Source: Medicago truncatula (lineage: Eukaryota > Streptophyta > Magnoliopsida > Fabales > Fabaceae). Taken from it: 64,000 bases of DNA. Where the stretch lies: assembly GCF_003473485.1 (NCBI RefSeq), contig NC_053045.1, positions 39,096,494 through 39,160,493 on the forward strand, in the 5' to 3' direction. How positions within the stretch are numbered: the stretch's first letter is position 1; the number at the start of each line of letters is the position of its first letter. The notes under the pieces were generated by a model. That model did no database searches, was not told the DNA's origin, and was given only the letters and a program-made list of their open reading frames with translations. A program made the translations under genes and the position numbers. This document shows, piece by piece, positions 1 to 64,000 of this stretch.

Positions 1-974
1 TTATTGTGAATGATTAAATGATTTGTCCATTCAATTAGTATTGATGTGTATGTTACACCTTTTGCTTTGGACAAAAGAAAATTGGGTTCACTAATCAGAA
101 AAGGCTATAATGTTTGGTTTAATGGAAAGAGATGGAATGTGGTGGAAATATTTTAATTTCTGTCTAACTTAAGTTAATATGAGATTGAACTCGACTTTTA
201 TTTCAGAACTGTGTAGAAATAGTTGAAGATATATATATTTTCAAAACACCATATGTGAGTACAGTTGAGTATCAAAGTGAGAAAACAGAGAAACAGTTGA
301 TAAGAAAAAAAAAAGTGAGAAAACAGAGAAACAATTGATAAGAAAAAAAAAGTAAAAAAGAAGTACATTGGGAGAAATAAGCACGACACAGGATTGTATT
401 GTCTCTAACTTATGTAGCTTTTCGTTTAGTTATTCAATATGAGCAGAAATTGAAATGGGAGGGATTGTAGGGGAGGAAAGAAAAAGTTAGGTTTGAGTGG
501 GGAGGGATTGTAGGCAGATTCTTAGGTTGGATTGGGGAGAGTATTAGGATTCAGGGTCCCTCAAACACCTTGGAGCGGGTGACTCGTATCACTTCATCTA
601 ACACCATTGGATCTCCTAGACCCAAAGTGGTAGCTCTGGAATAATGCATTGATTGTTTCTTGGTTGTTCATTAAGTTACCTCTGTTACTAGTTTGGTTCT
701 ATCAGTTATTTGTGTAGATTGGTGCATATGTCAATCTGTATTTGTTAGATTATGCTTGTATGGTTTTAGGTCATTTTGGAATTTGTGGATTTTGAATTCA
801 AGTTTTGGTTCACATTCCTAGGTGACAGTAATTTGGTTGATACTTTTCATTTTGACACCGTATTTTCTTATCCAGATATCTCAGTTTACAATTATTTGAA
901 GATGGTTGGTTTGTGGTAGAAGTCAATTCAATTAAGTTAGAAATTTATCATTTTAATATTTGATGTGAATGATT

Positions 975-1130
975 TTTGTTTGTTTTTGTTTGGGAAATTT
1001 GGTATTCGGTCCAAGGACCTGGAAACCAATCCCACCGTCCACTATGGGTGTTCGAACCTCAGACCTTGAGAGGAGCACACTCCAAGGTCCCAAGCTTACA
1101 CCATTGGGCAAACCCCTGGGAGTTTTTAGT
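975..1130 (-). mobile_element. tRNA-derived SINE with 10-bp target duplication
   Basis: On the minus strand the element has a tRNA-like head with a box A-like stretch (TTTGCCCAATGGTGTAAG) and a box B-like stretch (GGTTCGAACAC). It ends in a T-rich tract on the plus strand near 975-1000, which is the A-rich tail. GTGAATGATT occurs on both sides (965-974 and 1131-1140) and only once in the paralogous uninterrupted repeat at 5-14, so it looks like the target-site duplication. No complete tRNA cloverleaf is present, so this is not a tRNA gene. Confidence 0.65.
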
Positions 1131-1721
1131 GTGAATGATTAAATGATTTGTCCATTCAATTACTGTTGATGTGCATGTTGCACTTTTTGCTTTGGACTAA
1201 AGAAACTTGGGTTCACTAATCAGGTGTCTGTAATGTTTGGTTAAATGGAAGAGATGGAATGTGGTGGAAAGAAATATAATGATATTAGAGTTTCTTATTG
1301 TAATTGTTTCAAATTTGAATCCTTGAAAAGGGATAGAACTTGATAGTATTCAATTTACTTTCTCTGTCTAATTTGAAGTTAGGCTTAATTGCATGTTTGG
1401 TCCCGTATGTTTATCTTAGGTTTCAAGTTGGTCATTTATGTTTTAAATTTTTTAAGTTAGTCCCTTATGTTTTAAAAGTTTCAAATTCGTCCAAAACGTT
1501 AATCACGTTGATATAAGCTAGTCCCTTCTGCCCAATAATATTGAGTTTAATAAAATAGAAAGAATTAAAAAATGTTTTAAAACTCATTCTGTAAATAAGA
1601 AATTCCAACGCCTGTATTCTCAACCAGATCTCTAAATGCCAAGTGATAGAAAGGGTTAACTTACTCCAATTTGAGTAACATTTTTGACCAACTTGAAACT
1701 TTTAGAACTTAAGATCAAGGT

Positions 1722-2783
1722 AGCCAAAAACGAGTGCTGGGTCGTAGGATCGTCCGATCCTATGTGCCACGGCCACTCAATCCTGCTCCGATCTTGCTTG
1801 GGATCGTTTTTGGTTGATTTTGTGGGCAGATCGAGTTTTTTTTTGTTGCCAAAAACGCATATAAAACGAGATATAAACAGAGAAGTAGAAAGAGAAAGAG
1901 AGAAAAGATGAGGAATGAAGATGAAATCAAGGATTTTGGTTGCTGTTAATGTCAGATCTGAAAGAAGAAGACTGGAAGATGAAGACTGTCAAGCTGTGCG
2001 GCTGGAAGAAGAAGATTGTCAAACTAAGTTAAAGTTGTAGAAACTTATCTGGACCCTAGGGGCTAAGGCCCAATACTAAATGTTTTCCTTTTATAAAACA
2101 CTTTACTCTTTTACTAACACACACCTGACTTTTAAAAAGAAAAATAGTACTGATACTCTTATTCTCTAAACAAAATAAAATAATAAATATGTTTTTGCTC
2201 CCTATAAATATACCAACTTTTCGTTTTAGTCCCTCAAAAATTTTCCTTTTTTAGCCAAAAACGAGTGCTGGGTCGTAGGATCGTCCGATCCTATGTGCCA
2301 CGGCCACTTAATCCTGCTCCGATCTTGCTTGGGATCGTTTTTGGTTGATTTTGTGGGCAGATCGAGTTTTTTTTTGTTGCCAAAAACGCATATAAAACGA
2401 GATATAAACAGAGAAGTAGAAAGAGAAAGAGAGAAAAGATGAGGAATGAAGATGAAATCAAGGATTTTGGTTGCTGTTAATGTCAGATCTGAAAGAAGAA
2501 GACTGGAAGATGAAGACTGTCAAGCTGTGCGGCTGGAAGAAGAAGATTGTCAAACTAAGTTAAAGTTGTAGAAACTTATCTGGACCCTAGGGGCTAAGGC
2601 CCAATACTAAATGTTTTCCTTTTATAAAACACTTTACTCTTTTACTAACACACACCTGACTTTTAAAAAGAAAAATAGTACTGATACTCTTATTCTCTAA
2701 ACAAAATAAAATAATAAATATGTTTTTGCTCCCTATAAATATACCAACTTTTCGTTTTAGTCCCTCAAAAATTTTCCTTTTTT
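1722..2783. repeat. 531-bp tandem duplication, nearly identical copies
   Basis: Positions 1722-2252 and 2253-2783 are two head-to-tail copies with only about one visible difference (CACTCAATCC versus CACTTAATCC). Both include the left end of the nested inverted-repeat element, so the duplication postdates that nested insertion. The unit also contains purine-rich AGAGAAAGAGAGAAAAG and GAAGAAGAAGA stretches. The only open frame, 1684-1911, is short and matches no family I recognise. Confidence 0.85.
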
Positions 2784-3137
2784 AGTCCCTAAAAAATTTT
2801 CCGTCTACACTTTTGGTCCCTCTTTTAAAGTAAACTCATATTTAGAATACATATTTCTGAATAAAATTTTGCAGAAAATTTTATATGTTTGACGGTTAAA
2901 AATTCATAATTAATTTATGTTTTGTTAAAAAATTCTAATTTTTTGGGGGAATATTTTTTACAATATTCTACACATTTTTGCACAATTTCATTAAAAAAAT
3001 ACAAAAATTAACTTAAAAATAGGGATTAAAAGTAGTGATTGAAAATTTTATAAGGACTAAAAGTTGAAGGAAAATTTTAGAGGGACTAAAACGAAAAGTT
3101 GGTATATTTATAGGGACCAAAAACATATTTAACCCTA
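2716..3137. mobile_element. Nested MITE with long terminal inverted repeats
   Basis: The left end (AAATATGTTTTTGCTCCC, then TATAAATATACCAACTTTTC) is mirrored by the right end finishing at about 3137 (GGGACCAAAAACATATTT). The arms are about 65 bp. The middle is AT-rich and non-coding. This end type with GGTCCC-like boxes is common in legume MULE-type MITEs (inference). An extra copy of the left arm at 2185-2252 comes from the 531-bp duplication. I could not fix the target duplication. Confidence 0.6.
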
Positions 3138-5212
3138 ATAATAATGCACATGACATTATTTTATAAATTATAAATAATTATACCTTGTCTTTTATTCAAA
3201 AATCACCTGACTACTAGTAGATAATGGTATCAAAAAATGATATAATACTATTAATTAAATTAGTTTAATGTTGTAATTTATAAGTTATTTTGTTTTTGTA
3301 TTATAATTTTTATGTTTTTGTGTGTATATGTGAAGTTACAACTTTGCCCTTAAGTGGGTTCTTACGAACCGTGTTACGTTCCTTCACCAGCCAAACGAAC
3401 CTACGTAGAAACTTGTTCCTAACTACATTGCTTAAGAAACCAACTTAAAACTTTTAAAACATAAGGGATCAACATGAAACCTAAAATAAACACCAGGGAC
3501 CAAACATGCAATTAAGCCTTGAAGTTATTATGAGATCGAACACGTCTTTTATTTTGGAACTGTGTAGACTGTGTAGAAATAGTTGAAGATATATTTTCAA
3601 AACTCCATATGTGAGAGCAGTTGAGAAGAATTGAGTATTAAAGTGAGGAAACAGAGAAACAGTTGATAAGAGAAAAATAGTTATTCAATAGGAGGAATAA
3701 AGGATTGTATGGTTTCTAACTTATGTAGCGATTCGTTTAGTTATTCAATAGGAGGGAAAGAAGGGATTGTTGAGGAGGAAAGAAAAAGTAGGTTTGACTG
3801 GAGACAGGATCAGGGTCTCTCAAACACCTTGGAGGATGACTCATACCATTTCATCTTCTACCATAGGATCTCCTTGACCAGAGTAGTATCACATATTGGT
3901 GTAGATTATGTTGTTAGCAGCGCTGCAATCACAGAGCAGCAGAACGGAAAGGACCTCTGGTGCGACACTCATAGCTTGCTATCTCTGTTGTTGATAAGCG
4001 ACCAATAGTAAAAAGTGAATACACTAGGAGAAATGGCACATAGGATTGTATCATCTCTAACTTCTATAACTAATTGTTTAGTTATTGGACAAGAGTAGAA
4101 GTTGGAATAGGAAGGAAATGGGGTATAGTGGAGAAGGAAAGAACAACTTAGGTTGGATTGGGGAGAGCATCAGGGTCTTTTGAACACCATGGAGGATCAC
4201 TAATATCACTTAATCTTCTACCATTGGATTTCCTTGGCCAGAGTGGTAGCTCTGGAACAATGCATCACTGTTTTTTGATTGATCACATATTGGTGTAGGC
4301 TGGTGCATCCATCTATATTTGTTATGATAACATATTGGTGTAGGTTGGTGCATATGTCCATCTATTTTTGTTACATTATGCTTAAATGATTAAATGGTTT
4401 GTCTATTCAATTGGTATTTATGTACATGTTGCACTTTTTGCTTTGGGCAAAAGAAACTTGGGTTCACTAACCAGCAATGGCTATAATGTTTGGTTTAATG
4501 GAAAGAGATAGAATATGGTGGAAAAAAAATGTTTTGATTTTAGATTCTCTTATTTAAAATGTTTCAAATTTGAATGGACGAACTTGATGATAGTAAACAG
4601 TTTACTTTTCTGTCTAATTTGAAGTTGTTATGAAATCGAACTCGTATTTTTTTATTTTATTTTGGAACCGTGCAGAAATAGTTGAAGACAATGTGTATGA
4701 TATATTTTCATAACTCCCCATGCTGAGCAATTGAAAAGAACTGAGTGTCAAAATAGAGAACAGAGAAAAACAGTTGACAAAACAAAGATAGTAAGAAGGT
4801 AGTAGTACACTAGGAGAAATAAGCACAATACATAAGATTGTATCACCTCTAACTTATGTAACTAATCTTTTAGTTATTGGTTAAGAGTAGAAGTTGAAAT
4901 ACAAGGGAAAGGGTAGATAGTCGAGGTTGAAAGAAACTTAGGTTGGATTAGGGAGCATCAGGGTCCCTCGATCACCTTGGAGAGGGTGACTCGTAACACT
5001 TCATCTAACACTATTGGATCTCCTTGACCAAGTGGTAATTCTGGAATAATGCATTGATTGTTTCTTGGTTGTTCATTAAGTTAACCTCTGTTACTAGTTT
5101 GGTTCTATCACTTATTGGTGTAGATTGGTGCATATGTCGATCTTTATTTGTTTCATTATGCTTCTATGTAGGTATACAAACTAGGCTCAATTGTTTTTGG
5201 TTAATCTTGCAG

Positions 5213-5463
5213 GTATCCTAGCCTGTCTAGATGGGTATATGAATATTGCAATGGAACAAACAGAAGAGTACGTTAATGGACAGCTGAAGAACAAGTATGG
5301 TGATGCATTCATTCGAGGGAATAATGGTACTATTAGTGCTTGAAATAAAATTTGCTTGATTCTGTATTGATATTTCATTGCAGAAATAATTGAATATTTC
5401 GTTTTCTTTGATGCAGTTCTGTACATAAGTACGTCAAAGAGGACTCTAGCAGAAGGGGCTTAA
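5213..5463 (+). CDS. LSM6: U6 snRNA-associated Sm-like protein LSm6, C-terminal two exons
   Basis: LSm6 is a subunit of the nuclear LSm2-8 ring that binds the U6 snRNA 3' end, and of the cytoplasmic LSm1-7 ring that promotes decapping. Two exons are visible. Exon 5213-5326 follows a TTGCAG acceptor and encodes ILACLDGYMNIAMEQTEEYV and onward to FIRGNN. Exon 5417-5463 follows GATGCAG and encodes LYISTSKRTLAEGA plus a TAA stop. The phase fits (2+111+1 and 2+45 nt). Sm motif 1 is cut by the upstream intron, and Sm motif 2 (IRGNNVLYIS) is complete. The N-terminal third, expected to end VDYRG, is not in the window. The sequence is strongly conserved, so the gene is probably functional. Confidence 0.9.
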
Positions 5464-6239
5464 ACAGAAGAATCCAATTATATGTAACTTTTTGTATTAT
5501 GCTGACTGCTGGCCTGTGTACGTAGCAGCTGTTACCTATTTGTCTGAAACTTTTTTACCTCATGTTTGTCATGGTAATTGAGTTGCTATGGTTATAATAT
5601 ACTAAGGCACAACAGCACAGCCAGTTTGTAAAATACTTGTTGGCATATTTTGGCAGAATGTTTTAGCTTAGTTTGGAATTTTAAAATAGTACTAATATTA
5701 TATGTTATCACTTCAGTAGTTTAATTTTTGAAGTATATCTTCTACAAATATTTGGTTATCATTAGATTGTAACATGGCGAGTTTTGATTTTACACCTCGT
5801 AAAAAAAAAAAGTTTTTGATTCCCCCTTACCATTTTCAAAATTCTTTGATTTTAGACCCTAATGACATATGACTGTGCAAGTAAACTTACGTGGCATGCT
5901 GATTGTATAGTGATTAATTAGGTGGCGTGTTGACTTGAATTTTTTATTTCTTTTTCATTTATTTTTTCCACATGCCTTTTTTTTTTTATCAATTAACATT
6001 AATTTTGAAAAAAAATAAATCATTTTCTCTCTCAAATCTCCCTTCCGATTTCCAATTCCCTATTCAATTCTTCAATTTATTTTTCTTCTTCAGAATCCGT
6101 AATCTTCTCCCTCCTCTCCAATCTATGTATCTCTCTCTATCTTGTTGAGCTCGTAAATTAGAATTTAAGAAGGTTTGAGTGCTTAGGATTAGGATTTTAA
6201 TGGGATTTGGATTCTTCAAAGAAACTGATATGGCATTCT
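5464..6239. other. LSM6 3' flank and AT-rich intergenic DNA
   Basis: 5464-5740 is the LSM6 3' flank; related sequence reappears near 14885-15005 and 22800-22960. 5790-5960 contains A/T runs and a TTTTAGACCCTAATGACATA stretch like the ends of MULE-type MITEs, but I could not pair its ends. No gene is seen. Confidence 0.5.
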
Positions 6240-6810
6240 CAAGTGCAATTGAAGGTGATTTTAGCTTGGCAGTTACTTCGTGACAGGTTGCCAACAAAAA
6301 ACAACCTACTCAGCTGCGACATTATTTTGCTCGGCAGGTTGCGATTAGGTGGAAACTATGTAGCATCTGTTTCTTCATTGTGATATGTCTAGTTCTCTTT
6401 GGCAGCAGGTTCAGTATTGGATTGGCGTTTCAGATGTTGATCATCAAAGTATCCAGACTCATTTTGTCCAATTTACTATTACTTTGGCTTCTTTGTATTT
6501 GGCTAGTGTGGAATGACCGAAATAACTGTTTAATAATTCCCATAGCTCCACTATGGAACTTATGGAGAAGGTTAAATTTCATTCATACTGGTGGTTAAGG
6601 GCTAATAATGCCACTTTTGTTCATGGTTGTCAGCAGTAGCGGTCGAAGTCGAACCCTTTGACTTGTTTGGGATTGGCTAATTGCTTGGTTTGTATTATTT
6701 TGACAGTACTCTGTTTCTTTGAGAGCCCTCTCTGGTACGCCATGTGTTAAAGAGGTGTCTCTGTTTGTGTGAATATATATACTATTTTTGTTTCTTAAAA
6801 AAAATAATTA
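6240..6810 (+). mobile_element. L1-type LINE, 5'-truncated 3' end
   Basis: Translation across frames gives the typical end of a plant LINE ORF2: a zf-RVT-like stretch (LAWQLLRDRLPTKNNL near 6270-6320), then WQQVQYWIGVSDVDHQSIQ, then IWLVWNDRNN near 6500, then MEKVKFHSYWWLRANNATFV and PLTCLG. An A-rich tail (CTTAAAAAAAATAATTAAG) follows at about 6797-6815. Frame changes and stops show it is dead. The endonuclease and reverse transcriptase are absent. Confidence 0.8.
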
Positions 6811-6935
6811 AGTAGATACAATAGATATGAGATATACACGTGGCTGTTTTTTACCAGTGTCACATCATTGTGGAGTTTATTACGGATTACTCATATTTTT
6901 CCAAAGATGTCCTAAAATTTACCTTATACAAATTA

Positions 6936-7107
6936 GAGAAATGATATTTGTACAACCACTTTATTACAATTTTTTGACAACTTTCTCTCTCATAATCACA
7001 TTATATTTTTATTCTCTCTCTTCCTTTTTCTCTCTCCATTGTTTTGGACCAATAAGAAGAGAGAAAATAAAAGTTGTCATCGAAGTTGTGTACATATATC
7101 ACTACTC
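6936..7107. mobile_element. MITE, GAGAAATGATATTTG family, copy 1
   Basis: The element starts GAGAAATGATATTTGTAC and ends with a near complement (GTACATATATCACTACTC). The interior is CT-rich on the plus strand (CTCTCTCTTCCTTTTTCTC), followed by GGACCAATAAGAAGAGAG. A second, better-preserved member is at 38239-38459. The superfamily and target duplication could not be settled. Confidence 0.6.
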
Positions 7108-7358
7108 TAAAAATTAAGTCAGGATGGCATTAAAACTCATTGTATTAAATAAAACTTCCATTAATATTTCATCACTTTTCATCTTTTCCTTGAGTTGCTT
7201 AAACAAGACAGTAGCAGAAAAGTACAAAAATGCATACTATAGTCCAAGAATAAGGTATGAAGAGTAGCTATCTAGAATACAACATTCTAATAACATGGTA
7301 ATATATCGTCTGAGACTCTGAGTACAATGGATATACAAGTTGTAGTTGTGCCTCATCT

Positions 7359-10300
7359 TCAATTTCCAGAAACTTGCACTTCCGAGCTAAGGAATTTCGG
7401 CAGTAATGCATGATTTTGTTTATTTACCCAGTGATACCCACAACTCTGCACCTTTGTATGCAGACCTTTGGGGTTCATAATGCTAAATTTCATTCTGAAA
7501 TTATCAAGATTCTCGAGAGTTTCGTCTATAAACTTGAGTATATTAAAGAATGATTCCAGAGGAAAGTAGATTAGGCACATGTGGTCTGATTTAACCTCAA
7601 TAAGATATCTCTCAAGACTTACTGAAATGATGCCATACCACCTACGGCGAGTATTCCTATTTGAAAAATTTATCCCTATTGCGGGTGTCTTTGCATATGT
7701 TGTTGTAGTTGGTGAAACGGAAAATACCGCACAGCAAGCAATGCCAATGAAATTATTGTCAGTGTCATCATGCATAACGGGAGATAGGGCTATTGATAAT
7801 GAACGACTATTGCTCTGATTGTTGAACCAACTTGGTATTTCACTTCCCGGAGTAACAATTTGAATCACATCAGATGAGGATTGTGGGTTCGCCCGAATGA
7901 GTTGTATCATCCATGAAAATATCATGCTATTCCAACATTCCCTCTCACCCAATTTAGGACAGTTGAAAATGACAAGTCCTTTTGACTTCCAAGATTTGTT
8001 CTTATCAAGATTGTTAATATGAAGATCATGCTCGATAGCAGTAGCAAAAGGAAGTTGAGGCAACGATTTCAACAACTTACAATGCTGCAAGTTTAAATAT
8101 GCAAGTCTGGATAGCTTCCTAAGGCTAGGTACCGTCACAAAATTGTTTCCCCCTAGATTTAATCTTTCTAGCCAACGTAAACGTCCAATTGCATTCGGTA
8201 GTTGGCTTATACCACAAAAACTAATATCAAGATCATTCAAACAAGATAAGCTAAGCAAGGAATGCAGAAAACGACTAGCTATATCTTTGTGTGCATAGGG
8301 ATACAAGGAATGGAAATGAATCCTGGTCCATTTTAAGATTGAGGAAGTTGTTGATTGAAAATGTGATGAACTTTCACTTGAATCATGCTTCCTCAATTGC
8401 CTTGGATTCTTAAACACTTTGGAACACCCCGAAAGATTTAGACATTCAAGAGAGCTGAGACCAAATATATTTTTTGGTATTATTATTAGTTTTTTGCAAT
8501 CTTTCAAATTCAGGTAAACAAGCTTTCTTAGAACCCCAATAGATGGACCCATTTGCACCAGTTTCACACATCCTTCAAAACTTACACGCTCAAGATTTGG
8601 GACCTCTCCAAAATTTGGCATCTTTCTTAGACTTTTTGAGTGGCTTAGATCCAAAGTTCTCAAATTCGGCAAATACTGTCGCATACCAACAAACAAAGAA
8701 AAAGAGGCAGTGTTTTCTTTTGCTCTAAAATTTAACCATAAAAAGGAGGGAAGAAATGCATTTATTTTCTTTCTGAATTGAATTGTATGTGTTCCTATGA
8801 GAGAAAAAAAAAACAAAATAAAAAGAGAATGTATAGTACCTTCTTATCTTTCCATAGCTGTTTGACACTGCTATACCTCAAGATCAATTCGACAAGTTGA
8901 TTAGGCAGAAAACTTGATGGCAAATACTTGAAAGGATATCTATTCCACTCGACATATCTTAACTCGTCAGAAAGGCCATTAAGGTTTCCTGTAAGAGTCA
9001 CTCCCTTGAGTATGAGCAATCGAAGATGAATCATTTTTGACAATGTTTCAGCCATGATGAATATTTTTCTTTCCTTTTTATCTCTAACAAAAACAATGGC
9101 TCCAACCTTCTTTTCCTGAAACATTGAAAAAAAAAAAAGCTTGAATAACTTTCAAAATGGATATAAGTTTTCTATTTTCAAACAAATACTTTACCATATT
9201 CTCCGACATAACATTATAGAATTGCTTGTGGAGCCACATCCTGCTCCACTTTCTTGACTCTTTGATTGATTTTTCTTGAACAATTTTTCTGCCAAGCTCT
9301 TGCAACAAACGGTGTATTTCAATATTATTTTCTGTTGAAATGCTTATAACGGATTTATCAATTAGAACCCTTAATCCAATATCAGCATGAAATCCACAAC
9401 AGTTTAGAACATTTTTAACATATTTCTCCTCACCCCCTTTGAAAAAACAAGCAATATGGAGAAATATTTCCTTTTCCATTTCCTCCAACCCATCAAAACT
9501 TAATCGCAACACATCCATGATATCTTTGTTTGGACTTTCTCTCAATCTTGCCAATGCACTTTTCCATTCAAAAATATTTCGATCATACAAAAACGAGCCT
9601 AATACTTTAATTGCTAGAGGTAGGCCATTAGCATACCTTAGTATCTCAGATGCCAACTTATCATAACTACTCATAATATGATCAAGTTTGAAAGCTTTTC
9701 GACTAAATAATTGAAGAGAGTCAGTCCGATTCAGGAGTGGAACTTTGTAAACAACATCCACTCCATACTCTTTCAAGATATGCTCGTCTCTAGAAATTAT
9801 AATGATTCTACTCCCCGCACCTAACCATTCACGATTCACGGCTAATTTCTCGAGTTGTTCAACTTGATCAACATTGTCAAGAATTATAAGGGCCTTTACA
9901 CAGTGTAACCTACTTTGTATCAAGTTAGACGCGTTGTAAATATTGCATGTCTGAAGTTGTTCTTCAACTAGAGTTTGATGCAGAATTAGCTTTTGAGCAC
10001 CAATTAGACCATCATCCCTATAAATTTTGCTTAGATCATCAATAAGGCAGAACACAGGAAATTGATGAGAGATTTTGTTGTATAGAATAGTAGCAAGGGT
10101 TGTCTTCCCTACTCCACCCATCCCACAAATTCCTACAACACGGACATCATCAAGCGAGTCCAAAAGTAAATGTTTTTCTAATTCATGTAGAGGAGAATGC
10201 ATCCCGACTAAATTTTTTGGAAGATTAGAAAACTTGTAACCCAACATATTTACAATCTCTTCAACGATCTTTTCAATCTCTGCATGTTGTGGCCTGCAAG

Positions 10301-11058
10301 TTTTATTCTGTTATTTAACAACACCAAATCAAATCACCACATACCAGAACCAAAACAAAAAGCACAAGTACATGGCAAAATAAAATTAAAAAAATTCCAT
10401 TTAGAAAACTCTCTTTTGATTAATTAATATAGTTTCTCGAGGACGTCGTGATCAATTACTAAATTTATGTGTCAAAGCAAAGCTTTAAAATTTGCACATG
10501 TAAGTGCATCAATAAGGAAGATTACTTACTTATAACGTACATCCCATCCAGAGAGATTGGCCACTTGTGTCAGTGCTTCCCTCCATCTTTGCACAATTTC
10601 AAAGTTTTGTTGGAATCTTTCTTCATGTTTAGCTAAGGCTTCAGCATAACATCCTTTTTGATATCGCACCTCTGATGGATCAACATCATAGAACACAGGC
10701 AGAACACGTTTTCCAGATAGTTGAAAGCTTTGAAGTATGCACTCCAATTCTCGCAAACACCAAACTGAGGAAGCATAGTTCTTAGAGAAAACCACAACAA
10801 AAATCTGAGAGTCTTCAATTGCTCGAAGGAGTTCAGGTGCTATGGATTCACCTTTCTTCAGCTTAGTATCATCCCTGAATGAAAAAATGATTTTCTTTGC
10901 AGGGCAGCAAAAAGATGATCAGTGAAGTTGAGGCGTGTATCTTTACCTCTAAAGCTGACAAACACGTCATAATAATTTCTCCTTGGAGATGACGAGATGC
11001 TGCTACTGCTGCTGCTGCTGATTTTGATGATACTATTATTACTGCTGGTGCTGGCCAT
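7359..11058 (-). pseudogene. TIR-NB-LRR disease-resistance gene 1 (TNL1), frameshifted in the TIR exon
   Basis: Four exons on the minus strand: 11058-10530 (TIR), 10293-9195 (NB-ARC), 9115-8840 (linker/first LRR), 8675-7359 (LRR and post-LRR domain). All splice sites match those of TNL2. NB-ARC motifs are the P-loop GMGGVGKTT, kinase-2 LIILDNVD, RNBS-B GAGSRIIIISRDEHIL and GLPLAIKVLGSF; the MHD position reads IHR. The post-LRR C-JID-like domain begins PGSEIPSWFNNQS. Relative to TNL2, one base is missing in the TIR exon near 10895 (after LFAALQRK), giving a stop about 16 codons later; total exon length is one short of a multiple of three. The C-terminus is also shifted relative to TNL2 (ends VQVSGN). 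The full product cannot be made from this sequence, though the 66-codon TIR start or an internal NB-LRR start remain possible. An assembly error is not excluded. Confidence 0.85.
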
Positions 11059-12214
11059 CTGAATAAGCTAAACTGTTAGAGGATGATATATGTTTATTAA
11101 TGCGTAGAGTAGATTACTGCAGTGGAAGGAACGAAGGATAGAGGTGGTAGATAGGACCTAACAACCTATGAAATGTATAATTTATAAAGTAAAACAAGCA
11201 AGGTGAGTAATGACCAATGAACAAATATCAATATACCCCACTCACCCAATTAAATACAAAAATACATCATTTTCACTCTCACACAAGTTGCAGGTTCAAT
11301 GAATGAATACGTGTAAAATACTTTTGGAATTATTAGCCTGGGCTGTTTCAAAATCTGTTCTGCTAGGCATTGTTTGAATTGTTGGAATATGATAGAATGG
11401 AATGCAGTGAAGTGGTATGAAGTTAAATTCCATTGTTTAAATTTGTAAAAAATGAATAGAATGGAATGGAACATAATGGAATCCATTCCGTCCGATATTA
11501 CACATTCCATCAATTTTTTATTCCCTCAATGCGGGGTGTATCGGAATAGAGTCTCATAATTACATAATTGCTACTTTACCTCTATTCTCTTTTTTCATCG
11601 AACCATTGATTCTGCTCCTTTTTTTTTTTCGTTTACCTTTCAAGAAGTTTAAGTTAGCCAAGACTATTTGGATCAGTTGTTTGATTTACTATGGTTGCTA
11701 TCGGAAGAAATAGATTTACAAGATTTACTGTTAAGGGTAAAAACGGAATAGAAAAGTTATAACTTATTTTGTTCCGTAATCTTTCCGAACAATGAAATAA
11801 ATATGGGTTTTGTTAGCTGGTGCCTCTGGTGCACGGGTTAAGGAATGCAAAAGTAAAAAAAAATTCTTGGAAAATATAAACCGTTGCTTTTGATCAAATA
11901 ATTATAACACAATTTTTTAATAAAATCTTATTCTTTTGTCCGCTTAACCAATGCCTCAAAGGCACTGTTTAACATTCTCCAATAAAAATTGATTCCCCTC
12001 CGTCATAAATATCCAAACTATAATCACATAATTCACTCATCAGCCTGGGAACCGCGAACCGATTAGTGCGAACCGATTCACAATACTTTTGAGAATTGGT
12101 TCAGGATAATTTGCACAATGAATTCTCCATAATTAAAGAACCAGGTGAACCAACCCACCTCCCGGTGACAGTCCAAAAATTAAACTAATTTATATAAGAA
12201 TAATAAATATGATA
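11059..12214. other. Intergenic DNA with a GGAATGG-rich repeat and a MITE
   Basis: 11059-11230 is the TNL1 upstream region, with no clear promoter motif. 11365-11520 is rich in GGAATGGAA motifs and resembles, on the opposite strand, 14720-14800 (CCACTCCGTTTCACTCCATT), suggesting a shared MITE-like repeat. 11806-11982 is a GTTAACGAGTGCC-family MITE (listed separately). 12040-12170 contains repeated GAACCGATT motifs of unclear origin. No gene is seen. Confidence 0.45.
11806..11982. mobile_element. MITE, GTTAACGAGTGCC family, copy 1
   Basis: The left end reads TTTTGTTAGCTGGTGCCTC and the right end reads GGCACTGTTTAACATTCTCC, an imperfect inverted pair. The interior is about 135 bp of AT-rich non-coding DNA containing an A-run after AAAAGT. 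Related copies are at 27782-27967, 34313-34495, 36892-37062 and 63316-63492. Confidence 0.6.
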
Positions 12215-12218
12215 CATG

Positions 12219-12350
12219 TCCCGTAAGCATAGCTTAGTTGGTAGAACAATGCATTATTATATATAGGGATCGAAATTTGAACTCAGGACACTCCACTTAT
12301 CCACCTTATAAGGTGAATTCTAGCCACTAGACTATTAAAAAAAAATACAC
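12219..12350 (+). mobile_element. tRNA-derived SINE
   Basis: A box A-like TAGCTTAGTTGGTAGA is followed about 40 bp later by a degenerate box B (GATCGAAATTTGAACTC), then by the family-specific CCACTTATCCACCTTATAAG and TTCTAGCCACTAGACTATT, and an A-run tail. The same 3' body is found at 15895-16045 (-), 20280-20385 (+) and 47195-47320 (-). The D-, anticodon and T-stems of a real tRNA do not form. Confidence 0.65.
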
Positions 12351-12367
12351 CTGCTACATAGTGATTA

Positions 12368-12625
12368 CTCCCTCCGTCCCACAATAAATGACCTGTTTGA
12401 AAATGTGCAATTTTGACCTAACTTACTTTGACCATATTTTTCTACTAATATACAAAGATAAATAATATCATATAAGATGTCGTTAGATTCGTCTCGATGA
12501 GTATTTTCAAAATATCAAATTTTCATAATTTTTTTCAATATATTATTCAATATATTTAAACTCAAAATTACACATTGGTATGCGTAATTGGGTCAACTGT
12601 GTCACTTATTAAGGGACGGAGGGAG
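12368..12625. mobile_element. Stowaway-type MITE (Tc1/mariner), 258 bp
   Basis: The ends are CTCCCTCCGTCCCACAATAA and its complement finishing GGGACGGAGGGAG. The dinucleotide TA lies directly outside both ends (12366-12367 and 12626-12627). CTCCCTCCGTCCC is the standard plant Stowaway terminus. No coding sequence is present. Confidence 0.9.
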
Positions 12626-12639
12626 TATCACTTTTCCAT

Positions 12640-14269
12640 AAAAAAAACGTGAATATCACTTTTGAAAAGCAAAACATCACTGGGCCACCTATGTAATAAT
12701 AAAATAAACAGCATGGGCCACCTATGTAATCATTATTATAAAACAAACTTGCTACACGGTGATTAACTGATTATTACTTTTGAAAAGTAAAAGTAAAATA
12801 TCACTGGCCCACATATGTAAGCATGAGACATTGTGTTTTGGTGTGTTTGGTTTGGAAGAGAATTTGAGAAGAGAGAGTGTATGAAGAGAGAGAGAGATTA
12901 AAAATAGAGTTGATTTGATGTGTTGTTTAATAAAAAAAATATGAAGAGAAATAGAAGAGATAAGTGTATTTATTTTTTAAAATGACAAAAACATCCTTAC
13001 ATAAAAATAATTATTCAATTCATTGTATATCGTGCTTAAAAAAAATCATTGTATATCAAAGCTAATTTGCTTTTATTTAATTAAATTATCTCCTTATATT
13101 AAAAAAAATACAATATTATATATCGAGCTTTAATTATACTAAAAAATACAATATTATATATCTCCTTATACTAAAAAAATACAATATTAATCATTCAAAC
13201 AAATTATTATTAATTAGTTTACTAAAGAGCAATTATAAAAAAAGTACGCAGACATAAAGAGAATACAAGGGTAAAAACGGAAAAACAATAAATTTGAGGC
13301 ATTCTCTCTCTTTCTTCGCATTATTGGAGAGAAGCTAAAATATGTGGGGCTTACAACAAATCAGTCTCTCTTCTTTATTTCTTTATAGTGCCAAACTGAA
13401 GAAATGAGTCATTTCTTTCCTTATTCTCTCGCACGTCTTTCTCTCGTTTCTATTTCTTCCCTTCCAAACAAGCTGTAAGTGTTGGTGGAATTGAGAAGCG
13501 TAGTACACACGTATTTATAGCTTAAGTTCCTTCTCCATGTTAGGGTTGTGTTTGGTAACATAAATAAGTTAGTTATATCTTGTTAAATTAGCTTATAAAT
13601 TTGTTTTGATAGAACGAGACATGTTTGGTAAAAAGTTTTTCTCCTTGGTTAATAGCGTTTTTTTGAGAAGCTATTCAAAGTAGCTTTTAAACTTATAACT
13701 TATTAGTTTTTTTATATTTTCTTTCTGTTTTAACCTTATTAATTTAATTTAATTATTTTTTTAGTAAAACAAATAAATTACCCACGTCCATATTTAATTC
13801 TATTGTTTTTTTGAAGGATATTTAATTCTATTTTGAAAGCCCACGTCCATATTGAATAACTGTCACATTTTTTCTCTAAAAATTTGTCACGCTATATGTT
13901 TATCTTTTTAAGGAACATTATATATTTTGTTATAATAACTAGCTATAGCTTATTTCTCACCAAAAAATAACTAGCTAGTGCATGCTGTAACTTTTATATA
14001 TTCTTGTTCACATTTTTTTTCTTCCTATCTTGCTCTTAATTTGTATATTAACCATTAGCTTTATTTATGGGATTCATAAAACCAGAAATCAAAATAAAAA
14101 AAATACTCATCCACAATTTGATCTCTGATTTTCTTTTTGGAACTTTTTTAAAGGAATAAAAGTCGAAAAATTTTTATAGAAAGTAAAATTAAAAGTTGGA
14201 ATTTATATGAATCAAAAACATAATTACCTGTAAATTAAAATATTTTAAAAAATACATTATAACTAAAAC

Positions 14270-14271
<2 letters not shown>
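12640..14271. other. AT-rich repeat-derived intergenic DNA
   Basis: 12650-12830 has short direct repeats around GGCCACCTATGTAA. 12838-13490 begins GTGTTTGGTTTGGAAGAGAA and ends TTCTTCCCTTCCAAACAAGC, a possible terminal pair of a roughly 650-bp hAT-like element (weak). 13080-13200 repeats TACAATATTATATATC-like units. 13545-14270 is featureless AT-rich DNA. No gene is seen. Confidence 0.4.

Positions 14272-14333
<62 letters not shown>
14272..14333. repeat. (TA)n microsatellite
   Basis: About 30 uninterrupted TA units. Such tracts are length-variable and tend to form cruciforms. Confidence 0.95.
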
Positions 14334-14335
<2 letters not shown>

Positions 14336-15890
14336 CACAAAAAAAAAAGTTAGAAAAAATGTCCCTTAATATCATTTTATATTTATCAGACATCGACTAT
14401 AAGTCACATGTGCTTCCGATATGGGACATCTTATTTTATGTCAAAAAAAACATATGTGTTATTTGTCTATCTCTCTATACCACTAGGCTGCCATTTTGGA
14501 TCGAGAAAGTGAAAATAATAAGTAAGGCTGCCATTTTTATTCATAACGTGTATCGATTATTATATTGAAGTAACATGAACCCAAACAGCGTATCTATCGA
14601 CTATATATACCCTCCGCATACCTAATTCTTTTGTAAGTTGCGTACTGTATACCCGAACTCGTATCACGTACTGAAGCGAATTGCAAACCATGTGACTATG
14701 ATCTAAACAATGAAATGGAAACTTTGTTCAATTCCACTCCGTTTCACTCCATTCCGTTATATTTCATTCCGTTCCGCTCCATCATGTTTCATCAATCCAA
14801 AAGCCTTATTGTTATGGGCCAGTGTAAAAAACTTATATCTAGGGAAAATATTATAATGGATGCGTGGTAAGTTTTTCTTCTTCTTGGACAGCAGCAGTGA
14901 TGTCTGCTGGTTTGTAAATTATTCGTTGGCATATCTTGGGGAAATATTAACATAATTTGGACTTTGCAGTTTTAAAATACTAATATATGTTAAAGACATT
15001 AATTTCTGGTAAATCTTTTTTACACATAATTCCAATTAAATCACTCCAGTGTGTGATATAATGTGATTGGATGAATATGTAAAATAGCTTTAAATTAAAC
15101 TAGAGCATATTTCCTATAATGAGAGTGATACGACCCAATTCGAAGGGTGCATGCAATCCAGGCTTGCTTAATGAACTTTCATAAATCAAACTACACTGAT
15201 TTGTACTCGACTTCCATCCAATCAATCCCATTCTTATCTGTACTTAAAGTAACCAAACTCTTATTGAAATTTAAGACCCAAGTTCACAAAATTAAGAGGG
15301 TTGGTATCAACAATACATGTGCCAATGAGAACATATATATCAAGATGAAGAGGGGAAGACATAATCACAATTTTTCCCTTCATTTCCTCTCATTAGGGGT
15401 TGCATTGTCTTGTTAAATCGATTTGAAGATAGTTCTTATGTTTTTTGTTAAAAGACATCGCTGCTAATGAAATGGTTAGGATTATTGCTAATCAATTAGG
15501 TTTCAGAACTTGGGTGTGTAATGCCCCAACCCAAATCCATGCTATCTTTTGTAATGACTGTCCATCATTCCAATGATTTTTGACATTTTTTGTCAAAAAA
15601 AAATCCCCAAAGAGGTCAATTTCTTATACAAACTTTATTAAATATTCCAACATGCTCATTCTTATAATATGGGAGGTTCATAAAATTAATTCAGGATGGA
15701 ACCAACACTCACTGAATTAAATAAAACTTCCATTAATATTTCATCTTATCCTTGAGTTGCTAAACACAGTAGCAAAAAAGTGCAGAAAAGCATAGCATAT
15801 ATTTATTTTAAACATAATGAAGACTTTAATTTGTCCTAATTTTTAGTACTTTTTTTTAGAAGACCTAATTTTTAATATTTACTTGGTATG
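14334..15890. other. Intergenic DNA including a remnant of the LSM6 3' flank
   Basis: 14885-15005 resembles the LSM6 3' flank at 5610-5710: TTTGTAAATTATTCGTTGGC and ATTTTGGACTTTGCAGTTTT-like pieces occur in the same order. 14720-14800 is a CCATTCCG-rich repeat. 15690-15780 matches the TNL1 3' flank (7130-7220), that is, the 3' region of TNL2. Short open frames (14359-14568, 15147-15416) show no recognisable domain. Confidence 0.45.
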
Positions 15891-15894
15891 TTTT

Positions 15895-16045
15895 TTTGTG
15901 TCAGGTAGCCTAGTGGCTAGAATTCACTTTTTAAAGTGAATAAGTGCGGTATCCGGAGTTCGAACTCCGGACCCTGAAAAATATAACCGTCTGAAAAATA
16001 TAAATTGTGTGTTTAACCAAAGCCCGTATTCACAGTCCATTTAAC
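15895..16045 (-). mobile_element. tRNA-derived SINE remnant
   Basis: On the minus strand the copy holds a box B-like GGAGTTCGAACTCCGG, then CACTTATTCACTTTAAAAAG and TTCTAGCCACTAGGCTACC, the body shared with the 12219 and 47195 copies. The 5' head is poorly kept. It lies in the 3' flank of TNL2. Confidence 0.55.
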
Positions 16046-16242
16046 ATGAGCTGAATTGGTGATTTTTTTAAAACAAATATAGATCTTTTGACGAATATGC
16101 GAAACTGTAGTAGCTATACTTTGTAAATTTAAGAAATATAATCTAAGAATGGAAGGCATGAAAAGTAATTATTAGATACTAATATATCATCTTAGAGTAC
16201 AGTTGCAATCCAACTAATGGTTTTATATGACTAAATGAATGA

Positions 16243-19200
16243 TTATGGTTGTGCCTCATCTTCAATTGCCAAAAACTTGCGCTTCCGAGCTACAGAATTT
16301 CCGGGATGCATCATTGTTAACTCTTGTAGATCCGGTTTATAAACCCAATGATACCCGCAATTCTGCACCTCCAAATCCAGACCTTGGCCCTTCATAATGC
16401 TAGCTTTCATATTGATATCATCAAGATGTGTGAGAGTTCCGTCTATCCACTTCAGAATATCAAATAATGATTTCTGAGGGAAATACATTAAGCACATGTG
16501 ATTTGATTTGACCACGATATGATCTCTTTCAAGAATGACTGGAATGATGATAAATGAAAACAAGTGACTATTACTATTAGAAAATCTTAGCTCTATTTTG
16601 GGTCTCCGTGCACATGTTGTCGTAGTTGGATCAACAGGTGCAACGGAGAATACTGCACAACAAGCAATGCCAATGAAATCATTGTCATTGTTGTCCATAA
16701 TCTGAGATAGGTCCATTCTTATTGAATCACCCTCGCTCTGATTGTTGAACCAAATTGGTATTTCACTTCCAGGAATAACAATTTTAATGATGTCTTCATA
16801 GGAGAAAGTGGAGGGTTGTTGTCTTGCCTGAATCAATTGTATCATCCATGAAAATGCCATGCTATTGCAATCTTCACTCTCACCCAATTTAGGACAGTTG
16901 AAAATGACCAATCCTACTGTCCTCTTATATGTTGTCATATGCTCGAAAGCAGTAGGAAAAGGAAGTTGAGGCAAAGATTCCAAAAGCTTGCAATGCTCCA
17001 AGTTTAAATATACAAGTTTGGAAAGCTCCCTCAGGCTAGGCAGTGTCACAAAATTGTTCCCCCCTATATTTAATCTTTCTAGTCGAAGTAGACATCCAAT
17101 TGCATCAGGGAGATAGCTTAGACCACAGAAACTGATATCAACTTCACTCAAACAGTATATGCTAAGAAAAGAAGGTAGCAAACAACTAGTTAAAACTTCA
17201 TGATACAAGGAATGCAAACCAATTGTGGTCCATTTCAAGGAGGAAGTTGTTGATTGGGAATGAAATAAAATATCACTCGAATCAAATTTCTTCAAATGCC
17301 TTGGATTGTTAAACACTTTGGAACACCCGGAAAGATTTAGATATTTAAGAGAGCTGAGACCAAGTATGTTGTTCGGTATGCTTACTAGATTTTTGCAATC
17401 TTTCAATTTCATGAAAACAAGCTTTCTTAGAACCCCAATTGATGGATCAATCTGCACAAGCTTTATACAGCCTTTGAGATTTAGCTCTTCTAGATTTGGC
17501 ATCTCTCCAAAATCTGGCACCTTTCTTAGATTCTTTGAGTGGCTTAGATCCAAAATTTTCAAATTGGGCAAATACTGCCACATACCAACAAAAATAGAGA
17601 CAATGTATCATTTTGCTCATAAATCTTACCATAAAAAAGGTGGAAGAAAACACTTTTTTTCTTCTGATTTGTTCGTAAGAGAAAAAAACTAAAAAGAGAA
17701 TTTATAGTACCTTCTTGTCTTTCCATAGTTGTTTGACGCTGCTATGCCTCATGATCAATTCAACAAGTTGATTGGGCTGAAAACATGCTGGCAAATACTT
17801 GAAAGGATATCTACCCCACTCTACGTATCTTAACTCGTTAGAAAGGCAGCCGAGGTTCCCTGCGAACTTCACTTCCTTGAGTATGAGCAATCTAAGATGA
17901 CTCATTTTGGACAATGCTTCACCCATGATTAATATTTCTGTTTCGTTTTCGTCTATATCACAGGGAAAATATATGGCTTCAACCTTCATTTCCTAACACA
18001 TTACAAAAAAGAGAGATTTGAATCAATTTCAATTTATATAGAATATAAATTTTTTTAAATAAGTTTTCTATTTATAAACAACTACAGTTTACCACATTCT
18101 CTAACATAATATTGTGGAGTTGTTCATGGAGCCACACCCTACTCCACCTTCTTGAATCTTTGATTGACTTTTCTTGGACAATTTCTCTGCCCAATTCTTT
18201 TAACAAACTATGCATTTCAATATTATTTTCCTCTGAAATGCTTAGAAGTGATTTATCAATTAGAACTCTTAATCCAATATCAGCATGGAATCCACAGCAA
18301 TTTAGAACTTTTTGGACATAAATCTTCTTGCTCTGAATGAAAAAACAAGCAATGTCAAGAAATATTTCTTTTTCCAATTTTTCTAACCCTTCAAAACTTA
18401 ATCGCATCACATCCATGATATCTTTGTTTGGACTTTTGCTCAATCTAGCCAATGCACTTTTCCATTCATAGATGTCTCGACCAAACAAAAATGATCCCAA
18501 TACTTTAATTGCTAGCGGTAGACCATTAGCATAACTGAGTATGTCAAATGTCAACTTATCAAAACTACTCATAATATGATCAAGTTTGAAAGCTTTTTGA
18601 CAAAACAATTGAAGAGAGTTAGTCCCATTCAAGAGTGGAACTTTGTAAACTACATCAACTCCATACTCTTTCAAGATATGTTCATCTCTAGAAATTATAA
18701 CGATTCTACTCCCTGCACCTAAGCATTCACGATTCACAGCTAATTTATCAAGTTGTTCAACTTTATCAACATTATCAACTATTATAAGTGCTCGTAGGCG
18801 GCGTAGCCTACTTTGTATCAAATTAGTTGTGTCATATAGATTGTATATTTGAAAGTGTTCCCCGCCAAGAGTTTGGTGTAGGATTTGCTTTTGTGCACCA
18901 ATTGGACCATCATGTCTATATATTCTGCTTAGATCATCAATAAAACAACGTACATCAAATCGATGAGAGATTCTACCACATAAAGCAGTAGTAAGAGTTG
19001 TCTTCCCTATTCCACCCATCCCACAAATTCCTACAACCCGAACATCATCAACGGAGTCCAAAAGTAATAGATTTGCTACTTTTTCTATAGGATAATTTAT
19101 TCCAACTAATTCTTTTGGAAGACATGAAAATTTGTGACCCGATATATTCGTTATCTCTTCAACAATCTTTTCAATCTCTGCATATTGAGGCCTGAAAGTT

Positions 19201-19879
19201 TTAAAAAGTCACCAAATAACAACAAATCATTACATTAAGAAATTAAAACAAAAAGCATGTGAGCAGGCGAAGACAACAAAACTTTATTTCTCCTTTTAGA
19301 GAATTGTTGTTCTCAACTATAGTTTGAAAAGGGAAAGTGAAAACAAATATATATTGTTAAATTTAATTGTCAAACCCTTAAAATTTGCATATGTAAAACC
19401 ATCAATCCGTAGAAAATTTCTTACTTATGATGCATATCCCAACCAGAGAGATTGGCGACTTGTGTTAGACTTGCCCTCCATCTTTGTACCATCTCTGATT
19501 CATGTTGGAATCTTTCTTCGTGTTTGGCAAGGGCTTCTCCATAACTTCCATTTTGATGTCTCACCTCAGAAGGATCAACATCATAGAAAATAGGGAGAAC
19601 ACGAGTTCCAGAAACTTGACTGCAGTGAAGGATGTATTCCAACTCTCGCAAGCACCATGTTGAGGAAGCATAGTTTTTTGAGAAGAGTACAATAAAAACC
19701 TTTGAGGCTTCAATTGCATGAAGGAGCTCGGGTGCTATGGATTCACCTTTCTTCAGGTTAGAATCATCCCTGAATGCAACGATGCCTTTTCTTTGAAGGG
19801 CAGCAAAAAGATGATCGGCAAAATTGTTGTGTGTGTCTTGGCCTCTAAAGCTCACAAAAACGTCATACTTGATCATCAT
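16243..19879 (-). CDS. TIR-NB-LRR disease-resistance protein (TNL2), intact
   Basis: Intracellular immune receptor. TIR domains of this class act as NADases on oligomerisation and signal through EDS1 (family knowledge). Four exons: 19879-19425, 19191-18093, 17992-17711, 17574-16243; 3,168 nt, 1,055 aa, no interruption. TIR about 1-150 (YDVFVSFRGQDT; WCLREL with the catalytic Glu). NB-ARC: P-loop 209-217 (GMGGIGKTT), kinase-2 about 286-294 (ALIIVDNVD), RNBS-B GAGSRIVIISRDEHIL, GLPL about 375-378. The MHD position (478-480) is MHS, not MHD. LRRs occupy about 560-820, then a C-JID-like post-LRR domain (PGSEIPIWFNNQSEGDS, near 880). The C-terminus holds ARKRK, a possible nuclear signal. The start is MMIKYDVF at 19879; another ATG at 19929 is out of frame. 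Ligand unknown. Confidence 0.9.
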
Positions 19880-20279
19880 AGCCGAAGAAGAGAGGAACTG
19901 GTGCTTCTTTGGATGATACTGCAGGCCATGTATATGCTTTCAATCACAAATAATTAGTTGATGAATGGATTACCGAGGAGATCTATCTATTAATGAGGAG
20001 ACAATGGAATATAAAAGAAGCAGTCGATGAATAGTGTGACAAGGGAAGGACCAAATATAAAAACATCCAAAATATTCGGATGGACAGCCAAAATAAACTA
20101 TAATATATCTACACAAATTAATTTTTTAATAAAATTGAACACAATAGCTAAAACTTCCTTATCTCATCCTAGCCACCATATTCTTAATGATGTATCTGAC
20201 TACTTGTACTCTTTGATTATTAATGAAATGGCTTAAGTTTGTCTTTGCTCAACAACAAAAATTAGCACTAAACACAAAG
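19880..20279. other. TNL2 upstream region
   Basis: The out-of-frame ATG at 19929-19927 would encode a 17-residue peptide ending at TGA just before the chosen start; it could be an upstream ORF or a relic of a longer N-terminus like TNL1's Ser-rich leader. The rest is AT-rich with no recognised gene. The open frame at 20027-20236 (+) has no known domain. Confidence 0.4.
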
Positions 20280-20385
20280 TTGATCATCCTCGTAGGGGTC
20301 ATGGTTTGAACCCCGAACATCTAGCTTATTTCACTTTAAGAGATGAATTCTACCTACCAGACTATTTGACTAAAAAAAAAACAAA
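20280..20385 (+). mobile_element. tRNA-derived SINE fragment
   Basis: A box B-like GGTTTGAACCCC is followed by ATTTCACTTTAAGAGATGAA, CTACCAGACTATTTGACT and an A-run. Same family as the 12219 copy. The box A region is truncated. Confidence 0.55.
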
Positions 20386-20419
20386 GTTGACCAACAAAAA
20401 ATTAAATTACATACCTTAA

Positions 20420-20815
20420 TTTTTTTTTTTGAAGAAGTTAAAATAGAATATATCAACCCAAAACTTAGTCTCTCAAGAACAAGAAGTATTAGATAAGAAC
20501 TAAGGAAGAAAAGTATATGTTACATCACGTTATCACAAAAATGTAAGCGTTAAAACCACAAAGCAAGGCACACTTAACGGAGACATAAACTAAATGAAAC
20601 TAAATAAGAAAGGGATTAAGTCACAACATGGGGTAATTAAAAGCAAAATTAGGATGATTTACACCTTCAACCACCATAAGGGTTGGAGCTTAATTTTATC
20701 TATAAGTTGATTGATAGAATTCCCCTTTTGTTGAAAAACTCTAGCATTCCTATCACACCAACCGATAACCGACAATTTTATATAGGTTATCATGTTGCAC
20801 ATATCCCCCATAAGT
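20420..20815 (-). mobile_element. L1-type LINE, 3' end fragment
   Basis: On the minus strand the sequence encodes a typical LINE ORF2 tail: GWCDRNARVFQQKGNSINQL followed by IDKIKLQPLWWLK, with the A-tail corresponding to the T-run at about 20421-20431. It abuts the truncated NB-ARC exon of the adjacent TNL pseudogene at about 20815-20822. Only the last part of the element is present and it is interrupted by stops. Confidence 0.7.
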
Positions 20816-20819
20816 ACAG

Positions 20820-22178
20820 CAGATCCATGATATCTTTGTTTGAACTATCTCTCAATCTAATGCACTTTTTCATTCAAAGATGTCTCGACAAACAAAAAAG
20901 AGCCCAATACTTTAATTGCTAGTGGTAAGCCATTAGCATACCATAGTATGTCAGATGCCAGCTTATCATAACTACTCATGAGATGATCAATTTTGAAAGC
21001 TTTCCGACTAAGCAATTGAAGAGAGTCAGTCCCATTCAACAATGGAACTTTGTAGACAACATCCACAACAAACACTTTCAAGATATGCTCATCTCTAAAA
21101 GTTATAATGATTCTACTCCCCGCACATAACCATTCATGACTCAGCTAGTTTTTCGAGTTGTTCAACTTGATCAACATTGTCAAGAATTAAAAGGGACTTT
21201 ACACTACATAGCCTACTTTGTTTAAAGTTAGATGCATTGTAAAGATTGCATATCTGAAGGTATTTTTCACCTAGAGTTTACTTTTGAGCACTGATCGGAC
21301 CATCATGCCTATAAATTTTTCTTAGATCATCAATAAGGAAGAGCACAGGAAATTGATGAAAGATTTTGTTGTATAATGCAGTAGCGATAGCTTTCTTCCC
21401 TATTCCACCCATCCCACAAACTCCTACAACCCGCACATCATCAACCGAATCCAAAAGTAAATGTTTTTCTAATTCTTCTGTAAGAGAATCCATCCCAGCT
21501 AAATAATTTGGAAGACTTGTAGACTTGTAACCCAGTATATTCATAATTTCTTCGACGATCTTTTCAATCTGAGCATCGCTGCAAGTTTAAAACAGTTAAC
21601 CAACAACACCAAATCACAGTATACCAAAACCAAAACATAAAGCACCAATACATGACAAAATAACAGTTTTTATTCTTTTTAGAAAACTCTCTTTTGGTTA
21701 ATTAAAATAGTCTGTCAAGGGGTTCTTAGTTAATTACATTTATGTGCCAATATATGCTTTAAAATTTGCAATATATATAATACCGACAAGGAAGATTACT
21801 TACTTATGACGCACATCCCAACCAGAGATTGGCGACTTGTGTTTGAGCTTCCCTCCATCTTTGCACCATCTCAGAGTCTTGTTGGAATCTTTGTTCATGT
21901 TTGAAAAAGGCTTCAACATAATTTCCTTTTTGATATCTCATCTCATAAGGATCAACATCATAGAAAACAGGCAGAACATGCCTTTCGGAGACTTTAATGC
22001 AGTGAAGGATGGATTCTAATTCTTGCAAGCACCAATAGTTGAGGAAGCATAGTTCTTAGAAAATACCACAATGAAAATCAGAGAGTCTCGATTGCTCCAA
22101 GGAGCTCTGATCCAATGGATTCACCTTTGTTGAGCTTAGAATCATCCCTAAATGCAAAAATACCTTTTCTTTGGAGTT
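20820..22178 (-). pseudogene. TIR-NB-LRR pseudogene (TNL3), both ends missing
   Basis: A partial TIR exon (about 22178-21804) starts within the TIR domain, just after the QRK-FAFRDD region, and runs through VLPVFYDVDPYEMRYQKG to the same GTAAGTAATC donor as TNL1. The NB-ARC exon (21578-20820) has an altered P-loop, GMGGIGKKA instead of GMGGIGKTT. It carries several frame changes, including one near 21280, and stops at NKDIMD where a LINE fragment begins. There is no linker, LRR or post-LRR exon. The P-loop Thr to Lys change would by itself abolish nucleotide binding. Confidence 0.85.
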
Positions 22179-22499
22179 AGGACAGGAGATAGTGTAACTA
22201 ATAGCGTCTGAAATGTGGAATTAAACAAAGCAAGCATTCCCGTTTTTACCATTTCAAGTTTCAACTTCAAGCATGCTTCTTCCTAGCTTCTTATTCTTAG
22301 CAATAGCATGTTAGTTGATTTTTTTCTCAAAGATAGTAAAGTTCCCACATCTTTCGGTTTTCCTTCTCAGTATACCCTACTTCACTCACCCAATTAATTA
22401 CATCACTTTCACACACACAAGTTGCAAGTCCAAACAGCGACTTCTCAACATATTTTGGAGTAAAACTAAAATGAATCAATGCACGTGGAATTGATGTCT
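22179..22499. other. Intergenic spacer
   Basis: A short AT-rich spacer that includes sequence resembling the upstream flank of TNL1: 22370-22440 (ATACCCTACTTCACTCACCC, then CACACAAGTTGCAAGTCCA) resembles 11230-11300. This supports block duplication. No gene is seen. Confidence 0.4.
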
Positions 22500-22965
22500 T
22501 TTTTGTGGTTGATTGGTGTAGGTTGGTGCATATATCCATCTATATTTGTTACATTATGCTTCTAGTAAGGTACACATAAAGATAGATCAACTGAAGAACA
22601 AGCAGGGTTATGATGCATTCATTAGAGGGAACAATGGTACTAGTGATTGAAATCAAATATTCTTGATTCTTTATAGATATTTTATTGCAGAAATGACTGA
22701 AAAGTTATTTTTGTTTGATGCAATTCTAAACATGAGTACTTCAGAGAGGACCCTAGCAAAAGGGGATTATAAATACAGGAATCCAAATATATGTTGGTTT
22801 GAAAGACACTTGCAAGTTGTAATATTATGCATAAATGCAGACTTTCTTTACATAGCCACTGCTGCCTATTTTTCTGAAGCTTTTCTTACTTCATGTTTGT
22901 CATGGTAATAGAGTTGCTATTGTTATATATTAAGGCAAAAGAGAACAGCCACTATGTTATTTTTA
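22500..22965 (+). pseudogene. LSM6 pseudogene fragment
   Basis: 22505-22560 matches the end of the intron before the LSM6 exon at 5213 (TTGGTGTAGGTTGGTGCATA). 22583-22634 matches the end of that exon (CAACTGAAGAACAAGC to GGGAACAATG|GT), 22635-22722 the short intron and 22723-22765 the last exon (ATGAGTACTTCAGAGAGGAC, CTAGCAAAAGGGG). The first two thirds of the first exon are deleted, the acceptor CAG has become CAA, and the stop region reads GGGGATTATAAA rather than GGGGCTTAA. Downstream sequence matches the LSM6 3' flank until about 22965, where TNL sequence starts. Confidence 0.85.
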
Positions 22966-23395
22966 CACTCCAATTGGGCCATAATCTCCATAAATTTCAT
23001 ATACATCATCAATAAAGCAGCAAGCACCAAATAAGCGATTTGGTCATACAAAGAAGTAGCAAGAGTTGTCTTCCTTCAACTATAGTTTGAAAAGAGAAAG
23101 TGAAATCAAATATATATTATATTACCACAGATCATTTGTCAAAAGCATTAAAACTTGCATATTTAGAAGATTACTTACTTATCACAAAAATTCCAGCCAC
23201 AGATAGATAGTCCCTACTTTTCTGAGAGCTTCCCTCCATCATTGAACCATGTCAGAGTCATGTTTGAATGTTTCTTTATGTTTAACAAAGGCTTCACCAT
23301 AATTCTGACTTTACTTTCGCACCTCAGAAAGATCAACTTCATAGAAAATAGGCAGAACACATCTTATGTAATGAAGGATGTATTCAATAGGCAAA
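22966..23395 (-). pseudogene. TIR-NB-LRR pseudogene fragment (TNL4)
   Basis: 22966-23075 matches part of the TNL2 NB-ARC exon around the P-loop (about 18900-19010). It is joined directly to TNL2-like intron 1 sequence (ACTATAGTTTGAAAAG, 23077) by loss of about 300 bp, and then to a decayed TIR exon (about 23180-23395: matches EERFQ, DVDPSEVR and ILHC regions with many changes). It is closest to TNL2 rather than TNL1. Confidence 0.8.
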
Positions 23396-25959
23396 ACACC
23401 TCATAATATTATTTTATCACATATATTTTTTATATTCACATGATTAAGTATATATCAATTCCATATTAAAATGGTAAAGCTGCACCCATGAGACGATTTC
23501 ACATATTTTTCTCTAGATTATTAGCATGTAATATTTTCAAACTTTATAAATTAACACAAATGCTGAAATAAAAATAAAAGTAATGAAATAAGTTTAAAAA
23601 AAAACATTGAAATTAGGTTAGAAAAATGCAGTTTTGAAATGGAGACCAAAATTGTACAATTAGAAATAGATGGATCATGTGTGAGCTCCAACCACTTGAC
23701 TATTTGACCCAAAAAAAAAAAAAATAGATGGATCAAAATTGTAATTTTGTCAAAATAAGTTGATCAAAACTGCATAACGATATCATATATATTGTTTTCA
23801 TCTAGCAATAGACACGCCTCGGTTCAAACCTCATAAGCTCGTCATAAGCAGCCTCGGTAAAAAAAAAATCATATTGATACAATTTTAATAATATGCTTTT
23901 ATTTTATAATATTCTAATCTCAATAAAAAAGTTAGATTAAACCAAATGATAAGGATCAAATTACGCTATAATGTTATATTATACACCATATAAGTGAGGT
24001 TGGCAAGGATCATTGTTAAAACAACAACAACCAAGTTTTATCATTGTTAAAAAAAAAAAAAAATCCACTAAGTGAGGTTGGAGAGGATCAAATTACGTTG
24101 TAATGTTATATTACACACCATATATTTATCAAACACATTAATCTTTATATCTTAATAGCTTTTCTAGTGATTAGTCATTCTATCCGAACATCAATGCATT
24201 GACCTTTACTCATTCGATAATGTGCTCGAGCTATAAAACGTGTTGCTTTCGAGCAACAACTTAACATTCACACTATTGCGTATTTGATCCATGTCATAGA
24301 GATTTGACAAAGTTTTGCATTGGTTGTCGAAACCTAACACAACATTATTTGTTTACTTGAGTTTGGGACTGGCTATCTATAATAAAGCTAACATAGGCAT
24401 GAATTAGCTTTGTGGTAAAAACTTTTGTTTTAATTTTTGATCGAATTTTATATATTTATTTTTAAAAATTTATATTTCATAACATTTTAACTTTTTTTTT
24501 TTTGAGGGAAACATTTTAACTTTTTATAATTTAACTTATATTTTATAAGGTTAAATGCGTAAGTTATTTTCTAATCATATTATGTTGGTTTCTAAAGTAG
24601 TTGATATTAAGAATACTTTTTTTTTAACAAGATACATATATCATCTTGTTAGCTCGTCAAACACTAAATTAAGTTTGAGATAGAATATGATAGTTTATTT
24701 TATCATGTCTCTGATATCCTTCCCATCAAAAGATCTTTAGATGTGTTTGGTTTTTGGATGACGAAAATATTAATTTATGTTTGAATATATCTAATAAAAA
24801 TACAACTTTTATCGAATTCATATTTGCTCTATTTATTTACCTTTATTTACCGTTCATTATTTATGACAAATGGATAGAAATAAGTGAAAGATCAGTGAGA
24901 TCTATCAGTGAGGTCCACTTATTAATAGTTCAAGAGGAGTAGGTTTAATAGTTAAAATTTGACTCTCTATATGCTGGAGGGACAAAGTTCAAATCTTTGT
25001 AATATGACAATTAGTACCATTTCTATAATAAAAATTTCCACTTCCCGGTTTTTTTTTTTTTTTTTTTTTTAAAAAAGCACATCGGTCAGTAAATGGAGGT
25101 AGTTAAATAGATTAAAAAAGCACATTTTTATCAATTCTCAAATAAATGGAGAATTTTAATAATAAAATGAATTTTAACATGTGTAGTGTCAAATTGGATT
25201 TGTTTTTTCCTTTCTATTTTTGTAATTATATAAATTTCCTATTAAATTATCGAATTTAAATTAAACTTAAGTTTCTATTATTTATTTAAATAAAAAACTT
25301 CAATTTTAAAAAAATTATTTACTTTTAACTTTTAAATTTATAACACAAATCCAAACTCTTGATAGGATTATCGATTGTTTATAATTTTTCATTGCTAATA
25401 TTCTAATAATATTTCAGTTTCACTAATATATTCACAATAATAAATCTTCAATTTTTTACTCGTTCAATGTAACAAATTTGATTTGAAAGAGAAACCCACA
25501 TTGTGCGGTCACAAACTCTTTTACGAAGATTGGTTAAACGATTGTGTGAACTTCGTATCAATAATATGATAATAAAAATAAAAATGATATTGTTCAAAAA
25601 AATCAAAATATATTTTTATGAGAAAAAAAAATCATAAAATTAATATTAAATGTAGTACAAGAAAGCAATAAGACAGTCATATGAATTTTATGATTTTCAC
25701 AAAACCGACAAATTACCAAGAAATGTTCTTGAAACTTCTCAAAGTGCATATTCGAATAAAATGGGATAAGCCAAAAACAGAAAAACAGAGGCAAAATTAA
25801 GAAAGAAATGTCACTCTCCGTATATATAAAATAAAAATAAATATACATTGACAATTTCTCTTCTTATCTTCAAACATATAACTCTCTCCAACCTTCTCAT
25901 ATCTTTATAGAATCCAAATTCCAATTTCAAACCATTCACTCGTCACACACAACAAAGTA
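23396..25959. other. AT-rich intergenic DNA upstream of the DUF1685 gene
   Basis: 23690-23730 and 23800-23875 look like SINE ends (CCAACCACTTGACTATTTGA plus A-run; CGGTTCAAACC). 23940-24125 contains a decayed direct repeat (AGTGAGGTTGG and GGATCAAATTACG occur twice). 25040-25075 has a T-run followed by AAAAAAGC. A TATA-like TATATATAAAATA at about 25821-25833 is a plausible promoter for the gene at 25960. The remainder is featureless. Confidence 0.45.
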
Positions 25960-26679
25960 ATGTCTGCAGAACAAATTCTAACGTTGTTAGATTCCTTTTG
26001 GTTTGAAACAACAATTCTAACCAACAAAAATCCTTCAAAAGTTGAAGAAATTCTTCCTCAAGACACAAATCTCTTACTTGTTCCAACTCCAAACCTTGAT
26101 GTTAGGTTCTATAGTGAGCAAAACTTGAGCATCATAGGATCTGTTTTCTCTGATTCTCCATCACCAAATTCAGTCCTCACCTCATCAAAGCTTAGAACAA
26201 TCCCTTCTGAACGAGAATTCGGAGAATTCTCAACGGGGACTAGTAGTGAAAATCATCATCAGAAGGAAGATGTTGCATACACTAAGAAAAAACAAAGCCA
26301 AAGTTATAGAAGAAGGAGAAGGAAAAGTAGGAGTTTATCAGAGCTTGAGTTTAAAGAGCTAAAAGGGTTTATGGATTTGGGTTTTGTGTTTTCTGAGGAA
26401 GATAAAGATTCAAAATTGGTTTCATTGATACCTGGTTTACAAAGACTTGGAAGAGAAAATGATGATGCAGAAGAAGGTGAAGATGAAGAACATAAGAAGA
26501 TTGATGAAAATGTTTTATCTGATAATAAGCCTTATTTATCTGAGGCTTGGGATGTTTTTGATCAAAGGGAGAGAAAAAATCCATTAGTGAATTGGAGGGT
26601 ACCAGATAAGGGTAGTGAGATTGACATGAAAGACAATCTTAAATTCTGGGCTCATGCAGTTGCATCCATTGCTAGATAA
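25960..26679 (+). CDS. DUF1685 family protein
   Basis: A single-exon 239-codon gene of a plant-specific family of unknown biochemical role. The DUF1685 signature spans about 124-163 (SRSLSELEFKELKGFMDLGF, then FSEEDKDSKLVSLIPGLQRL). It is preceded by a basic patch RRRRRKSR (117-124) that could be a nuclear localisation signal. An acidic stretch follows (168-177, DDAEEGEDEE). The conserved C-terminal block MKDNLKFWAHAVASIAR ends the protein. The N-terminal 110 residues are Ser/Pro/Thr-rich and probably disordered. There is no signal peptide or membrane segment. The first ATG follows AAAGTA and lies about 130 bp after the TATA-like box. A possible polyadenylation signal AATAAA is near 26761. 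I infer no function beyond the family assignment. Confidence 0.88.
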   Translation: MSAEQILTLLDSFWFETTILTNKNPSKVEEILPQDTNLLLVPTPNLDVRFYSEQNLSIIGSVFSDSPSPNSVLTSSKLRTIPSEREFGEFSTGTSSENHHQKEDVAYTKKKQSQSYRRRRRKSRSLSELEFKELKGFMDLGFVFSEEDKDSKLVSLIPGLQRLGRENDDAEEGEDEEHKKIDENVLSDNKPYLSEAWDVFDQRERKNPLVNWRVPDKGSEIDMKDNLKFWAHAVASIAR

Positions 26680-29219
26680 CAATGACCATAAAAGTTGTCA
26701 TTTTGTTATGGAAGTTCTTAATGCAAATTTGTTTCATGTAATTTTGGATTTTAACTAGAATAATAAATGTACATATTTTGCAAGGTATTCTTAAAACATT
26801 TATGGACATTGGTATTAACCTTTTGTGAGGCATTTATTTTCTTCTATAGGTTACTTTCAATAGAATTAATCTTAAATGGTTGCTCAATAGGTCCTCAAGT
26901 GCTTACATTTCTTTAAAGTGTCGATCGAAAGTTACAATCCGAGCGGAATTTACATGCAAAAACAGTCGATCAAAAATTACAGTATGATTGGAAGCGTAAC
27001 CAAAAGACATATTGAACAACCATCTTAATCTTATTTAAGGTATAGTGTATCTCTTCCAACTGAATTTTGGTTCGTTACATTATAAAAAACTTCTACCAAT
27101 CTAATCTTTATTGGTGGCTTTTTTAGGCTTTCTAGTATTGGTCAATTTTGCTATTTTTTATGACAACTTTATTTGTTACTATGAAAAATCTTGATTAGTT
27201 TATTTCATGTGCGTGGTAAGGAACTTCAATAGCACAAAGACACGTTGCTTGGCTTAATTTGTATTTTATGTGCTCAATAATTGAGCAATACAATATAATA
27301 CAGGCAGAACATTATACTGTTATTATAGATGTGGTGGACACGAGGTTAGATATCACCATGTTACTAAAATAATGTTGTTTAGTGAATAACAAGAATAATT
27401 GGGTGGGGCATTGGGTTCAAGAGAAAGAGACAAGTAGACCCACTCATCATTATTTCACTCTAGCTAGTGGAGGTTGTCTCTGCTAGAATTGTGTTGTTGT
27501 GATTGAAAATGTTTTGTCCAACGTGAACCACAAGTTAAATAAAATCAACAAGAGAAATGGAAGTTGAGATAACACCACTTGCTATCCATTTATGGCTTTA
27601 AATCACACCAAGAGTCGTGTTATGAATTGTGATGCTTAAATTTTTATTTATTAAGAAATTAAATCAGCTCATTCAAATGCGCGAAGAGAATCGAACTTGA
27701 GATTGTAAGGATAAACACACTTTTAGATCCCAAACCAATACCACTTGACCAACTCAAATAGGCTATGTTTGAAATATTTTTAGGGTCTTGCTAACCATTG
27801 CTCCCGAGGCAATGGTTAAAGAAGCCAAAAGTAGAATGTTTACATTGGTTTCAACAACATTTTGACTTTAAAAAAATTAAATTTATCACTTTTCACCATT
27901 TTCCAATGCTAAAATTCTATTTTTATCCCCTTGTCTAATGCTCCAAGGGCAATAGTTAGCATTCTCCATATTTTTAATACCATGTTTGAAACCAAAACAT
28001 TTTAAAATGATCAAACTAAAATTTATTAACTATGTTTCTTCACTTCTTGATTCAAAAGTTATTTTGTAGAAGTCAAAGGTATTCGATCTTACTTATTAAG
28101 ATACATATATTAAATGTAAGTAAGGAAAAAAAAAATCCTTTTGAAAATTCTTAGATTTTCTAAAAATATGTAAGTATATTAGACATAGTCAATGGGAAGA
28201 AGTTAAAGTGAAATTTCGAGTTCAGGATAGGATATACAATATTGGATGCAAACGTGTGTTTGTAAAATCTTTGAATAAAGAATTCAAATTAGGACATATT
28301 AATGAACTTGGAAGTTTCCTAATGAAAGTTGACATTGGACAATTAGCCAAGTTAATTTCTAGTTCTCTATTATATTTGCAAATCAATATCTTAAAAATCG
28401 AGTATTTAATCTCAACCCTCGTTTAAAAAAATCGAATCAAACCAAACGAAACTTTCAAGTCATGGTTAATCATTCGAAATAGGACAAAACAACGATCAAA
28501 CGGCTCAAATAACCAAACTGTAAATGTTACTAGTGACAATGCAATTTGGTTTCTTGTGAAAACAATGTATATAATATGCTAGAAGCTCCGTACAAAAAAA
28601 ATCTATTCGTTTTTGTTTCATAGTACTGCCAGAAAACTGGGACCTTAACGGCATAAAGAATCCTTATTTTATCATCAAATTGAGACAGAAAGAGTTATAT
28701 TATACCAAGATTGAGTCACATGCAACAAAATGATTGTCATCAAAACACATTTGCCATTATTTTAGATAAAGATCATACGTATGCAATGACACTTGTCAAA
28801 GAATATGCTTGTAGATTGTAATGCTACAACCAATGATTTCAAGATACGCTTACGAAAGATTAATATTTATAATGTAAAATACTTTTGATACTATAATAAT
28901 CCTTATTCCTTTAAAGCTTTGGTAGAAATAAATGAGTAGTACACGTCAATTCACATATATCTGATTTTCATTGTGTCATCTACATTAACCTTTAGCTGAT
29001 AATGTTTTTCTATTTCATGTAAATCAATAATAATCAAATGACAAAGTTACACATCATGAGATGCATGTAAAAAAAAAGCTTTTCTTTTATTTACCCTTGT
29101 ATATACTACTATAAATCATGTATGTTTGTTATATTTACCCAAATTACAATGACATGCTATATATGGATGAATTAATTACATTGGACAGAGAGGATATGTT
29201 ATAGGGAGAATAAGGGTCC
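26680..29219. other. Intergenic DNA
   Basis: 27690-27770 (-) looks like a SINE: TTGAGTTGGTCAAGTGGTAT as box A region and CTCAAGTTCGATTCTC as box B. 27782-27967 is a MITE (listed separately). The remainder is AT-rich, with no open frame of recognisable family; the 72-codon frame at 28208-28426 has no known domain. Confidence 0.45.
27782..27967. mobile_element. MITE, GTTAACGAGTGCC family, copy 2
   Basis: The left end AGGGTCTTGCTAACCATTGC is paired with a right end GGGCAATAGTTAGCATTCTC. The internal layout is like the 11806 copy: AAAGAAGCCAAAAGT after the left end and a pyrimidine-rich TTTTATCCCCTTGTC before the right end. Confidence 0.6.
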
Positions 29220-32200
29220 CTAGTCCTTGGTGGATGAGGTTGCCTCTGGAAGTTTGACTGTGGAAGGCTTAACAGCACCACCCTTCCTTGAGTATTCCCT
29301 CCATTTTCTAGCAGCAGCTGCAGCTCTTTTTGCTCTTTCTTTTACTTCCTCCTCTGCAAAATTATCATCATTTCAAAGACTATTTAGTGGAATGGAATAA
29401 CAATAAAGGAAGATCTTGGTTGATTGACATTATGGTTTCTAATTATGAAAACTATACAACCTTCTTTTGTATTCCATACCTGAATTTTCGTAGTCTCTTG
29501 GTTTTCCTCGAAGATTGTCCCAGTATGAATTTGTTTTATCATAACCTTTCTGCTTCATCATTCTTGACCTCGCTTGTTCCTGCACGACACTCATAATTGT
29601 TTGTCATTTGAATAATTTTCATTGTTACTGTGAAACTAATGAACAATCACATAATTATCTACCAAAGAAAGAGATAATGAGGTTGAGGTGAAATTTCAGT
29701 CGCACAAAATGTTCACGTCATCTAAGACATCCCTCATTGATGTAAAACTAGTAGTCAAGTCACTACTGCATTTGTGCTCAAGTGGGTCGGACCAATCCTA
29801 AGAATTCAGAACTTCCAAACGAGTTTGATACAAATAAGAATATGGGACTCTCATGTCAAGACAGTCCTACATACTCAAGAGTGAACATCTAACATCTAAC
29901 TCAATTGCACAAAACTAGCTTATGAAAAATGTTATGGCATATCATAATCATTTTCTGAACCATCAAAATACGTTTATGCTTGAGTAATACTCATCAAAAT
30001 CAAAGAATAAAGAGAAATCTAACTTATTTAGAAAAGATGATATACCCTTCTATCTTTCAGGAACTAAAATGACATTACAAATTTTCAAGGATGTCAATGC
30101 AGTTATTCAAGAGCTAATGTCCGTTTACACTAATTTTGAATTCCATAAAGACCTTTCCCAAGATTAACAGGAGAAACAATGATAATTTAGGGGTTAATGC
30201 ATACAAATAAGTTATTCTTAAGGAAAAAATGGTGAAAGTGAATGAGTTCTTACCAAGAATTTTAACTGTCTTTTCTCCCATCGGGTATTTGCCTGCCGTT
30301 ATTATAGTATGGTTAGATAATATTAGAGGAGACAACACATAAATATCAAACATAAATGACCCAGTAATCTCTAAGTTATTACCATTCTGAAAACGTCGCC
30401 TAATGCTGATCCCATTCCTGAAAGCATTAGGGCAACCTGCTCGGATATAAGCAGCTCAGTAGTTGTTATAACTAGGAGAGGTAAACTTTATGTTTTCAAA
30501 AGTAAAGAAAATGTAGAAGTTTAAAGACTAAACTAATGTGGAGAAACATAAATTCTAAATCATGAGAAATCCATCAAGAAATTTTCTAGTATGAAAAGTT
30601 AAAAAGCAAGTGATATTTGCTCAAAATTGTTTGTCATAAATTAGTAGCCATCGAGCAGAAAGGGAAAAAATACGACATTATGAAATTATCTTACGAACAG
30701 AGATCTTAAGGAGGGAAAAGGAAGAAATAAACTTTTATGACTTTGGCCTTACATTGACTCTTTCTATACGGCGCATTTCGTCTTCAAGTAATGATAGTTG
30801 TGCAGCTGATGTCCAATGAATGCAGTCAACAGGGCTAAAATACAAAGAATGAATGTCAAATTAAGCTCAGAGATCTCTGTTAGCTTAGTTGCTTCACAAA
30901 CAATGTTATTTTCATGCCAAAGGTCCTAAAAATTAAGTGTTTAACTACACCAAAGGAAGCATAACTGCATATAATATGTTGAACCGTTGAAGTTAAGAAA
31001 TAATAGTGGCGCTTTATACAACATCGTCACCAAATAAAACATATCAGTAATATAGAATGGTGGTTAATGTAAAATTGAAACCTATTTAAAGAATCAAAAC
31101 AACGAATGTATGATTATAGTAATGTTCATAGTCATAAACATACCAACTTTCAATAGCCGTTTGAATTAATTCAGGGTTCCCAAACTGATTGTATACTCTG
31201 GCTCTTCCAAAGTCTTCTTCAATTCCAAACACATCACAGGCAACATTGGCACAGTTTTTGCAGCCTGTTCAAAGATATTGAAGAATAATTACACAACACG
31301 CCTTGCAAAAACTCTAAATAGATCACATTAGCATCTAATCTAACAAAGGTAATGAAGGACTGTCTAGGTCTATCAATAAATGAACCATATCAATTAAGCA
31401 CATAAAAAGATAGATATAAATGTCAGCGTTTATTATCTCTTCGGCATGATTTGACTGACTCCTCATCGAATCACAAATGCTTTTCAATAAAGGAAGTGTT
31501 GTCAGATTGTGAGGATAAATTACCAAAGGAGTTGAATTAAGGAAAGACAATTGAATCAAAATGTGGTAAGTATATGCTAAATATTAAGCTATAATAGTTA
31601 CACTGACATAGATAGAACTGTTTGTTCTCGTCTGAAAACACAAGTCTAGGTCCCCGTTTCTGTTCAAGGTGAGTGACACCCTTAATTGGAGGATAACCTA
31701 GTACTTTAAGAATTGTGTAGAGTCTCTCTTTTTCTCTCTGCCTTTATCCTTTTATATGTGTCCATTTTATAGGGTTTGGGTCTGCTCCTTTCGTCAGGCC
31801 CACCCTGATTTGGGTACTTGGTCCCCACAGGATATTCACTCGTGATTAGCAATGATTAGGTCAGGTACGAAGGGTAAACGCGTGTCACACCATGTGTGGA
31901 ACTGGAAGGAGCAAGCCCATAATTATGGACGGTGGCTCTTACTTGGTTAATCCCCATCTCCCTATCCAGTATAGTAGTTATGGGGGATGGTCCTATATGC
32001 TTACTCAGTCGTCCTAAATCGGACGTTTTTGGAGACAACTTACCCCTCCCTATGGAATTGAGCTTGGCCCAATGGTCTTAATATTTGGTACTGAACACCG
32101 TTAACATACAAGGCAACGTCGTAAGAGTGATTTGAAAATTGAAAGTACCTATGCAGCTGAATTCATCGACAAAAACATGATCCTTCGGACTAGAATCATC

Positions 32201-33238
32201 CATGAAAGGATTGATTGATGTCAAAGAATAGCCATGAATATCATCATAAACCCTGCGCTGAACTGGATCACTGAGCACCTGAAATAGAAAAGTTAGAAAA
32301 CTTGAAACCACAAATTTTCAAGCATAATAAAATTGAAGATATCCAAAAAGGAAACCACCTCATAGACTTCATTGATGAAGGTGCAGAAATTAGTGGTCTC
32401 AGGATCATTGCCACTCAAATCCGGGTGGCAAGTTTTCATACAATTGTAGTATGCCTTCTTGATCTGCTCTGGTGTTGCATCTGGAAGCTGGTAAAAAGGA
32501 CCAATTTAACAATCATTAAAAATCTATAAATTTTATTTCAGCATCCAATATATATAGATAAAGTGAAAAATTCACCTAATCATGGTTCAGAAAATATGAA
32601 AGACCCATATAAAAAATAATTTCACAGTTAAGAAAATCACTCAAATCATGGTTGAAAAGAAGTATGAAAGTTACTTTTTTGATTAACTAAGATATTCCTT
32701 GTTTGACTCATCAAAACTAAAACAAGTCGAATTACTAACACAAACCCCAAGTGTCAAATTTAATGAACCAAATTGACTATAAGACACATTTGAGAACTAA
32801 ACTAACTAACTATATATAACCTAAATGGCAAACAAAAAACACATTTAGATATGTTTTTGTAAACTGATAAAAGGTTAATATTCACCACTCTATCACACCA
32901 TTTTCACTAATATCTTTGAAATTCCACAAAAACACATGCATGATTGTTATTGTTCTAGTTGTAATAAACAGAAGAAAAATAAGAGTTTGATGAATTATTA
33001 CCAGACCCAAAACTGCATAATAGTCTTCAGCTCCAACACTGTCACTGGTTGAAAATGATTCCTGTTCAGTAGCAACTCTTACCCTACCAAAACCTCTTCG
33101 TTTGCAACTTGGTGTTGCAAATCTCCATGGACTAACTGCAGTTTTTTGTTGTAGCATCTGCCATGAGCTTCTAGTACACAAAGATGAGTTGTGGATTTTT
33201 AGAGCTTCTGGGTATAGTGGAGTCAATAATTGAGCCAT
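29220..33238 (-). CDS. Chloroplast J-domain plus [4Fe-4S] ferredoxin-like protein (DnaJ C76 type)
   Basis: Nine exons: 33238-33002, 32487-32359, 32278-32149, 31264-31144, 30834-30753, 30436-30383, 30292-30254, 29579-29480, 29353-29220; 1,026 nt, 341 aa. Residues 1 to about 60 are Ser/Arg-rich without acidic residues until EQE, like a plastid transit peptide. The J-domain starts EDYYAVLGL (71-79), with the HPD motif at 100-102 and VLSDPVQRRVYDDIHGYS closing it. A ferredoxin-like domain follows with C164, C167, C170, C174 (CIGCKNCANVAC) and C205-P-V-D-C209. The C-terminal third is Lys/Arg/Ala-rich and probably helical (EEEVKERAKRAAAAARKW). The HPD motif implies stimulation of a plastid Hsp70. 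A cluster-dependent role is inferred and its substrate is unknown. The ATG at 33238 is preferred over upstream frames because the transit peptide starts there. Confidence 0.92.
31600..32085. repeat. Repeat-like insertion inside intron 3 of the J-domain gene
   Basis: This 0.5-kb part of the 884-bp intron is visibly more GC-rich than the surrounding introns (for example GGTCCCCACAGG, GGCCCACCCTG). It also contains a CT-rich TATA-like stretch (CTTTTATATGTG). It may be a solo LTR or another fossil LTR-type fragment, but the ends are not defined. No coding capacity is seen. Confidence 0.3.
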
Positions 33239-36085
33239 TAAAATCACCAATTGCAGTGAAAAGAATTTCAAGTGTTCAACGTAGAAATAAAATGAAAATA
33301 TAAAAATGGAGGTTGATATTTTGATGGATGGAATTATTTTATTTTTAGAATTTTTGAGGTGGAGGAAATTTTGGTGAAATGAAAGTATCAAGGGGTAATG
33401 CTGAGGTGGCAGTGTGAGAATCAAAGACAACCACAGAATCTGGAAGAAACATAAGTTGAATCTAGAGAGCGAATAAAACGAGGTAAAGTGGGGTTTACCT
33501 ACGAATGGCACGTGTCAACTCGTGTATATATGATGCATTATTGCTTGCGGTTTCCGATCTTGTACTTTTGTTTTCACGGATTCTAGAGACTTTTAACATT
33601 GAAGATCCTCTCCATAATTTCTTTTATTTGAAGAGATAAAAATATAAAGAAATTTAAAAATAATTAATAATAATGGGATGCATTTCATTAAATGGAATCA
33701 ATCATTTATTTTTAGCAAATGGAGGTTTGGCGAACATGTCTTACAATCCAAATACAAATTGAAAATGTTTGAGCACATTCATATATATGGAGAAAAATAA
33801 ATGAGAAAAAATTTAATTAGATCTTTCAATTATTTTCTCTTTTAATTTTTTCAATTTATGTGTGTGTTTAATCACTTTTTTTTCGTGTTTATGACCAAGT
33901 AATTAAGTATTTCTATGATTTGGCATTTGTAACTTTTGTCATTTGTACCTTTACTTTTTAACCATATGGGAGACATTTTCTTTTTCTTGCCTTTACAAGG
34001 GGAGTTCAAGAGTATATCAGAGGTGGGTTTGGTGGTTTGTTTCGTCATCATTTAAGATGTGGATCTCATGTTTCTTGAAGCAATTCTCGAGATCCAATGA
34101 TATTTTTCATTTAGGATGTGGATCTCATGTTACATCAAGCAATTTCACTTATATACTTAGGACATCTATTAACCTGTTTTACAAGTAATCCAATGAAATT
34201 TCTCCATTTCTTATTCAAGTTTCAAGTAAGAGAATCAATACCGACATATATCCCTTATTTTTATATGTATTAAAGGTCTAAAGATGTTTGGACTTGAAAG
34301 ATAAAAAAAAAATAAGGGAAATGTTAACGAGTGCTTCTGGGATATTCTTTAAATACTTTAAATGATAAATTTTTAATGAAAAGTTGTGTAATGAATATAT
34401 TGAAAATTGTAACAGTTAACTTTTTAAAAGAATAATTACAAAATTTTAGATGCTTAAAGAGTGCCTCCACCCTGGAGGCACTCGTTAACAAGACCCAAAA
34501 AAATAAAGCATTAAGGAATTCATTCTCACAAGCGAGCCAAGAGTGAACAAGTCATATAGTTTGAAGTTGAAACAAGGCAGATTTGATAGGCGAGCTAGGA
34601 GTGATCTAGAAGCTATAAAGTCATAGACCTTTGTAATTTATGTTTTAAACAATTCACTTAGCGAGCTACATCTCACTAAGAAAATCATAAGGCAGTTTAA
34701 GGACTTGGTGTTGAGCAAACAGAAACCCAACTGTGAAGAAATAATGTCAATTTGCTTAGTGAGCGTCAATTTGCAAAGAAAAATTTCACGTTTACAAACT
34801 CTATAAATAGAGTTGCGCTTCTTAAATTTCAATATCTTATCATTCTAAAAGGCTACGAAAACGAATCTTAAATTCCAGTATCTTATCATTTTAGAAGGTT
34901 AAGGAAACAAATAAGACACATAGAGAGCTTGAAGATCAAGGTGGATCATCATACTTTGGTGGAATCATGAATTGATGCACCAATCCATCTCATTTCATAT
35001 CTTGTTGCAAGCTGCATCACTACGAGTAGTTGTTGATGGAGGCTGAAATTAGTTGAGATCCGATGAGTTTCCTCAATTGTGATTCTTTTTACTTCAAGTG
35101 ATTGACATTGAAGGAGAAACTTTATCCATAAGTTATGGGTTATTAGAGCATTACGTGTGGTTTTTTGGATTTTTTTAAGCTACACTAAGAAATGCATAAA
35201 AATAAAGATAAAGCTAGAAAGATAAATGGATAAAAATGTGAAGATAACATTTTTGATTGATTCAATGTGTCTAATTACAATGTATGATCCGGATATTTAT
35301 AGCAAAAACCTATGTCTATTAGCCAAAAGATATAGCCTAAAATGATAATTTGCTTTTCTTGGCTAATTTCACTAGTTGTGCATGATAATTCCCTTACTAA
35401 TGGGATCATGGCGCCCCATGTTTAACCTTGCGGGTTGTGCGTGATAATTCTCTTGCTAACGTGATAAGTTTTGTTTTGTTATACCATTGACTCTATACTT
35501 GTGCTTAATGTTTTTTCAAAATTAAACTTTGAAATTTATCGTTTTATTTTTAAAAAAAAAATACTAGGAATAGACTTTTATCTAAAGGACTTGTGATTTA
35601 TTTGTAGATGCTAGTTGCGGAACATTGGGCTAGGTTTACAATCACAAACCACTATAAAAATATAATTCTATTTTATCGGTTAATTTAACAAGATATCAAA
35701 AGTTAAAAGATAAAATAGTTCTCTCATTATCTCTCTGGAGATATATGGTCAATGATACATAAAGATATACTTAAAACAAAATAGCTTCGTAAGTATACAC
35801 CCTATTACCTAATCTAGCAATTTTATCAAACCAAATAAAAAAACATAAGTACCTATTACCCAGATAAAAATAAAAAGTAACACCCAAAGACAATAGTTAT
35901 TTCATTATATGGTTGAGAACATGAAGTTTACAAACCTATCGATTCTTCTTCACAAACACCCAAAACTATATATAAGTTCTTATGCACCCACTTTAGGACC
36001 ACAACCTACATACACACGTGCACACTCCAAAATAGTAGTAGCATATATTTTTTAGTTGGATATATGTGGTAGCAGATAAATAGCA
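33239..36085. other. Intergenic DNA with MITE and possible LTR-type remnants
   Basis: 33239-33540 is the 5' flank of the J-domain gene. 34051-34150 has a direct repeat of a GATGTGGATCTCATGTT unit. 34313-34495 is a MITE (listed separately). 34500-35150 contains TCTATAAATAGAGTT (a TATA-like box near 34801) and GAGC-rich repeats, and could be a fossil LTR; the evidence is weak. 35150-36085 is AT-rich and includes the 3' flank of the protease gene. No gene is seen. Confidence 0.4.
34313..34495. mobile_element. MITE, GTTAACGAGTGCC family, copy 3
   Basis: The clearest member: the left end AATGTTAACGAGTGCTTCTG and the right end GGAGGCACTCGTTAACAAGA form an inverted pair. The interior is about 140 bp of AT-rich DNA. 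Confidence 0.7.
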
Positions 36086-38015
36086 TTAAGCAACTGGATA
36101 AGAAGGATTGGTGGCAATTCCACATAAACCTTTTTTAGAATCAACGTTTCGCTTCAATTTCATGTACCCTTTCTCACCCCACCCAGTACCCCATGAATTT
36201 TTTACTAACCAATACTCAGTATAATCAAGTGATACACCATAACCAACAATAGTAACAACATGATCTGTATCAGTTCCACATTTTCCTGTAAAAATTCCAC
36301 CTGAGTAAAACTGAAATACATAATCTCCTGCATCAACATAAACTGATACAGGTTGATTTGCCACAGCTTTTAGAAGATCATTTTCACTATTAGAAGGAAC
36401 TTTCTCATACCCTTTAATCTCAGCTACATGCTTTGATTCCTTCTTAAATTTACATTTCTCGTCGGTTTCTTTGTAAGGGTAGTTTGTTTCACTTGCCATT
36501 CCTCCTTTCTTTGCAATAAATTTGAATGCATCTTCTAAGTAACCACCACTGCATCCACTGCTATTACCTCTCACACAATCTATCAGTTCTTGTTCTGATA
36601 GTGACACTAGTTCACCTGTTGTTATTTGGTGGATACCCTCTATGGAAGCCACAGTTGAAAATGCCCAACAACTACCTATATTTTTCACAAGTTCATATAA
36701 CAACCAAAAAAATTGTGCAAGTATGTTAGAAAACGATAAATGTTTATTTTCATAGAAGAAAGTGATAAATGTTGTGACCGTAAAATATGATTAGATGTAT
36801 ATGTAAAAAAAAAAAATATTTGAAGGATGTAAACTTTTGTATAGTACCTACTTATTAGATTCTATGCTACTATAAAAAAAAATATATGAGTTTTGTTAAC
36901 GAGTATCCTCAGAACATTTTTTATACATTCTAAAATGAGTTATTATTTTTTTTAAAAATTAAATATTTTGATTTTCAATGCATTAATTACACATTTTTTT
37001 ATAAATACTTGTTACTTATGGTCCTTAAAGAGTGCCCAAGAGACATTAGTTAATATTTCCCAAAATATACTATGGACCGACTGATTTTTCAAATTGGTCT
37101 TAAATCGGTCTCTAAATTCGGACATTAAATAAGTTTGTAGTTGATTTAGAGACCAAGTGATCTAAAGTCACTAAGACATGATTGCTAATGTTAGTGACCA
37201 TTTGACATATTTTTCGGTCTCTGAATATGTCTATATATCCATCATTATGTAATAGTTTTTTTAGTTAATAATTTTAGGGTTATTTGTTACATGATATGAT
37301 TATATATGTTTTTAGTTTCTAAAAAATCGTGACCTTTAAGTTCAGTCCATATATAAATTTTATTTAATCTTAGTCTCTATTTTTATTAATTTTTACAACA
37401 ACAAAAAAATTGTGTTTTTAGTCTCTACATTTTGTCCCTATAAATCAAAGTAATGACTAAAATTGTAAGGAATTTATATAATGATTAAACTTGAAGAAAC
37501 ATAAAGTTTAAAGACACTAAAATCAAATTTAATTCTTAACTCTTATTATAATATATATTTGGTTTATTATACGTACCACATGATCCTTGGTTTTTGATAG
37601 GAGTAACGGCACCTCTTTTCCTCCAATCCATGGAAGCTGGAACAGAAGTTACATTGTGATACCTGAACGACGTTGTTTCATTTAAAATGTCAAATTTATC
37701 ATGCAACTTCTTGTTCCCATTAAGTGAAGCCTTAAATTCTTCATTAGTTAGGTCAGCAAAATGGTTAATACTAAGGTTGAAAGGTTTGTTTCCAACAGCA
37801 TTGAACAATTCAATGAACTCCACATTATTCTTGAATATTTGAAAACGTTTTTCCTTCTCTGCAGCATCTTTGTAAGATTTTCCAAATTGTGTCATCCATT
37901 TCTCATGTTTATTTGATAAGTAGGGTTCAAGAACCCTGCTAGACATTACATAAGGGAGCATCCATGTTGTGAAAATGAGAAACATAGGTATAATAAAATT
38001 GTTTGGGGAAGTCAT
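36086..38015 (-). CDS. Papain-family cysteine protease (C1A, SAG39/vignain-like) 1
   Basis: Two exons: 38015-37577 and 36675-36086; 1,029 nt, 342 aa. The protein is a secreted or vacuolar pro-protease. The signal peptide is about residues 1-25 (FIIPMFLIFTTWMLPYV). The I29 propeptide holds an ERFNIN-type helix (EKEKRFQIFKNNVEFIELFN). The mature domain starts near VPASMDWRKRGAV. Catalytic residues are Gln in KNQGSCGSCW, Cys149, His285 (in TDHVV) and Asn306 (KNSWG). The intron splits the Gly codon before SCW, as in the two paralogs. The start at 38015 (MTSPNNF) is preferred to an ATG 18 codons upstream, which would add a Lys-rich leader before the signal peptide. A TATA box CTATATATAAAT is at 38141-38152. 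The intron carries a MITE. Confidence 0.92.
36892..37062. mobile_element. MITE, GTTAACGAGTGCC family, copy 4, in a protease intron
   Basis: Left end TTTTGTTAACGAGTATCCTC; right end GAGTGCCCAAGAGACATTAG followed by TTAATATTTCCC. It lies inside the 901-bp intron of the protease gene at 36086-38015; the paralogs at 45 and 54 kb have introns of only about 403 and 223 bp. Confidence 0.6.
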
Positions 38016-38140
38016 TTTCTGATTTTTTTTTTTTTTTCTTTTCTTTTTTAGTAGCTTTGATTTGTTCAAGTGTTAAATGTGTATTGTGTCACACACACTC
38101 AAAGATAATTGGGTTTGCAACAAAAGTGGTACCTTCGGTG

Positions 38141-38152
38141 ATTTATATATAG
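38141..38152 (-). promoter_or_regulatory. TATA box of protease gene 1
   Basis: CTATATATAAAT on the minus strand, about 126 bp before the ATG at 38015. Confidence 0.6.
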
Positions 38153-38238
38153 TTGTGAACAAGGAATCTTCAATAGTGGATCAAAATAGTAATCACCACC
38201 ACGATTGGAATAGAAATGTTTTGTGCACATTCAGTTTA

Positions 38239-38459
38239 GAGAAATGATATTTAAACAATCATTTTTAAATGATTTTTGTGATAACTCTTTTTGATATTTT
38301 TATTGTACTTTTATTCTCTCTCTTCCTCTTTATTTCTCTATTGTCTATTTTCTTTCTCTTCCTCTTTCTTTTTCTATTGTTATTGTCCAATAAAAAGAGA
38401 GAAAAAAAAAATGTTGTCACAAAAGTTGTTTAAAATCGGTTGGACAAATATCATTCCTC
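38239..38459. mobile_element. MITE, GAGAAATGATATTTG family, copy 2
   Basis: The left end GAGAAATGATATTTAAACAA is complemented by the right end TTGGACAAATATCATTCCTC. The interior is the same CT-rich stretch as the 6936 copy, followed by TTGTCCAATAAAAAGAGAG. TTCAG lies close to both ends and may be a 5-bp target duplication, but the exact end is ambiguous. Confidence 0.7.
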
Positions 38460-39477
38460 TTCAGAGCACCCTATAAATATACAATTCTGGTACGATATGA
38501 ATTTTTTAATCATTATTTTCTCTTATCTTAGATGGAAAAAAAAAAAATAAGGCTAGATTGAGAGTGTATGATGTATAGTTTTCCATTTTGTGTGACCAAT
38601 TTTTTTTACAGTAAAATTTCATCGATAACTAAGTTTCTAAACAAAACGAACAAAGATCATGATAAGACAAAAATACAACAAATAAAGGGTGTTGTGTAAA
38701 GGCCGAATATCCAAAAAAAAACTTATACACCTCAAACATTAAAACACCAACAAAAACACCATCTAACTAAGAACTACCACCAAAATCCAATACAAAAACC
38801 AACCATCAACGACATCAAAATCAAAGTCTAACCTCCACAAAACAATATAAACCAACATGTGTGACCAAATAACATATATCCAATTGAAAATGGATTTCTA
38901 ATATGAACTGATTCTTGATGAAGGTCCAGCACTAAGTTAAGTGCGCCAAAGCTTTATTCCAGTCAATTGGTCAATGTTCAACAATTTTTGAATTCCCAAT
39001 CCAATTGATTTTGATTAAGATGGCCACGTTGTCCTGTTTGAATAGTATTTATCTTTTGATAGCAATTTAATTTAATTTAATTTACATGCACTATTAGCAA
39101 AACTACTATTTTATAAATTCAATCAATTATTATTATAGACTATTAAAAATGTTTAACTTTAATTATAGTTATTTCTAAAGTTTTTTTCCTGAAAGAATAA
39201 TTATTTCTAAAGTTTGCTTTTATTTTGAGAGTAAATGAAACATAACGAGAAAAACACGTTGATATGCTATTTCTAGAATGTGTAACTCTGTACTCAAAAT
39301 TTACATGCGGCTATGCTATGTATGGAATGTGGAGCTCTGTAAAAGAATAGTTGATTGATCATGCTAGTTCTTAGAGTCACATCATACTCACATAGAAGGG
39401 TTGTTCAAAGCATGATCATGCTTGAACATAGGTTTAAAGGAAAGTTGTGGTAGATTAAGTTGGTTAGAAACATATTA

Positions 39478-39770
39478 AGGAATGTTTTACATTATCACGC
39501 AAACGAGGTTGATCAAAAAATTGGGTCGGTATGAATAAATTTAAATGTGGTTGTTTAATTTTCATCACATACATATTTTTGTATGTGTGTACAATTTTCA
39601 AGAAGACCAAGCTCAACATGTCAAGGAATACTTTGTATTATCACATAGAAGAGGTTGGTTGAGTAGTTGGGTGTGGTATAAATAAATATAAATGTTGTTG
39701 CTTAATTTTCATCATATACTGATTTTCATGTGCGCGGACAATTGCCAAGAAGATCAAGCTCAACACCCCC
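39478..39770 (+). repeat. Tandem duplication, about 148-bp unit
   Basis: 39478-39622 and 39623-39770 are decayed head-to-tail copies. Shared blocks include TATTATCACATAGAAGAGG-like and TTAATTTTCATCA-like sequence, and the endings AAGACCAAGCTCAACA and AAGATCAAGCTCAACA. It directly precedes the OTU-like fragment. Confidence 0.65.
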
Positions 39771-39789
39771 TTCATTTGGATGAAATTCA

Positions 39790-40290
39790 CACTCGTTGGA
39801 ATAATTTGCAGTTCAAGGATGACAATGTTCATAAGGATAGTTAGGCAGATCTATCGCTTCTACCATAACGAAATTCCGTTCAAGTTTGGTATTTTGGCTA
39901 GTGATAATATTAAGCGTTATCTCAGATAGATTGGTTTGGAGAAACGATTCAATGAGGTCAAACACTCTCTAATTGGTGATGGTATTGGCCCTACTCCACC
40001 AGATAAATGGATGATCATATCGGATATGGCTTTCCTTGTTACACAAAGATACAAGCATATGGTAGTTCTACTGTCGATCAATAAAGGGCAATTAGAAACC
40101 TTTTTCCCTTTATGTGGTGCACCTTTGCATATATACCGAATGATGTGTCTAGCGCATGTGAATGATAACCATTTTATTATGGTATATTAGAAGGATGGTT
40201 GTATAATTCCTCCCACTTTCGTTATATAGGGATGACATTGTCAAGATGACTCAAAGTCATGAGATTCTAGATATATACATAAGATGATTG
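39790..40290 (+). mobile_element. OTU-like protease fragment, probably from a MULE
   Basis: An open stretch of 84 codons (39936-40190) is flanked by same-frame sequence with stops. It reads TPPDKWMIISDMAFLVTQRY, then VVLLSINKGQLETFFPLCG, then HVNDNHFIMVY and, after a stop, KDGCIIPPTFV. This pattern (KWM..PDM, TFFPL, NHF, GCPIPP) matches the OTU-type cysteine-protease domain carried by some plant Mutator-like transposons and their domesticated relatives. The catalytic His of OTU proteases could be that in NDNHF. The 5' Asp/Cys part is not readable. It is a relic, not an active gene. Confidence 0.5.
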
Positions 40291-41830
40291 CTTATAATGA
40301 ATTAAGATTGGTGAAACATAATGAGTCTTGGCTCAGTATGAAAATTGAATCAAACCGAAGGAAATCAAACTAAATTGGTTCAGTTTTTGATTTTTAATTT
40401 TGAGATCCAATGAATTGATGAATTGAACCGACATCAACCTCACATTTTACTAACACTCTCTCACATCCTCTTGCTTACACTCAAACCTAACATTTTTTCA
40501 CTAACACCCTCAGTCTCATTTGATTGTGTTGTGAACATGACGTTAAAATAGTCACAGGGACGAAAATGTGCTCAATGTTAAAATAATATTTAAAACTATT
40601 TTAAAATTTCAATACGTTGATGGACTATTGTCGCTAGTAAATAAAGATAATTGAGAAAGGGAATAATCCACGAATTATATTCTAAAACTATCAAAACGAC
40701 AGTTAAATAAAAATAAAATTCAAACACACTTAAAAAGAAAGAGAAGAAGTATATAAAACATGGATAAGCACATAAACACTGGCTTAGGCTACGGTATGAG
40801 ACCTGTATAGGTCTCTTACCGTGAGAGAGCTTTTTTTTTTTTTTTTTTTTCCTTTTCAAAATGGATATGGACCTTAGGATGTAGTTTATTTAATTGGATG
40901 GTAGTGATTTACAGTTGAGGTGACCTGATTAAATTAATATTGTTGGAAAATATTATATAATTGATGGTTTCATTTACAAAGGGTGATTTAGTCATTGAAC
41001 CAAATTATTATTGAAAAATGCAGGATTCTCATTTATGGCAGTTCAGTTTTTATCATTAAAGGGACTAAAACATGTAATTATTTTTTTTTGAGATCTAAAA
41101 ACAATATTCAATATATTTATCGGGACTAAAAACTTATTTAACTCTTGTTGTCTATTGACTATTCGATTACTAATATTCAATTATTTTAAAAAAAAAAAAA
41201 CATAATATTCAATCTATTGTAAAAACGTGAATATATTTTCAACTTACTCATTGTATGAAGTCATTATATTTCTCTAAAGAAAAAAAATGAAGTCATTATA
41301 TTAACGGCGTTCAAAGGAATAGCAACAATGTTGTAATCATTACAGATCTGGTGGAAAAATAATTTTTTTATTTAAGAGGATATTCCAAGATTACCCTGCA
41401 CTTAAATGAATAATTTAAATAGAATTTACATCCAACAACAAGTTACCAATGTACAACCACCTCCAAACACAAGTTATTTTAGGAGCAAAAAAAAATAAAA
41501 AATTATATAGTTCATACCGTAGGAGACCTATTCACGTCTCCTACCTTAAACGGCACCAACAAACACTGACACTGAACTGCACTCTATCAGTCAAACTAAC
41601 AATAGCTACATTGTTCTTTGCGAAACGCAACTGCTTTATTCGAAAATGGAATCTTGTAAATTTTGACTATGAATATATATCTTTAGAAAATGAGCAATCC
41701 GACAAAACGAAATGGTGGCTTTTTGCAAATTGGTAGACCAGGTTTCAAATGATACCCAGATTTTCGTATATTAAATTATGAAGGACATGAAACACATTCT
41801 CAGTGCTTTGAAGTTGTAAAGGATTTTTCT
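40291..41830. other. Intergenic DNA with paired palindromic motifs
   Basis: 40788-40832 (GGTATGAGACCTGTATAGGT, then CTCTTACCG) and 41514-41550 (CCGTAGGAGACCTATTCACG, then TCTCCTACC) are each near-palindromes, related to each other in inverted orientation. They may mark the ends of a 0.76-kb element. A 22-bp T-run follows the first. The open frames 40596-40859 (-) and 41449-41736 (+) are low-complexity or unrecognised. Confidence 0.35.
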
Positions 41831-41831
41831 T

Positions 41832-42204
41832 TTAATATGGTTTTGGTTAGTGCAAATATGCTTCATTTTGATTTTAGTCCTGTAAAAAAAATTGTTGTTT
41901 TTGGTCCCTGCGAATATGTCTCATTTTGGTTTTGATCTCTGACCCCACTTTTGTAATGATTTGCACACGTGACACATGATGATTGAACTATTTATTAGAA
42001 AAATAGTCCCTGTAAAATCTTTTGATTTTGAAAAAGGTCCCTGCAAAATATTTTGTTTTTGAAAATAGTTCCCTATTTTCAAAAACAAAATATTTTCTAT
42101 TTTCAAAAACAAAATATTTTGCAGGGACCAAAACAAAAACAAAAATTTACAGGGACTGAAACCAAAACGAGACATATTTGCAGGAATTAAAACCATATTT
42201 TAGC
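41832..42204. mobile_element. MULE-type MITE with long inverted ends
   Basis: Left arm AATATGGTTTTGGTTAGTGC, then TTTTAGTCCTGTAAA. The right arm ends GAATTAAAACCATATTTTAG. The arms are about 60 bp and mismatched. Inside are several short palindromes around GTCCCTG and AAAACAAAATATTTT. No coding sequence is present. Confidence 0.6.
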
Positions 42205-42317
42205 CTTTCACAAAATACAAAAATACCAGTATAGCATTAAATAATTACATGTATAATAATTAATAGTGCATGAAGACAATTTTGTTATTTTTCTGTTTGT
42301 TGCAAAAAAAAAATATA

Positions 42318-43633
42318 GGTTTAAACACACTTTTTAACCCCTAAGTTTGTAAAAGTTGTAATTTTGGTCCCCTTTTAAAAAAAAATGGCAAAAGTGACCC
42401 TTCATGTTTACCCCCTTCTGCAAAACCCCAATTTTGACCCAGTCAACCATACTTTGCATGCCATCTGTTTGTTGGCATCACGATTTTGTAAATTTTTAAC
42501 CGATGCTCCCCCTTTGCACACCTTGTGCAGGGTGATCATTGTTGTTTGAGTAATATAATTCCATTTTGATTTGTTAAAAAAAAAAAGCTAATAAAAAAAA
42601 CAAAATTCACCAAAAAAAATTGTTTGGCAAGTGAGAGCTTCAAAAAACAAATGGCTATCATCATCATCAACTTCTATCTTTCATTTTTTTTCCTTTGTTC
42701 TTGCTCTTTCATAAACCCAAATCACACAAAAACTCACTTCTCCTTCTTCTACCTCCTACTCACATCAACTATTTCATATTCTATGATAAAAAAAATCCCG
42801 AATTCCCTCTTCATCTTCTCAATCATCATCACACATAACAGACAGCATTCCTTCACTCTTCTTCTCTCAACACAACACAAAAATACCTTCTTCTTTTTTT
42901 GTGAAAATACACATAAATAACACAACACAAGGAGTCATAGATCTGAAACACGTTTAGCATATTTGTTGGACAAATTAAATAAAAACAGAAGCATGGTTTC
43001 TGATTTCTGCTCAAACACCCGTTGTGGTTGCGGTAAGCAAACGTTAAACAGAATTTTCCAGCATGGTGGTGATGTTTTCCTGTGCGGTTATCGCCGGAGC
43101 AAGCTCATCCAAACATGATTTTTCTTGGTGGATTTTGTAGGGAATACGAAGGAGAGTATTTTTATGGTGGTAATTTGTCGAAAAACAATTTGTGGTGTAT
43201 CTAACTATAAAGATGGCGTTTGAAAAATCAGAAAATATCTCCAATCAAAAAATAAATTTAAGGATGAGATATAGAAGGAAGAGATGATAAATATTATGTA
43301 TTTCATTTTATAAATGGTGGTCATAAGCACCATGGTGGTGGGTGGCTGGAAAAAGCGGCGGTGGGTAAGGAAGAGGAAGAAATAACAGTGAAGAAAATAA
43401 GGAAGAAAGAAGAGAGAAAAGAGAACCTCACGTGCCTCTCCCTTTTTTCTTTCCTTTTTTTAATTTTTTTATTCAAATTATACACGCGTTGCAATTTTAA
43501 TAATTTTTAATTAAAAATTTACACAAGTGGCATGCCAAGTATGGTTGACTGGGTCAAAATTGATGTTTTGCAAAAGGGGGTAAACATGGGGGTCACTTTT
43601 GCAAACTTAAGGGGTAAAAAGTGAGTTTAAGCC
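42318..43633. mobile_element. Mutator-like element, 1.3 kb, with 9-bp target duplication
   Basis: The terminal inverted repeats are about 110-150 bp. The left begins GGTTTAAACACACTTTTTAA and includes GGTCCCC, GTTTACCCCCTTCTGC and TTTTGACCCAGTCAACCATA. The right is the complement ending GTGAGTTTAAGCC. AAAAATATA occurs directly outside both ends (42309-42317 and 43634-43642). The interior has no transposase. It contains relatively GC-rich pieces (CGGTTATCGCCGG near 43090; GCGGCGGTGGG near 43355) that look unlike the AT-rich background and may be captured host sequence. The open frame 42624-42920 is low-complexity and not credible as a gene. Confidence 0.82.
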
Positions 43634-43642
43634 AAAAATATA

Positions 43643-44903
43643 TTGTATAAAAGTTCCCGTGAGTTTTAGTTGATAAAAGCAATGCATAATATATGTAGAG
43701 GTCGATGTTCGAATCAAAGAAAAAGAAAACAAATATGAGGAATCCAACACAGAAACTAACAAAATTGTAAAAATACCCTTAAAGTTAAACGCCTTTAATT
43801 TTGACATATTTTTTTAAAACTCGCTATCCAACACAAAAACCAACTAATAGGAGGGATCCAATCAAACATTTTACTTGCGCGAGCCCTAATTAAATGCGGA
43901 GTAAAGCTATATATGGACTAATCCACTAAAACTAACAACAATAACAATCAAACTTTAAAGGGAGCACTCAAACTTTAAGATAAACACACTTCAAGTTCTC
44001 AAATCAACACAAGTAGACCGGCCAAAATGAATTTTATGCATTTTTTACATTAACCGCGGGTTTAACAAAATTAAGCTCAACGTGATTTCGTCAAACTCAT
44101 GATTGCTATTAATATATGCTTGATCATTTTTTTTATTTGTTAAGAAAAAATATCAAGTATTTACTTGATCATTATAAAAAAAGAGTTATATTATTTAAAT
44201 ATTTAATTTTAACAATAGGCGTGACATTGTATAATTCTATCTTTTTTTAGATAGCCAAAATGATAAATATCTATCGAAACTCACGCACACTAGTAAAGGG
44301 GTTGGGATTCAAACCCTTGTTACAACTTCCAACCTAATAATTTTGGCATTTTTACTGGTTAAGTTAGGACTCGTGGACTTTATCTCTTACTTTTTTTTTT
44401 CATTTTGTACACTTTATAAAGATTTCAAAAATACCCAAGTAAATAAAAGAGTCGAGGAGTTAAAGGTTTAAGGTTCACAAGTTAGCAACACTATGATCTA
44501 GTTTAGTCCCCATATATTCTCCTGTAACAATCCCCACTTGAGTCTATAAAGTTGGAAAGAAGACCATCCAGCATCAATAGAAACTGACAAAGGCTGAGTA
44601 ATTAATTACTTTATTTAGTAAATTAAAAAGATAATGGTTGAAATGGGTCTTTAGGATGTAACAATATACTGTTTCAAATTTCAATCATGTCTTAATATGT
44701 GTAAGTTGTAGAAGGTAAAAATTCAGAGAAATAAAGATGAACATATACAACGTATTTTGATGTTCAAATAACATAGTTGTATTAATTTTGTATAAGTGTA
44801 TATTTAATGTTTCTAAAATATAAGTTTAAATTCATGTAGCCATATGTTCAAACAAGATAAAGAAAAATACAAGCTTGAGACACAAGTTACATAACTGGAT
44901 AAT
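43643..44903. other. Intergenic DNA, SINE remnant and protease 2 downstream flank
   Basis: 44270-44372 (-) has a SINE-like box B (GGGTTTGAATCCC) and a box A-like CCTAACTTAACCAG. From about 44725 on, the sequence matches 53655-53785 and belongs to the duplicated protease block. The rest is AT-rich and empty. Confidence 0.45.
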
Positions 44904-46329
44904 TTAAGCAGTTGGATAAGAAGAATCCATGGCAATACCACATAAGCCTTCCTTAGCAGCTATACCTCTTTGCATCCTTATGTACCCTTTTTCACCCCAC
45001 ACAGTGCCCCATGAATTCTTCACAATCCAATAATCAGTACCATTAGCACTACCATATCCAACAGCAGTGACACCATGATCTAGCTCAGTTCCACATTCTC
45101 CTGTATAAATTCCACTTGAGTAAAACATGAAACTTGAGTCACTAGCATCAATGGAAACTGATATTGGTTGGTTCGCCACAGCTTTGAGAAGTGATTTCTC
45201 ACTATTAACTGGAACTTTCTCATATCCTGTAATCTTAGCCACAGGAGTGGTTGTTGCAGTGTTACAACTTCCATCCGCTGCTTTATAAGGGTAATTAGTC
45301 TCACTTGTAATTCCACCATTTTTAATGATAAATTCAAATCCATCTTCCATTAATCCTCCTTCGCATCCTTGGTCTTCACCTTTTGTGTCACAATCTACTA
45401 GCTCTTGTTCTGAGAGGGAGACTAGTTTGCCTGTAGTTATTTGGTTGATACCCTCGGTTGCAGCCACCGTTGAAAATGCCCAGCAGCTCCCTTTTGTTTC
45501 ATTTTCAAAACAAAATCAACAGAAAGATTATTTATTTAATCCAATTGATTAAACTCAAATCAAATAAAATTATATAGTAAGAACAATATACCATATATCA
45601 TTAAGGTTTATTACTTTATGCACAATAGTTAATAAGTATGATATGATTGAGCATTTGTTTAATTAAATTCATATAACAAAGTGGTTGAGATCAAATTGTT
45701 AATAAGTTTCGGTTAAAGTTAAAGCGTTTAAGACCACCCGAGTTTGATCACTGACTTGAATAATCTTTGATCAAACTATATTTATCCACCAAAATTACTA
45801 GGCCCCCTTTCTCTAGAAACTAGAGGATTAAGAAGAGAGAAAATCATATAATAAAGTATTTTTATGTATGATATTGTTTATAGTTTATCTTACCACATTG
45901 ACCTTGGTCCTTGATTGGAGTGACAGCTCCTTTTACTCTCCAATCTACAGCTGCTGGAATAGCAGTAACATTTTCATACTTAAATGATGTTGTAGTAAAC
46001 TCACGATCAATCTTCTTGTAACCATTACGGGAAGCCTTAAATTCATCAAGAGTCAAATCAGCTAGGTGATTAACACTTAGCTTGTAAGGTTGATTATCAG
46101 CTGCATTGAATGATTCAATGAACTCAACATTGTCTTTGAATATCATGAAACGTTTTTCTTTCTCAATAGCATCTTCGTACACTTTGCCATGTTCTGTCAT
46201 CCATTGTTCGTGTCTTTCTTGTAAAGACAGTGACTCGTACAGTTTTCGGGACATGACATTGGTAATACCAGCAACTGCAAGGAGGAGGAACAGAGCCAAT
46301 ATGTATTGGTTTTTGCTAGTGGAAACCAT
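44904..46329 (-). CDS. Papain-family cysteine protease (C1A, SAG39-like) 2
   Basis: Two exons: 46329-45894 and 45490-44904; 1,023 nt, 340 aa. Signal peptide about 1-26 ([17 protein letters not shown]). I29 propeptide with [20 protein letters not shown] and a [12 protein letters not shown] stretch. The mature enzyme starts near [13 protein letters not shown]. Catalytic Gln142, Cys148 (QCGSCWAF), His284 (LDHGV) and Asn304 (KNSWG) are all present. Disulfide cysteines occur in [13 protein letters not shown]. There is no granulin domain or C-terminal KDEL, so it is SAG39-like rather than RD21- or CEP-like. The family degrades protein in the vacuole or apoplast, often in senescence or defence. Nearly identical to the gene at 53786-55031. 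A (GT)n tract lies in the 5' leader at 46364-46388. Confidence 0.95.
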
Positions 46330-46435
46330 TTTCTATTGTTATCAAAGAAAGCTTCGTTGAGGCGTGTGTGTGTGTAATGTGTGTGTTTGAGGGAGAAATG
46401 TAAATTGGTATGAATTGAAGGCAATAGCATTGATA

Positions 46436-46445
46436 GTTTATATAG
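46436..46445 (-). promoter_or_regulatory. TATA box of protease gene 2
   Basis: CTATATAAAC on the minus strand, about 107 bp before the ATG. The same motif occurs at 55125-55134 before protease 3, so the promoter was duplicated with the gene. Confidence 0.65.
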
Positions 46446-47194
46446 AGATCATATAGAATTTAGATTAATCTGAATCTGCATGGTTGCTTTCTTATTCAAG
46501 ATTCTTGTCACGGCATATTGCATTTGATTTATATTATTATTTAAAGAACATAAGAACATGGTAGCTTGTTTGTCCAAGGGTCATTACAACTTGGTCAAAA
46601 TTCATTAAACTATTTAATTAAAGTGTGTTTATCTACGTAAGAAAACAGAATAACCAACAGCCTACACAAAATAAATATAATATAATATGTATGAGCAAGC
46701 AATTTGGAATTTATGGGTTCTTTACTTTGGTTTTATCCATATTTGATTTGATAAGTCTAACGTTGTATGGTGATTGAATTCCCTTGCACGGAAGTTTGTT
46801 GCATGGACTTATACAAGCTACGTGGCATTTGTGTATTCTCCTCCGAAATCCTCTCTCAATACAATTTTTGAGATTCCACAATGAGGGGGATTTTTGTACC
46901 TCCAAAGCCCTCTCCTCCTAATGTCTTTAATTTCTTCCAGTTGCTTCTTCCTTTTTTCCAAAACCATCCCCTCCCGTCCCCTCCAAACTCCCAAACAAAG
47001 CCTTAGAAAATATGACACAAAAAGTTAATTGAAAATGCGGTGTTGATCCCAAATCAATGTCAACGTTTTATAGGTCAATTTTTCTATGATAAACTAGTCC
47101 TTAAGATAACCTAGATTTATATTTAAATTAATCTCTAGCGAGTTGATGTTAATGTAAAATCAACTTGCAATGGTTTTTTTTCTTCTTTCAAATA
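46446..47194. other. Protease 2 upstream region with a MITE-like insertion
   Basis: 46446-46838 is collinear with the upstream region of protease 3 (to 55577), including CACGGCATATTGCATTTGAT and CCCTTGCACGGAAGTTTGTT. At about 46838 the similarity stops and a CT/GA-rich segment follows to about 47005 (TCCTCCGAAATCC to CCCAAACAAAGCCTT), absent from the other copy, probably a hAT-like MITE. The remainder is empty. Confidence 0.5.
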
Positions 47195-47320
47195 GTTTAG
47201 TGGTTAGAGCTCACACATTTTAAATGTGGATAAGTGGAGTGTCTGGGATTCGAACCCCGACATATAATATGCAATATCCTTCCTTATCAACTGAGCTAAG
47301 CTTACGGGAATACTTGCAAT
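47195..47320 (-). mobile_element. tRNA-derived SINE
   Basis: On the minus strand the order is a box A-like TTAGCTCAGTTGATAAGG, a box B GGGGTTCGAATCCCAG, then CACTCCACTTATCCACATTT and CTAACCACTAAACTATTTGA, matching the 12219 copy. It is the best-preserved member of this family here. The first half alone is tRNA-like and no complete tRNA folds. Confidence 0.7.
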
Positions 47321-47599
47321 ATAACATGTCTAGTTAATACGATACGCCATAATTCTAACAATTGAAATTAATAGAGAAACTATTTTTGAATGATATCTTA
47401 CAATTTTGAGATGTATTCGCTAATTCTTAAAAATAAGAGACTATTTTGAAAAGGCTTAAAATTTTGTGGATTAATTAAAGAGCAACCAAAACAATATTGG
47501 ACACTGCATATTCCAATGACCCCGGTATAGCACCGCACACAAATACCTGAAGTAGCAATCCCCCTTATGAAATTTGATAGTATTAGTCATAAGGGCATT

Positions 47600-48742
47600 T
47601 TTTTGCAATTTTCCATAGAAGCAAATGGATTTGCGGACCTTTCCACCACCACAAAACCATAAAAATATCGTGAGGAGCCACCGAAGGGGAACCCTACAAG
47701 AATCTAAGAGAAGATTCTATTGAGAACTGGTCATTATAGACGCCACTTAGAGCAATTGAGTCCGATCCTAGAAGATCGGATGGAGGGATCATGAAGACCT
47801 GCATTATTGGAGAAGAAAATGCGTCTCTTGTATGGTTTTCCTATATAACTAGAACTAGAGCAAAAAAATATCAAGAATTCCTTTTTTTGGCATTTACATG
47901 ATCCAAAACGCCTCCGCAAAGAGGAAAATATCATCTGCAAAATGCAAATAAGACAATCTTGGCCACAAGGACGGATCTTTTTGGGAGCCCATTGTAGCCA
48001 TGGCTCCCCCCAAATTTAGTATTAATACTATATTAGGCATAAATTATCAGGTGTTTCACTATCGTCTCAGTGGAAACAAAAGGTGTTTTGCATGAAGGGG
48101 TCGTTAGATCAATTCCAAGTGTCTGCTTTTTCTGCATCAATAATCTGAAACCGAAGGTGTTTTGCATCAAGGCTGGAGGGACACCCTATGTCAAGCAAAA
48201 CATCATGACTAAAGTTCCATTTAAGCGATCATAAACTTTCTTCAAGTCTATTTTTATCGCCATCCGCCCTTTAAAACTAGTTTTTTCTTATGGAATCGAA
48301 GACATCCAGAATAATAATATTATTGTCATTGCTCTAACGGTTGAGAATAAAGCTACACTGACAAGTACTCGCTAAATGCTCAATAATTCCTCTAAGGCGG
48401 GTTATCAATAATTTGGTAATCGCCTTATAAGAGACATTGCAAAGACTAATAGGTTAAAAGTTCCTCATATGAACAACCGGATCCACATTTAGATAAGGGT
48501 AATAAGAATTTCAATAATTTTCGTCCACCCTCGCATGATTATTGAAGATGTCAACCAGATCACATAAATACCTAAAAACCACTTTCACCTGACTTTGATT
48601 AAAAAAAAGGGATTGAAGACTATCAACCCAAGGAGCCTTACATCCTCCATACGAACCGAAATTTTTTACCACGAGTAATCAGTTTAGCAAAACTATTTAT
48701 TTTCACTTATGAGAGCTGAGGGATAGTTCTAGATAGATAAAA
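47600..48742 (-). mobile_element. L1-type LINE, 3' portion (reverse transcriptase), split by a CACTA element
   Basis: Read on the minus strand from 48742 downward: KAPWVDSLQSLFF (near 48650), then PISLCNVSYKAITKLLITRL followed by RGIIEHL (near 48400), then the catalytic motif HFADDIFLFAEAF (near 47930-47890). This is the usual order of plant L1-type reverse transcriptase blocks (KAPGxDG, PISLCN, FADD). It is interrupted by stops and deletions. The 5' portion is at 52704-53180, and the two parts were separated by insertion of the CACTA element. The 3' end and tail are not clear, perhaps near 47460-47600. Confidence 0.85.
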
Positions 48743-49029
48743 CACTACTAGAAAATATAAATTTAACATCAGGGTGTTTTTAATTTTCACATCAGTGCGG
48801 AAAATACCTGAAGGGAAAGATACATGCTGTGAGTTTTTACATCAGTTGATATAAGTACATGAGGGGAATTGCTAATAACATATAACATTTACATCAGTGG
48901 ATAATTGAAATGAAGGGAAAAAAACGCGGTGGCATATTTGCAATTTGGGTGAAAACTTTGGCTAACCTTTTTTCACATCAGTGGTGAGAACTGCCTGAGG
49001 TAAAACCAAATTTTCACTTTACCTTATCC

Positions 49030-51807
49030 CTTCCTCAATCGTAAAACGCTTCCACACTTTCACCCTCACCGTCCAAAGCTCTCTCAATCGTAACCTCTCA
49101 CTGCACCATCCAAAGCCAAACCCTATCAATCGTTCTTGTTCGTCATTCATTCATTCACCGTCCAAGGGCTCTCCCTCTTTCTCTCTCTCAAGCGGAACCT
49201 CTCACCGTCACCGTCGAAGCTCACTCTCTCTCAATCGGAACCTCTCACCGTCCAAGCGTTCTCTCTCTCTCTCTCTCTCTCAATCGGAAGCTCTCTCTCC
49301 GGTGAGTTCTCTCTCTCTGACTTTTCAATCGGTAACCCTAACCCTTTGTTGTTAAAAAAATCGTGAAACCCCTTTTCAATCGGTGGAACACAGTACTTAG
49401 AACCCTAACCCCTAATCCCTTCTCTCGATTGTTCAATACTTAGAAAACTGGTGTTGTTGTTCTTACACAAACTAAGTTTGAAGATGTTCACTGCTTTTTA
49501 GTTTTGAATCAGTTTGAAGATGTTCACTGCTTTTTAGTTTTAAATATTGTTCCTTATGAATTGTTGGTCTTCCATTTTACTCTGTTTCATGCTATACTGA
49601 TTGATTTCAAAAAATGGGTGTTGTCTCATTCCATTTTACTCTGTTTCATGCTATACTGATTTGGGATTACACTATTGTTTGCCCTAGCATAGGAAAATAT
49701 TGATCGATTTGTCTTTGATGCTGTTGATTTCAGCAGCCTTGATCCCTGATATGATTTTCAATGTTATAATGTTTTATATTGCCTAGTAACAGAGTTCAAT
49801 GTTAAGTGTGGGGTTTCAATTGTCAATACTGTTTAAAACCCTCCTTTAGGTTCAGTAATGTAGTTATTGTTGCACCTTTACTTACTTTGGAAAGATGAAA
49901 TTTTGGTCACCACAAATAAAAATCAACAAGAGTAGTGAATGAGAAGATGATTTGTCATAGTTCCTTTGTTTTTCTTGTACAATTTCCTTATTCCCTTTAT
50001 CTACTATTATGTTTAAGGTGAATGTCATCAATTTGCTATTGTTAGTTGTTGTACTTTTTTATGTGAAATTTGATTGTTGATTTTTGTAACTTTTATTTGA
50101 AATTGCATGCTAATGTGTTTTGATTGATTAGTGAAATTGGTTGATTTAGTTTAGAATATCTAGTATTGGTTGAATTAGTTTATTTTATTGACTGCAATTG
50201 CTGCCCTGTTTAATCCTTAATTTTTTTTTTAATATCGAGGATTGTGATGTATCTACAATTGCAACTTAAATCCTTGGCTCCTTGAAATTTAAGCATGGAG
50301 TATAATGAATCTCCTGCATTAGCATGCAATCACTAGTTTATGTATCAAATTCTTTAGAGATACAACACACCATACTGAAAATGACTTAACAAAGTAGCCT
50401 CACAAAAACATTTGCTTTCTGTTAGGTAACACACTACTAGTAGTTTTTTACTGCTTTCTTGTTATCCTCAGCTCCCTTTTTTCCATGTGTTTTCTTTTTT
50501 GAAAAAAAGGAGACACAACATTCAATATGTTTTATTAGTAACGTAAGTTTGTCTCCTAACAGTTATTTCAATTCACATTGTTGTTAGTTCAGTTTGTTGT
50601 TACATATTTCATCGGGAACAAACACATGAGGCAGAAAAAAAATTGAAGCCTGCTGTTGGTCAACGAGAGTATTCTTCATCCACTAAAGTTTTAATTCACT
50701 TCTTCACCTACTCAATTCAGCTTAATGTTTGAAGTTACTTCCAATGGTACTACTACTAGAGAGTAGAGACAAGTGTGCAGTGTGTGACATCTAGCAAAGT
50801 TCTCTAAGAAGTTCTTTTTTTTTGAAGGAAAGTTCTCTAAGAAGTGCTGTTATCTAGGAATGATGGCATATATTGGAATTTCTTGTTTTTTTCTTTGGTC
50901 CATTGGTGAAGTGACAGCATCATCTTCTATGAATTGAAGAGCTTTCATATTTATATACAAATCAATGAGGTTGACTATTGCAAAATAAATCCAACTTCAG
51001 GTGTGAAAGTCATTCTTCTTGCAGATTTCTTTTTTTCTTGTTTTGTTATGTTTTTTCAGTTCTAACCGACAGCGACGACGACATGATATCATTCATATGA
51101 CTTCTACCTTCATCTTTTGTAGACTGATTTCTAATTTCTTTGTCCTCATCCCTTTAATTTCTTGAAATGATGGAAAAAATATCTAATAAGTTTGTGTTGC
51201 TATGTTATTGCGTTTCATGGTACACCATTCAGCCAATTCTAATTATGTTCATCAATCTCATGGCCTACTAGATAACCCTTTGGATTCACTTTTTCCATTA
51301 ACCTTGACTTTATGGAATCTGTGATGGTTTAATCTAAGGATCAACCTTCTGAATTTGCAGGCACTGAAGTCGAGTCGAGTTTTTTTTTGTCCGTTTGGTA
51401 TAAAAAACAACAAACAAAAATGAAGTTCATGAAACTTGGGACAAAGCCAGATACTTTCTACACTGAACAAGCTACCAGGTATTCACAGCAGCATTTGTTT
51501 CATTAACAATCACTGTACAATCCTTTCACAAACTAACATGTATTCTCATAAATGCAGGACATTGACATCAGAGATACCCTCATACCTTGTGATACAGATC
51601 AACGATGTTACTTATCTGCTACACAAGGTATTAAGGACTTAGAACTCAAGTGGATATAAACCAAAATATTTTGATTTTAGTTCATCTATACAATTATTTT
51701 CTTTTTATCTGCAGTTTGCCCTTCTTCCAAAATGTAGACTCCTCCAAAGGCTTTGCTATGATTGTAGTGATTCAAAGAGTTTTATTGTGGATATTGCTAT
51801 AATATAA
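49030..51807 (+). CDS. Captured NPH3/RPT2-family gene 5' end (BTB-domain fragment) inside the CACTA element
   Basis: A CT-rich leader (about 49030-49301) ends in a donor (G|GTGAGT at 49302). A 2,059-bp leader intron ends TTTGCAG at 51360. The ATG is at 51420. Coding exons: 51420-51478, 51558-51627 and 51715-51807; every intron keeps GT-AG and phase. The 222-nt frame encodes 73 aa: MKFMKLGTKPDTFYTEQATR, TLTSEIPSYLVIQINDVTYL, LHKFALLPKCRLLQRLCYDC, then SDSKSFIVDIAII. MKFMKLGxxPDTFYTxxATR and the BTB start (DLVIQIN..YLLHKFPLLPKC.LLQRLC) are hallmarks of plant NPH3/RPT2-like CUL3 adaptors, normally about 600 aa. The match ends after SDSKS, where captured sequence stops. A product would have only the first BTB strands. 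Whether it is transcribed is unknown. Confidence 0.85.
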
Positions 51808-52365
51808 CTTCTTAGATTGTATTCATATATGCATATGTACTTTTTTAAATATAAAATATTGATGTGTCATTCTTCTTATTTTTGAAATAAAAGGAATGCA
51901 GTTTAAATAAAAAAGAGCTTAATATTTGATTATTTTGACATGAAATTTTGATGAAAACGTTAGTAAGACTAATTCTACATTTAACTTTTAACACATTTCA
52001 ATTAACTTTTAACACATTTCAACTGTAAGCTTTCGTCAAACTCTTTTAGTCTTTATCCTACAATCATTCATCTTTGGCATGATATATTAATGGTTGAGAT
52101 GATATTGTCCGATGTTGCTGTGGCTATGCTTGATTGGGATATATATAGTTTGATGAATATTATGTCCGAAGATGTTTTTATTTTTTTAAAAAGATTATGC
52201 CCAAAGATGTTGTCATAGCTTTATGTTGAATTGTTGATATTACTATAATATAACTTCTTTGATTGTATTTATATATGCATGTACTTTTTTATATATAAAA
52301 TATTGATGTCGCATTAAAATATCCATAATTTTTTTTCTTCTTATTTTTAATATAAAAGGAAAGAG
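51786..52365 (+). repeat. Direct repeat within the CACTA interior
   Basis: Sequence at 51789-51905 (GCTATAATATAACTTCTTAG to AAATAAAAGG) recurs at about 52248-52362 (ACTATAATATAACTTCTTTG to ATATAAAAGG) with moderate divergence. The repeats flank a roughly 340-bp stretch, suggesting an internal duplication after the capture. Confidence 0.65.
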
Positions 52366-52703
52366 GTCTCAAGCTGATCTGGTAAGCATTCTTTAAAAAA
52401 AGGAGCTTTTTTTAAAAAAAAAATTATGGATTTCACATCAGTGGGTAAAAGGACTGATGTGAAGTATACATGTTTAACTTCAGTGTCTATCATAAAACTG
52501 ATGTGAAAAACCTATTGTTAAATTTTAAGGCGAACGTACCACATCAGCGGAATAAAGGCCAGATGTGGAAAAGAAGATTTCACATCAGTTCGTACCTGAT
52601 GTGAAAAGATGTGAACATACTACATCATGACACCTTACATCAGTTGCCACCTGATGCGAAAAGTGCTTTTCAACTGATGTGAAAAATCCTTTCTGTAGTA
52701 GTG

Positions 52704-53180
52704 AAATTTGATCAAATTCTTCCTCATCTGAAAATATATTTTTGTAGAAACTAGTCACAACCCGACTTAATTCATCCTTATATGTAATTCAATTCTCATC
52801 AACATCTTGTACTGTCTCAAACTTATTTTTGCAATGATGAGTGGCATTCAGAATGGCAATCACCCCACTTAAGAATTTAGTATTACGATCCCCAAAAATC
52901 TAACCAGTTAGAGTGATATTTTGGGTGCCAAAGGATTTCTAGTTGCATCAAAACTTCTTCATGTTGCTTCCAAGCTTCATGTAAATTATGATCCAAATAG
53001 GGTGTGAAACGATAAATCAACCGATGATTCAAAGAATTCATCTTCTTAATGAGACTCCTATTGTGAGAAAAACATTCCAAAAAACTCTCTTATTCCACTC
53101 TTGTATCTCATATTTACATTTTAAAGATCATCATTCCACGACATCACTGAATTTCTGTTTTGCTACATGAAGATATCAAA
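52704..53180 (-). mobile_element. L1-type LINE, 5' portion (endonuclease-RT linker), continues at 47600-48742
   Basis: The minus strand reads MNSLNHRLIYRFTPYLDHNL, then LHEAWKQHEEVLMQLEILWH, then the GDRNTKF block (GGGGATCGTAATACTAAATT near 52887). It then gives LSGVIAILNATHHCKNKFET and VQDVDENWITYKDELSRVV. GDRNTKFF followed by a DxxGxW-like stretch is the standard linker of plant L1-type ORF2. The endonuclease domain proper is missing or unreadable, so the LINE is 5'-truncated. Confidence 0.8.
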
Positions 53181-53785
53181 ATTGGTGTAAGCATGAAACT
53201 TAAAGGCCCTACTGTTTGGTTGTTCTGTCATCAAAATCTTGATTGGTGGTCTAAGAAGAAGAAAACCTAAAGGACCTGTGTAGTCTCTTCCTTTGCTTTT
53301 CTCGTCTCAATTTTGCATTCGAACTGTTTCCTCTTCGATTTTTGCATTATTTTTGTGTTGAAGTTTTAAATGTTCCATTTTTTCCCGATGTGGTAAGAAC
53401 ATATTTGAACTTCGTTCATGTAAACATCATCCAGTTATAAAAAATCATATGGATACATGAATACAATTCATGTAGTAGGTATACGCATAGACGCAGGGGC
53501 GGAGGCAGGTCTTTCGATCAATAGGGGCTAAACATATATTTAATGTGATTATATTTTAGTATTTTAATTTTAAAATTTTGCATAAGAACAATTTAAATTA
53601 AAATTAGTATGTTTCTATGTGAAATAAATTTCTAGAGTTATTAGTATAATGATTGGGAAAAATTAAAAAGAAACAAATATGTATAGATTTTGATGTTCAA
53701 ATAACAACCGTTCAGATTTCGTATAAATGTATATTTAATGTTGTTAAAATACAAGCTTGAGACACAAGTTACATAATTCAACAGG
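53181..53785. other. Spacer and duplicated 3' flank of protease 3
   Basis: 53181-53640 shows no recognisable gene; GACGCAGGGGCGGAGGCAGG near 53490 is like part of a common legume repeat. 53655-53785 is collinear with the protease 2 downstream flank. Confidence 0.4.
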
Positions 53786-55031
53786 TTAAGCAGTTGGATA
53801 AGAAGAATCCATTGCAATACCACATAAGCCTTCCTTATCAGCTATACCTCTTTGCATCCTTATGTACCCTTTCTCACCCCACACAGTGCCCCATGAATTC
53901 TTCACAATCCAATAATCAGTCCCATTAGCACTACCATAACCAACAGCAGTAACACCATGGTCTAGCTCAGTTCCACATTCTCCTGTATAAATTCCACTTG
54001 AGTAAAACATGAAACTTGAGTCACTTGCATCAATAGAAACTGATATTGGTTGGTTCGCCACAGCTTTGAGAAGTGATATCTCACTATTAACCGGAACTTT
54101 CTCATATCCTGTAATCTTAGCCACAGGGGCAGTTGTTGCAGTGTTACAACTTCCATCAGCTGCTTTATAAGGGTAATTAGTCTCACTTGTAATTCCACCA
54201 TTTTTAATGATAAACTCAAATCCATCTTCCATTAATCCTCCTTCACATCCTTGATCTTCACCTTTTGTGTCACAATCAACTAACTCTTGTTCTGAGAGGG
54301 AGATTAGTTTTCCTGTAGTTATTTGGTTGATACCCTCGATTGCAGCCACTGTTGAAAATGCCCAGCAGCTCCCTTTTGTTTTATTTTCAAGACAAAATTA
54401 ACAGAAACATTAATTATTCAATTCAATTAGACTGAGTCACAAAAAACAATCATAACAATAAGAACAATGTATAGCATATATAATAAGGGTTCGTTTCCAG
54501 AGTTCGTTTCCTTAGAAACAGGAGAATCAAGACAAAGTATATTCATATAGTAAATTAGTATTTGTGTGTATGATATTGTTCATTGTTTATCTTACCACAT
54601 TGACCTTGATCCTTGATTGGAGTGACAGCTCCTTTTACTCTCCAATCTACAGCTTCCGGAATAGCAGTGACATTTTCATACTTAAATGATGTTGTAGCAA
54701 ACTCACGATCAATCTTCTTGTAACCATTACGGGAAGCCTTAAATTCATCAAGAGTCAAATCAGCTAGGTGATTAACACTTAGCTTGTAAGGTTTGTTGTC
54801 AGCTGCATTGAATGATTCAATGAACTCAACATTGTCTTTGAATATCATGAAACGTTTTTCCTTCTCAATAGCATCTTTATACAATTTTCCATATTCTGAC
54901 ATCCACTGCTCGTGTCTTTCTTGTAAAGATGGCGACTCATACAGTTTTCGGGACATGACATTGGTAATATCAGCAAGTGCAAGGAGGAGGAACAGAACCA
55001 ATATGTGTTGTTTTTGGCTAGTGGAAACCAT
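53786..55031 (-). CDS. Papain-family cysteine protease (C1A, SAG39-like) 3
   Basis: Two exons: 55031-54596 and 54372-53786; 1,023 nt, 340 aa. Same architecture as protease 2: signal peptide ([17 protein letters not shown]), I29 propeptide, and catalytic Gln142, Cys148, His284, Asn304. The mature domains differ at only a handful of residues (for example AATEG/AAIEG, KLVSL/KLISL, TTTPV/TTAPV, NSEKS/NSEIS, IAAKEG/IADKEG). The propeptide differs more ([32 protein letters not shown]). The open frame and conserved catalytic residues suggest both copies are active. The intron is 223 bp against 403 bp in protease 2. Confidence 0.95.
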
Positions 55032-55124
55032 TTTCTTGTTATCAAAGAAAGCTTTGTTGAGGTATGTGTGTCTGTTTGAGGGAGAAAAGTAAATTGGTAT
55101 GAATCGAAGGCAATGGTATTGGTG

Positions 55125-55134
55125 GTTTATATAG
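55125..55134 (-). promoter_or_regulatory. TATA box of protease gene 3
   Basis: CTATATAAAC on the minus strand, about 94 bp before the ATG; the counterpart of 46436-46445. Confidence 0.65.
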
Positions 55135-56617
55135 AGATTACAGACTCTAAATTAATCTGAATCTACAATCTACGTGGTTGCTTTCTTATTCAAGGTTCCT
55201 GCCACGGCATATTGCATTTGATATAGATGGGTTATGGGTGATTTCTTTTATTTCTTACTATTATTTACATAACATGGTAGCTTGTGTTTTGTCTAAGTAG
55301 AACATTGCAACTTGGTCAAAATTCATTAAACAATTGAATAAAAATGTGCTTATGTAAGAAACAGAATAGCGAACAACTTACACACGTAAAAAATAATATG
55401 AATGGGCAAATAATACTAGGGATTATGGATTCTTTTCTTTTTATGGGTTTACCCATATTTGATGAGCCTAACTTTGTATGGTGATTAAATTCCCTTGCAC
55501 GGAAGTTTGTTGCATGACATGACTAAGATAAAGTTGCATGACATGACTAAGATAAAGTTGCATGACATTTGTGTATACTAATTTGAACATTTAATGCTAG
55601 TTGTTAAGAGAGTAAACAGACAAATTGATTTTGGAAATTTTAACTATCAGTCAAAATATCCTCCAATTTTCGCAATTTGACAAACTCGTCCCTAAAATTG
55701 TTTAGTCTCATTCAAACTAGTCTCAGTTAACTTCATCATAGCAAGTTCGCCTATGGCTATGATAATTTTGTTAGAGACAACTTAAATTTTAAAGACAAAT
55801 TAGTTCATAAATTTTTTCAATTTTACAGAAAAATTTGAAGTGCAGAAGTTTGTTTTCTCAATTAAAATTATGGCTAACCCAAAATAAAAAGTCGAAGGGA
55901 GTAAAGCAATTTTTCAACATTATGATCCTTAAATCAAGGTTACCAACATCGAATACAAATTCTCGGTAGAAATAGCATTTCTCAATATAACTATACAATT
56001 GATTAAACCAATAACATCACTTATATTGGGTTGAAAGCGCACCATTGTAGTACACTGGTATTAAAACTCCTGTTTTCCTACAACCACTACACGGCCAAAG
56101 TTTATATCGAGGTGTTTTTTCACACATGTTGCCATTAAAAAAATAAAATTCAACGACTGTAACAGTATAGAAAATTTTTCAGAGAAACATAGTTGTAGTA
56201 GCTAAAACAGGTACTGTTAATACTTAATACCAATGCCCTGAGCCCCAGCCTATGCTGGATGGATATAGATAAGATTAACTCCAACGGCCATGATTCAGTT
56301 AGTTAGAAACGGGTTGTTAATTGATGAGAGGGCCTGTTTCGTTTTGTTTATCAGGGAACCTCAACAGTAAAATATTCTCCACGTCGTTCTCATTTTTCAT
56401 TTCGAGCCAAAAGTATAACGCAAATTATTGCCTTGTTTTAATTTAGCATAGGAGTATTTAACACAGCTGTAGGTAATCCATGTGCTTCATCATAAAAACA
56501 TAACAAAATCATAAGAACAGTGATCCAAAATCTGTCTGATAATTAAGACATTGTCCAAGAGAGACCAAACTATAGTTGCCAAAAACAGTAACATACTTCT
56601 AAAAGAACTCAGTTTAA
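55135..56617. other. Protease 3 upstream region and RPL11 downstream region
   Basis: Up to about 55577 the sequence is collinear with the protease 2 upstream region, apart from a 24-bp tandem repeat (CATGACTAAGATAAAGTTG unit, two copies, about 55513-55563). 55620-55830 holds a TCGTCCCTAAAATTG to TTTAAAGACAAATTAG pair that may be a MITE. 56340-56617 is the 3' flank of RPL11. No gene is seen. Confidence 0.45.
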
Positions 56618-58278
<1,661 letters not shown>

Positions 58279-58380
58279 TGATGTGTTGCGGCGGCAGAGA
58301 TGAATGGAATGAATAAACCCCTACCCTAAAATCTGAAGCTTTTGCCTTCAAGTGATGACCGTCAAAACGACAACGTTAAG

Positions 58381-58434
58381 CTATTTATATAATCATTTTT
58401 GTGTTTTTTTGTTAGCTAGTATTAAGCCCAATGG
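58381..58434 (-). promoter_or_regulatory. RPL11 promoter elements
   Basis: On the minus strand, TATATAAATAG at 58381-58391 and CATTGGGCTTAA at about 58422-58433, which contains TGGGCT (site II type, bound by TCP factors in ribosomal-protein genes). A telo-box-like repeat of CCCTA (ACCCCTACCCTAAAA) is at 58316-58332 in the leader. Assignment is by motif only. Confidence 0.5.
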
Positions 58435-58500
58435 CTTATGAAGATTTCTTTTTAGGCCCCCTCATATTTCTTTAGGCCCCTAAAATTACGAAATTGCTCT

Positions 58501-59022
58501 TAATAACACATTATGTAGATAACTATCGGATGTTCATTTTAAAAAAATTATTTTGTACATCCGGTAAAAAATTCCATTTGTACATCCAATAGATAAACAC
58601 CAAATGTTGTACCAAAAAAAAAAAGATAAACACCAAATGTTCATTTTCTACCTCTGGTAGATAACTACTGGATTATTGTCCATTAACCTTTTGTGTTAGA
58701 TAACAAACATGCATCATTCAAACTTTCTCTCTCATCTGCTCGCGTAGCTCCACCAGCTCATTTCCTCCATCATTTCACTTTGATTACCTAACTAAACCAC
58801 CAATCTAAAAATGAAATTTTTAAAATGAACATCCGGTAGTTATCTACCGGATGTACAAAATGGAATTTTTAAAATGAACATCTGGTGTTTATCTTTTTTT
58901 TTTTTTTTTGTACAACATCTGGTGTTTATCTATCAGATGTACAAATGGAATTTTTTACCGGATATACAAAATATATTTTTTTTAAATGAACATCCGATAA
59001 TTATCTACATAACGTGTTATTA
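58501..59022. mobile_element. Foldback element with arms of about 170-200 bp
   Basis: The left end TAATAACACATTATGTAGAT is complemented by the right end ATCTACATAACGTGTTATTA. Inside, blocks such as GTACATCCGGTA, TAGATAAACACCAAATGTT and AAATGAACATC appear in mirror order in the right arm. The loop is about 58680-58810. There are also shorter sub-repeats within each arm (GATAAACACCAAATGTT twice on the left; CATCTGGTGTTTATC twice on the right). Non-coding. It sits about 220 bp upstream of the RPL11 start. Confidence 0.75.
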
Positions 59023-60580
59023 AATATGGCACATTCTAACTGTAAATCAAATATCTTTGTAAAATTATATCCTTTAACTTTCTCGCACGCCCTATTGTCA
59101 TATTTTAAAATTCATAAAATTGTGGGTTTATAATATTATTTTTTTACACTTTTGGTATATATCATATGAAATAAGTTGGGTGAGATAAAAACAATTCGCA
59201 TAAAATAACATTTTCCTAAAACAAAATATTAAAAATTATAATTATAAATCAATATAAGTTATATGATTATAATTATATGAGGTTTGAAGCTTTCACTAAC
59301 CTAACAAGTTAAAGGAACCCAACTTGCCTAATAAATTTATATATAACAAATAATAATTGTCAAATTTGTTAAAAAAATTGTCTCAAAAAGTTGTCATTTA
59401 CAATTTTTTATTTTAAAATTAATTAATTTATTCCAACTATACTCTATAGTTAATATTATATGCTTCATTCAAAAGTTAGTTTTTTCAACTTTGTATTTAT
59501 GATAATGAGAATCGATAGTTGATGAGGTTAGCTTGATATTATTTTTCCTTCATTTATAAATTCTCAGTTTTTGTGAAATGAACAACTATGATAATTTTGG
59601 TGGGACGAATGGAGCATAAATTATTCCATCATTAAAGATCAAACAAGTTCATCGAAGAAAAAAAATGGTTAAAGATTAAACTCTAGTTCATGTGCTAAAA
59701 ATGAAAATTTTGACTTGAATGAACAGAAGTAAGTAAACAAAGATGATGATGAGAGAAATTAAAAAAATTGAGTTCAAATTTTGATTTGAATAGAAGTAAA
59801 ACAAAGATGATGAGAGAAATGAAAATGATTCCATTATGATGAGAGAAATGAAACTTTTGAGTTTAACTTTCTTTTATGGATAACAAAATGGTCGAAATAC
59901 AACTATAAGAAAAGACTGAAGCTTAATCAAGCATGGAGTACAACTAGCAACTCCATCCTATAAAAACGGCACTATAAAGTGATTTGATTGTACGCGTGTT
60001 TAAACAAAAAAAAAATATTACATTTTCGGTGCATATAATAAACTAAATCTTTATTTATCTCGATTATGATGGACCACATGGCACAGGCTACATTTTGTAG
60101 CTTCTAGAAATTAGAGTAAGAGAGCTCTAAATTTAAGGTTGTGCTCTGAACCAAACACAAGCATAAAAAAGGAGCTTGAGCATGAACCTGCAGTCACACT
60201 CCAGAAATTGTGTTTCCATAAAATCGCATTTTTGAAGAAAATGTACATGATTTTGGATTTTTCACCCTGTATCATGCATACTTACTAGTCAATAAGATAG
60301 CATTCAGAAATCAACAAACAGTTTTATAAAATTAATATTTAACTAATGTATACTTCTATGTCATTCATTCATTATAAGGATCAAGTACTATACTACACTA
60401 TTGAGAAATAACAACTGAATCGGACAATTCAACCGATTGAGCCTTACACCAAATCTTTAATACGGTTCAGTTACTTTGGGGGTTTGATCGCAGTTTCGTC
60501 TCAGTTCGAACAGTTCAAGATAGTTGAACCATAATCCAAATTCTCCCCGGTTTGATGTCAAGTTCGATTTTAAAAAACTG
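59023..60580. other. AT-rich intergenic DNA
   Basis: 59700-59860 has GATGATGAGAGAAATG-type short direct repeats. 60410-60570 contains CAACCGATTGAG and GGTTCAGTTACTTTGG pieces of a dispersed repeat also seen near 12050 and 40370. No gene is seen. Confidence 0.4.
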
Positions 60581-62042
60581 TCAGTAATTCACACTCTCTA
60601 AATGAAAAGCTTCTTCCATGGCCCTCAAAACTGACAAAAGCTCTGCAGAGATCACGCCATCGGGTTCCAAATTGGTAATGTCATTCCTGTTAAAGGGAGA
60701 TGTTTTTTCCTTTGCTCCTTCAAAAATCACAAACCTACAAACCGGACACTGACCTTTACTTGTTAACCAAGTTACTATACAATCCTCATGAAACATGTGG
60801 TTGCATGGAGTAAGCATCACCTCTTCTTTGGCCTCAAAATCCTCCAAGCAAATAGCACATCTCATACCATCTTCCGTCTTTTCTTTAACACTCTCTTTCA
60901 AATCATTTGCAGCATTGCCTCTATAATATAAGCTCACTTTTCTAGCTAAACGCTTTGGTGTAGGGTCGTACACTACTTTCCTTAACTTGCTTAATAAAGT
61001 CGATTTGGAATTTTCTACCGATTGTGGAACTCGAGTGTTTGTTTGCTGTGTTGATGTTGACCTTGAAGGTGAATGCTGGAAAATCTCTCTGATTCTTGTG
61101 GGGTTGTAGCCCCTTCTTCTCATGTCCTCATTGTGATTATAAGTTTGTTGTCTTCTATGTGGTTGTAATGGAAAACTGCAAATTGTTCAAAAATTATAAT
61201 AAGTTCATGTAACTAAATAGAACACTCCTTTGCTGAAAAACAATATTTGGAAGAACTATATTACTACAAAAAAACCAAGATCTCATTATCATGGTGTGTT
61301 CCTTTTTCATCCTTGAGAATACCAGTTTCATTGTTTAATGTTTGCATCAATCAAATACTTTTAAATTCTCAAAAATTTAAAGCAATTGAAACAAACATCT
61401 ATATATAATCATCTCAGTAGTTTATCATACAATGAAAATATCTTCTCACACTAATATTATCAAGAACTGTATATTTTTTTCAATAAAAAAAAAAAAAAAA
61501 CTGGTTTCTTGAATATTATGTTCTATGTATGTAATTATAGGAAGTCTAAACAGATATGAAAAATTGATACAAACACAGACACATAAACACCGGTAATAAG
61601 TCAACAAAATAGAAGTTGTTGAATGTAACCACATGTGTCACGCTTGTAATTTAAAGTGTTGGTGCTACATAGCTACACACATAAGCAAACTTGAAATTTG
61701 GCCTTACTATGGTATCCTGTGATGTTCTGCAGGAGTTCTTCTGATTTCCCACAATTGGAGAGGATCTTGAGCACCTGAACTCCTCTCATCCTGTTAACAT
61801 GAACCAAAATTAAATTAAATTTTTCTTTTGTATATTCCCTGCCATATCCTAAAAATGTTGTTATTAAATCAAGAATGTGATAGACTTACATTGGCCCTAG
61901 AAGAATGATGAGATCTGTAAAACACAGGTACTTCATTGAATTCATGAGGATTATTGGAAGTGTGATGAGGAGCACCATAGGCTCTAGAATCTGTTCTCCG
62001 AAGCCCTGGCAAAGGCGTAAAATTGTTCATGTTTCGGCTCAT
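60581..62042 (-). CDS. RING-H2 finger E3 ubiquitin-protein ligase
   Basis: Three exons: 62042-61890, 61790-61708, 61175-60581; 831 nt, 276 aa. Start MSRNMNNFTPLPGLRRTDSR. The N-terminal 170 residues are polar (His, Asn, Arg, Ser), probably disordered, with a basic segment KRLARKVSLYYR. The RING-H2 finger spans about 185-225 with the ligands C185, C188, C203, H205, H208, C211, C222 and C225 (CAICLEDFEAKEEVMLTPCN, then HMFHEDC, then CPVC), a canonical C3H2C3 set. The C-terminus has LLSVLRAMEEAFHLE, a short helix. No transmembrane segment, unlike ATL proteins, so it is probably a soluble ligase. Substrate unknown. Confidence 0.92.
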
Positions 62043-64000
62043 CGTTTCACCTTCCTCCTCAATTGTTCATGCATGCATATATTCTTTTCTTATTTAGAGG
62101 GTGTAAATAAGGAATAAATGGCTCTGTTCATTTTAGTTGTCAGATTAGAATATATGCTTAATAATGTAATGTTGTCACTTCTATCAACTATTACTTTTGA
62201 AGCTCTTGTGTCTTCTATTCTGATTCAAAGCCTGATGCTTACTCCATGTTGAAACAAAATAAATCAAGAAAGAATCATGTTCTTCAAGTGTGAATGGAAG
62301 CTTTATTTATTGAATGTTATTTTATAAGTATTGAGGGTAAGTAAAAAATTGCATCACTATTCACTAGTTCGGAATTTGTATAAGATATCATGAAAACAAG
62401 AAAACGATAGAGTCTAATATAAAATTAAAATTATGGTATGATCTTTATATGACTTATCTCCATTTAAAATCCTCTCAATATTTTTCTTCAGGTGGAGGCT
62501 CAACTATCAAACATGAGACAAAAAATGAGAATTAAAATTATAAAGAAAAAATGAATGATATTTTCAATTGTTGGGACTCGAAAATTGAGAGAGAAAAAAA
62601 CTACTAAAAAGTAAAATAAAGAGGATTCAAATACTAAATTTAGATAAAAATTATTTGTCTGTTTTTTTTATTTTGAGGAAATTTATTTATTTATTTGGGA
62701 CTAGCTATTTTTGCTTTTTAAAAAAGAAAATTGTATCTTCTATAATAATAACACTTTTTATTAAAAAAAACAAACATAAAATTTAAAAAACAGTTTTCAC
62801 ATTTTTTTCACAAACTTAAAAAATTCATCTAAACACACATTTTTTTGTTCTTTCGACAAAAAAAATAATAATTAAATCTTCAATTTTGAAAACATTCTAA
62901 ATAGTTAGATCTTCATAAATTTAGTTCTTTTCTAAAAATACTGCTTTTTAGTGCTTCTTCAATTCCAAGTAAGCCACATCTGCAAAAAAAAAAAATTATA
63001 AGAACATACGCAAAATATTTTGATTATTTTCAGTTGGTTTCTTGCCACGATAAGCTTTTCATTGTGTGACTTTGATGCCTCTCTCTCTCTCATAATGAAT
63101 AATTTTTTTTCATCGAAATAATTTATTTTAATTGATCATTTATCACTCTCTTTCATCTAAAATACAGTAAAATCGCCAAAGTCACCAAATCTCAAAAGCA
63201 CCCAAATATTTTCTGACAAAAAATGGATGGTTAAACAGCTAGACATTTCTCATAAAGAACTAGCTGGGCAGTCAGAAAATTTTGAAAAAGGTTATGATTG
63301 TGTGTTAATATTTTAAGGAAAATGCTAAAGAGTGCTTTAGGATGATGGTTAGGGAAGCAAAAACAAAAATATTGTGTTGGAATTAAGAGAAAGGTGATGG
63401 ATTCAGAAGTTTAAATAATATTGTTTCCAATGCAAAATTATTATTTTTAGTTTCATTAACAAGTATTTTTAAGACACATGTTAGTACGATCCTAATTTTA
63501 ATGATAAGCTATATCCCCTTTATTTTAGCCGCGAACAATACACAAAACATGTTCTACTTCGTCTTCATTAGCCTTTGGAAAGAAGCAGTTGAAACCATTT
63601 GAAAGACATGTTCTAAAATATTTTTGTCAAACATGTTACCATCAAGATGCAAGAACAAACCCTTCTTAATACAAATGGTTCCATTTCCAGCAATAATTAA
63701 CCACTTTTCAATCAAATAAGGCGTAAAGCGTAGTATGTAAGTTATAGATTCTTAGGAGGACATGGGGAAATAACAATTACCAAGGTAACTAACTATATTT
63801 AAAATGTGATGTATAGAAGAAAGAAAGAAACTTGGTATGGTTTATCTTGATAGTTTTACCGCTAAAAATGAATCCTAAGTCCTATGGATGATGCTTAACT
63901 TGGGAATACGATTTCTGGAGTTCGTTACAATGATGCTTAACCAGTGAACAATTAATCTAGTTGATAATTCTTACAACTTCGTAAATCATTCTGAAGATTT
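62043..64000. other. AT-rich DNA upstream of the RING gene
   Basis: 63316-63492 is a MITE (listed separately). 63535-63720 (-) contains a run of 55 or more codons reading EKWLIIAGNGTICIKKGLFL, then HLDGNMFDKNILEHVFQM, and ending at a stop. It has normal-looking composition but I do not recognise it; it may be an exon remnant. The rest shows nothing. Confidence 0.4.
63316..63492. mobile_element. MITE, GTTAACGAGTGCC family, copy 5 (divergent)
   Basis: The left end AAAATGCTAAAGAGTGCTTT is loosely paired with the right end AAGACACATGTTAGTACGATC. Internal AGGGAAGCAAAAACAAAA and a TTAACAAGTATTTTTAAG stretch match the layout of the other copies. Confidence 0.45.

What the first reader, a model, noticed from the sequence alone, without database searches (positions are those of the whole stretch)
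48743..52703. CACTA transposon that captured the spliced 5' end of an NPH3/RPT2-family gene
Both termini, the AAA target duplication and ACATCAG subterminal arrays define the element. Inside are a leader, a 2-kb leader intron and three coding exons with all splice sites kept, giving a continuous 73-codon frame that starts exactly like NPH3 proteins. Preserved introns show capture at the DNA level. The truncated BTB start could act as a decoy transcript or as a source of small RNAs against parental NPH3 genes.
Basis: partly seen in the sequence, partly recalled or inferred. Interest (0 to 1): 0.82.

Follow-up and report, generated by a model that had tools for sequence, protein, structure and literature searches.

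The report
CACTA transposon carrying a gene fragment
A short plant "jumping gene" without a visible transposase appears to carry a copied 5' piece of a light-signalling (NPH3-type) gene with its introns, which is a well-known habit of such transposons and most likely has no function of its own.

Summary
The element is real. Window 48743-52703 (3,961 bp) has CACTA/TAGTG inverted ends (11 of 13 match), AAA on both sides, and 13 ACATCAG/CTGATGT motifs in its outer 280+280 bases (simulated mean 0.12, maximum 3). Inside, three GT-AG introns (2,059, 79, 87 bp) join a leader and three coding exons into a 73-codon frame. That protein finds this place, and no other at E below 1, in the window. The last 7-9 residues probably come from other DNA.

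It reads as a non-autonomous Pack-CACTA element, the kind to which soybean Tgm-Express1 belongs (PMC1947982). The captured piece ends inside the BTB domain, and two positions of the HKFPLLS box (recalled) are changed, so inert cargo is likelier than a decoy or small-RNA source. The host genome is not held, so the parent gene, the leader's origin, expression and sister copies could not be tested.

The parts
48740..48742 (.). left copy of the AAA target-site duplication
48743..48755 (+). 5' terminal inverted repeat CACTACTAGAAAA
   Evidence: 11 of 13 match the 3' end
48766..48981 (+). 5' subterminal array, five ACATCAG motifs at 48766, 48789, 48839, 48891, 48975
49030..49301 (+).
   Evidence: transcription start not shown, origin inferred
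49302..51360 (+). putative leader intron, 2,059 bp, CCG|GTGAGT ... TTTGCAG|GCA
   Evidence: splice sites only
51361..51478 (+). exon with end of leader and ATG at 51420 (19 codons and 2 bases)
51479..51557 (+). intron, 79 bp, GT-AG
51558..51627 (+). coding exon 2, 70 bp (ends ...TYLLHK)
51628..51714 (+). intron, 87 bp, GT-AG
51715..51807 (+). last coding piece; NPH3-like up to about 51780, then 7-9 codons and stop probably in other element DNA
51784..52372 (+). AT-rich filler holding a direct repeat (51784-51871 / 52230-52315, and 51870-51907 / 52335-52372)
52435..52680 (+). 3' subterminal array, ACATCAG at 52435, 52541, 52582, 52637 and CTGATGT at 52454, 52498, 52596, 52674
52691..52703 (-). 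3' terminal inverted repeat (reverse complement CACTACTACAGAA)
52704..52706 (.). right copy of the AAA target-site duplication

Best explanation
A non-autonomous Pack-CACTA transposon. Its ends and subterminal repeats are the cis signals by which a CACTA transposase made elsewhere in the genome would move it (inferred from known CACTA biology). At some point it took in the 5' part of an NPH3/RPT2-like (NRL) gene as genomic DNA, introns included. The likely route is the one proposed for Pack-CACTA: two close insertions mobilised as one (inferred). The cargo stops inside the BTB domain and runs into AT-rich element DNA with a nearby stop. It is most likely inert cargo: at best a spliceable transcript giving a 73-residue peptide with half a domain.
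For: CACTA ends, AAA duplication and a subterminal array far above chance. No ATG-to-stop frame of 60 or more codons in the 3,961 bp on either strand, and no transposase family among the 10 longest of 131 stop-to-stop frames of 20 or more codons (two weak unrelated hits below cut-off). Spliced frame 34 of 63 identical to one recalled NRL protein and 29 of 65 to a second; 0 of 2000 shuffles reach either score, also with residues 9-64 alone. By tblastn the first recalled protein finds 51420-51479 and 51556-51774 in the window at a combined E of 7e-8, and its next place has E 1.4. A 247-residue recalled form of that protein is recognised by Pfam as NPH3 (PF03000, E 5.7e-10, residues 201-246) and, below cut-off, as BTB (E 0.053, residues 26-111). 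All 3 introns are GT-AG. The HKFPLLS box of both recalled proteins reads HKFALLP here, consistent with decay after capture. The kind is published: Tgm-Express1 of soybean carries five host gene fragments spliced as exons (PMC1947982), and over 10,000 Pack-TYPE elements were annotated in rice and maize (PMC8903248 abstract).
Against: No library or collection gave an NPH3 match to the 73 residues: Pfam 0 families, solved structures one chance hit at E 1.1, viral contigs none, plasmids none. For Pfam this is uninformative, since the first 63 residues of the recalled protein also match 0 families. The NPH3 identity thus rests on sequences typed from recall. Pfam's significant match lies outside the compared stretch, and the second recalled protein was not checked against Pfam. 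Splice sites and frame are intact, which inert cargo need not keep; recent capture would explain this. A transposase split into short exons or badly decayed would have been missed.
Confidence: 0.85

Rival explanations
1. The captured piece is transcribed and acts on its parent genes, as a source of small RNAs or as a decoy transcript or half-BTB peptide.
For: Intact splice sites and frame; AATAAA behind the stop at 51886 and 51906. [quoted passage not shown]
Against: No expression data. The piece ends at about residue 63-66, while the weak BTB match of the control runs to residue 111, so no complete domain is made. The cargo is present once, and the inverted repeats found in the element are short and imperfect except one 16-nt A/T-rich pair: 16 pairs, the longest 33 nt at 73%; the one within coding exon 2 has 23-nt arms at 78%. 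No long hairpin is seen.
Confidence: 0.1
2. Not one captured unit: the leader with its 2-kb intron and the NPH3 coding piece come from different genes and were brought together in the element, as with the several fragments of Tgm-Express1.
For: The leader exon differs in composition (GC 51%) and nothing here ties it to NPH3. Tgm-Express1 carries five unrelated fragments (PMC1947982, abstract). The 3' filler holds an internal duplication of unknown origin.
Against: A CT-rich leader and a long leader intron directly before an ATG is ordinary plant gene anatomy (recalled). I saw no junction inside 49302-51360, but have no reference to detect one.
Confidence: 0.2
3. A local NPH3 pseudogene that happens to lie between two unrelated CACTA ends.
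For: Ends and 3-bp duplication of this quality alone arise in 15 of 100 simulated windows.
Against: Both ends carry the same ACATCAG subterminal motif, rare in the rest of the window (13 against 2). Two recalled NRL proteins find no other place in the window below E 0.6.
Confidence: 0.04

Closest known systems
Tgm-Express1 (CACTA, soybean wp allele; PMC1947982)
   Same: CACTA element carrying host gene fragments with exons, introns and splice sites kept
   Different: 5.7 kb with five gene fragments, in an intron of F3H, with RT-PCR proof of splicing; here one recognised gene fragment between two cysteine-protease genes and no expression data. The subterminal motif here is ACATCAG; that of Tgmt*, whose type Tgm-Express1 shares, is built of TTGGCAG and AATCTTACAG (PMC2613891, passages)
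Pack-CACTA / Pack-TYPE elements (PMC8903248)
   Same: Non-autonomous TIR transposon holding coding DNA inside conserved ends (abstract and section 9)
   Different: No sister copies could be searched here, so family membership by clustering is untested
pvCACTA1 of common bean (PMC4938662)
   Same: CACTA element with AT-rich (WWW) 3-bp target duplications, as AAA here
   Different: pvCACTA1 elements are small with 145-158 bp TIRs (passages); here the clear end match is about 13 bp and the cargo is large

Membership tests
CACTA (En/Spm) superfamily | CACTA...TAGTG inverted ends | tested here: met
   11 of 13 positions match
CACTA (En/Spm) superfamily | 3-bp target-site duplication | tested here: met
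   AAA on both sides; 3 bp is weak by itself
CACTA (En/Spm) superfamily | subterminal repeats in direct and inverted order | tested here: met
   13 motifs against simulated mean 0.12; both orientations at the 3' end, one at the 5' end
CACTA (En/Spm) superfamily | tnp2-type transposase (autonomous copies only) | tested here: not met
   no ATG-to-stop frame of 60 or more codons; no transposase family in the 10 longest of 131 stop-to-stop frames; expected for a non-autonomous copy
Pack-CACTA | host gene DNA between the ends | tested here: met
   spliced frame matches recalled NRL proteins, 0 of 2000 shuffles as good, tblastn E 7e-8; references typed from recall
Pack-CACTA | an intact parent gene elsewhere in the genome | not testable with these tools
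   host genome not held
Pack-CACTA | sister copies with the same ends | tested here: inconclusive
   no second copy in the 64-kb window; an end pattern in viral contigs 0; host genome not held
NPH3/RPT2-like (NRL) protein | complete BTB plus NPH3 domain | tested here: not met
   73 residues, 0 Pfam families; a fragment, not a working member

The most novel reading that the evidence does not exclude
The element family has spread this spliceable half-BTB exon set through the genome, and its copies produce trans-acting small RNAs or a competing peptide that tunes several NRL genes.
Probability: 0.04. Interest if true: 0.6.

Novelty: new member of a known kind. Interest (0 to 1): 0.22.

Why it matters
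It is a clean example of DNA-level gene capture by a CACTA element with splice sites and frame intact. It could serve annotators, since the fragment may be mis-called as an NPH3 gene, and as one more case for how such elements collect exons. It does not change the picture of Pack-type transposons.

Tried and rejected
Host-genome search: not possible, no genome held. Pfam, solved structures, viral contigs and plasmids with the 73 residues gave no relative. Looking for a real NPH3 gene in viral contigs and genome contigs with a recalled NPH3 protein gave none by tblastn (0 of 4 and 0 of 59 pattern matches). Paper searches for NPH3 peptide motifs found 0 papers, for CACTA with NPH3 and 'captured' 0, for CACTA with 'NPH3 family protein' 0, and for the terminal sequences 4 papers, none on plants or transposons by title (listing only). 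The library holds open-licence papers only.

Empty-site test: I thought that the flanks are one decayed LINE-like reverse transcriptase on the minus strand, which would show the exact insertion point. Of 7 flank pieces given to Pfam (3 of the 7 proteins, all 4; several overlap on the DNA in different frames) only 1 matched RVT_1, at E 0.012, below Pfam's cut-off. One other gave a DUF hit at E 0.078, taken as chance. The only piece from the right flank gave none. The frames also do not join cleanly. I do not use this as evidence.

Full report
Observation. Its ends read CACTACTAGAAAA and, on the other strand, CACTACTACAGAA (11 of 13 match), and AAA stands on both sides. In 100 windows simulated with a first-order Markov chain of the window's base steps, 50 hold a pair with at least 10 of 13 matching and a 3-bp duplication, and 15 hold one with at least 11, so these features alone would not be enough. 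The subterminal arrays make the case: 13 ACATCAG/CTGATGT motifs in the outer 280+280 bases against a mean of 0.12 (maximum 3) in the simulations, and 2 in the rest of the window.

Cargo. The introns 49302-51360 (2,059 bp), 51479-51557 (79 bp) and 51628-51714 (87 bp) are all GT-AG (3 of 3). The spliced coding exons give 73 residues, MKFMKLGTKPDTFYTEQATRTLTSEIPSYLVIQINDVTYLLHKFALLPKCRLLQRLCYDCSDSKSFIVDIAII, and a stop. Local alignment with an NRL protein typed from recall gives 34 identities in 63, and with a second recalled one 29 in 65. None of 2000 shuffles reaches either score, also when residues 9-64 alone are used. By tblastn over the whole window the first finds this place in two pieces at a combined E of 7e-8 and nothing else below E 1.4; the second finds it at E 0.001 and 0.03 and nothing else below E 0.62. 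A 247-residue recalled form of the first is recognised by Pfam as NPH3 (E 5.7e-10, residues 201-246) and weakly as BTB (E 0.053, below the cut-off, residues 26-111). Its 170-residue form finds BTB proteins among solved structures (best E 0.0014). So it is a real family sequence at least in those parts. Pfam finds nothing in the 73 residues, nor in the first 63 residues of the control, so that negative says nothing.

Where the NPH3 part ends. A direct repeat of about 88 bp, 90% identical, joins 51784-51871 with 52230-52315 (without gaps, starts it at 51779). A second one joins 51870-51907 with 52335-52372. The frame runs into the first copy for its last 7-9 codons. The NPH3-like piece is therefore probably about 63-66 codons and the rest a chance reading of filler; a duplication that began in NPH3 sequence is not excluded. 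The captured part ends inside the BTB domain.

What was not shown. The host genome is not held. The parent gene, the unity of leader, leader intron and coding exons, sister copies, expression and small RNAs are all untested. The captured region begins close behind the last 5' subterminal motif (48975), so little or none of the parent's promoter need be present (inference).

Mechanism. Known CACTA biology: a transposase made elsewhere cuts at the CACTA ends, and a DNA-binding protein is proposed to attach to the subterminal repeats (passages of PMC2613891). For capture, Pack-CACTA elements are proposed to form when two near insertions are mobilised as one (PMC8903248 section 9; PMC13317346 passages). 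Kept introns fit DNA-level capture and argue against a spliced-RNA route. The element has no ATG-to-stop frame of 60 or more codons, and the 10 longest of its 131 stop-to-stop frames match no transposase family, so it would depend on others. In the HKFPLLS box of the recalled proteins two positions are changed here (A for P, P for S), which fits decay. I hold inert cargo as most likely; the regulatory reading is possible but without evidence.

Comparison with the known. Tgm-Express1 in soybean is a CACTA element with five host gene fragments that are spliced as exons (PMC1947982, abstract and Discussion read). Over 10,000 Pack-TYPE elements were annotated in rice and maize (PMC8903248 abstract). 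No paper in the library holds CACTA, NPH3 and 'captured' together, or CACTA with 'NPH3 family protein', so this cargo may be unreported there, but the kind is well known.

Noticed in passing
44904-46332 and 53786-55151 (minus strand), also 36086-38072: Papain-like cysteine protease frames in tandem; 44864-45608 and 53746-54491 are 92% identical; Pfam Peptidase_C1 for the 53786 copy, the only one scanned, E 2.7e-73. The CACTA element lies between two of them.
   Followed up: partly
7345-10971, 16248-19867, 20817-22176: Tandem resistance-gene-like stretches, about 76-81% identical in DNA, TIR-NBS-LRR-like by eye; the one frame scanned, 18072-19208, matches NB-ARC and the Roq1-like winged helix.
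   Followed up: partly
47590-48650 and 52705-52893 (minus strand): The flanks of the element look like a decayed LINE-like reverse transcriptase; the piece at 48337-48534 matches RVT_1 at E 0.012, below cut-off, 1 of 7 pieces. The element may sit inside it.
   Followed up: partly
1721-2254 and 2252-2785: A 534-bp tandem duplication, 99.8% identical, within a repeat-rich stretch 1-5200.
   Followed up: no
60581-61186 (minus strand): RING-H2 finger protein frame, zf-RING_2 E 3.1e-16.
   Followed up: no
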